From NCBI GenBank assembly GCA_964019165.1, contig OZ025273.1, positions 13,260,214 to 13,324,213 on the forward strand: 64,000 nt of DNA. The letters run 5' to 3'. Of the stretch, positions 1 through 64,000 are shown one piece after another (within the stretch, counting starts at the first letter, position 1; the number at the start of each line of letters is the position of its first letter). This DNA comes from Mastigias papua (taxonomy: Eukaryota; Cnidaria; Scyphozoa; Rhizostomeae; Mastigiidae). A program made the translations under genes and the position numbers. The notes beneath the pieces were generated by a model. The model made no database searches. It saw nothing but the letters and a program-made list of their open reading frames with translations, and had not been told where the DNA came from.

Positions 1-2415
1 GGAGGAGAATTTTGTCGGTCTGCTTCCAGTTTACTGCTGTTTTCGCTTGATTTCATTTGCCAAGGAATCCTACCTTTCGATGGTGATATCGCTATGACAG
101 ATCTTCCTGGGCCGTTTCATTCTCTCTGCTAAACCATAGTGCTTTTGCCGGTAAGTTGTGATAAACCATATAGAAGATATTTTCATGTTGTATTTTGTGG
201 TATATTATGGTGTATTTCGCTTATTTCTTACGCTTTATTACCTGACATGGGATAACATTCGGGAAGCTTTCAGTTTGGGTTGTTTTTGCATGATGTGAAG
301 TGCCAGTTTTATTTTGAAGAAAATAAAGTAAGGCGTGGTAAAATATCAACCAGTAGCGTACTGAAATTGCTTTCTCTAACTTCCAAAGTTTTACCGTGTT
401 TTTTCTGAATGAGGTTGTTCGTTGTGTTACCTATTATAACTCTGAAAGGTTTTTAGCCCTCCCCCTTATGGTTTAAGCAATGAAGAGGCTGCTGTTCATC
501 TTTCATGTCAAGTGTGATTACAAGCAAACTACATGACTTGCTAAATTTCTTGAGTGTTAGCCATATAGCGTTTTGGTATCCTTCAATCTTCATTCTGGTA
601 TAGTTTCTCTAGAGACACGCGAGGGGATTCCCAAGTTCATCTCACGATCACAGATACATTTGATCCTTTCTATCCGAACAACTACATTATAGATTTGAGA
701 CTGCAGAGAGTTCTGGAAGTTCTTTGGTAGAACCCACTGGACTGATTAATAATTGCTAAGATTTATAGAGTGCTGTTCAGTATTAGCTTATACGCATCAG
801 TTGGAGGAAAGGATGTCGCTATGCTAGGCCACTCGGACATTGTTCATAGATAAATGTTGTTTGTAGCTTCTACATACCTCTTTATGTTTGCAACACAGTT
901 ATTTTAGGCTAGAGCTAGGATGTTATCAAATTTAGTCTGTGGAATGGTGCAGTTTGATACTCTGTCTCTGTTTCTTTTTCTTGCATTAGTTGAGGAAACA
1001 ATCGTGTGCATTCTCTCCAAAATCTTTAGGGGCGTTTCATATTACTCTCAGTCCCCGTAGCTGATGCCTTACTTACTTCCAGTAACGTTTGTAGCTGACT
1101 CCCACTACTCTTTATTTACAGCACTTTGTAGTTCTTTTCACTATGGGTCGTAGTGTAACTTTTGAGGAGTCAAATTGGGGGTTCCTTTATCCTGAATGTT
1201 TCTTTGCCGGAAAACAGTTGCTATAAATTCCATTAATGATTTCCATAGACCATTCTGTACATGATAATTCAGTTTAAAGGGATTACTTACTATTAGATAG
1301 CATGATCATCTCTATTGTGTAAACTTGATTTTTCCGAGCCCCTACTATCAACTCCCCCCACCCCAAATACTGTAATTACTCGAAACCCGATTTGAAGATC
1401 ACCAATTGTATAGCATGTTACCTGTACATATCAGTATTCTTTTATTTTTATGAAGTAACACTATGGAGTCCTCTGAGCTAAGATATTTCGATACAAGCTA
1501 ATTTAATGGCTAAAGAATGCTAATATACCAGTTACCAAAGGATTACTGTATGCAACCATATTACAGGTTTATGGCTCAGATTTAATTGTGTACCTGTGTG
1601 GAGAAGATTTGTGATCACCCACTATGTCATAACCGTAGTCATTCCTGTCAGTTGATGGTCTATATTGTATATGTTATACACTGTCACAGTTCTACCGCTA
1701 GATTTTACAACACTATCTACGTTAGAATTGAAGTATGCAGGAGACAATATATGACGTTGTTCACTAATGTCTAATGTAAAGAACAGTTTGAGCAATTATG
1801 TGCTTATTTCATATACAGGAGACTAGCTTAGTACTGATAGCCCGCTAAACGCGTGCTCCCCTTACCCCAGTTCAAAAGTTGTAGATTAGCCTTGGAAAGA
1901 CTAGCGCTGTGCCCCCATAAAAGCTGCATGGTCTACATTTTAGATGAGTATGGATCAAAAAAGCTCGCATAGGATCACAAGATGGTGACATCATTTGCCT
2001 CTGTTATGGAGCACATTTCCTTCGGTCTTGCATTGTGCAAATGGAAGAAAATTGCAAGAAACATTTGTGCCAGAAATGCTCGGATACCTGCGCTAGGCTA
2101 CGGGGCTTTTCGACTTTCAACCTTTTCCTTTACAGCCCCGTAGCCTAGCGCAGGTATCCGAGCATTTCTGGCACAAATGTTTCTTGCAATTTTCGTCGAT
2201 TTGCACAATGCAAGACCGAATGAAATGTGCTCCATAACAGAGGCAAATGATGTCACCTCGTGATCCTATGCAAGCTTTTTTGATCCTTACTCATCTAAAA
2301 TGTAGACCATGCAGCTTTTATGGGGGCACAGCGTTAGTCTTTCCAAGGCTAATCTACAACTTTTGAACTGGGGTAAGGGGAGCACGCGTTTAGCGGGCTA
2401 TCAGTACTAAGCTAG
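1..2415 (+). mobile_element. Non-autonomous Helitron, 3' part (copy A; 5' end outside window)
   Basis: The body (1-1821) is non-coding and collinear with two other copies in this window (25413-32219 and 46035-47418), for example the shared segment beginning near 745 (ttaataattgctaagatt) and the one near 1430-1800. The copy ends with CTAG at 2412-2415 followed by T, and a short hairpin lies about 12 nt before CTAG. This is the classical 3' signature of Helitrons, which insert between A and T. No Rep/helicase ORF is present, so it is non-autonomous. The element abuts the truncated integrase of the gypsy element at 2417, so either it inserted there or the gypsy element was truncated at that point. 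Family identity is inferred from termini and copy comparison only. Confidence 0.7.
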
Positions 2416-2416
2416 T
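1822..2416. repeat. ~590-bp palindrome forming the Helitron 3' terminus (copy A)
   Basis: The left arm (1822-2106) and right arm (2134-2416) are near-perfect reverse complements around a ~27-bp spacer. Both outer ends read actagcttagta when taken inward, so each arm carries a Helitron-like terminus (hairpin plus CTAG). The same palindrome occurs at the same position in the other copies, so it is part of the element and not an independent insertion. Confidence 0.9.
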
Positions 2417-3491
2417 ATACCTTCTCATTTCGGAATGGTAATCTCTGCAGATGTTGATGTTATAATTTTAACTTCTGTAAAATGACTAAAAGCATCAATC
2501 ACTACCAGTAAATAATAACCACCAGGAAAAGGACCGCAAAAATCAATGTGAATTGTATGCCATGGCCCAGGAGGTAAATCACTCATAATCAATGGTTCCG
2601 GCCGTGGAGCTGTGCTAGTTACTTGACAGGATAAACACGAATCAATGAGCTGTTTTGCCATCTCATCAATGCCTGGGAACTAGACTTTTTCTCTTAGTAA
2701 TTGCTTAGTTTTTACAAGACCCTGATGTGCTTCGTGGGCAATACTTAGGGCTTGCTGTCGAAGAGCAGCAGGCAGAACAATACGGGAACCTCGTAGGATA
2801 ATATCACTGTTGTCACAAATAGTTAATTCATCTTTGACTCGACGGAAAAATTGCAGTTCAGAAAGCGAAATGGTCGAATCTAGGGGTTTGTCTTGGCAAT
2901 CTATGGATTTTCAGAGACCACTTTTAATCAACGTAGCGAGATGTTGCATCGTTGCATCAGCTTTTGTAGCCTGTTGTATTTCTGACAAAGTCATTGCCCG
3001 AGGAACTGCATGCTCAGCAGGAAACTGTAAATATGCTGTTGTTATGGTCTGACAATCTTGATTTAAAGATGCTTGATTTAAGCCATGATGTCGTGATAAG
3101 AAATCAGAAGGATTTTCCATACTTTTAACATATCTGACGTCAAAACCAAAATCTTGAATTCGTAGGTTCCATCGCTCAATTCGTGCAGGGGGCTTTTGGC
3201 ATCGATTTGTTTAAGATCAGTTCTACTGGTTTGCAATCTGTTACAAGAGTAAAATGTCCACCAAATAGATACAAATATAGCCGTTCCATGGCCCAAACAA
3301 TGGCCAATGCTTCTCGTTCAGTTTGGGAATATTTCTCTTCCACAGGTGTGAGTGCACGACTAATGTAGGCAACAATTCTACGATTATCTTCACAAGGAGA
3401 ATGTTGCGATAAGATTGCAGATAAGCTTGTGGGTGAGGCGTCAGTAATGAGCTCTGTATTCTTGTGCTTATCAAAATAATCCATCACTGTA
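2417..3491 (-). pseudogene. Ty3/gypsy RNase H and integrase N-terminus, degraded
   Basis: This continues the gag-pol ORF on its high-coordinate side after a frameshift near 3490. RNase H is visible at 3176-3487 (TELITDASP with the catalytic Asp, then SQTEREALAIVWAMERL). A connection region follows (ENPSDFLSRHH near 3100). The integrase zinc-binding and start of catalytic core are at 2425-2700 (CLSCQ, then HTIHIDFCGPF with the first catalytic Asp). An in-frame stop sits just before FPGIDEM. The reading ends at 2425, directly against the Helitron palindrome, so the rest of integrase, the C-terminal domain and the 3' LTR are missing. It cannot encode a working integrase. Confidence 0.85.
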
Positions 3492-5705
3492 TCACTGGGG
3501 AGAGCTGCCTTTTGTTGCTTGAAAAGCTTGCTCGTGCCGATGTGTCCAGCAAAACACTGTATTCTTTTTCGTTAGTGTGCGAAGCGGTTCAGTCAAATCA
3601 CAAAAATTTGGGATAAATTTTGAGCAATATGTAGCTAACCCGAGGAAACTGCGTACGTCCTTGCAACTTGTCGGTGGGGGAGCATCATGAATTGAAGCAA
3701 CTTTGATAGGATTTGGTGATATACCCTCTGAGGAAAATACAAATCCAAAAAATGGTAGTTTGTCTTGATTGAATAAGCACTTCTGTTTATTCAAGGTCAA
3801 ACCTTTGTCCGCTAATCTGTGAAAGACAGAACGGAGCGTGTTGTCATGCTCAGTCTGTGTGGCACCATACACGATTACATCGTCACTAATGTTTATGACA
3901 TTGGGAATATCTTGAAGCTGTTCTTGAATAACATGCTGAAAGATTTCACTTGCTGAACAAGTTCCGAAATTGAGCTTCCTGTAGCAGCGTAATCCCTGAT
4001 GTGTAGCGAATGTTGTGATATAGCGACTTTCGGGAGCGAGGCTTAATTGGTGATAACCAGCTCTTAAGTCTAATTTTGAAAAAACTGTCGTGCCATTCAT
4101 GGAATGAATCAAATCATCTATTGTGGGTGTAGGATGGCGCTCTCTGCGGATAGCTTTATTCGCCATACGCATGTCAACACATAACCGCACACCACCATCT
4201 TTCTTGGGTACAATGACAAGTGGTGAGACAAATGGGGTCGGTCCGTCGACTTTTTCGATAATCCCTTGCTGTTCTAACGCCACAAGTTCTTGCTCAACCT
4301 TTTTGCGTAAATGAATAGGAATTCTCCTAGTTGGTTGTACAACAGGGGTAACTGAGCTATCAATATGTAGGTGAACTTCATAGTCTTTCAAAACGCCAAC
4401 ACCATCAAAAAAATGGGGAAATTCTGCAATGAGTTGCTTATAAACGGGTTTATCCTCGGCTTCCACGTGATTGATATGCAATTGTATTAAGCTAAGTGCC
4501 TTTGCAGAATTGTAACTGAGGAGACAACCGTACTGTCCTTTAATGGCATGAACAGTAGTTGCGTGAAAGGTCTGATTGCTCTCAAGGGTAGCAGCAAATT
4601 TTCCCAGGATAGGAAGCTGGATGGATGCACCATGCGCAAAAATACGGGTTGTTGAACGTTGGAGGGAAACTCTATGCTTCAAACGATCGAAAGTAGGTTC
4701 ATCAATGATATCTAGGGACGCACCGGTGTCAACTGTCATAGAGATGGGCGTATCATTGAGTTTCACTGTAACAATTGGCGTTTTATGCGCAGCTTGCACT
4801 TGAACCGTAAAAAGATATTCCTCTTCCGCACAAGTAGTGTAACAGACATTAGTGGAAGGCGTTGCATCTGCAGATACTTGCTTGACGGCTTGTCGTGGGG
4901 GGCGAGAGAAAGAGCTTTTGCTACTACGACATACCAATGCAAAATGATTAGCCTTGCCGCATGCGTTACAACTTTTACCTTTTGCGGGGCAGGGACGCGA
5001 ACGATGAGGCCAGGATCCACCGCAATGATTACAACGATTTTGAGGTGAACGTGTTGTAGGCGGGCGTGACTGTGAGAGTTGTTTGAGATGAAGCGCAGAG
5101 CGAGGTTTGGATGAAATGGCTTGTGCTTGGTCGTCGGATATTGGCGAAGGTTGTAGGGAGGTCTCCAGACCAGCAGCGTGAATCTCGCTTGACTCAAATG
5201 CACGGGCTTTCGCTAACAGCTGAGATAATGTAACATCCGCTTCGACGAAGGCATAACGACGTAACCTTTTCGAGGCGCAGTTTTGAATGAGGACAGATTT
5301 GATTTCTTTATCCACATCAGCAAAATCACAGGTGGAGGCAAGTTTGCGCAACCTGGTAACGTACTGGTCCACTGTCTCATCAGAACGTTGAGATTCCTTG
5401 CGAAATGTAAAGATCTCAAAATTGACATTCTTTAAAGGCGTAAAATAAGCATCTAGTTTCTGCATAGCTAAAGTATAATTGGCTGCATTACCAGTATCAG
5501 GTAATGTATCAAAAATATCCTGTGTAGTCGGTCCAGATTGAGAAAGTAGTAGAGCAAGCTTTCGTGTTGGATTGCTAATTCCAAGAGCAGCGATATACGT
5601 CTCAAAACGCCGTTTCCATAATTTCCAACGTGGGCCGATCGAAGACGGGTCGGGATATGGATCGAAAAACGGTAAAGGAGGCAAATCAATCGAACTAGTA
5701 GTCAT
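3492..5705 (-). pseudogene. Ty3/gypsy gag-protease-reverse transcriptase polyprotein (737 codons open)
   Basis: This is one long open frame. A gag capsid-like N-terminus starts at the first Met (MTTSSIDLPPLPFFDPYPDP). Two zinc-knuckle-like motifs follow (CNHCGGSWPHRSRPC and CNACGKANHFALVC). An aspartic protease core (MTVDTGASLDII) comes next. The reverse transcriptase includes VIVPKKDGGVRLCVDMR, FSKLDLRAGYHQL and the catalytic box INISDDVIVYG. Fusion of gag and pol into one frame and the box ISDD are usual for the K02A2.6-like invertebrate gypsy group. The frame then shifts into RNase H at about 3490. LTRs were not identified on either side. The upstream 150 bp (5706-5860) has no recognised gene. 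Confidence 0.9.
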
Positions 5706-5859
5706 CGCTGGGTTTTCAGTACCAAATACTCGTCGCCATTTATAGTGTTCTCGTATTCAAATGCTTCTCTGATTGCTACTCTAATTCTCTAATCATCAAA
5801 ATGCTACCATACGACTAATATATGCTAAATGTCACGTGGTAAATTACTACATGTCAACA

Positions 5860-7191
5860 CTAAACTTTCCGGAAAGCATCGTCGCAGTACTGCTCGACAA
5901 TGCATTCCGGAAAGCGGGGCCGTAGGACTAGCACAATCCAAATTGAAGCGCAAAATGAAAACGAGGATATGATGACGCTTTCCCTAATTGTAGCGTAAAC
6001 TGAAAACGAGGTTACGACGACGATTTCCCTAAGTGTAGCGTAAAATGAAAGGAGGATAAGACGACGCTTTCCCAAATTGTAGCGTGAGAGTTTGTGCGAA
6101 GATGATTTCCGGAATTCATGGTCGTACTTTACGTTCAATACTGCTCGACGATGGTTTCCGGAAAGTGGGGCAGTAGAGCTACGATGACCTACCATTACGA
6201 CGGCCCATTTTTGTCCCTTATGCCACGCCATAGATAGCGTGCTAGAAGTAGACGGGGGTTCGTATAGTTCTAAGGAAGCCTGGGGGCTAGTTAGCCAGTT
6301 TGCACTTGCGGCCTGTTCTTCGGGAGGAATGTAGCCTTTTAATTTCTCAATGAAACCATTTAAGCTAAATGTTGATTGTTTATCATAATCCCCTATGCTA
6401 CTGAGAACTTTACCAGGTAGCTTGTTTTCCATAATAGGCACTATAAACGGTACACAAGCTGCAATATCAATTTTAAGAGATTCTAATGAACGGAGATCAC
6501 CCATCATAGAATTGTAAAAATGGCGTAAGCTACTGGCAACGAGTGTCGGTCTTTGCATTTTGAGTAAATTCAAAAGATGCTCACGAATAATTCGTCTAGA
6601 CAAACCAAAGTTCTCTTGTAACGTAGTAGCAAGTGTCGAATAGTTCTTATCAGAAGGAATTAAACCTTTCACAGTAGCCAGTGCCTCTCCTCTCAGTTGA
6701 CCCATAAGGTACGTGAATTTAGCGGAATTCGGCAAGTCGGGAGAGTTACCCACTTGGGATTGAAACCGTTCCCAGAACCCAAACCACTCAGTAATATTGC
6801 CGTCGAAAGTTGGGAGGTTTAGGTCTGGTAATTTTGAACGTGAAAGCATGTAATCGGAAGAAGAGGACGCTGACGTGATAGGTTTTCCTAACTTTTCAAT
6901 AAACAGTGAGAGCTTATTGAGCTTACCTTTATTTTGGAGCATGACTGAGTCACTCTCATCTTGAATCTCATCCAGAACAAGGGACTTTAATTACCTCTCC
7001 AAGATGCGACTTTCCATAAACGTATCGTTTAATAGCTTCGAGGACGACTTTAAAAGGACTATTTTGTCGTCTGTTACAGGCGATTTCGTGAGAAGCAGCG
7101 TTGCTTCATTGAAGATTTTCGTAAATGTAATGCGAAGTTGACTTCTCTCTTGCTTCTGTTTATCAAGCGTGGATTTCTGCTTCTGCGGCAT
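5860..7191 (-). pseudogene. BEL/Pao gag fragment interrupted by a minisatellite
   Basis: The likely start is the Met at 7191 (MPQKQKSTLDKQ), reading towards low coordinates, with one in-frame TAA at 6991-6993. The open part contains the gag signature of BEL/Pao elements (DUF1759-like): LPTFDGNITEWFGFWERF, then FTYLMGQLRGEALATVKGL. After about residue 240 of the second segment the frame runs into low-complexity 45-bp repeats and loses homology, and no protease or RT follows. A primer-binding-site-like stretch (tgccgtgaccagg on the minus strand, 7241-7258) lies just upstream, as expected for a BEL 5' leader. Only the 5' end of this element is left. Confidence 0.8.
5941..6112. repeat. 45-bp minisatellite, about 3.7 units
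   Basis: Units start at 5941, 5986, 6031 and 6075, each beginning aattg(a/t)agcg and ending cgctttccct or a close variant. A separate direct repeat (tactgctcgac..tttccggaaagtgggg) flanks the array at about 5888-5932 and 6141-6186. The array lies inside the decayed BEL gag region. Confidence 0.8.
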
Positions 7192-7240
7192 GTTGGCGAA
7201 GGAACGAAAGAACGTGAATGTGTAGCAGCAAAAACCCAAT

Positions 7241-7258
7241 CCTGGTCACGGCATCAAT
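7241..7258 (-). promoter_or_regulatory. Putative tRNA primer-binding site of the BEL fragment
   Basis: Minus-strand sequence resembling TGnTGCCGTGACCAGG lies about 50 bp upstream of the gag start. This is the normal position and wording for BEL/Pao elements. The LTR that should lie at higher coordinates was not delimited. Confidence 0.45.
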
Positions 7259-7262
7259 TTTT

Positions 7263-9706
7263 GAAGAACATCAAAGAGAGATTACAACTGCTTCTCAACA
7301 TGCAATAATTATAGCATTACAGGGGTGCTCTTCTCACGTTAGTTTATCCAAACTAGTTTTTAGAGTTCCTCCTTAAGAAATTCCAAAACATTAAATTTAT
7401 TCTGACTCCGATTAATTATTATATATCACATAATTTTTGTATTATGCATGTATTCTTTTGTGTTATAGTAATGTTGTAATTTGGAATTTCAAATTAAAGT
7501 GAAATGAAATCATCAGTTTCTAATCCATATTGATGAACTACATGAACAGAAATACATTAATTAACAAAAAGTGGACAAAAGCTTTATTTCATCAACAGTC
7601 AAGATTGCATATATCTCTACACGAAAGCTACTGATAAGTAAATGTAAAGAAGAACCATCCGCCAATTAACCTCCATTATATATGGCAATTGGACGATTTT
7701 TCCCCTACAAAGATGATAGTGAGTGGCATACAGATATCCGTTTTAAAAGGGGTTTGAGCTGCAAAAGTTTCCCATAAGATCATCGTATATCAGTGTATAG
7801 GAAAATGATTCTGAAATGAGATGATTCAAGCTGAATACTTCCCTATATTTGAGTTTGAACTCTTGACAGAAGTCACAAAGAAATTTGTCGGAAGCGATTT
7901 CTCTGAGGATATGCTATACTTTTCAGCTCGAGTAGTGAAGAAAAACAATAGCATAGCAGTGGCACCTAAGGTTAACATGAAAAGCTGTTTGTCATTATTA
8001 TGAAGGCTGGCTTGCAGTACTTTATACAACGCTACCGTAAACATAATAAATCTCGATCGAATTGAGAGGGGGAGTATGTCCTTTTGTCACAGCTGTACTA
8101 CTCTAAGAAAATGCCAATGACCCGCATAAATATAGGCAGTGATGCTAATGGTACCAAATGGGATTGTACAACATTTTGAAAAGCCTAGAGAAAAGTTCCT
8201 CCAAATGTACACCAATTTGGTTTTTGAATGCCATATAAAAACTGCACTGGAAGCAGTAATGTGCATACTTCGTACTCACCTAGCAAATTGCCATATACAA
8301 TAGGAAATTTGGCATCAAAAGTGTGATAGACGGCCAAGTTAAAGTGGAGAACATCTCAAAATTGCAACAAAGATGTCCTTCAGAAATAAAGTACAACTTT
8401 TCAATAAAGTATATTTTTAAAGTACAACTTCCCTCCAGCTTTTTCTGATATCACATCTACAGCTTCTGAGCCAATTTGTAATACTTTTTGCTGAATTGTA
8501 GACATGCGTAGAACTTCAGTCAGAAAAACTGATCTGCCAACATTAAAGTCAGTTTGTGAACATTTTAATCATATCTGTCAATATCAAAGTCAGTTCTCAA
8601 CACACTGATCAATATAATATGAGGAAATCTGGCGATTTTTCCCTTCTTAGCATTAAAAAATGTTCATGTGGCTCCGAACAACGTTCGCTACAGAGGCTCA
8701 CATGTCTGAGATATCATTCCATACTCTAATAAGGATTCAAAATCCCTCACTGAGTCTGAAAAAAACAACATAAAATCATGGTCTGGAGAAAAACTCCCTA
8801 TGCCGATTATGTCAGATTTTCACCCAAACGTAGGTTTCATGTAATTTCAATTTTCTGTTATGTATTCACATTTTATTCAAAGTACTTTACTTTTGTAGGT
8901 ATTATTATTAGATTGTATATTTATATACTATAGATTTTCAGTTGGCTAAAATTAGGTAAAATTGTAGCTTTGTACATTTCGCTGTCCAAGTTTAATTAAA
9001 TTGATAGTAGTAAAATAATAATAAATAAAAAATAAATTTCAGGGACAATAGCCAACAAGATGGAAAAATGTATTTGACATGTTCGAAAAATGCGCAGTGC
9101 CCTTCATGGATACGACTATCAACCTCACTTGATAACAGGCACCATATTAAAATAGACAAGATTTTCCAAGGCAGCATGGGCAGTTGCTCTATTGCGTTGT
9201 TTGAAATTGGATTGTTAGAGACTATTACTGTTGTTACCATTGTTGCTTTAGTATTTCCTGACCAGTCATATATCAATTGAAAGCAAAACAGTTCAAAGAA
9301 GATTCTGCGATCCATAGCAAGTTCACACTCGACGTACATTTAGACTTGTGGATCCTCTCCTAAAGTGGATATTATAACGGTGTTCAGATTGGAACGACTA
9401 GAAGGACAAAGCTGCATCAAATCTCTCGCAGTGCTTTATTTTATGACCACACTATCAGGAGCGCCTGAATTAGGGCCGCTATTGCCTAGACAATATAGGG
9501 TAGGCGCTAAGCAGGGGCACCTTTGGCATCATTGTGTATCATTGGGCATCATTGTGTAGGGGCACCTGTGGCTTAATCTGTTTTTGGTGAAAAAAACCAA
9601 TAGCTTTTACAGCTCATATCAATCCATTCTATCACGAAACTACCAAACATTGTCCTTTCAATGCTTCTCTATACGCTATTCTGGGCAATATTGTATATGA
9701 TGTCAA
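7263..9706. other. No supported gene
   Basis: AT-rich sequence with only short ORFs. It may include the remains of the BEL 5' LTR near 7263-7500. An ORF pair around 9000-9340 is open on both strands but resembles nothing recognised. Confidence 0.5.
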
Positions 9707-10427
9707 GTGACTTCATAAAACCGAATTTATCTCAAAATTCTTGACAAATGCCACAAAAAGTTATATGCACTACCAAGTTGTATAAGTGCTATATTTCACT
9801 ACTTCTGTGGTGGCACACCTGGGAAAATTTGCCTCTAGCCAGGAAAGGTTGTTAAATGACTCTGTCCATATGGGATAGAGGCTAAGAGGTGACTTCATAA
9901 AACTGAATTTATCTCAAAATTTTGACAAATGCCACAAAACGTTAAGTGCACTATCAAGCTTTATAAGTGTTGTACTTCACTACTTATGTAGAGGCACACC
10001 TGGGAAAATTTACTTCTAGCCAGGAAATGTTGTTAATTTTGAACTATTGTCCATATGGGATAGAGGCTAAGATGTTACTTTATAAAAATTAATTTCACTC
10101 AAAATTTTGACAAATGCCACAAAAAGGTAGGTACAATAGCATCTTGTATTAGTGTTATACTTCACTAATTAAATGATGGCACACCTGGTACAAGTTGCCT
10201 CTAGCCATGAAATTTTATTGAAAATATTGTTTGTTTCACAGTATCCCATTTCGACAATAGTTCAAAAGCAGCCATGGATTCAAATACATTTCTTGGATAG
10301 AGGCAAATTTTCCCAGGTGTACCACTACATAAGTAGTGAAGTACAACACTTATAAAGCTTGATAGTGCACTTAACGTTTTGTAGCAATTGTCAAAATTTT
10401 GAGATAAATTCAGTTTTATGAAGTCAC
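9707..10427. repeat. Three tandem ~182-bp units plus one inverted unit
   Basis: Unit 1 starts at 9707, unit 2 at 9889 and unit 3 at 10074. Each contains gacttcataaaa, tttgacaaatgccacaaaa, ttcactactt and gcacacctgggaaaattt in the same order. An inverted, partial fourth unit spans about 10299-10427 (gaggcaaattttcccaggtgt to cagttttatgaagtcac). Unit 3 is the most diverged. Confidence 0.9.
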
Positions 10428-10430
10428 CTG

Positions 10431-13400
10431 ACAGGTATAGAGTATGCGTTCATGGCGCTTAAACCATGAGATGTGAATGTGACTGGAGTAGTAAAACTAA
10501 CCGGGGGATGAAGCTTATTCGTCTAAATCGATGTTTATATAGGTGCCTGCTTTGTATATGTTTGCATTGATCATATTTCTGTTGGGAATAGCGATTTTTC
10601 GAGCAAGTGAAGGTTTGATGTGACAGTACATAGTAGCATAGCATTGAAAGAGTAGGTTGTACCGTTACCTATCATTGAGATCGGGCGTTAATTGACTTCC
10701 GTATGAATATGTGCACAACATCGATAACATTTCTGTGTGAAAGGGTGATAAATGACCATGTGAACAACCTTCTTGCACTACTGTCCTTATCTTACATCGC
10801 GTGTTCCTGTCTTCATTGTAAAGAGCGCCTTCGCAGTTACTGCCGCCATTTCGAGCTTAAACATTTTTCCATCTTGCTACAAACGCCTTCATTGTTATGT
10901 GCACAAGAGAGACTCGCAAAATCATCAACCAAAGGACGAGTCTCAGATTACAAACAGTCACTTTGATCTCTTGGACAATATCCTTCATTGTCCAAACTCA
11001 CCAGGGACTCAACATGGTCGGCTGGAGGACGAGTCTCAAATAGTATGACGGGCTAGGGGCTGGTGAATAGTATCGACTGCATGTCTGCATTTGGGGCTTG
11101 TGAGTTGCTCAATAGCATGCCTGTCATTTGGGCGTGCGAGTTGCACTGTAGCATTCCTGAGTGTGCGTTATTCAACAGCATGCCTGTCTTTCAACAGCAT
11201 ACCCGGATTTTTACCGTATAGGGCTATAACTATTATCACATTGTAACAGACTATACCTCAGAGTCAGAGTCCTTTGTCTTTCAAATATTGGTATATTCCA
11301 GAAAAATCAATGGCTGTGGTCCCTTTTAACCATGATTCAGCAACTATGGCCTGCAACATGTTATGAATTTGCTGTATTACAGAGGCGGCATTTGAACACC
11401 TTCTGTTGCAAAAAAAGCTAATGCTATTCTTTGGCATTGCCGCAAAGTTGAAACGCCCACAAATTACATCATTACTTTGGTTTTGCTTTTTAGCGCCCTT
11501 GTAAGCAGTTGTTTACAACGCGAAGCAAATACATTCATTATAGAAACAATAAAAAGAAATTGATAGACATCGAATTAGCTTTCATGTAAGATAATGATAC
11601 AGTTTGGAGCCTCAAATAGGCCTAGTTTGGCTGGCGCCATAGCAAGTAGGACGCAATATATCGTGAGAATATAAGGAAATAAATGCTAGAAAAAGTCAAA
11701 AGAGAAATTGCAAAATACAATACTTAACTTGAGATTGTGGACACCAATTGGCGCAGCCAGGCAATGCAAGGGATGCGAATGCAACACAATATATGTACCA
11801 TGGCATCAATCTCCGACTGGTTGACACAAGCACTAGCACACAACTGTTTCACATGCGCTGCGGCATACTTTCTCGTACAGCTCCCTAGGGAACTAAGCCG
11901 ATGACATAATAGAAGTCATGGTCTATTTGGGCATACACCTGAGCATTAAATATGTCAGGAATTCATTGATACATGTGGGTAACAGAGGCAAATTTTGTAA
12001 TAGCCAATAAACAGCGATCCTCAACAACCAATCAGAAACTTGAATGGTGACGCTATTTGTTTACAATTTCCCTGCCACCCCCTCGAGCAATGACAAAACA
12101 TAGCTGCATACAACAGGCCGTCATCAATACATACTCCCTTGAAACTCTCCCAGTTTCTGGTAGAATTTTGGTAAGACAATGAGCTATGAATTACTCGCGG
12201 ACAAGCTATGAATTACTCGCGGCCCAAAGCGATAGCTGCTTGAAAACTTTCTACCGCGATGTTCAAATTTCATCCCTCTTAAAGTGTATGTCAAATAGGT
12301 CTAGGAACGGGGGTGGGAGAGACAAAGTTGAAATTGAAAAAAGGAAATTAACTTCAAATTGAAGAGGCTATATTCACTAGGAGGACAAAAGTATTGCAAC
12401 GCCCTATTAAAAATGGCGGCCTTCTACAGGCCAACGGCCTAACCTTTGACATTCACATAACAAAATTATCCCAATGTAGGGGCTTCTTCCATCTTAACTT
12501 AGGCTGGAAAATATTCGTCATTCACTCCACTTCGAACCAAAACAAAATTTGTAACTCTATCGAGAATTATGACAAAAAGATTAACAACACTGTTGAAGGA
12601 GTCACGATAAATGTTTAGGCAGTGATTTTAGGAAGGTGGTAAGAAGAAGTAACGTTACAATACGCATGTTCTGAGAAAATAAATGGTATTTCACTGCCTA
12701 TTAAATCTGAAAATATAAAAGTTCATAAAAGAAAATAAGGTTGCTAATGATATTGCACTTCTCTTGAATGATATATCCACCAACCTCCATGTTATCATGA
12801 CATGTTGTTTGGTAACTATGGCCTGAATTATTACTTTTTCAGAAGCATATTGAGATACTACATTTGTCCAAAAATTGTATTTCTCAAAATTAACACATTT
12901 TTAGGAATATGATATATTCCTTGAAGATATTATATATTATTCATATATATAATATATTTCTCAAAAAGTACAAGCAAATTGGGTTGGTACCACAGTCCTA
13001 CAGCTGTGCAGCTTAATTATAGAGCAAAAATACCTCTATGAAACTAGCTGACTCTCAATTAACAGCTACGTATGGACCGGTTATTAATTTTTTCAGAGGA
13101 GGGGATGGAAGACATATAGGAGGGGGCTGAAATTCTGCACACTCAGAGGGAGAGGGAGTGAAAAATAAAGAGCATTTTAAAAGGAGTATGGTTTCTTCTG
13201 AAGTCCGGAGGTTGGGACCAAAATTTTTACATAAATCTGAAAGGGGAAAAAAATTTCATCAAACACAAGAGAATGTCTTCCACTCTTCTCCACAGGTGAT
13301 TAGTGACCCGTCTCCTATGTCCATGTCAAAAGTTGAGTTATACAACCAAGTTGCCTAGGTGCACTACGTGTAAGGTTCACGCCGAAGATTCACTCAGTTA

Positions 13401-15239
13401 CTTTGCAATCATGCCATTATGACACACATATAGGTCATGTTGTTATCGTGTCCTTGTACTGTAGCACTAAAATAACAAATTTTCACACCAGTGCTCCTAG
13501 AAAAAGATATAGTCCTCCTTGGGCATCTCCGGAGTTTTCCACATGGTATGCACATCAGCTTAGACGTATACAATCGGCAAGGATGCTACCTATATGTCTA
13601 CAGCTGACACACAACTACCTGATAATTGGCATCTATTTGAAAACTTCAAATATGCATAGATCTTTATTATCCACATTCGCACTACATCTCTAAAAAGTAC
13701 TTGGCCAATCCTGTAGAAGATTAATGTTTCAATTAAAAGTACTTGTCATAAGTGGTTCAAATAGCTATGAAACAAACAAACTTGACTTACTTTGTGGATA
13801 TTTTATCTTTAGTTAACTGCATGGATATCTCGGGCGATTAAATTGCAGGATACAAACCCCAAGGCCTGCATAGCAAACTTATTGAAAAGCGACGGAATCA
13901 CAACAAAAAAGGTAATTTTCAAACTTTCAGGCACTTACCGATCATCTTATCCCTTCACCACACCGAAAATTCCATTTTATAGTCTACATAGGATCACTAT
14001 TAGCCGAAATAGATTGAAAACAACATATGACGGCATACCCCTCAACAATCTTTTGCTAACGTGTTGCTAAAATCTTTACTCCACATGGGTATTACATACC
14101 AGGCAAAAGCGAAACAATAGAGCGCGCATTCTAGTTCTCCTATTTCTATGGGTTTTCTCCGTCTCATGTACAAATATGATATTTATAAATCACAAGCATC
14201 AATATTACTGTCATTACACCTATGGTTTTGCGTATTATAGGCAATTTATGCAGGAATCTGTGTGAGTTCCGGACCTGCTGGTCAGATTGATGGCCAGGAT
14301 TTAAGCCTGGAAACCAGGATTATATATTACCCCCTGGATAGCTGGAAGTCTAATGACGCAAATCTATGTAACAATGCATTTAAAGGATATAGTTCTTTTA
14401 TGAATCTGAGGTAACTTTTAATGCCCATTCCAAAAATATATTCAGATTTGAAATTTGAAGAAATTGATATTTTCTGACCGTGACCTATGACGTAATTGCC
14501 TGCCACATTGTCACGTAAGAATGGTCCATTTATAGAACCTTCCCAACTCGAAATTATGATCCCATACTTCTAATCTTTCATTCTAGACTTCAAAATTGTT
14601 GGTTACCAAGACCCTTAGGTTGTTATAGGGATTTCCCTGTCTGACACTAGCATTATTCATTGTCTTGGTGGTTTTTTGTAAATTTCTCAGAGAACCTCCC
14701 CATTCCAACCCCCCTATACACTACACTCAGTCCTACCTGCATGTGGTAGTCATGGGGTATATTTGGTGTGCTTTGACAGTCATGGCCAACATAAAGTTGG
14801 CACCTACATAATCTTGTTTCTGTCTGGTACACCTTATTACCACCGAATAAGTCATTTATCGTAATTCTAGTCAGTTGCAACGCCTGGTATTTTCTTATTT
14901 CGTTGTATTTAAGTTTATACGTAATTACATCCTGTTCTGGTATGTTTAATTTAATATCTTTAGTTACACATGCCACTGGCTCCTTTCACCATGCAGAAAA
15001 TCCACTGCAGCGTGAGGGCCACCAGATAGCCATGCGCAAATATCTATCACCTTGTTACAATCCAGACCGGCCCCTTTCACACTGCAGCCAAACAAGAATT
15101 GTTGGAACCTCAGGGCCACCGTCAGTTACAGCTATACTCGAATACATTATGAATTACTTACAATTACCTGATTTTGAATTGAACTTACAGTGTAAAGTTT
15201 GTAATTAGATAAGAACCAAATACCGCTAAATGCAGGTTT
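10431..15239. other. No supported gene; minor repeats only
   Basis: Short ORFs only, none recognised. Small local duplications are seen, for example aagctatgaattactcgcgg twice near 12180-12227, and imperfect ~45-bp units near 11080-11210 containing agcatgcctgtc. A 107-codon minus ORF at 14653-14976 next to the polymerase remnant is unassigned. Confidence 0.5.
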
Positions 15240-15254
15240 TTTTTGTGTCCAAGC

Positions 15255-15855
15255 TTAAAGTGAAACGCCGCACTGTGTTAATATTGTTTTACATAAACAT
15301 TGGAAATTATTTTGTTTAAGTAATTCTGATGAATATTCAGATGTATCAAAATATTCTTTCAAATCATTTTTAACATAAGCAAAGAAATTTTTAGTTTGTA
15401 TTTCAAATATGTAAGAGACTGTATCAGTATATAATAGTTCTAATGACTGGAATTTAGGTTTCAAATATCTATAATGAAATAATACATTTTATATATGTTG
15501 ACAGTTCAAGTATACACATTCCAACATAAATTGGTTTATTTATTTCAATTGATGTTCTCCTTCTATGTACACACACTAATGTATCACTAAATATTACTCT
15601 TGATTCATATTCTGGTAAATAAGCAAGTATTTTAATTATTTGCATCAATCTCATTATTTACTATATCAAAATGTATTCTTTTGTAACATTTTCCATTGTT
15701 TTACCATAAGCACTGTTATTCAGTAATTCATAAAAATCTTTAGAAATGACCTTTTACTTTTCTGTCTAATTTTTGTATTTTTCAATATATGGTTCTAAAC
15801 ATTCGGATTATGTAAATGATAACTCTCTATGGTCGCTGTTGTGTTTAGACATAAA
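15255..15855 (-). pseudogene. polB: Family-B DNA polymerase (Polinton/Maverick type), C-terminal part, degraded
   Basis: The minus strand reads NKPIYVGMCILELS (15469-15654), then after a frameshift near 15470 KPKFQSLELLYTDTVSYIFE (15255-15464). These match the order of a protein-primed family-B polymerase near its last catalytic motif: a 'NKP-YVG-CILDLSK' block followed by the metal-binding YxDTDS motif. Here the motif reads YTDTVS, so one catalytic Asp is lost. Frameshifts and stops make it a pseudogene. It is separated from its N-terminal part (18943-20350) by the RTE-type LINE. Confidence 0.75.
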
Positions 15856-15865
15856 GATATATATA
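15856..15865. repeat. Target-site duplication of the RTE LINE (low side)
   Basis: GATATATATA, identical to 18933-18942 on the other side of the LINE. Confidence 0.8.
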
Positions 15866-18800
15866 GGTCTTCTTCTTCTTCTTCTACTGGCTTATCCCAC
15901 TCTAAGTGGGGTCACCGATGTGGATCCGCCGTCTCCAGTTTGGCCTCTCCAGGGCATCCTTCTCCATCACGCCAGCCACCCTTAAATCCTCCCTCACACA
16001 GTCCATCCAACGCCGCTTTGGCCGGCCTCTTCCCCTCGTTCCAACCACCACCCTCCTCGTCCGCAGTCCTACATATTCCTCATCCCTTCCGCAGCACATG
16101 TCCATACCATCTGAGCCTGGTCTCCCTCAACTTCCCACTCATCTCACCGACCTTCAAAGATGTTCTGATGATATCATTTCTCACTCTGTCCATCCTTGTT
16201 TTACCCACGCTGAATCGCAGCATTCTCATCTCGGCAACTTCCATTTTCTTTTCTTGCGCCTTCGTGACTGCTACTGCCTCCATGCCATAGAGCATCGCTG
16301 GTCGAACCATTGTCGTAAACATCCTCCCCTTCACCTTCCCTGGTACGTGTCGGTCGCGCATCACCCCTGTAATCCTTCTCCATGCTGCCCATCCTGCCTG
16401 AATCCTTTTAACCAACTCCTTGTCCAAACCTCCTGACTGTTGTACTGTTGACCCCAAGTACTTGAACTCCTCAGCTTTCTTAAGCCTTTCTCCTTCCATC
16501 CAAACCTCTCCTGCGGTGCCGGGCTCGCCCATGCACAAGTACTCCGTTTTCTGTCTTCTCACCTTCAGTCCTCTTTTCTCCATTTCTCTACACCACTCCT
16601 CCAGATGTTCCTCTACTTCCTCACATGAGTTGCCACAAAGAGCGACATCATCCGCGAACATCATGTCCCATGGTGCCACATTCTGGATCAATTCTGTAAG
16701 GCTGTCCATCACAATTGCAAACAGAAAGGGGCAGAGTGCTGAACCCTGGTGCAGTCCCACCTTCACATAGAAGTCTGTTGTTGTTCCTACTGCACTTCTC
16801 ACTCTCGTCTTATAGTTCTCGTACATGTCTTGGATCAGCCAGATGTACTTCTTCTCCACATCCTTCAGTTTGAGGCAGTTCCATATCTCTTGTCTTGGAA
16901 CTCTGTCATACGCCTTCTCCAAATCGATGAACACACAGTGTAGATCTTTGCTTCCTTCTCTGTACTTCTCTATCAGCTGCCTCAATGCGAAAATTGCATC
17001 TGTTGTACTTCTCCCTGGCATGAAGCCGAACTGATGGTCAGATATCGATACCCCCTCCCTCAACCTCTTCTCTATTACCCTTTTCCACATCGTCAATGTG
17101 TGTGCCATCAGGTTTATTCCTCTGCAATTTCCACAATCTAGGATATTGCCCTTGTTTTTGAAGACTGGTACCAGGATGCTATCTCTCCATTCCTCTGACA
17201 TCTTTTCCGTTTCCATTATCTCTGTGAGGATATTAACAGCGTCTCTACTCCAACTTCACCAAGCACTCTCCAAGCCTCAATCGGGATGTCATCGGGTCCT
17301 ACTGCTTTTCCCTTCTTTATTTTCCTCAGTGCTTCCAGTACTTCAGTTATTTCTATCACTGCCACTTGTCTCTCTGCCGCTGGTGGTATCACTCTCTCAA
17401 TTCTGTCGTTCCATCTCATCTTTACCTAATCCTCCTCCACCAGTACCGTGCCATCACTACTTTTGACCTATCGGCCTTGATAGACACCCTGCGACTCCTT
17501 ATTCTTCTGCTTCGCAATTCTGATTGCTTTATACATTCCGTCTTCACCCTCTGCCAGACTTTTGTAGAGGTCCTTGTGCACTTCATTCTTCGCTTTCGCC
17601 ACTGCCCTCTTGGCAGCCTTGTTTGCCAGTTTGTAACTCTCAATCGTTTCCGCATTTCTATTCAAGTCTCGCTCCTTCTTCTTTGCCTTCTTTGTCTTGA
17701 TGGACTCTTGCACTTCCTCATTCCACCACCATGTCTCTTCTTTCTTCCCTACCTTTCCTGATGTCCTGCCAAGTACTTCCACAACTGTCTCTCTTACTCC
17801 TTTACTAGCTCTCTCCCATGTGTTTGACCCCTCAGTATCCAATATCGCCTTCATCTTGTCCACAGACTTCACCCTGGGTTCTTCTAGGTTCAGTTTCCAA
17901 CACTTGGTTGTCTTGACCTTCACCGGTGTCTGCTTCCCATTGGTTTTTATGACCGTTCTGCACACCACAACTTTATGTTGTTTAGCCACCAATTCTCCTG
18001 GTAATACATAGCAATCTTGTAAATTGTGCATCTCCCTTCTTCGACAAAGGATGTAATCAACTTGCGAGTTCTTGTCACCACTGGTGTATGTTATCTTCCT
18101 TGCCAGCCTTTTCTTGGAGTACGTGTTGGTGACTGCAAGGTTGTTAACTGCTGCAAACTCCACAATCCTATCATCTTCATCATTTCTCCTTCCAACCCTA
18201 TGTTCTCCAATGTTCAATTCTACTCCCACGTTTCCTTCTCCCACATATCCATTGAAATCCGCTCCTATCCATACATTTGCCCCGTCTGCCTGTTTCTGCA
18301 TCACTTCACCCATCAGCTCCCAGAAATCGTCCTTATCTTGGTCACAGCAGCCAACTTGGAGGGCATAAGCACTGACTACATTTATTTCCACTTTGTTCAC
18401 GTTCAGTCTCATCCAGATGACTCTGTCTGACTATCTGTTCACTTTTAGTACATTCTTCTTCATTGCCGGACTCAGTAGGATTCCAACGCCGTTGTTCTTA
18501 CCATCTTCACCAACGTAGTACAGTTTGTAGCCATTCCCCATCTCTCTTGCTTTAGCGCCCTCCCACCTGGTCTCTTGTACACACAGTATGTCCATGCCTT
18601 TCCGCTCATCGTACCCACGTTCAGCGTCCCAATGACTACCTTCCTCCTTGTCTCCACTTGGCGCCTCTCTCCTCCTCAGAGCTATCTTCTTTAGCCGCAC
18701 CCGCTCTTGATACGGTAGCTATAGCCCATTTGTCACAGCATCACGGCGATCACGCTGTGCGACGCTTCTGGGGAACGCCCTAGCATGGTCTCGGTTACTT

Positions 18801-18932
18801 TGGGTCCACATCTCATGATGATTCGGCAGTTTTACGGTCGGATGCCTTTCCTGCCACCAACCCTCCCCATTTATCCGGGCTTGGGACCAGTACCGAGTTT
18901 GCACTGGCTTGTACAAACCCAGTGGCTAGGTT
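15866..18932 (-). mobile_element. Nearly full-length RTE-type LINE
   Basis: The ~3.07-kb element is bounded by the 10-bp duplication GATATATATA. On the minus strand the 5' end (18932-18720) is an untranslated leader containing cccggataaatggggaggg and ggcatccgaccgtaaaa, wording seen in RTE elements annotated as craniofacial-development-protein-2-like in many animals. The 3' end is a short (GAA)n-type tail at 15866-15885. The combination of a single ORF, an APE endonuclease plus RT, a microsatellite tail and ~3 kb length fits the RTE clade. Confidence 0.85.
15890..18700 (-). pseudogene. RTE LINE polyprotein: APE endonuclease and reverse transcriptase, with stops and frameshifts
   Basis: The endonuclease lies at 18700-17900 (DILCVQETRWEG, GADFNGYVGEGN, DYILCRRREMHN). 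The reverse transcriptase lies at about 17420-16600 (AVGPDDIPIEAW, FGFMPGRSTTDAIF, FIDLEKAYDRVPR, the catalytic box FADDVALCG). A typical C-terminal tail follows (RWYGHVLRKG, GTRGRGRPKRRWMDCV). Damage visible: an in-frame TAG at 18431 (probably from CAG), TAG at 17468, a further stop near 17428, a frameshift near 17218, and another near 16100. The catalytic residues themselves are kept, so the element looks moderately young. Confidence 0.9.
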
Positions 18933-18942
18933 GATATATATA
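18933..18942. repeat. Target-site duplication of the RTE LINE (high side)
   Basis: GATATATATA, matching 15856-15865. Confidence 0.8.
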
Positions 18943-20350
18943 ATTCTAAATAAGCTAATTGTACAATGCAATTTTGTTATAATTTAAATTTGAATTAATT
19001 TCTCTACTTGACATTCTGGAAGTTTAATTCTTTCAGGTGCAAGTGGATAATCACTATGATAATTGGATAATATCACCTTCAACATTTGACAATTCACATA
19101 TAGATAGGTATATATTATAATCTGATAGATTACGAAAAAATACTAGAATAAATGATAGACTTTTTCTGTTAATATTGAATATATTACGTGCTGCGCCTAA
19201 ATATTTACCTGCTGCATGACAATGATCTCTTGCTTTATAACTTACACTTTATGTCTATTACAAACTAAACATGCAATTTCAATATAATCTTTAGCCTTTT
19301 TATCAATACATGTATATGCTTGATCTATTTTCCATTTTTCATGCATAGGACCATTTCTGTTCTTATAAAATTCTCAAATGGTTTCATGCATAAACAAAAC
19401 ATTTTTCAATTTTTAAATCCTTTAACTGTTAACAAATCTATTAGATTTGACACTCTTTAAAATATTTTAATAATTTTACTAATTATACTATTACAAAATA
19501 CTGTTGAAACGTCTGATCCTCTATTTAAAATTGGATCAATATGATAACAAAATCCACATGGTTGATGGTCTTGTATCACTTCTGTTTTTGCACTTACTGA
19601 TTTTTATGTTTTGGTAATATACATTCAAAATTAGAATATATAACATAAGGTAATTTATAACTTTATTGAAATTTGAAAAATTAGTAAAAGGTTTTTCAAG
19701 TAGTTCAACATTTCCAGCATCAAGTCTATTTCAATATTTTAAATGATTCTCAAGTGTTTTTCCTTAATTTTTTATTGAAAAACCACTTAAGCATCTAAAA
19801 CAGTAGTCCATTTTACATTTATTTATTTCTCCTTTTGTGTGATTTGAAAGTACAGCTGAATAATCATGTATATATACATAATATATTTCACCTTTTGTGG
19901 GTACTAATTATTTTATTGCTTCTTCATCATTCTTTGAAATTAATGAGATAGTTGGCTTCTTTTTAATTATATGAATATAAATTTATACTTAATTTATCTA
20001 GTTTTCCAAATTTCTGATATTTCTTCCTGTTGATTTAATTGGGAGTTCAAAATCATTAAATTTTAATTCATTTCACCATTTTGAGTATGACGAAGGTCTA
20101 CCTCCATGATGTTTTAAATAATTATAATATAAAGCAGAAAATACGGCATATTTAAAACATTCATTATCTTTATTTTTTACATTAAATATACTTCCTTTAT
20201 ACAACTCTTTTGGTGTAGGACTATATGACCTTCCTGAAATAGGATTAAAATTATCTATTATTGATGCAAAACGATTTGATGCAATCTTTTGATAAATTTA
20301 ATTGTCCAAAATTCTCATCAAATATTATTTTTTTTTTATCTAATTCATTA
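18943..20350 (-). pseudogene. polB: Family-B DNA polymerase (Polinton/Maverick type), N-terminal part, heavily degraded
   Basis: Minus-strand reading in shifting frames gives SGRSYSPTPKELYKGS, then NVKNKDNECFKYAVFSALY (about 20130-20250), then YIHDYSAVLSNHTKGE and CFRCLSGF (about 19780-19900). The block DHCHAAGKYLGAARNIFNIN follows at about 19140-19260. In Polinton-type polymerases the same blocks occur in this order, 'DNECF-WAV', a zinc-finger-like 'CLRCL', and 'DHCH-TGKYRGAAHN-CNLN'. Many stops and frameshifts show it is dead. Together with 15255-15855 it is one polymerase gene split by the RTE insertion. Confidence 0.75.
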
Positions 20351-20628
20351 TCATACCATTCAGGGGCGGATCTAGAGGGTTGCGGGCGTTGCTTAAGCGA
20401 CAGTCAGATTTCAAGTACCATATTTATTTGATCTACCTTCAGGACCTAAGTGCGAAATAAAAGTAAGGATATCAATGCTTTTAAAGTCATTAGTTCCCTT
20501 CCTCTTTGCACCCAAGTTTATCATGGAACGATTAACGGAATGGATTAGTTTTCAATTTTAAATCAATCAGATGCAGTATTTTAGGGTAGAACAACCAGTG
20601 AGTTAACAAAACATTCATATTTCAAAAA

Positions 20629-20855
20629 CTGGCGGGAGCCATAGTAGTCCATGTTTTGTTGAGCTTTTCTGTGACGGGAGCCATGGTCAGCAACATATTA
20701 AGTACAAATGCTAGCTCCCTACCAATCAGAACTTTGCATTTACATCCAAGTTTTGGCGTGAGTCATGGTGAGCAACATTACAATGTAAAATTTTGCTCTT
20801 CCACCAATCATAAGCTCAAATGAAGTAGCTGAGGTTCTGGCGTGAGCCACGGTGG
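20629..20855. repeat. Four irregularly spaced copies of a gGCGkGAGCCATGGTg-like motif
   Basis: Copies lie near 20629, 20672, 20753 and 20838, the middle two followed by cagcaacat or gagcaacat. A fifth similar block is at 27893-27918 inside the Tc1-like element. Function unknown. Confidence 0.5.
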
Positions 20856-20955
20856 TATTTTGAACAGTAAAATATCATGAATTAAGAATCCATGGACTGA
20901 CTGGAATAAGTCTTAAAACGAGGCTCACTGCAGGATGCTTTCACAATCCTGTAAA

Positions 20956-21187
20956 ATGGCTACTCGCTGTAACTCCGATCTATTAACAGAAATTTCTGAA
21001 GCACTATGCAGCGGTTGCAAGCCAACAGAGATCAAACATTGTGAATATAAGTTGTTTCCTATTATACAAGATGATTGGCTTAATTTTGACACACAGATGG
21101 CCCGATCTAGTAGAGTGTCATTTCTTAATGGTGCAGTTCCAAGTGTGTTAGACATGTTAAGATCAGAAAATCACAAGCCTGCCAAGT
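20956..21187 (+). CDS. Possible host coding exon (unidentified)
   Basis: An open frame starts at ATG 20956 (MATRCNSDLLTEISEALCSG) and runs to a good splice-donor context, cctgccaa|gtatgtg near 21187. The frame stops 17 bp into the putative intron. The peptide has a balanced composition, unlike the AT-driven ORFs around it, but no family is recognised. It could be a first coding exon of a gene continuing downstream; no second exon was found. The reverse strand is also open here, which weakens the case. Confidence 0.25.
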
Positions 21188-21204
21188 ATGTGTCAAGATT
21201 CTAA

Positions 21205-22475
21205 TTTATTTAATATGTTCATCCTTACTAATGTCAGCTAATTTGAACAAAACTTTTAATCGCTCCAAGGTTAGAACTCCAAAGCCTTTCATTAGCAATT
21301 TTCCCTGTGTCGTTGGTATTGCCAGGAATTCTTACTTCACCCTACTTGTATCTAAATAAGCTTGAATCTAAGCAATACCTTAATGAATATAAACAAATAA
21401 TATCAGGAATTTCTGGGATTTACTATATCGTCAAACAGTATTGCTGGATGTCTGCATTTGAGTATAGTATCTGATATGGCTTTCTTGACATTATGGTATG
21501 TTCAGTTATACACCCAGTGCAAAAAGCTACTTCCTTTGATAGCATTGTCACAATGGATTCAAGTGGTGGGAAGGATCCACTAAATTACCTAGAGTATATA
21601 GCTTTGGTTTTGCTATGTATTTGACTCTTGTGACTCACTTGAAGTGTAGCTTGCTCCTACAGTGAAATGCTGTAATGGTGTTATTTATACTTCTATTATT
21701 TGATTTTGAAAAATTAGTTTAATGCTATCTCAACTGCCAGTGATATTGTTTGTATCAACCTCAAGTATACACTCAATGCAAAACTATGTGCAAATTTTTT
21801 TGTGCTAACTTGAATAGCGCTTTTTTTTCCAATTCAATTTTTGGAGGATTGCATTTCTGGGCTTATCTGTTTACAAATAATTTAGAATTATTATCTCATT
21901 GCAACTCAGGTTGCAGCATTATTATGGTAAAATATGTGTATAGTGTTAACTTTGGCCTTGTATCTTTGTAGTATTCTGCTATTCATCAGTACCTATTAGC
22001 TTTTTATCTATAGAACCATGGAAGATGCTTATTGCTTAATTCCCTACAATGCAACTTCTGTTGCAGTGCTTGGCAATGAAACATTGCTCACTTTTTTAAG
22101 ATGTAATGCAGGCATCAGTCTACAATTCATCTCTTTTACCTAAACATCCAGTTATCGAGCAGCAACACAAAGCTGATGGTAATAAAAGCTTGCAAAATAC
22201 ATTTGCTAATGCCTACAAAAATTACCATTCTTTGCAAGAGAAACCTTGATGCTTATTATGGGTCATGCTGATGAATATTGCACTGATCAAGGTTATTTTA
22301 AACCTGTACTTATCAATACAGCAATGTTAGATTTAGCATACAATCAGAGTAAAAGTATTTACATTGGCACAATTCCTGCTATTTTCCTGCCCAGCCATGT
22401 CTGAAAATATTGGGACAAACACTGACCAATCTTAGTATCTCAGTTTGCTCTGCTGTCCTGCCAAATAAATAACTA
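21205..22475. other. No supported gene
   Basis: AT-rich sequence with short ORFs only and no clear repeat structure. It leads into the first (TA)n array. Confidence 0.5.
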
Positions 22476-23286
<811 letters not shown>

Positions 23287-23344
23287 AACGAAAGGCGATA
23301 CCTCAACTGCATCTTTTACTGCTCGACAATTGAATGGAGCATTA

Positions 23345-23476
23345 TAAAAATAATAATAAAAGTTATACCATACTGTCATACGTGACCGTCGGTTCCATGT
23401 CTCCAATCTCAAGATTGGAGACATGAAACCGACGGTCGCGTATGACAGTATGGTATAACTTTTATTATTATTCTTA
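23345..23476. repeat. Near-perfect 132-bp palindrome between two TA arrays
   Basis: Arms 23345-23409 and 23412-23476 pair around a 2-nt centre (ctccaatct-ca-agattggag). Only a few mismatches are present. Confidence 0.9.
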
Positions 23477-24807
<1,331 letters not shown>

Positions 24808-25248
24808 CTTCCTTCATGAAAGTGCTTGGGCACTTTCAAATTTGGTTACAAATTCTCTACGAGAAATTTTTCTCTACAAATGTCAAATGGGCAGCCATGG
24901 TATGGAGAGCAGCAGACTTCAATATATAAAGTTTAAAAGCTTCTAACATATTTCTCCGTTTTTATGAGAAAACACTGTTTCTAACCTATATTTGTAAGTC
25001 AGCTCTTTCGGTTTAGTGTTACTCTCTTGACAAAAAAAGCTTTCGAGCGTCTGCATACATTCTGATAAAGTCAAAAGTGCTTTACTAGCAAGTAAATCTA
25101 AAAGCTGAAGATAGTTCAAGTAAAGTATAGGGACATTTGATAAGGGACGCTTCATGAAAATTTCTTTTGCAATTTGTAAACAAAATTTTTCTCGCATAGA
25201 CTTTGCACCCAAATTCGAAAGTGTCCGGGTACTTTCGTGATGGAAGTG
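24808..25248. repeat. Inverted-repeat element with ~75-bp arms
   Basis: The left arm (about 24808-24885, ttccttcatgaaagtgcttg onward) matches the reverse complement of the right arm (about 25173-25247). Each arm contains its own small palindrome (gaaagtg....cacttt on the left, gaaagt....actttc on the right). No flanking duplication was resolved. The interior and right arm are covered by an open minus frame. Confidence 0.65.
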
Positions 25249-25266
25249 TAATGTGTTTTCTATCAT
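24943..25266 (-). CDS. Unidentified 107-codon ORF overlapping the inverted repeat
   Basis: The frame reads FHHESTRTLSNLGAKSMREK and then a leucine-rich stretch (YLNYLQLLDLLASKALLTL). The opposite arm of the inverted repeat, read on the plus strand, gives a related peptide (FHESAWALSNLVTNSLRE). The arms therefore conserve a coding-like pattern. No family recognised. It may be a transposon-derived or host gene fragment that was duplicated in inverse orientation. Confidence 0.25.
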   Translation of the reverse strand: MIENTLHFHHESTRTLSNLGAKSMREKFCLQIAKEIFMKRPLSNVPILYLNYLQLLDLLASKALLTLSECMQTLESFFCQESNTKPKELTYKYRLETVFSHKNGEIC

Positions 25267-25412
25267 CCAATTGCTATTCTAGGGATATCATATGATGCCC
25301 AATCCAAAATTCTACTCATTATCAAATGTATTGCATGCCTGAGCCTTCAATGTAAGGATTAAGTTCAGAAGGAATTACATGCATAACAATTTCTTTTGAC
25401 TGAAAGTACCTA

Positions 25413-27065
25413 TCTATATACAAAGATCCCTAAAATGCAAATGAGCTTGCCTTTTGTTTACATCAAAAGGACCGTCACCCACTGGGTAATACGAACTCCT
25501 ACTAGGATATTGGTCGGAATGCCCCCAAACTTGGCCATTTGTTCCCACCTGGTCTGAATGCCACTATTACGTTTTGCTTTATTTTTGCATATTTTTCTTC
25601 ACTGAGATATTCCACTTTCTATCTGGCAATTTTTTCGGCTATGTGTGTCGTCTTTTGTTCTTCATTGTTTTCGTCCTCAACCATAACCTGCGCTCATTAC
25701 AACATGAGATCGCACTGGTAGAGGATGTTGTTGGAATTCGTGGAAAACTTCGCTCTCTCTGTGGCAGTTGAGTGGCTGTTTTCATTCCAAAGGTTTGTTG
25801 TTGCTTGCCTGTAGCTACTTCGCTGATTATCAGTGTTTTTCTTCCCTTTTAAGCTATATACAGTATGTCCATGTTCTCAGCGAGATTGTGATACTTTTGC
25901 TTGAGGGTGATATCACCATGAAAGACCTTCCGAGCAGTTCGATTCTCTCTGCTACATCATAGTGCTTTTGCCGTATGTTGTGATAAACCATGTAGAAGAT
26001 ATTTCATGTTGTATTTTGTGGAATATCGCTGTGTATTTCGCTCACTCTTTACACTTCGTTACCTGACATAGGTTAACATTCGGGAAGATTTCGATTTGGT
26101 TTGCTTTCGCATGATGTGAAGTTCCAGGTTTGTTTTGAGGAGAATAAAGTAAGCCGTAATAAAATATCTACCAGTATAGCACTGAAATTCTTTTATCTTA
26201 TTTCTTTAGTTTTCTACGTGCTTTTTAGTGCGAGGTTTTTCGTTGTGTTCTCTACTATAACTCTGAGGGGTTTGTAGGCCCCCTTATAGTTTAAACAATA
26301 AAAGGACTGTTCTTCGTCTTTCATGTCAAGTGTGATTACTCGGAAACTACGTTATACATTCGCTTACAAGATGCCCGAATATTTTGTATTTTACTTGCTA
26401 AGTTTCTTGGGTTTTAGCCATATAGCGTTTTGGTATCCCTCAACCTTTATTCTGCTGTAGTTTGTGAGGAGATATGCGAGGGGATTCCCAAGTTCATCTC
26501 ACGATTGCAGATACATTCAATCCTTTGTTTCCTAACAACTACATAATAGATATGAGACTGCAGAGAGTTCTGAAAGTTGTTTTGTAGAACCCACTGGACT
26601 GATTAATAATTGCTAAGATTTTTAGAGTGCTGTTCACTTTTAGCTTATATGCATCAGTTGGAGGAAAGGATGTCTCCATGCTAGGCCACTCTGACATTGT
26701 TTACAGATGAGATGTTGTTTGTAACTTCTACATACCTCTTTATGTTTGCAACGTAGTTACTGTAGGCTAAATCTAGACGTCTTCCAATATATTCTGTAGA
26801 TTATTGTAGTTTGATGCATCTCTTTCCGTTCCTTCTACTTGCATTATTTTGAGGAAACTATAGCGTGCATTCTCTCTAAAACTGTGAGGGGCGCCTCATA
26901 TTACTCTCAGTCCCTGTAGCTGATGCCTTCCTTACTCCCAGTACAGTTTGTAGCTTAATCCCAGTACTCTTTATTTATAACACTTTCATAGTTCTTTTCA
27001 ATATGACTGTGTCTTTGTTGAAAACAGTTGCCCTCCTTTCTCAGCTCATTTGTTATAAATGCCAT
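25413..27065 (+). mobile_element. Helitron 1, 5' part (copy B)
   Basis: The copy starts with TCTATATAC preceded by A (25412). The following ~95 bp (aaatgcaaatgagc, aaaaggaccgtcaccca) resemble published Helitron 5' ends in wording and are repeated at 32220-32315. The body is collinear with copy A (for example gatatcaccatgaaagac matching 84 onward). It is non-coding. It stops at ataaatGCCAT, where a 4-kb insertion begins, and resumes at 31037 after the same GCCAT. Confidence 0.75.
27061..27065. repeat. Target-site duplication GCCAT (left)
   Basis: Repeated at 31037-31041. An uninterrupted Helitron copy (near 46495) has a single GCCAT at the equivalent point. Confidence 0.85.
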
Positions 27066-27504
27066 TGTTGAGAATAATTCTCCAATCTCGCTGGTACAAA
27101 GATTGTAGAACCAAGTACAGAAGTTTCACTCCAAGAAATACAACTCAGTTACATTTTCTCTAATTCATAACTATTCTATCACTCTACTTCTCTCTCTCTA
27201 CATCTCTCTAAATTTGCTAAATCAATTAGGTTTTTTATACATGAAGCTAGGAAATTACGTACGAATAGTTTAAAATTACTAACCAATGACATTACACTAG
27301 GAAGATAATGCTACGTAAATAGTTGTTTTGATAAACATTAATCATAACTTTCCCAGGTTAGTAATTTCCCTACGTTATTCTTACACTATGGTTATGCGTG
27401 TGAGAACGAGACTATTACGTCTTTACATCATACAAACACGAAGAAAATATATTACGTTAGCAAACTATATCGGATAGTTAACCTTTATCTACGAGACACA
27501 GCTA
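27066..27504 (+). mobile_element. Copia-like solo LTR candidate, left part
   Basis: Begins TGTTGAGAA; the matching end at 31036 reads TTCCCAACA. TG...CA termini with a short inverted repeat and a 5-bp duplication are the hallmarks of an LTR, and TGTTG...CAACA is typical of Ty1/copia. No gag or pol is present between the ends, so a solo LTR of about 500 bp, later split by the Tc1-like element, is the simplest reading. Superfamily is inferred. Confidence 0.5.
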
Positions 27505-27781
27505 CAATCAATGCCAAAAGTCTTGGAACACTTACTGTATTTTTTGATCTGGCTGGTGAGCGTTCCCCTCTCCCCTTCAAAACAATGTTGATTTATACAG
27601 GTTTTATACACAGTAAGTAAGTCAAATTGCATTCACACAACTGTCAGCTAACCCAACCGTTAATTCAACATTGTTCTGGGGGGTAGGGGGGGCCTAATCC
27701 GTTGTGCTTCACCGGAATCTCATAATTGTCACATAAAATGCTGCGGTCAAAGGGTGTTCCAAGGACTTTTGGCAGTGATTG
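27505..27781 (+). repeat. 277-bp terminal segment, left copy (MITE-like)
   Basis: Has its own terminal inverted repeats (CAATCAATGCCAAAAGTC...GACTTTTGGCAGTGATTG). Essentially identical to 30697-30973; only one substitution was noticed (cttgg versus ctttg). Confidence 0.95.
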
Positions 27782-28401
27782 TCTGAGACAGATACTGCCC
27801 ATGCAATAGTATGACAATAAAATATATATGTATCATAGGGTTTTCCATGGTCCTGATTTCAATGGAAATATTTCCAAATCGATATCTCTATTGGTTTTGG
27901 CAGGAGCCATGGTGGGGTACGTGAAATGGTAGCATTTTCACTGTGAGAGAAAAACTATAAATGTTGTAACAGAACATCACGTTCTATGTCAAATTTTCTG
28001 GTATGGATTGAAGAGTAGGTTGTATGCTATAAAAAGAGAACACTGCTACTGGAATGCCATTCAGTGCACTTCGCTGCACCAAAAACGAACTACAGCAAAG
28101 ACGTCGAATCTTCGAGCGATACACCACTTTTTGCCCCTGCAGAAGCACCCATCTCTTTCGTAAAAGCCTCTGTTATACAAGATTGTGACATTGAAACGAT
28201 GCAGGTACGATGGGGCTTCTTCTATTTCAAATAGTAGTTCCAGCAACAGGAGCAGAAAATGCCTCCCCATGCGGTCATTGTTTCACAAAGATGTTGTTGC
28301 AATAGTGGGCATAGGCACATCACTTTTGTAAACACTATTGTTCCTCCGTAGCGTTGGCAAGCTACGGTGTCATTGTAATGGTAGCGAAAGTGCAATTTGG
28401 C

Positions 28402-28782
28402 CACGGTTTACCATTTCTATTTTCCCTTCTATCCTTTACTGGTAGTAGGTACCCAAGAACGGAAAATGCTAAAAGTGGTACATCGATATGTACCTTCATG
28501 AGATGACGCGAAAATACATGTCTATTACTCGTACCTTAGTGAAATCTGGGAAATAGCCACGGTTTACCATTTTACGCAGATAAACATGAATAGGATCAAA
28601 GTCAGATTTCAAAAAATGGTAAACCGTGCAGTTTTTCTCGTTTTTCTCAGAAAATCTAGAGAAGATTTATTCACAAATATAGACAGCTGTAGTTTGTGGT
28701 CATGTACCACTTTTTCCAAACTTGCAGCAATATCGAAGAATTCATTCGTATTTTATAAGGAAAACTAGAATGGTAAACCGTG
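28402..28782. repeat. Nested inverted repeats of CACGGTTTACCATT
   Basis: Forward copies lie at 28402 and 28558, reverse copies end at 28628 and 28782. This gives an outer pair 381 bp apart and an inner pair 71 bp apart. The outer pair extends about 25 bp with mismatches, as MITE termini would. No clean target duplication was seen. Confidence 0.7.
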
Positions 28783-29131
28783 ATGGTAAACTGTTGGAAT
28801 ATACCATTGGAGACGGAATCCAATTCAATGCGACTTTGGGCTGAATTGAGTTTAATGCTTTATAGGTATAGGGCCGCAGTTTTTTTAAGCAAAAGTGTGG
28901 CATTGGGTCGTTTAAGGCCATATTAGAGGAAAATTTTTCACTTATCTACATAATTCCATCGTCTCCTTATACAAGTCAAAGGGCGACTGGTATTCATTGA
29001 GGACACCTTATTGAGGACACCTTGGGAGACCATAGACAAGGGAAAATTCGCTGTAATACTGCATAATTCATATGGTTTAAATACTAATGAACAAGCTGTA
29101 AGATATAATATTGCAAGTAATTTGAATGAAT

Positions 29132-30211
29132 TCAGTATTTAGTTCTATATCCACCAGACTTTACAATTCTCTGTAGACGAAGGGTCATTGTCTCTACAGT
29201 GCGGTCAATAATAGATGCATCATACTGGAGAAGTGTACTCAAGACCCTTTGTTTAAATGATTCAAAGTCCTCCCTGATAATTTTTCGCTTCAATGCATCC
29301 TCCCTAAGACTACGCTTAATATTATGAAAAATATTTTCTATGGGATTTAGGTCTGGTGATCTAGCTGGTATTTCTACAAGTTCAGCACCAATTTCCTGCA
29401 AGGCATCTTTCGCTACCATACTTCTTTGGCTTGGGTCATTATCCATAACAAGCAGTAATTTCTCCTTGCGTTTTAGCACTGCACAATCCATTAAGACCTT
29501 TTGTAGAGTTCCTTGCACAAATTTGGCAAACCAAGGTCCGTTCATCTTCTCATATTCTTCAGCAAGAACCACTCCTGTTGAATGTGAGATGCCCACCAAA
29601 AGATGCAACGAACGTCCCCCTGGTAAATTTTTCGATCCTTTGCTCGTATATTTCAGCCCTTCATTGCTTTTCCTCCAGACTTTTCCACCAGCACATAACG
29701 CATCTTCATATGGCTTTTGATTGTGCCTAAAAGAGACACCGTCCAAATACAGAAGAACCTCGTCTGTCCAAAAGTGTGTGTTATAGTTTTTCAGAGCTGT
29801 TTTTGCATACCGCACTCTGCGTTGCCTGTCATCTGATGAAAGTATACCTTTTCTTCTGGATCTCAAAAAATGATACCCAGCATCATTTAATGTACGTACA
29901 AGAGTTCTGTAGCTGATGCTTGTGATTTCACACTCTTTTGCGACGTCAACGATTCTGACGTTCGGGTTCTCATCTCTCATTTTGCGGAAAGTTCGAATAA
30001 ATCTGCCCTTGACTTTCTTCGTCATCAATGTTGGTCGACCCGTTCTCTTCTTCGTACTTTGGCTAGAAAAGCCCTCCCGACATATCCTCACAGTACTTGA
30101 TGGTGAGATACTACAGCGTCGAGCAATCTCCCTGTACGACAAGGAGGACTCTCGTCGAAGGTAGCAGATATACGCTCTGGCTTTGGCACTAATTCTTACG
30201 TGAAATACCAT
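29132..30211 (-). CDS. Tc1-like transposase, intact (359 aa)
   Basis: Cut-and-paste transposase of the Tc1/mariner superfamily. It binds the terminal repeats and inserts the element at TA. The ORF starts MVFHVRISAKARAYICYLRR and has no stop or frameshift. Residues ~15-60 form a paired-type helix-turn-helix (LSYREIARRCSISPSS), followed by the GRP-type motif GRPTLMTKK. The catalytic triad is visible: Asp in LYLDGVSF, Asp in LLVMDNDPSQ, and Glu in SPDLNPIEN, with 34 residues between the last two, so a canonical DD34E. The length is close to the family's usual ~340-350 residues. It lies centrally between the two 277-bp segments and is the best candidate for a still-active enzyme in the window. 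Confidence 0.93.
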   Translation of the reverse strand: MVFHVRISAKARAYICYLRRESSLSYREIARRCSISPSSTVRICREGFSSQSTKKRTGRPTLMTKKVKGRFIRTFRKMRDENPNVRIVDVAKECEITSISYRTLVRTLNDAGYHFLRSRRKGILSSDDRQRRVRYAKTALKNYNTHFWTDEVLLYLDGVSFRHNQKPYEDALCAGGKVWRKSNEGLKYTSKGSKNLPGGRSLHLLVGISHSTGVVLAEEYEKMNGPWFAKFVQGTLQKVLMDCAVLKRKEKLLLVMDNDPSQRSMVAKDALQEIGAELVEIPARSPDLNPIENIFHNIKRSLREDALKRKIIREDFESFKQRVLSTLLQYDASIIDRTVETMTLRLQRIVKSGGYRTKY

Positions 30212-30696
30212 TTTGTCTCAGTTATTCTGATGCGTGGCGTAGATGAGTATTAGATATATGACACCTTTCCTTAGATTCCCCTTTTTACCACTTAGACTTT
30301 TCCATTCGCCATATTGCACGGACAGGAAATTAGTGGGTTTGAATAGAAACTGTATGCCATATGAGTAAAATTTTTCATGTATTGAAGAGTTTCCTGCTGC
30401 CAGTATGTGTTTACTATGTATTAATCACTTGTTTTTATTGCACGAGTGTTCGATACTGACAAGAACGGGGACAAAGAAAGACAATTATTTGTGACTAAGA
30501 GACAACTGCGACTATAAGAATAATACACCTAAATTAGCAACTCATGAGGTAGAACTCTATGAACCCCTTTAATTCTACACCTTCCCCCCAATATATGTAA
30601 TTTTAGATGGCACCATTGAACTCAGCACTATGGAAAACCCCCACCCCCCACCAACTATTTCCTGTACACCTCAACGTTTTACAGATTTTCCTCAGA

Positions 30697-30973
30697 CAAT
30701 CAATGCCAAAAGTCTTTGAACACTTACTGTATTTTTTGATCTGGCTGGTGAGCGTTCCCCTCTCCCCTTCAAAACAATGTTGATTTATACAGGTTTTATA
30801 CACAGTAAGTAAGTCAAATTGCATTCACACAACTGTCAGCTAACCCAACCGTTAATTCAACATTGTTCTGGGGGGTAGGGGGGGCCTAATCCGTTGTGCT
30901 TCACCGGAATCTCATAATTGTCACATAAAATGCTGCGGTCAAAGGGTGTTCCAAGGACTTTTGGCAGTGATTG
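30697..30973 (+). repeat. 277-bp terminal segment, right copy (MITE-like)
   Basis: Direct repeat of 27505-27781. Its outer end (tgattg|TA) and the outer end of the left copy (TA|caatca) form the only TA duplications. Confidence 0.95.
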
Positions 30974-30975
30974 TA

Positions 30976-31036
30976 TGTGTGCTTCTATGTATAGAAGGGA
31001 CTGCGATAGCCCTGCTGGATGGTGGTTTTCCCAACA
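30976..31036 (+). mobile_element. Copia-like solo LTR candidate, right end
   Basis: Last ~60 bp of the LTR candidate, ending TTTTCCCAACA, followed by the duplicated GCCAT. Confidence 0.5.
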
Positions 31037-32219
31037 GCCATTACTGAATTCTATTGATCTGTCTGTACACGATGATATAGTTTTCTGGGATTACTTACTA
31101 CTAGATAGTATGATCATTCCTATTGTGTAGACTTGATCTCTTGAGCCCTTACTATCACCTCCCGTACCAAATTCTGTTATTGTTCGAAACCCCGGGTTGA
31201 TGATTTATATTTTATAACATGTTTCCTATACATAGCAGTATTCTTTTATTTTTATGACGTAAGAATATGGAGTCATCTGAGGTATTAGAATTCTATACAG
31301 CATAATTTAATGGCTAAATAAGGCTAATATACCAGTTAACAAAGGATTACAAGATGTGACCACATTACAGGTTTATAGTTCAGACATAATCGTGTAACAC
31401 TTTGGGCAAGATTTGCAATCACCCCACAGATCATAGTAGTAGTCATACCTGTCATTTGATAGACTATACTGTATATGTTATACACTGTTACAATTATACC
31501 ATTAAATTTTACAAGACTCTCTACATTAGAATTGAAGTATGCAGGAGACAATACATAACGTTGTTCATTAATGCCTCACTGTAAAGAACATTTTGAAGGA
31601 TTATGTGCTTATTTCATATACAGTAGACTAGCTTAGTACCGATAGCCCACTAAACGCGGGCTCCCCTTACTCAATTCAAAAGTTGCAGATTAGCATTGGA
31701 AAGACTAACGCAGTGCCCCCATGAAAGTTGCATGGTCTGCATTTTCGATGAGCAACGATCAGAAAGGTCGCATAGGATCACAAGAAGGTGACGTCATGGG
31801 CCTCTGCGATGGATCACGTGACCTTCGGTAGTGCATTGTGCAAATCCAAGAAAATTGTGAGAAAAAATTGTGCACAAAATGGTGGGATACCTGCGCTAGG
31901 CTACGGGGTCTCTTGACTTTCTTCCTGTCCCTTTACTGCCCCGTAGCCTAGCGCAGGTATCCGACCATTTTGTGCACAATTTTTTCTCACAATTTTCTTG
32001 GATTTGCACAATGCACTACCGAAGGTCACGTGATCCATCACAGAGGCCCATGACGTCACCTTCTTGTGATCCTATGCGACCTTTCTGATCGTTGCTCATC
32101 GAAAATGCAGACCATGCAACTTTCATGGGGGCACTGCGTTAATCTTTCCAATGCTAATCTGCAACTTTTGAACTGAGTAAGGGGAGCCCGCGTCTAGCGG
32201 GCTATCGGTACTAAGCTAG
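31037..32219 (+). mobile_element. Helitron 1, 3' part with palindromic terminus
   Basis: Resumes collinearity with the other copies at GCCATtactgaattctattg and ends at CTAG (32216-32219). Within the last 35 bp, stem AGCCCGC (32185-32191) pairs with GCGGGCT (32197-32203) around a 5-nt loop, 12 nt before CTAG. This is a textbook Helitron 3' end. The terminal ~594 bp (31627-32220) are a palindrome with arms of about 282 bp. Confidence 0.8.
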
Positions 32220-32221
32220 TC
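32216..32221 (+). other. Helitron head-to-tail junction CTAG|TC
   Basis: The 3' end CTAG of Helitron 1 is followed with no spacer by TCACTATATACTAAGATCCC, the 5' end of a second Helitron (compare TCTATATACAAAGATCCC at 25413). The pair is flanked by A at 25412 and T at 47419. Confidence 0.75.
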
Positions 32222-32315
32222 ACTATATACTAAGATCCCAGAAATGCAAATGAGCTCACCTATTGTTTACATCAAAAGGACCGTCACCCAATGGGTAATA
32301 CGAACTCCTCCTAGC
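32220..32315 (+). mobile_element. Helitron 2, 5' end
   Basis: About 95 bp matching 25413-25507 with a few substitutions, up to cgaactcct.ctag. After that the sequence switches to LINE ORF1. Helitron sequence resumes at about 46035. Confidence 0.75.
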
Positions 32316-32879
32316 ATCTTAACATCAATAAGCAAAATGACAGCTGTAGCAACATCAGAAAAATTAAAGGTATTCTTGAATCGAACACTCCAAGGAGGAT
32401 CTTGCTTCGTGGAGACTCACACGTCCGCCGTGTTGGTGAAACTAACTCCCTCTCCAACTGCATTCTGCCAAGAGGAATCGGGGGGTTAAAAAGTGACCAA
32501 CTGGTTTCCAAGCACAGGGGTACAATAAACAGTGAGCTAGAAAAGACAGACGAAGTAATAATTCATGTTGGAAGCAATGATATTAGCAAAGGAGTAAAGC
32601 AAGATGCAGTAACAAATGACATCGATTGCGCTTGTGGAAAATTAAGGGAGATAAACCCGAATATTGAGATAGCCATTTCATCAAGTTTTCTTCAAAAATA
32701 TGATACCACGAAGAACCTTCGGATCATCGAAACGAATGCGGCACTGGAGCGATACTGCCTCTTGAACTGGTTTGAGTTTCTTAACAATTCCAACATCACT
32801 TTTAAGGATCTGGACAAATGGGGCATGCATCTTACCCTGGAAGGTTATCGCTTATTTGCTAGCAATGTAAATGCCCGTC
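32316..32879 (+). pseudogene. LINE ORF1 fragment with SGNH-hydrolase-like (esterase) domain
   Basis: Open frame from about 32315 with no start of its own, so it is cut at its 5' side. The domain shows the GDS block (ILLRGDSHVRRV), the GxND block (IIHVGSNDIS) and a C-terminal His block (GMHLTLEGYRLFASN). Together these are the SGNH/GDSL fold found in ORF1 of CR1/L2-type LINEs. The frame is broken at 32880 by the BEL element and the LINE resumes at 44484. Confidence 0.7.
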
Positions 32880-33222
32880 TGTGGGGAACTCTGAGCAGGC
32901 GCGCACATATGCTAGTCATTTTCTTTTTCTTGCAGCTTAATACTTAATCCTTCCGTGGTAGACAGGTTACCCCTGCCCACAGCAAACAACTTAATTATAC
33001 ACATCCAATATAATATTTGTCTTACTTATGATTGGTTATGATTTACCATTGTCTTTGAGAATTATATTAGCTAGCACGTGATATTAGATTTAGTGAGGAC
33101 AGTGGAGTGTAAGAATACGGATAGATCGAAATCGACAAATTAAATCTCTTTTCGTGAATTACTCCGCGATTGATAAAGCACCTGAATCAGCGTAGAACAG
33201 AGTGGAAACGCAAGATCCCACA
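32880..33222 (+). repeat. BEL element 5' LTR
   Basis: 343 bp, TGTGGG...CCCACA inverted termini. It is preceded by CCGTC (32875-32879) and matched by the 3' LTR at 44137-44478 with roughly a dozen differences by eye. A primer-binding-site-like ttggtccaccgaaccgagg follows directly. Confidence 0.93.
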
Positions 33223-33277
33223 TAAATTGGTCCACCGAACCGAGGTGAGAGTAAATCGTGCGAGTTCACTGTAGATC

Positions 33278-33381
33278 ATGGAAGATCTTGAAAAGAAAAA
33301 GAAGACTAGAAAGTATCATCGCGTAGTTACTACAAAGCTGCTGACCAAAATTCAAACAGAACTTGATAAGCAGCTTGATAT
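33278..33381 (+). pseudogene. BEL gag, first 34 codons before the gypsy insertion
   Basis: Start MEDLEKKKKTRKYHRVV. It ends at the gypsy target duplication ATAT (33378-33381). The remainder of gag continues at 38597 in the same orientation. Confidence 0.8.
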
Positions 33382-33850
33382 TGCAGCAATTACATTTTTA
33401 GTTACTTTATCTTCCACTCCATTCATTCATTCATTGCGTGTTTTTCTACAACTCATTGCCATCACTTCCTCTACGCTAACACTAAACTAACATCACACTA
33501 ACATTCTATTGCGTCATAACACCTTGCCCTTTTGTTAGGCCTATTTTTAAACTAACTTTCCCTCAACACATTGTCTAGCCTTTCCTTCCCTACACCGATT
33601 TTTGTTATTCCATCTTTATACGTAATTCCGGGGAGCAAATAGATATACCAAATCATAATTTGTAAATAGTTCAGTTGAATTTCTATCTTGGCGAAGAAAC
33701 ACACAAAAACACAATTCGCGTGTAGCTTATTGTCTCCAGTCTACAAATACCAGAGGAAAGAAAAGAGAAATACAGTGGTGAGACCGTTCAATTAGTATAG
33801 TTTAAAACTTTATTAGTAATTCAAAAATTGAAACGAAGAGAATTACTAAA
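33382..33850 (+). repeat. Gypsy element 5' LTR
   Basis: 469 bp, the same length as the 3' LTR (38128-38596), with about ten differences by eye. The termini tg(c/t)agcaatt and aattactaaa form an imperfect inverted repeat. It is followed by a primer-binding site beginning TGGTGACCG, matching the 3' end of tRNA-Trp as known for the CsRn1 clade. Confidence 0.93.
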
Positions 33851-33981
33851 GTGGTGACCGAGCCTACGAACTACTACGCAAGTTTCATTGTTTATTCGCT
33901 GATTGCTTTGATTGTCTATTACTGTTTGTATTCGTACTTGCCATTTTACACAACCGTTTTCATTGCCATTTCCACATCATC

Positions 33982-34909
33982 ATGCTTGATCCACCGACCA
34001 CCGCTGGTTCATCCTCTGCTGATCCTATCGTCCTCCCACAACCTCACGCTGTCCATGCCGTCTCTCTGAAATTACCACCTTTTTGGCCTACCGATCCTGT
34101 AGTCTGGTTTGCCCAAGTTGAAGCACAGTTTCTCACTCGTGGTATTACCTCTCAATCCACGCAATTTTTGTATGTCATTGCCTCGTTACAACCCGAAATT
34201 GCCCAAGAAATTCGAGACCTTTTGATTTCTCCCCCAACTGACACTCCCTACGATGGTTTGAAAGCTACACTCATTCGCCGTACTTCCGCTTCTGAACAAA
34301 AACGCCTACCTCAATTGCTCATCGCCGAAGAACTCGGAGACCGCCAGCCCTCTCAACTCCTTCGCAAAATGCGTCAGCTCCTTGGTGACAATGTCCTCGA
34401 GGATGGTATTTTAAGGCAATTATTTTTGCAACGTTTACCTCAGAACATTCAGCTTATTCTTGCTTCGACACCTCAGACTGTCTCCCTTGAAGACCTTTCT
34501 CTGCTTGCTGCCAAAATCCTTGAAGTTGCCTCGCCTCATCCGTCTGTTGCTGCTCTTACTCCAAGTATCCCACCACCAACCATGCACGACCATAACCAAC
34601 AAATCGCTGCTTTGCAAGGCCAGATTAATCAGTTAACTGCCCAACTTCAGGCCCTCTCTACTCACCTTGATTCACGTGATCAGCCTCGTTTTCATGGACG
34701 TAGTCGCTCTCGTTCTTGCTTTTCTAGGCCTTCGTTCTCCCATTTCACCTAGCCGCACTCGTCTGTCTCCATACTGTTGGTATCATGAGCTTTTTGGCCC
34801 TGCCGCCCACAAATGCATCCCACCTGGTACTTTTCTCTCTGACGCATATACTCCAGTCTCTCACACTGCCACTCCACAACAGTCGGAAAACTTCACCGCC
34901 AGCCACTAG
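33982..34909 (+). pseudogene. Gypsy gag with CHCC-type zinc motif, frameshifted
   Basis: The main frame runs 33982-34752 from MLDPPTTAGSSSADPIVL. The capsid-like core is PPFWPTDPVVWFAQVEAQF, then SEQKRLPQLLIAEELGDRQP, followed by a basic Arg/Ser-rich tail. A frameshift near 34735 puts the zinc motif in the next frame as CWYHELFGPAAHKCIPPG, where the expected fourth ligand Cys is replaced by Gly. The frame returns to the first one near 34880 before the protease. Coding capacity is therefore damaged, but only by point and indel changes. Confidence 0.85.
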
Positions 34910-34959
34910 CGGCGACCTGTCCAGCTGGCTCTTCCATCACCAGTCGCCTATTTTACATC

Positions 34960-36200
34960 ACCGACCGTACTACTGGTACTCGTTTCCTCGTTGATACCGG
35001 CGCTGATGTCAGTGTTCTTCCCCCTTCTGCTGCTGGAAAACGTAAACCTGCCTCCATGATTCTCCAGGCTGTCAATAAATCTGCCATCTCTACTTTTGGT
35101 GAAAAATCCATGACCTTGGATATCGGACTTCGCCGTAGTTTCAGATGGATATTCATAAGTGCTGACCTTCCCCTCCCTATTCTGGGAGCAGATTTTCTCG
35201 CCCATTTCAGACTTCAAGTTGATGTTCGCCATCGCAAGCTCATTGACACTACTACCGGCCTCAGTCTTAATGGTATTCAGTCTACTACAGTTTCACCACG
35301 ACCTGTTTTTCATTTCCCTGCTTCTACTCCTTACACAGATTTATTGCGCAAATTTCCGCACATTTCCCGTCCATGCTACAATGAATCGTCTGTTAAACAT
35401 TCCGTCACTCATCACATTCGCACTACCGGACCTTCTGTCTTCTGCCGTCCTCACCGCCTTGCTCCTGATCGTCTCAAGATTGCTAAATCTGAATTTGATC
35501 ACATGCTCCAGCTTTGCATCATTTGTGCTTCTGACAGTTCTTGGTCTTCTCCACTCCATATGGTCCCCAAACCTACTCCTGGTGATTATCGTGCTTTGAA
35601 CAAAGTCACTCTGCCCGACCGTTATCCCATACCACACATTCATGACCTTTCCTCTTCACTCCATGGCAAATCCATTTTCTCCAAGATTGATCTTGTCCGT
35701 GCATATCATCAGATTCCTGTCCACCCAGATGATGTTCCTAAGACCGCCATTTGCACACCTTTTGGCTTGTTCGAGTTTCTGCGCATGCCCTTTGGTCTTC
35801 GTAATGCTGCTCAAACTTTTCAATGTTTCATTGATGAAGTTCTCCGTGGCCTCGATTTTGTGTATGTGTACATCGACGATGTCCTGATTGCCAGTTCTTC
35901 AGAAGCTGAGCACCTGGCACACCTGAATATCCTTTTCAATCGTCTTTCAGAATATGGTATTGTCATCAATCCTTCGAAGTGCATTTTTGGTGCTGCGTCT
36001 CTTGAGTTTTTAGGCCACCAGATTTCAGTTCATGGTATCTCTCCTCTTCCGCAAAAAAGTGCAAGCCATTCAGGACTTTCCTGCTCCATTTTCCTTACGC
36101 AAGCTACGCGAATTCCTTGGATTGGTTAACTTCTATTGTCGTTTCATTCCACACTGCGCCTCACTTGTCCAACCACTCACTGATCTCCTGTCACCAAAGT
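34960..36200 (+). pseudogene. Gypsy protease and reverse transcriptase
   Basis: Protease core [13 protein letters not shown] at about 34984 (upstream of the first Met of the open frame). RT blocks: [64 protein letters not shown] and the catalytic box [11 protein letters not shown] near 35870. A frameshift at about 36056 follows ISPLPQK, and a stop sits at about 36200 (after LTDLLSPK). The rest of pol continues at 36236. All catalytic residues are kept. Confidence 0.9.
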
Positions 36201-36235
36201 GAACCAGTACCGACTCATTTCATCTCCCCGAGGGT

Positions 36236-36736
36236 GCACTATCTGCCTTTCAAGATGTGAAATCTGCTCTTGCCAAAGCCACTCTCCTCACTCATCCTGA
36301 TCCGTCTGCACCATATTGCCTTATGGTTGATGCTTCTAATGTCGCAGTGGGTGGAGTTCTTCAACAGTGCGCCAATCACACCTGGCATCCTATTTCCTTT
36401 TTCTCCAAGCGTTTGCAGCCTGCTGAAACCAAATATAGTACTTTCAGTCGTGAGTTACTCTCTATTTACCTCTCCAGCCGCCATTTTCGCCATTTCTTGG
36501 AAGGACGTGAATTTTATGTTCTCACCGATCACAAGCCGCTGACACGTGCTCTCTCTTCTTCGTCATCACGTTATTCTCCACGGGAAACACGCCACCTTGA
36601 TTTCATCTCCCAGTTTACTTCTGACATTCGACATGTTCACGGAAAAGACAACCCTGTTGCTGATGCTCTTTCTCGCATGGATATCAATACGTACACTCAA
36701 TGCTCCTTTCGATCCTACACCTCCTCTCAATTATAA
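36236..36736 (+). pseudogene. Gypsy RNase H
   Basis: Continues pol after the stop near 36200. It shows CLMVDASNVAVGGVLQQ with the first catalytic Asp, STFSRELLSIYLSSRHF with the Glu, [11 protein letters not shown], and the C-terminal [16 protein letters not shown] with the last Asp. A frame change near 36690 leads into integrase. Confidence 0.88.
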
Positions 36737-38009
36737 CCTCATCGCACAGGCCCAACTGAATGACTCAGATCTATCTCAACTCAAGTTCACATCCTTGCAC
36801 CTCCAAGCTCTGCCCTTGCCATTTTCCACCGGAACCATACTCTGCGATATGACCACTGCCTCGTCACGCCCATATATTCCTGCAACTTTCCGCCGTCTTG
36901 TTTTTGACCAATTCCATAACCCTTCGCATCCTGGAATCCGTGCCACCCAACGCCTCATCACAGAACGATTTGTCTGGCCCGGCATCAATACAGATATCCG
37001 CCAATGGACCAAATCATGCCTTCATTGCCATTGCGCCAAAGTACAACGTCACACTGTTACTCCCCTTGGAACTTTCACTACTCCAGATGCCCGTTTTGAT
37101 CACATTCACCTCGATATTGTCGGTCCTCTTCCTCCATCTCAAGGCTGTCGTTATGTGCTCACTTGCATTGATCGTTTCACCAGGTGGCCCAAAGCCATAC
37201 CTATCTCAGACATCACTGCCGAAACTGTTGCTCGCGCTTTTCTTACGCATTGGATATCTACCTTTGGTGTCCCATCCACTGTTACAACTGACCGCGGTAC
37301 GCAATTTGAATCATCCCTCTTCACAGCCCTTACAAACCTTCTCGGAACCAAACGGATACACACAACTGCATATCACCCATGTGCCAATGGAATGGTTGAG
37401 CGTTTCCACCGTCAATTGAAAGCCTGTTTCAAAGCCTCCTCCGACTCCTCCAAGTGGACACAACTTCTCCCTCTCATACTTCTCAGTCTTCGTACCACAT
37501 TCAAGCAAGATCTACAATGCACTCCTGCCCAGTTTGTCTATGGCACTACTCTTCGTTTACCAGGACAGTTCTTTATTCCCTCTCCTGCCACCATGCCACT
37601 CGACCCTACACTCTATGCCGATCGTTTAGCATCCTATATGCACCAGCTTCGACCAGTTCCACCACGCCTGCAATCTCCACCATCACATGTACCTCCCAAT
37701 CTTTCTACGTGCACTCACGTTTTTGTTCGCCATGATGCCATCCGCAAACCTCTTGATCCGCCTTATGATGGACCCTATCGCATTCTTCATCGCCATCCAA
37801 AACACTTCCTCCTGGATATTCATGGTAAGCAGATTTCCGTCACGCTCGATCGTCTGAAGCCAGCTCATCTTGATTCTGCTTTTGTCAACCGTCCTCCTGC
37901 CACCCTTCACGATTCACCTACTTCGGACACTGTTCCACCAAAGCCCTTGCTACGTACCACTCGCTCAGGAAGAAGAGTACATTTTCCGGACCGATATGGG
38001 ACTGTTTGA
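36690..38009 (+). CDS. Gypsy integrase, open to its natural stop
   Basis: It inserts the reverse-transcribed element into DNA. The zinc-binding HHCC domain is seen as [14 protein letters not shown] then CLHCHCAK. The catalytic DDE residues lie in [18 protein letters not shown] and [11 protein letters not shown], which form an unbroken frame. A C-terminal tail rich in Pro and Arg follows ([13 protein letters not shown], stop at 38009). The open frame extends upstream to 36546, overlapping RNase H in another frame, but the true integrase reading joins near 36690. No inactivating change was seen in this part. Confidence 0.9.
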
Positions 38010-38127
38010 CTCTCACCGTATAGAACTTGAACATTATGTTATCTGTGTTTCATTTAATTGTTGTATCTTGTGTTTTTTTGTTTACTTTCGAATGTCACAC
38101 TCCGCGTGCATTCTAGGGGGGGAGCCT

Positions 38128-38596
38128 TGTAGCAATTACATTTTTAGTTAATTTATCTTCCACTCTATTCATTCATTCATTGCGTGTTTTTCTACAACTC
38201 ATTGCCATCACTTCCTCTACGCTAACACTAAACTAACATCACATTAACATTCTATTGCGTCATAACACCTTGCCCTTTTGTTAGGCCTATTTTTATACTA
38301 ACTGTCCCTCAACACATTGTCTAGCCTTTCCTTTTCTACACCGATTTTTGTTATTCTATCTTTATACGTAATTCCGGGGAGCAAATAGATATACCAAATC
38401 ATAATTTGTAAATAGTTCAGTTGAATTTCTATCTTGGCGAAGAAACACACAAAAACACAATTCGCGTGTAGCTTATTGTCTCCAGTCTACAAATACCAGA
38501 GGAAAGAAAAGAGAAATACAGTGGTGAGACCGTTCAATTAGTATAGTTTAAAACTTTATTAGTAATTCAAAAATTGAAACGAAGAGAATTACTAAA
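38128..38596 (+). repeat. Gypsy element 3' LTR
   Basis: 469 bp, partner of 33382-33850, followed by the duplicated ATAT. Confidence 0.93.
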
Positions 38597-38600
38597 ATAT

Positions 38601-39552
38601 TATCGATTATAGGAGACTGAGCTTACTTCATACGGATTTAAAACAGAAAGCAGTAACCTTAAAGAGTCTTGACGAAGAAATCGCTGAGTTAACGATTGAG
38701 CACTGTGATGAGGACACTTGTGTGAAGGAAGCCGAAGAGTCTATTGATTATAAAGAGAAGGTAACTTATGCCATTTTAACCCTAGAAGATACCTTCAAGG
38801 TAAAAAGCGGATCGCTTTCTTCGGGTGGATCACAAGCCTCAGCAGAAGGATCAATAGCCTCAGTAGAAGACTCACAAGCCGCGATAGAGGGATCACTTGC
38901 CTCAGGAGAATCAGAATGAGTGGATCGAAGTGCCTCCAAAGAGAGTTTAATTTCGTTTACCTCTAGTACTGAACAGCCTTATCAAACGCCATCCAGGAGG
39001 GTGAAATTGCCAAAACTTGAATTGCGGATGTTCAGCGGTAAAATTGAGGACTGGCCTGAGTTTTGGGACAGTTTTTGTAGTGCCATTCACCTGGACCAGC
39101 AGTTAGCCAAGGTAGATAAATTCAAATATCTTCGCAGCTATTTGGAGGGGCCAGCAAGAAGTGTCATAAAAGGGTTTTCTCTCACAGAAGTCGACTATGA
39201 TGAAGCAGTTGCCTTGCTGAGAAAACGATACGAAAGACCAGATGTGATGCGGATAGCTCATATCAATGAGCTGATAAACCTTGCGCACGTGTTCAACGAC
39301 AAAAACGTACAGCGGCTTCGTTCTCTTCATGATGAAATCGAGACCCATTTTCGCGCAATGGAGGCCCAAGGTGTTGACAAGCAGTCTTATTCAAGTGTTG
39401 TAGTTCCTATGGTCATGTCAAAAATTCCGAAATCGATTCGATACAATATGATAAGATTCAACGAAGAACATATGGACTGGCTGCTAGACGATTTTCTTAG
39501 TGCGTTAGAGAAAGAGTTGAGAGTACTGGAAGGCCATGTACCCATATTATAG
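38601..39552 (+). pseudogene. BEL gag (main part)
   Basis: Continues the gag start at 33278. A coiled-coil-like N-terminal part (KSLDEEIAELTIEHCDED) is followed by a short imperfect Ser/Gly/Ala repeat (GSLSSGGSQASAEGSIASVE). Then comes an in-frame TGA at 38917 and the DUF1759-type core LPKLELRMFSGKIEDWPEF...FKYLRSYLEGPARSVIKGF. The frame stops at 39552. It is damaged by the gypsy insertion and one nonsense codon. Confidence 0.85.
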
Positions 39553-41140
39553 GTGGTGAAACAACAGAAATTCGAGCAGCAGAACAATCAACACAGGAAC
39601 AGCAGTTTAATGAAGCAAGCAGAAACAGCCTCAGCATTGTTGACAGGACAACGAGAGACAGAAAAAATCTGCACGTATTGTTTGAAGACTCAGTTCAGAG
39701 AACTGTGACGTGGTAAAGGACATAATTGATCGCAGGAATGTTCTTTTACGTAAGGCTAAATGTTTTTCATGTTTGAAATCGGGGCATAGAGCATTTCAAT
39801 GCAAATCACGCGTTGCTTGTAGAGATTGTAAGATGGTAGGTCATCATGTTTCAAGTTGCCCCTGCCTTTGCGCCCCCATAGCTGCGCACCCAGCACGGCC
39901 TAAGCCTAGCGCGTCTACTCCTAGCTCTGTGGCACCCTTGAACCATAGCGCGACCTCTTGGGTTGGAAGTGCTGACTCCTCTGAAGGGAAGGTAGCCTTG
40001 CAAACGGCCTTGGCAGTGAGTAATGGCAAAAAAGAGAGTAGGGTGAGAGTTTTGTTTGACACAGGAAGCCATAAATCATTTATCACTGCTGAGGCCGTGT
40101 GCAAGCTTGGTTTGAGGCCAGTGAGGAGAGAAGAACTTGGCATTAAAGTGTTTGGAAGCAAAGAAGCTGTCAGTGAGATGAGAGATGTAGTGGAATCTTC
40201 TTTAAGTGCCTTGAATGATAGATCAGGTGTAAAAATTGAAGCTTTTGTTGTGAAAGACATTTCTTCAATTCCTAATGTCCATATAGATCGAGTTAAAAAG
40301 AATTTTTTGCACCTGAGTAATGTTTGGTTTGCAGATGTTTGTAGGGATGATGAAATGTTAGAAGTGGACTGTCTGGTTGGATCTGACTGGCTTTGGTCTT
40401 TCCAAGAAGGGGAAGTTATACGAGGGAGGCCGAAAGAACCTGTTGCAGTGAGAACTAGCTTAGGCTGGGTTTTGTCTGGACCTCTCAAAGGTAAGATTCT
40501 TGATTCTAATACTGTTTGTAGTGTGCACATTTGTCTTGATTCCAGGGTTCATGAAAGGCAAGAACTTGAGATGCAATTGCACAATCTTTGGGATTTAGAT
40601 AGCATTGGTATTAGAGAACCTGATAAGGTCCATGAAAGTGTTCTTGATGCCATTACATTTACAGGCGATAGATACTCAGTTGGCCTACCATGGAAAGTCT
40701 GCCATAAACCCCTGCCTTCCAATTATAATTTAAGTCTGTTGCGTCTGAAAAATCAGGTAAAAAAGTTAAGGCACACTCCTGAAAGTTTTGAGAAGTATAA
40801 TGATATAATCTCTCAACAGGTACAGGATGGTATTATCGAGCAGGTTTCTGAAATGGAACCTGCTGGTAAAACTCATTACCTCCCACACAGGGCAGTGGTA
40901 AGAGAAAATGTAGAGAGTACTAAAGTTAGAATAGTATATGATGCTTCTTGCAAGGAAAGGACATCAGGAGTGTCCTTGAATGACTGCCTACATGTAGGTC
41001 CATCTCTTACGCCAATGATATTTGATGTTCTCCTAAGATTTAGAGTTAGCCCCCTTGCAATAGTGAGTGATATTGAAAAGGCTTTCCTGAATATTGGAAT
41101 TCATCCAGAGGACAGAGATTCCCTTAGATTTTTTGGGTAG
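39553..41140 (+). pseudogene. BEL zinc knuckles, protease and N-terminal reverse transcriptase
   Basis: A frameshift near 39705 leads into a 476-codon frame (39710-41140). Two CCHC knuckles are visible (CFSCLKSGHRAFQC, CRDCKMVGHHVSSC), then the aspartic protease VRVLFDTGSHKSFI. The RT thumb/finger region follows (LPHRAVVRENVESTKVRIVY, SDIEKAFLNIGIHPEDRD). The stop at 41140 comes with a frameshift, and the RT continues at 41141-42084. Confidence 0.88.
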
Positions 41141-42232
41141 ACAATATTTATTAAGAAAACCCAGAAGTTGTCATATATAAATTCCGAAGGGACTGTTTTG
41201 GATGTAATGCCTCACCATTCCTTTTAGACTGTGTTCTTAGACATCATATACAGAGATATAAAAAGGAGGACCCTGAGTTTGTGCATAAATTAGTGGGAGG
41301 ATTCTTCGTTGATGACCTAGTAACAGGTAGCAAAGATATACAAGATGCCTTAGACCTTTATGAGAAAGCTAAGACAAGGCTTAAGGCTGGTAGATTCACC
41401 TTGAGAAAGTGGAAAACGAACAAGGCTGAAGTAGCCAAGGAAATTGCTTACAGAGAGTGTGAATTGGGAAGAACTGAAAGCATGAAAGAAGAGAAACAAT
41501 CCTATGCCAAAGAAACCCTTAGCCCAATTGTTAATGAGGGGGGCAAGCCCAAAGTGCTTGGTATTATTTGGGACAACAAGGAAGACACCTTAAAAGTTAA
41601 CATGCGGAATGTGGGCAAGGAAATTGATAGCAACCCCATAGCCACAAAAAGAGGTATCCTAAGCACTCTAGCTTCAGTTTTTGACCCTCATGGATTAGTA
41701 AGCCCAGTGTCAGTGTCAGCAAAGATTCTCTTCCAGGAGCTTTGTGTTGAGAACTTAGGCTGGGATGATCCCCTCCCTGCAGATAAGCTTGTGAGATGGA
41801 AGGCATGGCTTCAAGACTTGCAGGACACTGGCATTATATCAGTTCCTAGGTGTATTATTGATGAAACTCAAGGTGATCTTTTGAGCACCCAGCTTCATGG
41901 ATTTGCTGATGCCAGCAAAAAGGCATATTGTGCAATGGCATTTATTGTTTTTAAGACAACCACAGGAACATATGTCAAGCTTTTAACAGCCAAAACACGG
42001 GTGGCACCTCTTAAACTACTTAGCATACCTCGGCTAGAACTTATGTCTGCCAGAATTTTAGCCAACTTAATGAAACAGTTTTAGAAGCCTTAGACAAGCA
42101 GATAAAGGTAGATTTGGTGAAATACTGGTTAAACAGCAAGACAGCTCTATTTTGGCTTCAAAATAATGGGGAATGGAAGGAGTTTATAAGACACAGAGTT
42201 AATGAAATCTTGAGCCGCACCAGGAAAGAAGA
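41141..42232 (+). pseudogene. BEL reverse transcriptase C-terminal part and RNase H
   Basis: The RT catalytic box appears as GGFFVDDLVTGSKD near 41300 (FVDD, usual for BEL/Pao). It is followed by FTLRKWKTNK, KVLGIIWDNKEDTL and LASVFDPHGLVSPV, the latter a BEL/Pao hallmark. RNase H starts with LHGFADASKKAYCAMAF. The frame breaks near 42084 and continues in another frame to the integrase ORF (WSHVPGAE near 42235). Confidence 0.88.
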
Positions 42233-44011
42233 TTGGAGCCATGTGCCAGGAGCAGAAATCCAGCAGACCTGGGCTCAAGGGGTGTATTAGCCAGCCTCTT
42301 GAAAAACAGTACACTATGGTGGGAAGGGCCCAGCTGGCTGAAGGAAGATGAAGGCAACTGGCCAAGAAAGTTTCTTATTGAAGATTCGTCAGAAGTGGAA
42401 GATGAACGGAAAAAGACAAATGTGATGATGGCAGTGCAAAGTGAAAAAAGGGGTGTGAGTAAGGTTATAGAGATAGGAAGGTATGGAAGCCTAGTCAGAT
42501 TACTAAGAGTTACAGCATTTGTCCTCAGATTTATTAAGAACTTAAAGGGGAAGAAAGCAAAGAGAGACATTGATATTGGTAGACTTAAAGTTGAAGAGAT
42601 TGAACATGCAGAGAAGGTCTGGATAGAAGATGCACAAGACACAATAAAGGAGAGAGCTGATTTTGAAAGGTTATCTAGACAACTAGGTATAGTGAACAAT
42701 GAGAATGGATTGTTGGTGTGTCAAGGAAGACTTGCTAATTCAGACTTAGATATTCAAGCTAAGTACCCCATAATATTACCTAGAGAAAGCCCTCTTACAG
42801 AGCTTATCATCAAGGATTGCCATCACAAAGTTCACCACAATAAGCTTAGATGCACACTCGCAGAGCTTAGATCCAGATTTTGGGTGCTGCATGGTAGACA
42901 AAAGGTGAAGCATGTCATCAGTAAATGCCAAGTATGTAGGAAATTAGAAGGACCCTTTTTCAGAACTCCAGCAGCAGCTCCACTCCCAACCTTTAGAGTT
43001 ACTGAATCCAAACCCTTTACTATTGTGGGAATTGACTTTGCAGGCCCACTGTTTGTCAAAGGTGAGGATGGAAAAATGAGGAAGACATACATTGCCTTAT
43101 TTACATGTGGTGCTACTAGGGCCATACATTTGGAACTTGTGCAGGACTTAAGTACGTCTACCTTTCTGAATTGTTTTAGGAAGTTCTGTGCAAGAAGAGG
43201 TACTCATAGAATTGCCAATTCTGATAATGCCAAAACCTTTATGGCTGCAGCAAAATTGTTGACAAAGTTGTCCCAGGATAAAGCATTTGGCACTTATTTG
43301 GAATCCCACAGGATAATTTGGAAGTTCAACTTACCCAGGGCCTCCTGGTGGGGAGGGTACTTTGAGCGAATGGTTGGGTGTGTTAAGCGCTGCCTCAGGA
43401 AGATTCTTGGTATGGCAAAATTGAGCCAAGATGAGCTTAGTACAGTATTGGTGGAAGTTGAAAACACTTTGAATACAAGACTCCTTACCTATTTATATGA
43501 TGAGTTAGGAGATATATTGACACCTTCTCATTTGTTGTGTGGTTTCAGAATGTCAAATCTTTCAGAAAATATAAAGTCTGACATTGATTGCAGTGAAGAT
43601 CACAATAAACTGGCAAGGAGGTTTTTCTACTTGACTAATAGGCTTTCTCATTTTTGGAATAGGTGGAGAAAGGAGTACCTTACTGACCTAAGAGAATATC
43701 ATAAGGAGAACAACAGCAAGGTTGATTCTGTTGCAGAGGGTGACTTGGTTCTTATATATGAGGACAAAGTTAAGCGTGGGTTATGGAAAATGGGAATTAT
43801 TGAAAACCTCATTGTTGGAAAGGATGGTAAGACACGTGGAACAACTGTACGTAAGGCTGGTAAGAGTAAACCTGAACTTATCACAAGGCCCTTACAGAAG
43901 CTTGTTCCATTAGAGATTTCCTGTGATAGAGATCATTACAAAAAAGTGAGGAAGTTTGAAGGTTTAGAAGAAAAGGGAGTAATGAGGAATAAAGGTGAAA
44001 AAAGGAGGTGA
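42233..44011 (+). CDS. BEL RNase H end and integrase (592 codons)
   Basis: The start at 42233 is only where the open frame begins; in the element it is the continuation of pol. It reads NPADLGSRGV then WWEGPSWL, as in BEL/Pao elements. The integrase zinc region is HHKVHHNKLRCTLAELRSRF then CQVCRK. The catalytic core has Asp in IVGIDFAGPL, Asp in RIANSDNAKTF and Glu in WWGGYFERMVG. A C-terminal DUF5641-like domain follows (LSHFWNRWRKEYL, VAEGDLVLIYEDK, LWKMGIIENL). The frame runs without interruption to the stop at 44011, just before the polypurine tract and 3' LTR. Confidence 0.92.
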   Translation: MEPCARSRNPADLGSRGVLASLLKNSTLWWEGPSWLKEDEGNWPRKFLIEDSSEVEDERKKTNVMMAVQSEKRGVSKVIEIGRYGSLVRLLRVTAFVLRFIKNLKGKKAKRDIDIGRLKVEEIEHAEKVWIEDAQDTIKERADFERLSRQLGIVNNENGLLVCQGRLANSDLDIQAKYPIILPRESPLTELIIKDCHHKVHHNKLRCTLAELRSRFWVLHGRQKVKHVISKCQVCRKLEGPFFRTPAAAPLPTFRVTESKPFTIVGIDFAGPLFVKGEDGKMRKTYIALFTCGATRAIHLELVQDLSTSTFLNCFRKFCARRGTHRIANSDNAKTFMAAAKLLTKLSQDKAFGTYLESHRIIWKFNLPRASWWGGYFERMVGCVKRCLRKILGMAKLSQDELSTVLVEVENTLNTRLLTYLYDELGDILTPSHLLCGFRMSNLSENIKSDIDCSEDHNKLARRFFYLTNRLSHFWNRWRKEYLTDLREYHKENNSKVDSVAEGDLVLIYEDKVKRGLWKMGIIENLIVGKDGKTRGTTVRKAGKSKPELITRPLQKLVPLEISCDRDHYKKVRKFEGLEEKGVMRNKGEKRR

Positions 44012-44136
44012 GTGGAGAGAAAATTGAAGTGGAATCTGAGAAGGGCAGGAGTCGGTTGGTGAGGGCAGCAGCAAGGGATGCACGCTGGAAGACCCAACTC
44101 ATGCTTGACCCCTTGCAAGGGTCAAGGAGGGGGGAG

Positions 44137-44478
44137 TGTGGGACCACTGAGCAAGCGCGCACATATGCTAGTCATTTTCTTTTTCTTGCAGCTTAATACT
44201 TAATCCTTCCGTGGTAGACAGGTTACCCCTGCCCACAGCAAACAACTTAATTATACACATCCAATATCATATTTTTCTTACTTATGATTGGTTATGATTT
44301 ACCATTGTCTTTGAGAATTATATTAGCTAGCACGTGATTTTAGATTTAGTGAGGACAGGGGAGTGTAAGAATACGGATAGATCGAAATCGACAAATGAAG
44401 TCTCTTTTCTTGAATTATTCTGCGATTGACAAAGCACCTGAATCAGCGTAGAACAGAGTGGAAACGCAAATTCCCACA
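44137..44478 (+). repeat. BEL element 3' LTR
   Basis: 342 bp, TGTGGG...CCCACA, followed by the duplicated CCGTC (44479-44483). Confidence 0.93.
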
Positions 44479-44483
44479 CCGTC

Positions 44484-46034
44484 TAGCGAGAGGGTGACGA
44501 ACAAATTACAGGTGGGCAGGTTGATGTCAACTTACCAAAATCTAATGCTCAAGGTCCTATAGCCAGTAACAGGTATCATCAGCGTATAGGATCTAAGAAA
44601 GGCTTAACCATGGCATCCCTGAATGTTAATGGGCTTAGGGGTCACCTTGATCAAGTCAAAATACTAATGAATGACATGGGAATTGATATATTGGCATTAA
44701 ATGAGACTAAACTAGACAGTTCAATTAACCAAAATATTACTGAAATAGCTGGTTATAATCGGCAACGTCTTGACAGGTCTCGTTTTGGAAGGGGTGTTTC
44801 TATTCTTTCTATTCTTGTTTCTATTCTTTTGGAGGAGGTGTTCATTAGAGATACTATTAAATTTCATGCTAGGAATTATATTCCCAATGATAATTTAGAG
44901 ATACTTTGTATTGAAGTTCATCCGCGAAAGTCAAGGCCTATTCTGGTCGTCGCCTGGTATAGGCCTCCAAGCGACCCAGTCAGCACGTTTGCCAAGGCTG
45001 AAAAATTTCTGTCATACCTTGACAAAGAAGGTAAGGAGATGATACTTATGGGGGACACAAACTGCGATTTATCTTCTGGTTCGCCTGATAGCAATCCCAG
45101 ATATATCCAAAATCTTTACTAGCTTTTTAGTTTTAAACAGCTTATTGACGAGCCAACTAGGGTAACGCTCACATCCTCCACTCTTATTGACCACATTGCA
45201 ACAACATCCATTGATAATATTCTAGAATCAGGGGTGCACAAGGTATCCTTGAGTGACCTCTATATGGTGTTCTGCAAATGCAAACTAAATGCTGTGGTCG
45301 TTGGTGGTCATAAGCTGGTGAAAAGCAGAAACATGAAACACTGTAATGAGGAGTCATTTTTGGCTGATATCTCTCATTTCTTTTGGGACGAATTGGTTTA
45401 TAGAACCGATGATACTAACACAATGGTTAATGATTGGTCATCTGTGTTCTCTGCTGTAATAGAGAAACATGCTCCCAGTAGAGAGATGAGGGTTTCAGAT
45501 AAGAACTCTTCTTGGGTAAATAGTGAGTTGAAGTACTTGATGAAGTCAAGGGACACGCTCAAAAATGCTGCTGTGAAGCATAAATCCCCAGCTATGATGA
45601 GCTGCTATAAGAAAGCGTGTTATGCGGTGAACAACCTTAATGTCTCGCTAAAACAGCAATACTTTACCAATAAAATTATTGAGCATAAAGGCAACATGAA
45701 AGAAACATGGAAGATAACTAACGAACTCTTTAACAAACGCAGAAAATCTACAAATATAACCTCTCTTAAAGATGGGGATGTTGAAATCGATTGAAAAACG
45801 GAAATTTCTAATACTATGAATAGTTACTTTTGCTCGGTGGGCTAGGAGTTAGCTGAAAAGATAGATGATTCTCCTAATCCTCTCCTGAGAGGTGATAGCA
45901 CAGTGAATGAAAGCATCTCAAGTTTTCGCTTTCATGAAATAAAAGATCAGCGTATCAGGGATGCCATGTCTAAGATAAAAACTTCGAAAGGCTTTGGTAC
46001 TGAGACCATTCCTAGCTACATTCTCAAACTGCTC
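44484..46034 (+). pseudogene. CR1/L2-like LINE: endonuclease and start of reverse transcriptase
   Basis: Resumes the LINE split at 32880. From 44610 it reads MASLNVNGLRGHLDQVK and LALNETKLD, then GDTNCDLS, the APE-type endonuclease blocks. The motif normally SDH reads SDLYMVF, so a catalytic His is lost. The N-terminal RT region follows (WKITNELFNKR, ISSFRFHEI, IKTSKGFGTETIPSYILKL). The whole stretch stays in one frame with three stops (45120 TAG, 45792 TGA, 45843 TAG). It ends abruptly at about 46034, where Helitron sequence resumes, so most of RT is missing. Confidence 0.85.
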
Positions 46035-47418
46035 ATTAATAATTGCTAAGATTTTTAGAGTGCTGTTCACTTTTAGCTTATACGCATCAGTTGGAGGAAA
46101 GGATGTCGCTATGCTAGGCCACTCTGACATTGTTTACATATAAGATGCTGTTTGTAACTTCTATATAACTCTTTATGTTTGCAACGAAGTTATTGTAGGC
46201 TAAATCAAGGATGTCGTCCAATCTATTCTGTAGATTATTGCAGTTTGATGCATCTCTTTCCGTTCCTTCTACTTGCATTATTTTGAGGAAACTATAGCGT
46301 GCATTCTCTCTAAAACTGTGAGGGGCGCCTCATATTACTCTCAGTCCCCGTAGCTGATGCCTTCCTTACTCCCAGTACAGTTTGTAGCTTAATCCCAGTA
46401 CTCTTTATTTATAACACTTTCATAGTTCTTTTTCAATATGAATGTTCTGTGTTGAAAACAGTTGCCCTCCTTTCTCAGCTCATTTGTTATAAATGCCATT
46501 ATCGAATTCTATTGATCTGTCTGTACATGATGATATTGCTTTCAGGGATTACTTACTACTAGATAGTATGATCATTCCTATTGTGTAGACTTGATCTCTG
46601 GAGCCCATACTATCACCTCCCGCCCCAAATACTGTTATTGATCGAAACCCGGGTTGATGATTTATATTTTATAACATGCTTCCTATACATAGCAGTATTC
46701 TTTTATTTTTATGAAGTAAGACTATGGAGTCTTCTGAGGTATTAGAATTCTATACAACCTAATTTAATGGCTAAATAAGGCTAATATACCAGTTAACAAA
46801 GGATTACAAGATGTGACCATATTACAGGTTTATAGTTCAGACATAATCGTGTAACACTTTGGGCAAGATTTGCAATCACCCCACAGATCATAGTAGTAGT
46901 CATACCTGTCATTTGATAGACTATACTGTATATGTTATACACTGTTACAATTATACCATTAAATTTTACAAGACTCTCTACATTAGAATTGAAGTATGCA
47001 GGAGACAATACATAACGTTGTTCATTAATGCCTTACTGTAAAGAACATTTTGAAGGATTATGTGCTTATTTCATATACAGTAGATTAGCTTAGTACCGAT
47101 AGCCCGCTAATCGCGGGCTCCCCTTACTCAGTTCAAAAGTTGCAGATTAGCCTTGGAAAGATTAACGCAGTGCCCCCATGAAAGTTGCATGGTCTGCATT
47201 TTCGAAGTGCAACGATCAAAAACGGTCGCATAGGATCACAAGAAGGTGACGTCATGGACCTCTGTGATCGAGCACGTGACCTTCAGCAGTGCATTGTGCA
47301 AATGGAAGACAATTGCGAGAAAGACTTGTGCAAGAAATGCTCGGATACCTGCGTTAGGCTACAGGGCTTCTTGACTATCACCCTTTTCCTGTACAACCCC
47401 GTATCGGTGCTAAGCTAG
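46035..47418 (+). mobile_element. Helitron 2, 3' part (copy C) with half-deleted palindrome
   Basis: Collinear with copies A and B from ttaataattgctaag onward. It ends with CTAG at 47415-47418 followed by T. The left palindrome arm (47084 onward) is present, but the right arm is deleted except for its last ~17 nt (atcggtgctaagctag), so the terminal hairpin remains only in its inverted left-arm copy. Open frames in this region are incidental. Confidence 0.75.
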
Positions 47419-48963
47419 TGTCATTCTAACGAGTCCTTATAGCAAGTGAGTTCTGCACGGCGCAAAGGTGCTGTGAAGCTCTTTGACTATGATGGCTCTA
47501 AAATATTCATTTCCATGTGTACTTTGAGTATAGAAGTAGAATAGCGTCTATGCCCAACTCTGGAACTCCTCATCTGCTTGCAATACATAGCTTCTCTTAA
47601 ATGTATGGGAAGCATCGGGCACAAATTAAAGTGATTATGTGTTCTTATATTATTGTCCTTACATCAATATCAGTCAAATTAAACTGCATTACTTGCTTAC
47701 ATTGCAAAGAAAAGTAACATGACTCAGACAAAAGAGAAAAAATAGGACAATAGGATTTGAAGTGCAAAATATTATATCAATGCAGGTGAAATTAATACAA
47801 CTTCATAACAAATATAGAATGATCGAAAAAAAAAGCCAGTTTCTTCCGAAAAGACCTAAATGAGGTCATGAATGGGATCAGTATGCTTCGTACACTTCAT
47901 AAAGTTAGTAGGCAGCATGGGGGCTTGAAATCAGTGCTCTTTTCATAACAAAAGTATCGACTGCTTTAATAATGCAAATGCCAAAATACCGACATATCTT
48001 CAGCAGTATCACAATAGCAAATTATTGCTGGACGCAGTGATGTGCTTAGACAATATCACTTAGGGGTGGGCGGAAATCAGAAATGAGTGGCCAAATATCG
48101 TGTTTATATTGATTAAATTTCCCAGAGCACAAAGAAACAAAGGTTACAGTTCCAATTAAACATGTGTCTTGTAGTGCAAATTCAAATCAATGCTGCATGT
48201 CTCCATTTCTCCATTCAGCACATTCTTGGCAGAATGCATCTATAGATATGACAATCACAAAGCGCAACTTGCATTTTTGTGAAGGTATGATTTCAGTTTC
48301 TCCAATTTGGAACCTCGCTACTCATAAAACTTGCTGAATATTAAACCGGAAACAAATAACTAGCTCTTTGAATACAATCATTGCAAGCACAAAATGAGTA
48401 TTGAAAGTCTAAAACTATTGAATAAAGTTAACATCGACGTCGCTTATCCTGTAAGCTTCTGAGTACATTAACAAAAAACTTGAAATATTACGAATAACCA
48501 ATCGAAAACAAAGTAAATTATTTAAACAAATGTGCAGCTTATTATACCAGCATTAAATAACAAATTTTGTTATATCAGATCAGAAAGCTGTTGCCAGATT
48601 GCTCTTCTATCCTAAAAACTGAAACTGCTGTGTTGCAAGAAGCAAAAAACGTTATGTATCTACACTGGACTCTTAGCAAAATTTCTAATTTTTATCGCCC
48701 TGTCATAGTAATTCGAGCAAAACTGGCTTCAAAATATATTTCGACTTCAATGCGTACTCTGTCATTTGCTATAAACAGGGCATTTCTGTATGTATCCATT
48801 ACACATGAAGGCTGAAACTAGTATGGCAGTAGCTTTATGATCTCTAACATAAAGACTAATTAATAAACCATTAGAATAAGCAATTACCAAGTAAGATCAA
48901 GTATCAAAGTCAGCTGTAAATGTCCAATAAGCAGCTTATAATATGGAAAAATTAGGTGAGAAA
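47419..48963. other. Downstream flank / possible 3' UTR of the minus-strand host gene
   Basis: No transposon signature recognised. An 82-codon plus ORF at 48567 has no recognisable features. No clear minus-strand poly(A) signal was identified. Confidence 0.4.
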
Positions 48964-49144
48964 TCAACCACTGTTGATCTCCTTTCTAGCATCAGCAACA
49001 ATTTTCCAAAAACTGTGTATGTGCTGCAAGCATAAGGAATCTGGTAATTTGTCAATGCCCTTGATGTCTTTTGCTGACCGTCTTACCGTTATTCCTTTTG
49101 CTTCCTCCTTTTTATCCAAGAAGCTCTCAAGACAATCCGTCAGC
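48964..49144 (-). CDS. RNF213-like: Host gene terminal exon, RNF213-like E3 ubiquitin ligase C-terminus
   Basis: The acceptor is ttcttag| just before 49144. The exon encodes LTDCLESFLDKKEEAKGITV...DSLCLQHIHSFWKIVADARK and ends with TGA at 48964-48966, 59 codons after the split codon. RNF213 proteins end with a similar pattern (a 'L-DTLxSYLxxK' block, then 'xPxxLxLxxxxxxWKxA'). The phase fits exactly: the preceding exon (51057-51211) ends with CC and this one starts with G, completing a Pro codon. RNF213 is a very large cytosolic AAA+ ATPase with RING ligase activity; this is only its last C-terminal stretch. Family assignment is from remembered resemblance, so moderate confidence; that it is a real exon is better supported. 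Confidence 0.6.
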
Positions 49145-51056
49145 CTAAGAAATGCAGAGTAGATTAGTGTTTAGATAAAAAACTAGGTATTTTCCGAAAG
49201 CTAAAAGAACCAGCAAAAGAGTATACAGTAATTTCAATAACAAGAATACATCACTCCAGTAATTGCCTAAAAATGAACACCAAAGCTAAGTTAATTGATT
49301 AATTCTTTCCAATATTCCCTACAAAACATCTGAAGTAGACTTTACTATAATATATCGGTGTCACTAATTAATGACCAAAAGAGATATCAAATAATGTTAC
49401 TGACAAAAGAATTTCCTCCTATTAACACACACCTAAAGGAGTCGCCTAATTTTATAAAACGATTGAAAGCGAGGGGACAGAGAAAAATGCAAGCAAGACT
49501 CAGACAGATAAAAGAATGTCATCTTCTATTGAAGCGCGCAAGAGGAATCACCAAGAGTAGGGGTAAACATAATGCATCAGGCGAGTTAAAAGAAAATGAT
49601 GTCAAGAATTTGCCATGTCTCCAACATGGAGTATAGAACTGGCTTTGCACAGACAAACTGAGGAGGTGCACAGACCTTCACATGAAAATTGGTTGCATAG
49701 AGCAAAGAGAAAAAGTGAAAAGACCACCGAGAAAAGTTAGACAATGTGACTGTTTAAAGTCTATACAGCGGAACCTCGATATAACGAACTCTGAATGGAA
49801 CCAGAAAAAATTTCGTTACATTGGCAGTTTGATAAGCCGGGAGAAAGTTTTCAAATAGGTTTTTTCTCAGTACATGACCTCGAAAACCTTTCCGTGGGCT
49901 TGTCTAGGCTATCAACAACTTCTGCGCATATTTTACTCTGAAAATAGCAAGTTGAATTCAAAGATTGTTAATAGTTTATTAGCCATTCAAGATTGAAGTC
50001 TCTGTCCTATGTTCCTATGCAGTTGTTCCTCTTACAATTTTTGTGTTTGTGTTTGTTTTTGTGCTTTTCTTGATGCACAAGTGATGATGACTAGCCGCCC
50101 TCAATCGGCACATTGAGAGGTGTCCAGTCGCATATCTCCTGTCCTGGTACACAAGGGCCGACTGATGTATGCCTTACCTGTTGTTGACTTCCCCTCAAGA
50201 GAAAGTGGTAAATGAATATGGGAAATATATAACAAAATTGATAAATGAAAAATCTACGAAAAGTTCGTTATAACGAGGTTAGATGTGATGAAGGGACCTG
50301 AAATTTTGTTCGTTATAACGAGCGTTGTACCAAGAGAATTTATATGTAGTTTGTTAGGCAGAATCCGCGGGGCCGAATACCTATATCGGGATTCCACTGT
50401 ATTTCATGTTGCGGTAGTTGCATTGACATTTCGATAGTGTCTAGTGATACAAATTTGCATCTTAACATTTGTTGTTGTTATGCATCTCAGACACTTTGCG
50501 CAGCAACAAATAACTATCTTGTTGCGAATCGTATCATAAAAACATGGTATTGAAAATGAAAAACAAGCTACAGAAAGCACAACTTTAGACAATTAGCGCG
50601 AGCAGACGCTAAACAATAAACCCAAGCAGTACATAAAGCATGATTCTTTCGCTTCCATTGTTATGCAGTTTTGTAAGGTATCATTACTGTTGTCTTTCAC
50701 CTAGAATAGATCTTGCTGAGATCTCAATCTGAAATAATCTGATCATTCCAGATTTTAAGAATTCATTAATTTTACGTGAACCAAAGGATAACTTTTGAAA
50801 CTAAATATCACCTACATCCTTAGAGTCTGCTTCAAAATAATATCTTGTAAAGCTAACTCAAATGATAGGGGAATATAAGGTAAGAAATTATCTTACGTAT
50901 GCATAAATATAGGTATGCTGAATACAAATGTTCATAGCACTAGAGGTATATTTCAGGTCATCCATTTAAGTACTCCTATTTGAGAACACAGAATATCGTC
51001 TTAAATGTGCAAAATCATTGGTAGTAATACATAAAAGAATGCTGTAAGAAACTCAC
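49145..51056 (-). other. Intron between the last two host exons
   Basis: GT-AG on the minus strand (donor gtgagt at 51056-51051, acceptor ag at 49146-49145). Contains a pogo/Tigger-type MITE (49766-50399). A 92-codon plus ORF at 49358 is taken as chance. Confidence 0.65.
49766..50399. mobile_element. Pogo/Tigger-type MITE, 634 bp
   Basis: Termini CAGCGGAACCTCGATATAACG on the left and CAGTGGAATCCCGATATAGG as reverse complement on the right, flanked by TA on both sides (49764-49765, 50400-50401). The wording CAGTnGAACCTCGATATAACGAA is characteristic of pogo/Tigger ends. Further copies of ttcgttataacgag lie near 50265 and 50310. No transposase. Confidence 0.85.
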
Positions 51057-51211
51057 GGCAGGTCAACTTCATTTTCTTCACGAAGAGGAACTTCCAGTAT
51101 AATGTATTCAGTTAATTCGGCCAGTAGATGTTCCATATCTATTGCGACCAAGACTTGTCCATCAAAGTTCTCAATTTCATGCCGAAATATGTGACTGATC
51201 TCAAAAGGATC
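51057..51211 (-). CDS. RNF213-like: Host gene penultimate exon, RNF213-like
   Basis: 155 bp. Acceptor ttttag| before 51211, donor CC|gtgagt at 51057/51056. The peptide DPFEISHIFRHEIENFDGQV...MEHLLAELTEYIILEVPL matches the RNF213 C-terminal pattern 'R-PF--I---Y------------D--LLELHE-I-L'. Starts in phase 0, ends in phase 2, and joins the terminal exon in frame. Real-exon confidence is higher than family confidence. Confidence 0.6.
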
Positions 51212-51812
51212 CTAAAACAAGAGTACTAAAAGTACTTTCTTCCCTTAAAATGTCAATCGCTATCTTTGCACACAATCTAGGTAGTGCAAATGACAAAGGC
51301 TTGAAATGATAAGGTCCTTAAAATGTCTCAAAGGGCCAGTATTGTATGACATCTAACCTATCAAAGTTTTTCTTGATTTTTAAGAATATTTTCATTTACA
51401 TCGACTATGTAAAGATAGACTAGTGGAGTGGTGTGGTAAATATTGAAGAAAAATAACAAATTGTAGTTTCAACCTAGGGGCATACATTTTCTTTAAACTA
51501 ACACAAGACTGTTAATAAAAATATAGTTATTATTTTTATAAACTGTAGTATCATAGTCAACCAGGTGAAGAGGAACGCATTATGGAAATACTGGTTTTCA
51601 TACTTTTATTATTACTATGAAAATTAGTAATTTAGTTCCTCACAGACAATCAGATATAGAGGTCTGGGTGAGTGGGGAAGGAACAATCAGCAACAAGCTG
51701 ATAAGGTCCCCACCTGTTCATACTTTATGGCTTACATAGATAATGTCTTTCTTGAAATCCGTGCTGTTCGTAGGAGTGCTGTCTTTTGTACCACGGTTAA
51801 CTGTACAGTAAT

Positions 51813-53680
51813 TCAAGTATTTTCTACATAGCTATCAAATCTTTGCGATATACATCCTAATGCCCCAATTACAACAGGGATAACTGTAACCTTCCTCATG
51901 TTCCACAGCTTTCCAATTTCTTCCTTTACTTCTTCATACTTCTTAATTTTCCATTGCTTCTTGCCTTCAATCCTACTATCACCGATAATTGCAATTTCAA
52001 TAATCTTTACTTCTGTTTGTACCTTATCAAGCAGAATAATGTCTGTGCTACGTGCTTGAATAATTATATCAGACTGTATCATAAAATCCCACTGCAGCTT
52101 AAAGTCTTGATTCTGTGACACTCCATCCGGCTTCTGCTCATACCAATTTGCGGCTCTGTTAAATCCACACTTTTCCGCTAAGAGCCAATGAATATATCGC
52201 GCTACGTTTTCGTGTCATCTGTTGTTCAGTTTTGTAGATTCACTTACCAGATGGCTAATTGCATCGCCCCTATCACCAAATATTCTGCACAAATGCGTAT
52301 CACTTGGTTTGTCCATATGATACTTTGTGTAATTAGTTCGTAGATTCTTTTCTTGTGCACTACATACTAATGCCTCTGTGCACCCCTTCACGTCTCCACT
52401 CCTTAACCACGACCAGCTTTTCTACCAATCAAGTTCTTCTGAATTCCTAGTGAATTGCCCATTCATTGGTTTCTCCCTCCAATGATTTTCCAATTCTCAT
52501 ATAGTCTATTTTTATATTCACTTGTTGCTATTGCCTCTCCGGTACTTATTGTCCCAAGATCTCTTACAAGTGACACAATAGGACCTCTGACGTGCTTAAT
52601 GGGCCAAGCTAAATTGTTTATCTCAGTTTTAACAGAAGTATCACAACTAATCAATCCCCAACCACCTTTGTTCCTTCCAACATAGAGTCTTGCAACATCA
52701 CCTCTTGGATGAAGTTCCGTATTGATTTTCATGAATTTCCTAGTTATTCAGTACATGCAATTCAATTCAGCTTTCTTCCACATTATGACGCCTGTCCCAT
52801 AGCGGACCGAGGAGAGCGCCCAAGTAGTTATTGCCTTGATCTTATCTCTTCCATTAAGATTTAGCTGCATTGCATAAGTCTCATCCTTCTGAAATATTCT
52901 TTTTGAAATGTGCTCTTCATTTCTTCTTTCGTCAATCTATCTAGTTCCAATATACCCAAATATTGATATCCCTGATCATTAACTTCCTTGGTTTTTTGGC
53001 CATCAACAAGTTCAATTCCTTGTAGTTTTCGATAATCTTCCACGTTTCAAGTGTACCACACCAAACGTTTTAATTCCAAATTGCATGCCTATGTCTTGGC
53101 AAATGAGGTTAACAGAAGATGCTAGGCTGTCAATTTCATTTTCGTTTTTTGCAAGCAACTTTAAGTCGTCCATGAACAAAACAATGGTTGATTTTAATAC
53201 CTCCCTAAGTATATCCCATTTTGACTTTTCTAGGGATTTCGGTAAGGGGAATCGTACAAATGACAAACAATAAAAGTGACAAACTGTCCCCTTGAAATAT
53301 ATCTCTATATATGTTTACAGTCCCTAACACTTCACTACAAGATGTCAGTTGCACAATTCAATAGCTCATTGATATTTTTAGAAAGATAGTAACACTGTCT
53401 TATACTCCATACCCCTTATACATTCTAATATCCTACTGGGAAGAACCATGTCGTGGGGTGTCTTGTACTTGGCCCACGCCATTGTAAGGTTTGTATGCCT
53501 CCGTTCACACTCTGCAAGTAACCTTTAATACACCAGTGGTTGCTCTTTTGTACCCCTACTATTTTTCTTGCAGCCTTTTTGCTCCTCTGATAGCACATCA
53601 CTCTCATCCAAAAACTCGTAGCCAGAATCAGAAATGATCTCATACTTTTCGACCATCCAGTTCTGTTAGTAGTAGGATAA
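51813..53680 (-). pseudogene. RLE-type LINE (R2/R4/NeSL group): RT to endonuclease, degraded
   Basis: Reading down the minus strand, EQKGCKKNSRGTKEQPLV and RILECIRGMEY (about 53440-53620) come from the RT fingers. The catalytic region follows as LFMDDLKLLAKNENE (about 53160), then GYQYLGILELDRLTKEEM (about 52940). Next come GRNKGGWGLISCDTSVKTEI (about 52650) and a finger-like THLCRIFGD (about 52290). The last block is IIQARSTDIILLDKVQTEVK then IIEIAIIGDSRIE, the restriction-like endonuclease (51813-52121). FMDDLK and the PD-(D/E)xK-like end are typical of the R4/Dong-like clade. Many stops and frameshifts. Confidence 0.75.
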
Positions 53681-53849
53681 CAACCGGGTCTACGCTGCTC
53701 TTCCATGGGACACCTTCCAAGAGAGAGACCTTCACCATTAGTTCCATTCTTATTTACGCAGTTGCCTAAATCACTAATTTGATTCATCGCACTCAAAGAG
53801 GATGTCCTCTGTAGCACGTTCCCAGCTGGTACTTTGATTTGTAACACCA

Positions 53850-54170
53850 TCAATAGGAGAGTTGCCTAGTTTCAATAGAATCTCCAAACAATCTACACAG
53901 ATGTGTCTCTGAAGTCTTATCTATGCTATGATTGATCGAATTGGCTCTTAAACCTTGTTCTTGAGTCGCTATAATTAAGCCTTCTGTCTTCTTTTTCATA
54001 AAACCACTCGTTTGCCATCTCCGGTAATCCTCTACAGCTACACCTGCTGTTTGGCGCATAAACCCTCCGTGTAAGGTTGTCTCCTTCCAGTCCCTGGTTT
54101 TCCCCTGTTGCCTCCTTCTGGTAGTCATGGAAGCTCCCCCCTTCATCTAACACCTTCTTCTTCAAAGCAG
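53850..54170 (-). pseudogene. Second RLE-type LINE fragment (C-terminal finger region)
   Basis: Reads TRDWKETTLHGGFMRQTAGV...HLCRLFGDSIET, which belongs after the RT in such elements. Here it lies before the RT of the neighbouring copy, so it is a separate or rearranged fragment. Confidence 0.65.
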
Positions 54171-54329
54171 CTTAAAGCATCCGCCAGCCCTGTGGTCTCC
54201 TGAGATAGCCATGCAAAGACTTACTCTCATTCTTTGCTCATTCCTCAATGCGTATCAACCCTTTTCCTCCTTCCACCTTCCTTCCTCAGCAGTTACAATC
54301 TCGCAACAATACTTCTAATGTACACCATT

Positions 54330-55660
54330 ACTGGCGTATGGAATAGCATTGGTAGTACTCCTAGCCATCCAAAGAATAAACCCCTACTTTACTACCGCGT
54401 TGTCTCTCTAAGGTCTCTTGGTGGCACTCTACTATAGCAGACCATGGGCAAAACATCGGTAGTTGGAAGCCTGGATGACATTATTAGGAAGCATGTGCAA
54501 AGATGATTTGAACTACCAATTGGCGCCAATTTAAGTAGCCTCATTATCAGCAAGTCAGACTCTGGCTTAAATCTTGTTCTTTCCTCCACAACGTCCATTC
54601 AGTGTCAAAATGCAATTCGAAACGTTTTGAAATCTTCTTTTAATTCCAATAGTCAGTGGTTATGACACCACTCAGATACCTTTACTAACATCCAATATGA
54701 TCAATCGAGTTCTCAAATCTATTCAAAGCCATTACCACCATCGTATTACAACTGACTTAACATCACAGGGATTAGTTATTTCATCCATCCTTAAGTTTGC
54801 TTCTCACTCTACTACTAACCTTTGGTCAATTATTCATCAGAAAATGCCAAAAACATCTTTATCTTCAGTCTAAAATATTTAAATAACACTCTGATCACTT
54901 GTAAAAGCCTATGAAAATGGTCCTCTACACAAGGATTTATAAAGAACGCTCGCAGAAACACTTTGGAGAAAAAGAACCCTTTTATTTTCCACCATAAAAT
55001 AAGCTCACTGTCGTCAACAACTCAACTTCTACAGAAATCCGTTGTTTAACGAAACAATAGAAAAAGAAACTGTCTTGGCTATTCAAAACAGAAACACCAT
55101 TCTTTTATTATGTCTGGGTATTTCAATTCCAATGGGATTGTTGTGCACGTATATCACAATAACCCACATTGTTCCTTCTGCACAGTTCCATTGTTCAATT
55201 ATCAGCATGATGTTTCTGTCTTCAGTCCGAAATCTTACAGCATATCGTATATCCAGATGCACTTTGAGCACAGATGGTATACTTGGAGGAATGAATCTGT
55301 TCTAAATTCTATAGCCAAGTCCTTGTCTGTGCTACCTGATTGTTTGCTGTATGCTGATCTTACCTCTTTTCTATCCCCTTCTTTAACACAGGTATTTCCT
55401 TCCAGTCTGATCATATCTTACTCACAATAACAGCATCCTATATATTCTCGAGCCCACTTTTGGCCTTGACACTAATATCAAAATCCATAGTGACCGTAAG
55501 GCTTCTAAACATTATCCTCTGAGACAAACTTTACTCTCAAAATATAATCAAGTATCATTTATTCATCTTTCTCTAGAAGACGTTTGTACTATTGGTGCAT
55601 CCTCTGGCTCCTTTTTTAACGTTCTGACATCTTTAGGCTTTAAAAAATAAATTCATGAAA
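54330..55660 (+). pseudogene. RLE-type LINE C-terminal half, opposite strand, different family
   Basis: Plus-strand blocks in order: GANLSSLIISKSDSGLNLVL (about 54530), NRVLKSIQSHYHHRITTDL (about 54710), SSILKFASHSTTNLWS (about 54780). Then HFEHRWYTWRNESVLNSIAK (about 55260-55320) and DLTSFLSPS are followed by a reading that gives LELTFGLDTNIKIHSDRKAS (about 55450-55500), the PD-(D/E)xK-type endonuclease region of R2/NeSL-like LINEs. Frameshifts throughout. It starts about 160 bp from the start of the minus-strand fragment, so the two run apart from each other. Confidence 0.65.
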
Positions 55661-56265
<605 letters not shown>

Positions 56266-56291
56266 GTATGTATGTATATTTGTATGTATAT

Positions 56292-57726
56292 GGGGGCCCG
56301 ATCAGTTCAAAAGTACAGTGAATTGATAAAAAGTGTTGCAATTTAAAAGACTATATAATTAATTATTGCACATGTATTGAATTAATTATTGCATATGTAT
56401 TTAATCAATTACAACAAAGTTAACTATTTTGCATGCACAGAAATAGTTATTTGGCTTCCATTCAATTGATTATTGGGCATGCTCCGAATACATTATTGGA
56501 CATGCTCCGAATTAAGGGGCAAATCCCAAGATGCAACGCATTTGTTTTGGCGCAAAATTCAAACCGGATTTGACAGAGTGGCCTAGTCAGTAACGAGAGC
56601 ATTACGCTGTGACCCTGTGGGAGCAGCATTACGCTGGAGGCTCATCATTCATAGGAGGAAGTATTTTGTCCCAGCTCCAAACAGCTTATGGCGTATTAAT
56701 TCTACGCATAGACTAATTCACTGGATGTTCATTGTATATGTGTGCATTTATGGGAAAACACGCCTTCTGATACACTATCATTGCACCATTAGTAATAATA
56801 AGGCTGGAATGGTTCTCAATTAATTTTTCAAGATGTTGTTTGTGATGGGGTCTGCCATCACAGGTCAGATCCGACTATGGCATGGGGAATTATTTGGTTG
56901 CCATTTGCATTCTTGAAAACCGTGGTGCTTGCAGGGGAAGTATCATAACAGGCTTATCAATTCACAACTGTCACGTTGAACGGACACTCCGTGATGTGTA
57001 CAATGAGATATTGGTTTTCTATACAAAATTGTTTGAAAACATGGAAACACACTGGATCCATTGGATCTCTTCACTTGGTCTGAAGATGCTTCCCTCTAGT
57101 CTTTCTTACCAATTGTTGACAAAACTTCAAGTATTCCTTGAACGTTCTTCTTCAGATCAAGGAAGCTTTCCTCTCAAATTCATATCAAGACAACCAATCG
57201 CGGCATCATTAGACAATGACGAATCTTCACCTAGCAGAGTCAAAGTTGACGAAGCATTCATGAGTTTTTCTTGGACATCTATCGGGTCAGTATGGCTTGT
57301 ATTCTGAAAAGGATCACCTCTAAAGTAAATATCCTTAGAACTGAGAAAAGACTTCTAAGGAAGATATAAATTCCCCTGTCATTTCTTTCTCTCAAAATGC
57401 GGCGTCTTTGCCTTTGCCTTGTCAAACATTTGTCGAGTACAAGAAAGTTAATATTCTAGGCGTCTGTCAAGTCCGGTTTGAATTTCGCGCCAAAACAAAG
57501 GCGTTGCATCTTGGGATTTGCCGCTTAATTCGGAGCATGTACAATAATTAATTCGGAGCATGTCCAATAATCAATTCAGTTGATGCCCCATAATTATTTC
57601 TGTGCATGCAAAATAATTAACTTTGTTGTGATTAATTAATTACATATGCAATAATTAATTATATAGTCTTTTATTAATTGCAGAACTTTTTATTACTTCG
57701 CTATATTTTTGAACTGATCGGGTACC
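56292..57726 (+). mobile_element. DDE (integrase-like) DNA transposon with ~270-bp terminal inverted repeats
   Basis: The left arm (56292-56575) and right arm (57466-57726) are inverted repeats beginning CCCGATCAGTTCAAAA at their outer ends and gtttgaatt...gcgccaaaaca at the inner ends. Between them lies a decayed integrase-like gene. The flanks are TA-rich (tatatg on the left, tataca on the right), so the target duplication is uncertain. The combination of long inverted repeats and a retroviral-integrase-like core suggests IS3EU or a related superfamily (inference). Confidence 0.65.
56600..57307 (+). pseudogene. Integrase-core-like transposase remnant
   Basis: Frame 1 (56617-56823) gives YFVPAPNSLWRINSTHRLIH then YGKTRLLIHYHC. 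The expected first catalytic Asp ('WHID-THK' in relatives) reads Asn. After a frameshift near 56830, the stretch near 56865-56900 reads RSDYGMENYLVA in a mixed frame, with the second Asp. Frame 2 (56882-57307) then gives GSIITGLSIHNCHVERTLRD with the Glu. Relatives in fish and cnidarians are annotated as integrase core domain proteins. Inactive by substitution and frameshift. Confidence 0.6.
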
Positions 57727-57738
57727 TATACATGTATG

Positions 57739-57960
<222 letters not shown>

Positions 57961-58074
57961 TAAAAGAATAGCGAGGGAATCTTAAGGTCATTCTACCGTG
58001 AGTCCCTCAACGCATCTAGGGCCTTCTCTATGTTTCGGCTATAATACCTTCTTCAGAGCCAAGCGTACTATATC

Positions 58075-58261
<187 letters not shown>

Positions 58262-58440
58262 TATATTTAAATCTATTTATACCTCTCCACTTGCATGAAG
58301 CCGACAGGCCTTCTCGACTGTCAACATGGACCATATACATCGAAGGTGTGCTAGTCGGCATTTCTCTTGCATCTGTCATTCAAGAGTGACATTTAGAGAG
58401 AATGATCGACGCCAAAACAGAATCTAACACAAGGGTAGTA

Positions 58441-58960
58441 CTCTCAAGTGCCAAATAAACGGGGGTCCTAATAAACAGGGGGTTGGAAAAAGTTCTGCAT
58501 TTTAATACACGGGGCGTCAATAAACCGGCGGGGGCGGGTTGGAAGTTGAAAAAGAGTTTAATATGATATTAAAGCGCGGAAAAAATCAAAAGCAGGTTGT
58601 CATTTTCGCAGGCTCTAATTGCAACAGCAATTTTTAGGCATTTCTTAGAAGTTGTATGCCAGAAAAAGTAATCACAAATGTCGTTTTCCCCAAAGTCACT
58701 TGACTATGTTTCGACATTAATTGACATATGCTTCGATATCTATAAATTCACTAGTTCTAACATCAATTGACACTTTTTTAAACGAAACATTCGAATGCTT
58801 AAGCGTGGACTGTACTTAATAAGAAAGAAAATAAAACTAGAAGCTTATAGACAATTTCATATTCTTTAAAATTAATAAATGGGGTGTCCTAATAAGGTCA
58901 GTGGGGTTGGAAAAAATCGAGAAATTAATGAGCGGGAGATGTTTATTTGGCACCTAAGAG
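58441..58960. mobile_element. TA-flanked MITE, 520 bp
   Basis: Termini CTCTCAAGTGCCAAATAAAC on the left and CTCTTAGGTGCCAAATAAAC as reverse complement on the right, with TA on both sides (58439-58440, 58961-58962). Subterminal blocks ggggttggaaaaa and gtcctaataa are also inverted. No ORF. Confidence 0.8.
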
Positions 58961-58962
58961 TA

Positions 58963-59761
58963 TACTATCTAAACAAAAGCTCAGATATCACAATCTGCTG
59001 TAAAGAGTCCAAAGATAATCTAACCGTTTAGAATTATACATAAGCTTTCTAGTTTATTATTGGAATTTAGGAGGAATGACAAAGTCAACAGGGAATCTAC
59101 ATCGAGTTTGCAGAAAAGTACTTGGGTCTTTCAGATCATTACAGAATGATGGCTGTCGATTCATGTCAAATCGCTGCACTCAACTATCCCTTTTGCACGA
59201 ACATATATATATTGCCCGGCATTTTAAGTAGTAAAAAGAACATTGAAATCACTTATTTCAACTTCATTGAAATAAAATTCTTGCCATTTCTTAGCAATCC
59301 AATTTGCTTGCAGTTTAATTTCCTCTAAACAGTTGATGTCAGACTTATATATTAAGGAAATCTTTAAATGGCAATCATTGGGGTAATGTAAAAAGTTATT
59401 AAGTTTTGGACTTTGGTTAGTCACTGAAGAAATGATCTATATTTTGTGGTTGTAATATAACAATAATTCCAACTGTTTTGCAAAACTTCAAATTTCACAG
59501 GAGTCTTGCGAAATTAAGCTAACTGACAACTCACAAGTAATAGCGATGAAGATAGCGAATCGAATGCCTGCAGAATTCAAAGTGTTCCAAGGACTTTTGG
59601 CAAGTATTGTAGGTGTACAAGCAAATAGAGAGATTTGGCAGACATGAAGAAAGTAAACTATCTAGCACAACTATTAATGTTTATAGATACGAGCAAAACC
59701 TTGCATCTATAAATAATGCTTCCATACAATGCAAGACTTTATTTGATTACAGTCACAGACG
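58963..59761. other. No supported gene; contains a Tc1-like end fragment
   Basis: 59583-59610 reads gtgttccaaggacttttggc.agtattg followed by TA, matching the right end of the Tc1-like element at 30973. The remainder is not recognised. Confidence 0.5.
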
Positions 59762-59955
<194 letters not shown>

Positions 59956-60074
59956 GTAAAAACTATATTAAGCTAACCCTCTCTAATAGGCCCCCTCTCT
60001 ACAAAGCCCCCCTTTTCAAGGAAAAGTTATAAGAATGCTCCCCTCTCTCTTTAAGCACCCCTCTTTAGGCTCTG

Positions 60075-60404
60075 ATGCCAAAGAAAGAAAGCACTAACTG
60101 GAGCTTCAAACTATGCGCACTTAGTGGATCTATCGAAGGATCTGATGATGATAAAATCATGTGCATTAAGTGTGGCTCATGTAAAGATTTACTTGAGTGC
60201 CTTACAAGTCTTGAGGATACTGGTGTTGATCCTTTTGAAGAATTCCCAGAACACGAAGCTTCTTTAGAAGGTGTCCCAGAACTAGCAATGGACTCAGATA
60301 ATTCTGATGAAGATGAGGGTGCTGTCTTAAACGGATATTTTATGTACTACTTCGTTTATAATTTCGTGTATAGTACCATGCGTTTCTCAGTAGTCCCTTC
60401 CTGA
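60075..60404 (+). CDS. Unidentified acidic ORF, 109 codons
   Basis: Starts MPKKESTNWSFKLCALSG, with two CxxC pairs close together (CIKCGSC) and an acidic stretch (DSDNSDEDEG). The ~110 bp before it (accgtaaaaact, ccctctctaatag, gccccccttttc) resemble the pyrimidine-rich ends of some MITE or pogo-like elements. It may be a transposon fragment. No family recognised. Confidence 0.3.
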   Translation: MPKKESTNWSFKLCALSGSIEGSDDDKIMCIKCGSCKDLLECLTSLEDTGVDPFEEFPEHEASLEGVPELAMDSDNSDEDEGAVLNGYFMYYFVYNFVYSTMRFSVVPS

Positions 60405-60703
60405 TATATTTACACTGATATTGTGTTCTAAATTAGGTTTGTATTCAACACACTCAAGCAACGTATTCACGATGCTTTATTCAGTATTATACTTTACTGA
60501 TTACCTATATATTTACAGCAGTTTAAAGCTCTTTATTTACAACAGTCTAATAATTGTGTTCACTTTAAATTTGAGTGCTATTTTGCTTGAATAAACTTAT
60601 TGGTACTTTTATGCTAAATATTCGTATCCTGGCTAACCAGCTCTGTGTCTTCCTGAGATCATTTGTTACAGACACCATTACTGATTTCTATACCTCATTC
60701 TGC

Positions 60704-60706
<3 letters not shown>

Positions 60707-60754
<48 letters not shown>
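60707..60754. repeat. (TA)n microsatellite
   Basis: Short pure TA run. Confidence 0.9.
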
Positions 60755-60758
<4 letters not shown>

Positions 60759-60931
60759 TAAATATACAATTGCATGCACTCTCATAAAGAAACGAATAGT
60801 CAACTAACTTTCAGCGTAATGAGACCTGACAGGGAGTGTTTAAAACTCTACATTCTCAATCAGCCATTTTCAACTGATAAATGATTGATGTATGATGTAT
60901 AATGATAAACTTAAAGCTATTGACAACTAAC

Positions 60932-61126
60932 CTTTCTGCTGACCAAACATTCATTAGGAACCATGTGGATGTCTTCAAGGTACTTTTTATAGAAATGATT
61001 AGCGTCAGATCCAGTGGATGATAACAAGGAAATTGAAATCTGCACTGCATTCAAAGCAGACTTTATGGATGGTAAATCCGGAAATTCGCTTCTCATTTTC
61101 AACTGATCATCATATGGTATTTGGAG
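60932..61126 (-). CDS. RNF213-like: Host gene internal exon, RNF213-like
   Basis: 195 bp, exactly 65 codons, phase 0 on both sides. Acceptor tatctag| before 61126, donor AAG|gttagt at 60932/60931. The peptide contains SEFPDLPSIKSALNAVQISI then SSTGSDANHFYKKYLEDIHM, matching the RNF213 block 'LPSI--AL---E-ALGFL--TGGDP---L--YL---L-M' that precedes the 'R-PF' block. Same strand and right order relative to the exons at 51211 and 49144. Further upstream exons were not found in the window. Confidence 0.6.
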
Positions 61127-62449
61127 CTAGATAAAGTGTAAGATTATGAATGCTGAGTTAAAAGTTGTAAGAAGCTCTATCTTCTAAAGTTACTAGCTTC
61201 CAAAAGTAGCTGGAAGGAAATGATGATTGCTTCACTGCAATATTATACCAACATTTATGAGATAAACATTATATTCATGTATTCTTGTAGATACCAAGAT
61301 TTAATCATTGGGTGGCACAAACCCAGCACTGTATGTGCGATTAAAGATAAGTTACAGAGGCAAGTGGTGTGCTCGAAATGTACCATCTTAATGTAAGTCT
61401 TCTTGGACAATGTGGAACTATGTCAAATAGATCTACACAGAAGACAGTCGTCAATACTTTTGAACTAAAACTGCATTTCCATAATACACATAGATATTGG
61501 CAAACAATTCGGTGATAAACCGCTATGAACAGCTAAGCCCTGTTTGGAAATATTCTAGACGCGAACTTAGTTGCTTTAACTTTAAATTGCGAATATTGTT
61601 CGGGAGAAATAGGCTTTCCCGAAAGTCTTAGAGTCCTTAGGTTTCTGCTCTGCACTATGTTGGAAAAATGCTCCAAGCTGCCATTGTTATGTTTTCAGTC
61701 TGATAATCCAGGGTTCTCAGAACTTTTTTCGAAGAAATTCTTTGACTTTCCCATGCTGTCTATGCCAAATTCTAAAAAATTCCTTGACTGCTTTCAAATT
61801 TTCCCAGCACTTCTCCATGGACCAAGGAAACAGTCTGGCATATGTACCAACAAAGCAGGAGCAAAAAGAATGAGAGTTTGAAAATTCACCGCAAAATCCA
61901 CTCAACCACACTTAGATCCACACAAATCTATATGTATATTGAAGAAAAAAAACTAAATTAGAAAGGGACAGACAACCAGAATTAATTACTTTCTAATAGT
62001 TTTCTCAGGTAATCAGAAAATTTGTGTAGTAGGATTGCTTAAGAGTAGTAACTTTGTAAACCTATTACTCATTCATGGTCAATAATTCAAAAGGCATAAC
62101 AGAAAGATGTGTGAAAAATTTAAATCACTGTCTTGACGGAAGCATATATATGCTCAGTCACTGTAGAAGGGATTGGACCATCACCATGTACATACCATAT
62201 TTAGTCATGGGTCATAGATTCAGTACGTGAAGAGAAAATGATGCTGAAGTTGGGACCTATGCAATCGGTCCAGAAACAGGCCATATGGAAGAGGCTCCTG
62301 TTTCATTAGCAAGTAGGATAGTTGATGATGGAAGTGATTCAAACCCAATAGGGGGCAGTTCACTTCTTGATGGTGCTACTTTGAAAACCAGAGACAGATG
62401 CACAAACTAAAGCTTGAAACATGAAATTAAGAAGATTACATCCAACAGG
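61127..62449. other. Probable intron or upstream sequence of the host gene; no exon recognised
   Basis: AT-rich. A 74-codon plus ORF at 61657 is open on both strands and unrecognised. Confidence 0.4.
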
Positions 62450-64000
62450 AAACTTAATTAATTAATACAAGGAATGGAAGTATGAAACTAGACTTATTAG
62501 GATTTGAAGAAACAAGCTGGAGTGATGAAGGACAGATCATGTGAGAAAATCATATAATGTTATATTCAGGTAAGGAAAAGCATAATCATGGGGCTGGGAT
62601 TATAATTAAAAACAAACAGACTTGCACATTATCAAATAGAGTTATCATGATAAAATTAACTGCAAAGCCTTTGAATGGACATCATACAAGCTTATGCATC
62701 AGCTCAGGATCACACAATCAAAGAAGTTGAACAATTTTATTAACAAATAAATAATGGAATCAGACAAGGAAAATCAGATGATATAGTATGTTGTCTATTC
62801 AATGCAGTGGTGATTTCTAAAAAGATTAACAAGGGGGGCTCACCACCATAAGGGGTGTGGTTTCTTGTGACCACGCCCATATTTTCATTGGCGCAAATTT
62901 GAAAACCAGTGCTCACACAAACCAAACAATGTATGTAGGCAAAAATTAGAATTGGTACACGTGTATACGACACGAGAATTAACACCTGGCATGCAACTGA
63001 CATCAGAACCTTTATAAATGAGGCCTTTAAACTTTAACTTGTGGGTAATGGTAAATTTTCCAAAGCACAAAAAGCAAAAATTGTTTGGGGGGGGGCTGCG
63101 CCCCCCCAAACTCGGCGTCTATTTGAACAAGGGGGGCTCCGCCCCCCCTAGAAATCACCACTGATTCAATGTATAATGGGAGACAATAGTACTAAAGTGA
63201 TGAATACATACAAAGGTAATAGGCAGAAATGGACTTGAATAACAAAACGATCGATGTGAGCGTTTAATCATGTCCGTGAGGAAAATAAATCAATATTTGC
63301 TAATACTTGGGTCAAAATCCACCATAAAAATTATGCATTAGGAGAAACCCCGGCGAAAAATCTAGAAGTCGAAAAGACTATATCATATTAAATGGGAGAT
63401 TCAGACATAGTGTTAAATAAACCAAGACATACACAGGAGATGACATGAGCTAAGATCACAAGCCTGTGACAACCAATATAAACATCAAGCAAAAGAAAAT
63501 GAAGAAGCCAAATAACAAAGAATAGTTCGAGATAAGTTTATTAAAGGGGCAAGAATTTAGAATAAGATGCAATAACTAAGTCAGGTATATTTATAAGAAG
63601 ATTTTGATCGACGAGATTATGCAACAACTAAAATATGACCAGAGCAATAACATTGAGGACAAGTGGAACAAATTCGAAATTTCGAAAATCATCACTATGT
63701 TTAGTGCTCCCAAAGAAAGAATTAAAGAAAGAAAGAAAGAAAGCAATCGTGTAGGACAAATGAAACACTGGAAATAAGGCAAGACTGAAGGAAATTCAAA
63801 CATAACGATAAGATGAAATGCAAGGAATTAAAAAAGCAAATTGATGTAGTTTGTAGAGCTGCTAAAGAGAAATGGCATAAGATTCAGTATAAAGGAATAG
63901 AGAGCTTTAGACGACAAATAAAAAACAAAATAAAGTAGAAGATATTACATTCAGAAGTGTAAAAAAGAAAGCAAGAGGCTGTATAGTTAGGAAAAATGGA
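62450..64000 (+). pseudogene. LINE endonuclease region (RTE/jockey-like), heavily degraded
   Basis: Plus-strand readings in shifting frames: KLDLLGFEETSWSDEGQIM (about 62483), IMLYSGKEKHNHGAGIIIK (about 62550), then after the hAT MITE MGDNSTKVMNTYKGN (about 63178). NTWVKIHHKNYALGETPAK (about 63305) is followed by a sequence corresponding to the 'IDYI' block (about 63370-63410). This is the order of an APE-type LINE endonuclease. Many stops. The element may continue past the window end. Confidence 0.6.
62805..63163. mobile_element. hAT-type MITE, 359 bp
   Basis: Termini CAGTGGTGATTTCTA and TAGAAATCACCACTG are exact inverted repeats, with a perfect 8-bp target duplication ATTCAATG (62797-62804 and 63164-63171), diagnostic of hAT. 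An internal G/C-run hairpin (ggggggctgcgcccccc) is near 63090-63110. No ORF of its own. Inserted into the LINE remnant. Confidence 0.92.

What the first reader, a model, noticed from the sequence alone, without database searches (positions are those of the whole stretch)
27505..30973. Tc1-like element built like a composite transposon
Two complete, nearly identical 277-bp MITE copies, each with its own inverted termini, lie in direct orientation around an intact Tc1-like transposase gene. TA duplications exist only at the outermost ends, so the 3.5-kb unit seems to have moved as one. Bacterial IS composites work this way; for Tc1/mariner elements it is unusual. It could be mistaken for an LTR element.
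Basis: partly seen in the sequence, partly recalled or inferred. Interest (0 to 1): 0.75.

Follow-up and report, generated by a model that had tools for sequence, protein, structure and literature searches.

The report
Tc1 transposon with replication-initiator gene and LTR-like ends
A cut-and-paste jumping gene in an animal genome belongs to a family whose full-length members also carry a virus-like gene for starting circular DNA copying, and it sits in chromosomes as single units or head-to-tail chains bounded by two near-identical 277-base repeats, which suggests that it is copied as a circle before it jumps.

Summary
Let M = the 277-bp palindromic repeat, C = the 2.9-kb centre. TA-M-C-M-TA is the usual form of a Tc1-like (DD34E) family in this 347-Mb genome: close relatives of the transposase lie in 40 places, 28 with one copy and 12 with 2 to 8 in head-to-tail arrays. 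All 23 elements read at both outer ends have M there and a 2-bp direct repeat outside (19 TA, 4 TT/AA). The window copy has an empty-site counterpart: an LTR with a single TA. The two Ms of an element share private mutations, as LTRs do (0.175 differences against 2.32 between elements), so both come from one template. In sister families (61-92% transposase identity) M has diverged with the element, and two units read carry an intact Rep gene: geminivirus-like HUH nuclease plus AAV-like SF3 helicase. The window copy has lost most of Rep. Some inner Ms are missing, leaving C(A/T)G, a Tc1-type scar. Best model: a circle with one M, copied by Rep into chains; the transposase cuts at M ends and inserts [M-C]n-M. 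Architecture is shown; circles and rolling-circle copying are inferred. No paper found describes it; nearest is a Rep-plus-transposase element in truffle.

The parts
27061..27065 (.). GCCAT, left copy of the 5-bp duplication outside the host LTR
   Evidence: read; paralogues C and A lack the insert
27066..27504 (.). left part of the host LTR (begins TGTTG), ending with the duplicated TA at 27503-27504
   Evidence: uninterrupted relative L076
27505..27781 (+). M, left copy: 277-bp palindromic module with inverted termini of about 28 bp and an inner inverted motif (CCCCTCTCCCC..AACAATGTTG)
27782..30696 (.). C, the centre (TCTGAG...CTCAGA), including 28-bp inverted motifs 27838-27865 / 30613-30640 about 56 bp from each inner junction
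28042..28306 (+). remnant of the 3' end of a Rep gene (SF3 helicase C-terminus; reading frame broken); 1,080 bp are absent here relative to the C14 sister element. Right limit approximate
   Evidence: no Pfam hit for the 71-aa frame
29132..30211 (-). Tc1-like transposase, 359 aa plus stop, intact; DD34E spacing counted by hand on the translation
30697..30973 (+). M, right copy, direct orientation, 1 mismatch to the left copy
30974..31036 (.). right part of the host LTR, starting with the duplicated TA and ending CAACA; GCCAT follows at 31037-31041

Best explanation
It is a Rep-deleted copy of a Tc1/IS630-type transposon family that uses two enzymes. Full members carry a DD34E transposase and a HUH-SF3 Rep between two directly repeated palindromic modules M. 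Proposed cycle: (1) an extrachromosomal circle holds one M and one C; (2) Rep, in cis or trans, copies it by rolling-circle replication into head-to-tail chains ...M-C-M-C-M...; (3) the transposase recognises the inverted termini of M and cuts out any stretch that begins with the left end of one M and ends with the right end of the same or a later M, that is [M-C]n-M with n = 0 (a solo M), 1 (the window copy), 2, 3 or more; (4) it inserts the stretch with a 2-bp duplication of TA, rarely TT/AA. M can also be cut out of a chain, leaving C-C(A/T)G-C. Shown: M-C-M form, arrays, 2-bp repeats outside, shared M mutations, Rep gene, scars. Inferred: the circle, the rolling-circle step, Rep acting in trans, and M or its flank as origin.
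Against: No circle, read or expression was seen. Unequal crossing-over plus gene conversion could also make arrays and equalise Ms. The arrays of the window's own subfamily are of the Rep-deleted type in the units read, so Rep would have to act in trans. M-less junctions, including two 5-unit arrays in which all four inner Ms are gone and both outer Ms kept, are not predicted simply. E42 and E44 have M pairs that differ (about 96%; 95.6% plus a gap), as expected for old copies but not proof. Shared M mutations in the core set rest on 17 variable columns. The four TT/AA repeats have no empty site. Array sizes depend on the assembly.
Confidence: 0.66

Rival explanations
1. Recombination only. 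M-C-M moves by cut and paste as a fixed composite; unequal exchange between the direct Ms makes arrays and solo Ms at the insertion site, and gene conversion keeps the two Ms alike. Rep plays no part in the array form.
For: Array units are nearly identical within a place (0-1 substitutions), as local expansion would give; direct repeats of 277 bp can recombine; the Rep-deleted subfamily forms arrays.
Against: Both Ms share private mutations at unlinked single-copy places (10 single elements: pair mean 0.3 against 2.39), which needs conversion again and again; identical C units occur at different n in different contigs; Rep is intact in two relatives.
Confidence: 0.24
2. Parvovirus-like rolling-hairpin replicon: M acts as a terminal hairpin resolved by Rep; concatemers are integrated by the transposase.
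For: Rep helicase closest to AAV Rep; M is a long palindrome; a single M between units, flanked by inverted sequence, resembles an AAV head-to-tail junction (recalled).
Against: In all elements read the Ms point the same way; hairpin transfer should flip about half of them.
Confidence: 0.08
3. Classical IS-like composite: two independent MITE insertions flank a Tc1 gene.
For: Architecture in the window alone.
Against: No TA at the inner junctions; the same junctions at the other places read; Ms co-vary by element and by sister family.
Confidence: 0.01
4. Assembly artefact or local duplication.
For: Arrays can be mis-sized in assemblies.
Against: 23 elements with distinct flanks and 2-bp repeats outside; empty site at the window's position.
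Confidence: 0.01

Closest known systems
Tc1/mariner (IS630) transposons such as Sleeping Beauty
   Same: DDE_3 transposase with DD34E spacing; short inverted termini; TA duplication; 3-nt C(A/T)G scar (the Sleeping Beauty scar is recalled)
   Different: Element ends are two direct copies of a whole 277-bp module; units lie in arrays; two relatives read encode an intact Rep; 4 of 23 elements have TT/AA outside
Geminivirus-like transposon of Tuber melanosporum (Liu et al. 2011, PMC3198968; passages read)
   Same: Rep-like gene and transposase genes in one repeated element with inverted termini
   Different: There 37-bp termini, no obvious target duplication, interrupted genes; no direct terminal modules or arrays in the passages read, and the term tandem does not occur in the text
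Helitrons and IS91 (rolling-circle transposons)
   Same: HUH enzyme, rolling-circle copying (here only proposed), tandem products
   Different: Helitrons have no TIRs or target duplication and no DDE transposase (recalled); here a Tc1 transposase defines the ends
AAV and other parvoviruses
   Same: Rep with HUH and SF3 domains; head-to-tail chains with one palindrome between units (recalled)
   Different: No capsid gene recognised in the sister unit read (six frames of 100 aa or more, of which only transposase and Rep were identified); Ms direct, not flipped; a DDE transposase for integration
LTR retrotransposons
   Same: Direct terminal repeats that share mutations; solo repeats
   Different: M has its own inverted termini and occurs alone between TAs; no reverse transcriptase recognised between the Ms; 2-bp duplication
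Teratorn (piggyBac fused to a viral module; only search listings with the start of the abstract seen)
   Same: DDE transposase joined to a viral replication module
   Different: 180 kb; here 3.2-5 kb with a Rep

Membership tests
Tc1/mariner (IS630) | DDE transposase of Tc1 type | tested here: met
   DDE_3 2.3e-14; HTH_Tnp_Tc3_2 28.9 bits, under its cut-off of 31.5; the one PDB sequence matched is Sleeping Beauty, 1.1e-8; DD34E counted by hand
Tc1/mariner (IS630) | TA target duplication | tested here: met
   Empty site for the window copy; TA on both sides in 19 of 23, TT/AA in 4 of 23
Tc1/mariner (IS630) | Single cargo between two terminal inverted repeats | tested here: not met
   The inverted termini belong to M, and M is present whole at each end
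IS-type composite transposon | Two independently evolving flanking elements | tested here: not met
   Ms co-vary within elements
LTR retrotransposon | Reverse transcriptase between the repeats | tested here: not met
   The only long frame of the window unit is the transposase; transposase and Rep are the long frames of the L045 unit
LTR retrotransposon | Terminal direct repeats that are identical at insertion | tested here: met
   Inferred from shared mutations:
HUH-SF3 Rep (CRESS/parvovirus type), relatives of the window element only | HUH nuclease with HxH and catalytic Tyr | tested here: met
HUH-SF3 Rep (CRESS/parvovirus type), relatives of the window element only | SF3 helicase | tested here: met
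HUH-SF3 Rep (CRESS/parvovirus type), relatives of the window element only | Nicks an origin and drives rolling-circle copying | not testable with these tools
   needs an enzyme assay
Helitron | No TIR, no target duplication | tested here: not met

The most novel reading that the evidence does not exclude
A new class of eukaryotic transposon with a two-enzyme cycle: a virus-like Rep multiplies the element as a circle (copy step) and a Tc1 transposase pastes monomers or whole head-to-tail chains (paste step), which regenerates identical LTR-like terminal modules at every cycle and sheds the module alone as a MITE.
Probability: 0.5. Interest if true: 0.93.

Novelty: new variant of a known kind. 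Interest (0 to 1): 0.85.

Why it matters
Cut-and-paste Tc1 elements are thought to gain copies only indirectly. A family that adds a Rep would have a true replication step and would explain tandem arrays, satellite-like growth and MITE bursts (the module alone) with one mechanism. It would also be a DDE-based route by which ssDNA-virus-like replication genes live in animal genomes, and the shared-mutation signature gives an easy test in any genome.

Tried and rejected
IS composite by chance: rejected by co-varying Ms. C as an element with its own ends: the 6-bp TCTGAG/CTCAGA and the 28-bp inner motifs are symmetrical, but no C without M and with a duplication of its own was found among the places read. 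Transposase search of phage records gave nothing; viral contigs gave no relative; both answers warn that records of this genome may be left out. A degenerate 20-mer in genome contigs gave 11 hits, about what chance allows by my estimate. Of the 100 places listed of 241 outer right ends (ends, not elements) I chose and read ten: 6 are solo M with TA on both sides, but only one of these (L062, 98.9%) is of the window's M type, the other five being about 70% like it; 3 are M followed by a C-like start; 1 is a partial M. They had TA on the right by choice. Footprint word: C22:6366516 has no M or C nearby and was left out of the tally; C22:5840594 belongs to a related family (CTG). L070 and L072 were placed so that they missed the junction. 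Foldseek and VIA-align rows show fold, not function.

Not answered: the Rep search of the whole genome and the count of inner M ends (the search machine was busy at every try), so the number of Rep copies is not known. The organism was not identified.

Full report
WHAT IS IN THE WINDOW. M occurs at 27505-27781 and 30697-30973, direct, one mismatch apart. The transposase is intact, 359 aa, minus strand. TA stands only outside. The inner junctions are TCTGAG on the left and CTCAGA on the right, a mirror image, and a 28-bp inverted motif lies about 56 bp further in on each side.

HOST SITE. The element sits in an LTR of about 500 bp (TGTTG...CAACA, GCCAT on both sides), itself absent from two paralogous segments of the window near 1.2 kb and 46.5 kb. 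The LTR junction word without the element occurs 27 times within 2 mismatches, 1 of them exact; the word read backwards gave 0 forward and 2 reverse. Of four such places read, L076 matches the whole left LTR part (94.6%), directly followed by the right part (94.8%), with a single TA at the insertion point; L075, L077 and L078 show the same junction but are partial or interrupted further out. Four pairs of these words lie 5.97-6.03 kb apart, as the two LTRs of a full retrotransposon would. So the 3,469 bp entered as one unit.

GENOME-WIDE. The window lies in a 347-Mb assembly. M with 9 bp of C gives 53 rows, 40 of them matches over the length (644 candidates, 40 scored), many exactly 3192 bp apart. 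The transposase gives 113 scored matches of 809 candidates. Those at 96% identity or more, 72 copies of which 3 are partial, fall in 40 places: 28 single, 5 double, 3 triple, 2 of five, 1 of seven, 1 of eight (counts of scored copies, so lower bounds). I read 20 stretches, 14, 20, 1, 4 empty-site loci and 6. They give 23 elements with both outer ends read, 18 core-family and 5 sisters; M stands at both ends in all 23, and a 2-bp direct repeat outside in all 23, TA in 19 and TT or AA in 4. Most of the core places had been found by searching for M, the sisters and the C1b and C12 arrays through the transposase or its neighbourhood. E42's left M has mutated first bases, so its TA was read by lining up. 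The outer right end with TA occurs 241 times, reversed control 0. Of ten such places that I chose and read, 6 are M alone between two TAs; one of these is 98.9% identical to the window's M, five are about 70%.

LTR-LIKE BEHAVIOUR. In 49 M copies from 21 elements or arrays, 17 columns vary. Within an element Ms differ by 0.175 on average (40 pairs, maximum 2), between elements by 2.32 (1136 pairs, 140 of them identical); none of 10000 label shuffles came as low, the lowest being 1.40. In ten single M-C-M elements the pair mean is 0.3 against 2.39, and 5' copies are no nearer to other 5' copies than to other 3' copies. The window's Ms share two changes seen in no other copy of the set. In sisters: E40 and E41 have 100% identical Ms, 92% like the window's; E42 about 96%; E43 identical outside a 38-bp gap, about 69% like the window's; E44 95.6% over its aligned part, with a gap. 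A composite that merely moves as a block would let its two ends drift apart through the family's history; this one does not. Some shared template must renew both.

ARRAYS. Units within an array differ by 0 or 1 substitutions in 2915. Identical units (0 substitutions) sit in different contigs with different n: an eight-unit array on C3 equals a single on C22; a triple on C1 equals a double on C18; a double on C1 equals singles on C19 and C17. A relative with 61% transposase identity gives 27 scored copies on nine further contigs, spaced by about 5047 bp or twice that. Of these I read C53 (22,792 bp) at both ends, and both lie inside the array (L045, L059); that all nine are unplaced pure arrays is a guess from their small coordinates.

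FOOTPRINTS. Some junctions in arrays lack M and read CTCAGA-CAG-TCTGAG. M ends with CAA; a 3-nt overhang of that kind, trimmed at its mismatched tips, should leave C(A/T)G. I wrote the search word with A or T before the answer came: 15 sites, reversed control 0. By element orientation 9 are CAG (4 on C1, 3 on C3, 2 on C12) and 4 CTG (2 on C3, 2 on C12); six of the 13 are read in full context, the rest assigned by strand. One more CTG lies in a related family and one site has no element near it. This shows that the transposase, or an enzyme that cuts like it, recognises M even where it is not flanked by TA. It does not tell how the two five-unit arrays without any inner M arose.

MECHANISM. The simplest scheme that covers all of this: a circle with one M, copied head to tail with the help of Rep, from which the transposase takes any stretch between the left end of one M and the right end of the same or a later M. 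The arrangement, 2-bp repeats, shared mutations and scars are shown; circle, replication and trans-action of Rep are inferred. The main rival is recombination and gene conversion at the insertion sites.

LITERATURE. Ten searches listed no paper that, by title and start of abstract, deals with a Tc1-type element with Rep or with direct M-like ends. In PMC6668415 a term search found no mention of Tc1 or IS630 (passages). The nearest is PMC3198968 (abstract and passages): a truffle element with Rep-like and transposase genes; the superfamily of that transposase is not named in what I read. Subscription papers and preprints are not in the library, so prior description cannot be excluded.

Noticed in passing
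window 1-2416, 26000-33000, 46032-47403: Three paralogous segments of a host repeat, two with long fold-back structures (31626-31908/31939-32221, 98% complementary; 1822-1984/2254-2416, 97%).
   Followed up: partly
window 59583-59611: A lone related terminus followed by TA (3 mismatches to the M end), apparently a truncated member of a related family.
   Followed up: no
L081/L029 (C1c), L031, L032, L040/L058 (E40): Four elements with TT/TT or AA/AA instead of TA/TA at the outer ends: probably a 2-bp duplication of a non-TA target; no empty site was sought.
   Followed up: partly
L045, L059; contigs C32, C53, C54, C57, C58, C60, C74, C78, C82: Contigs carrying a 5047-bp Rep-plus-transposase unit in tandem; both ends of C53 lie inside the array. 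Either a large array or extrachromosomal chains.
   Followed up: partly
window 9682-10429: Tandem copies of about 183 bp plus an inverted copy.
   Followed up: no
window 3176-5756, 16080-18430, 33850-38009, 38920-44011: Retroelement open frames (Gypsy-like, non-LTR and BEL/Pao-like by eye, not scanned); tRNA-Ser(GGA) at 22695-22767 minus.
   Followed up: no
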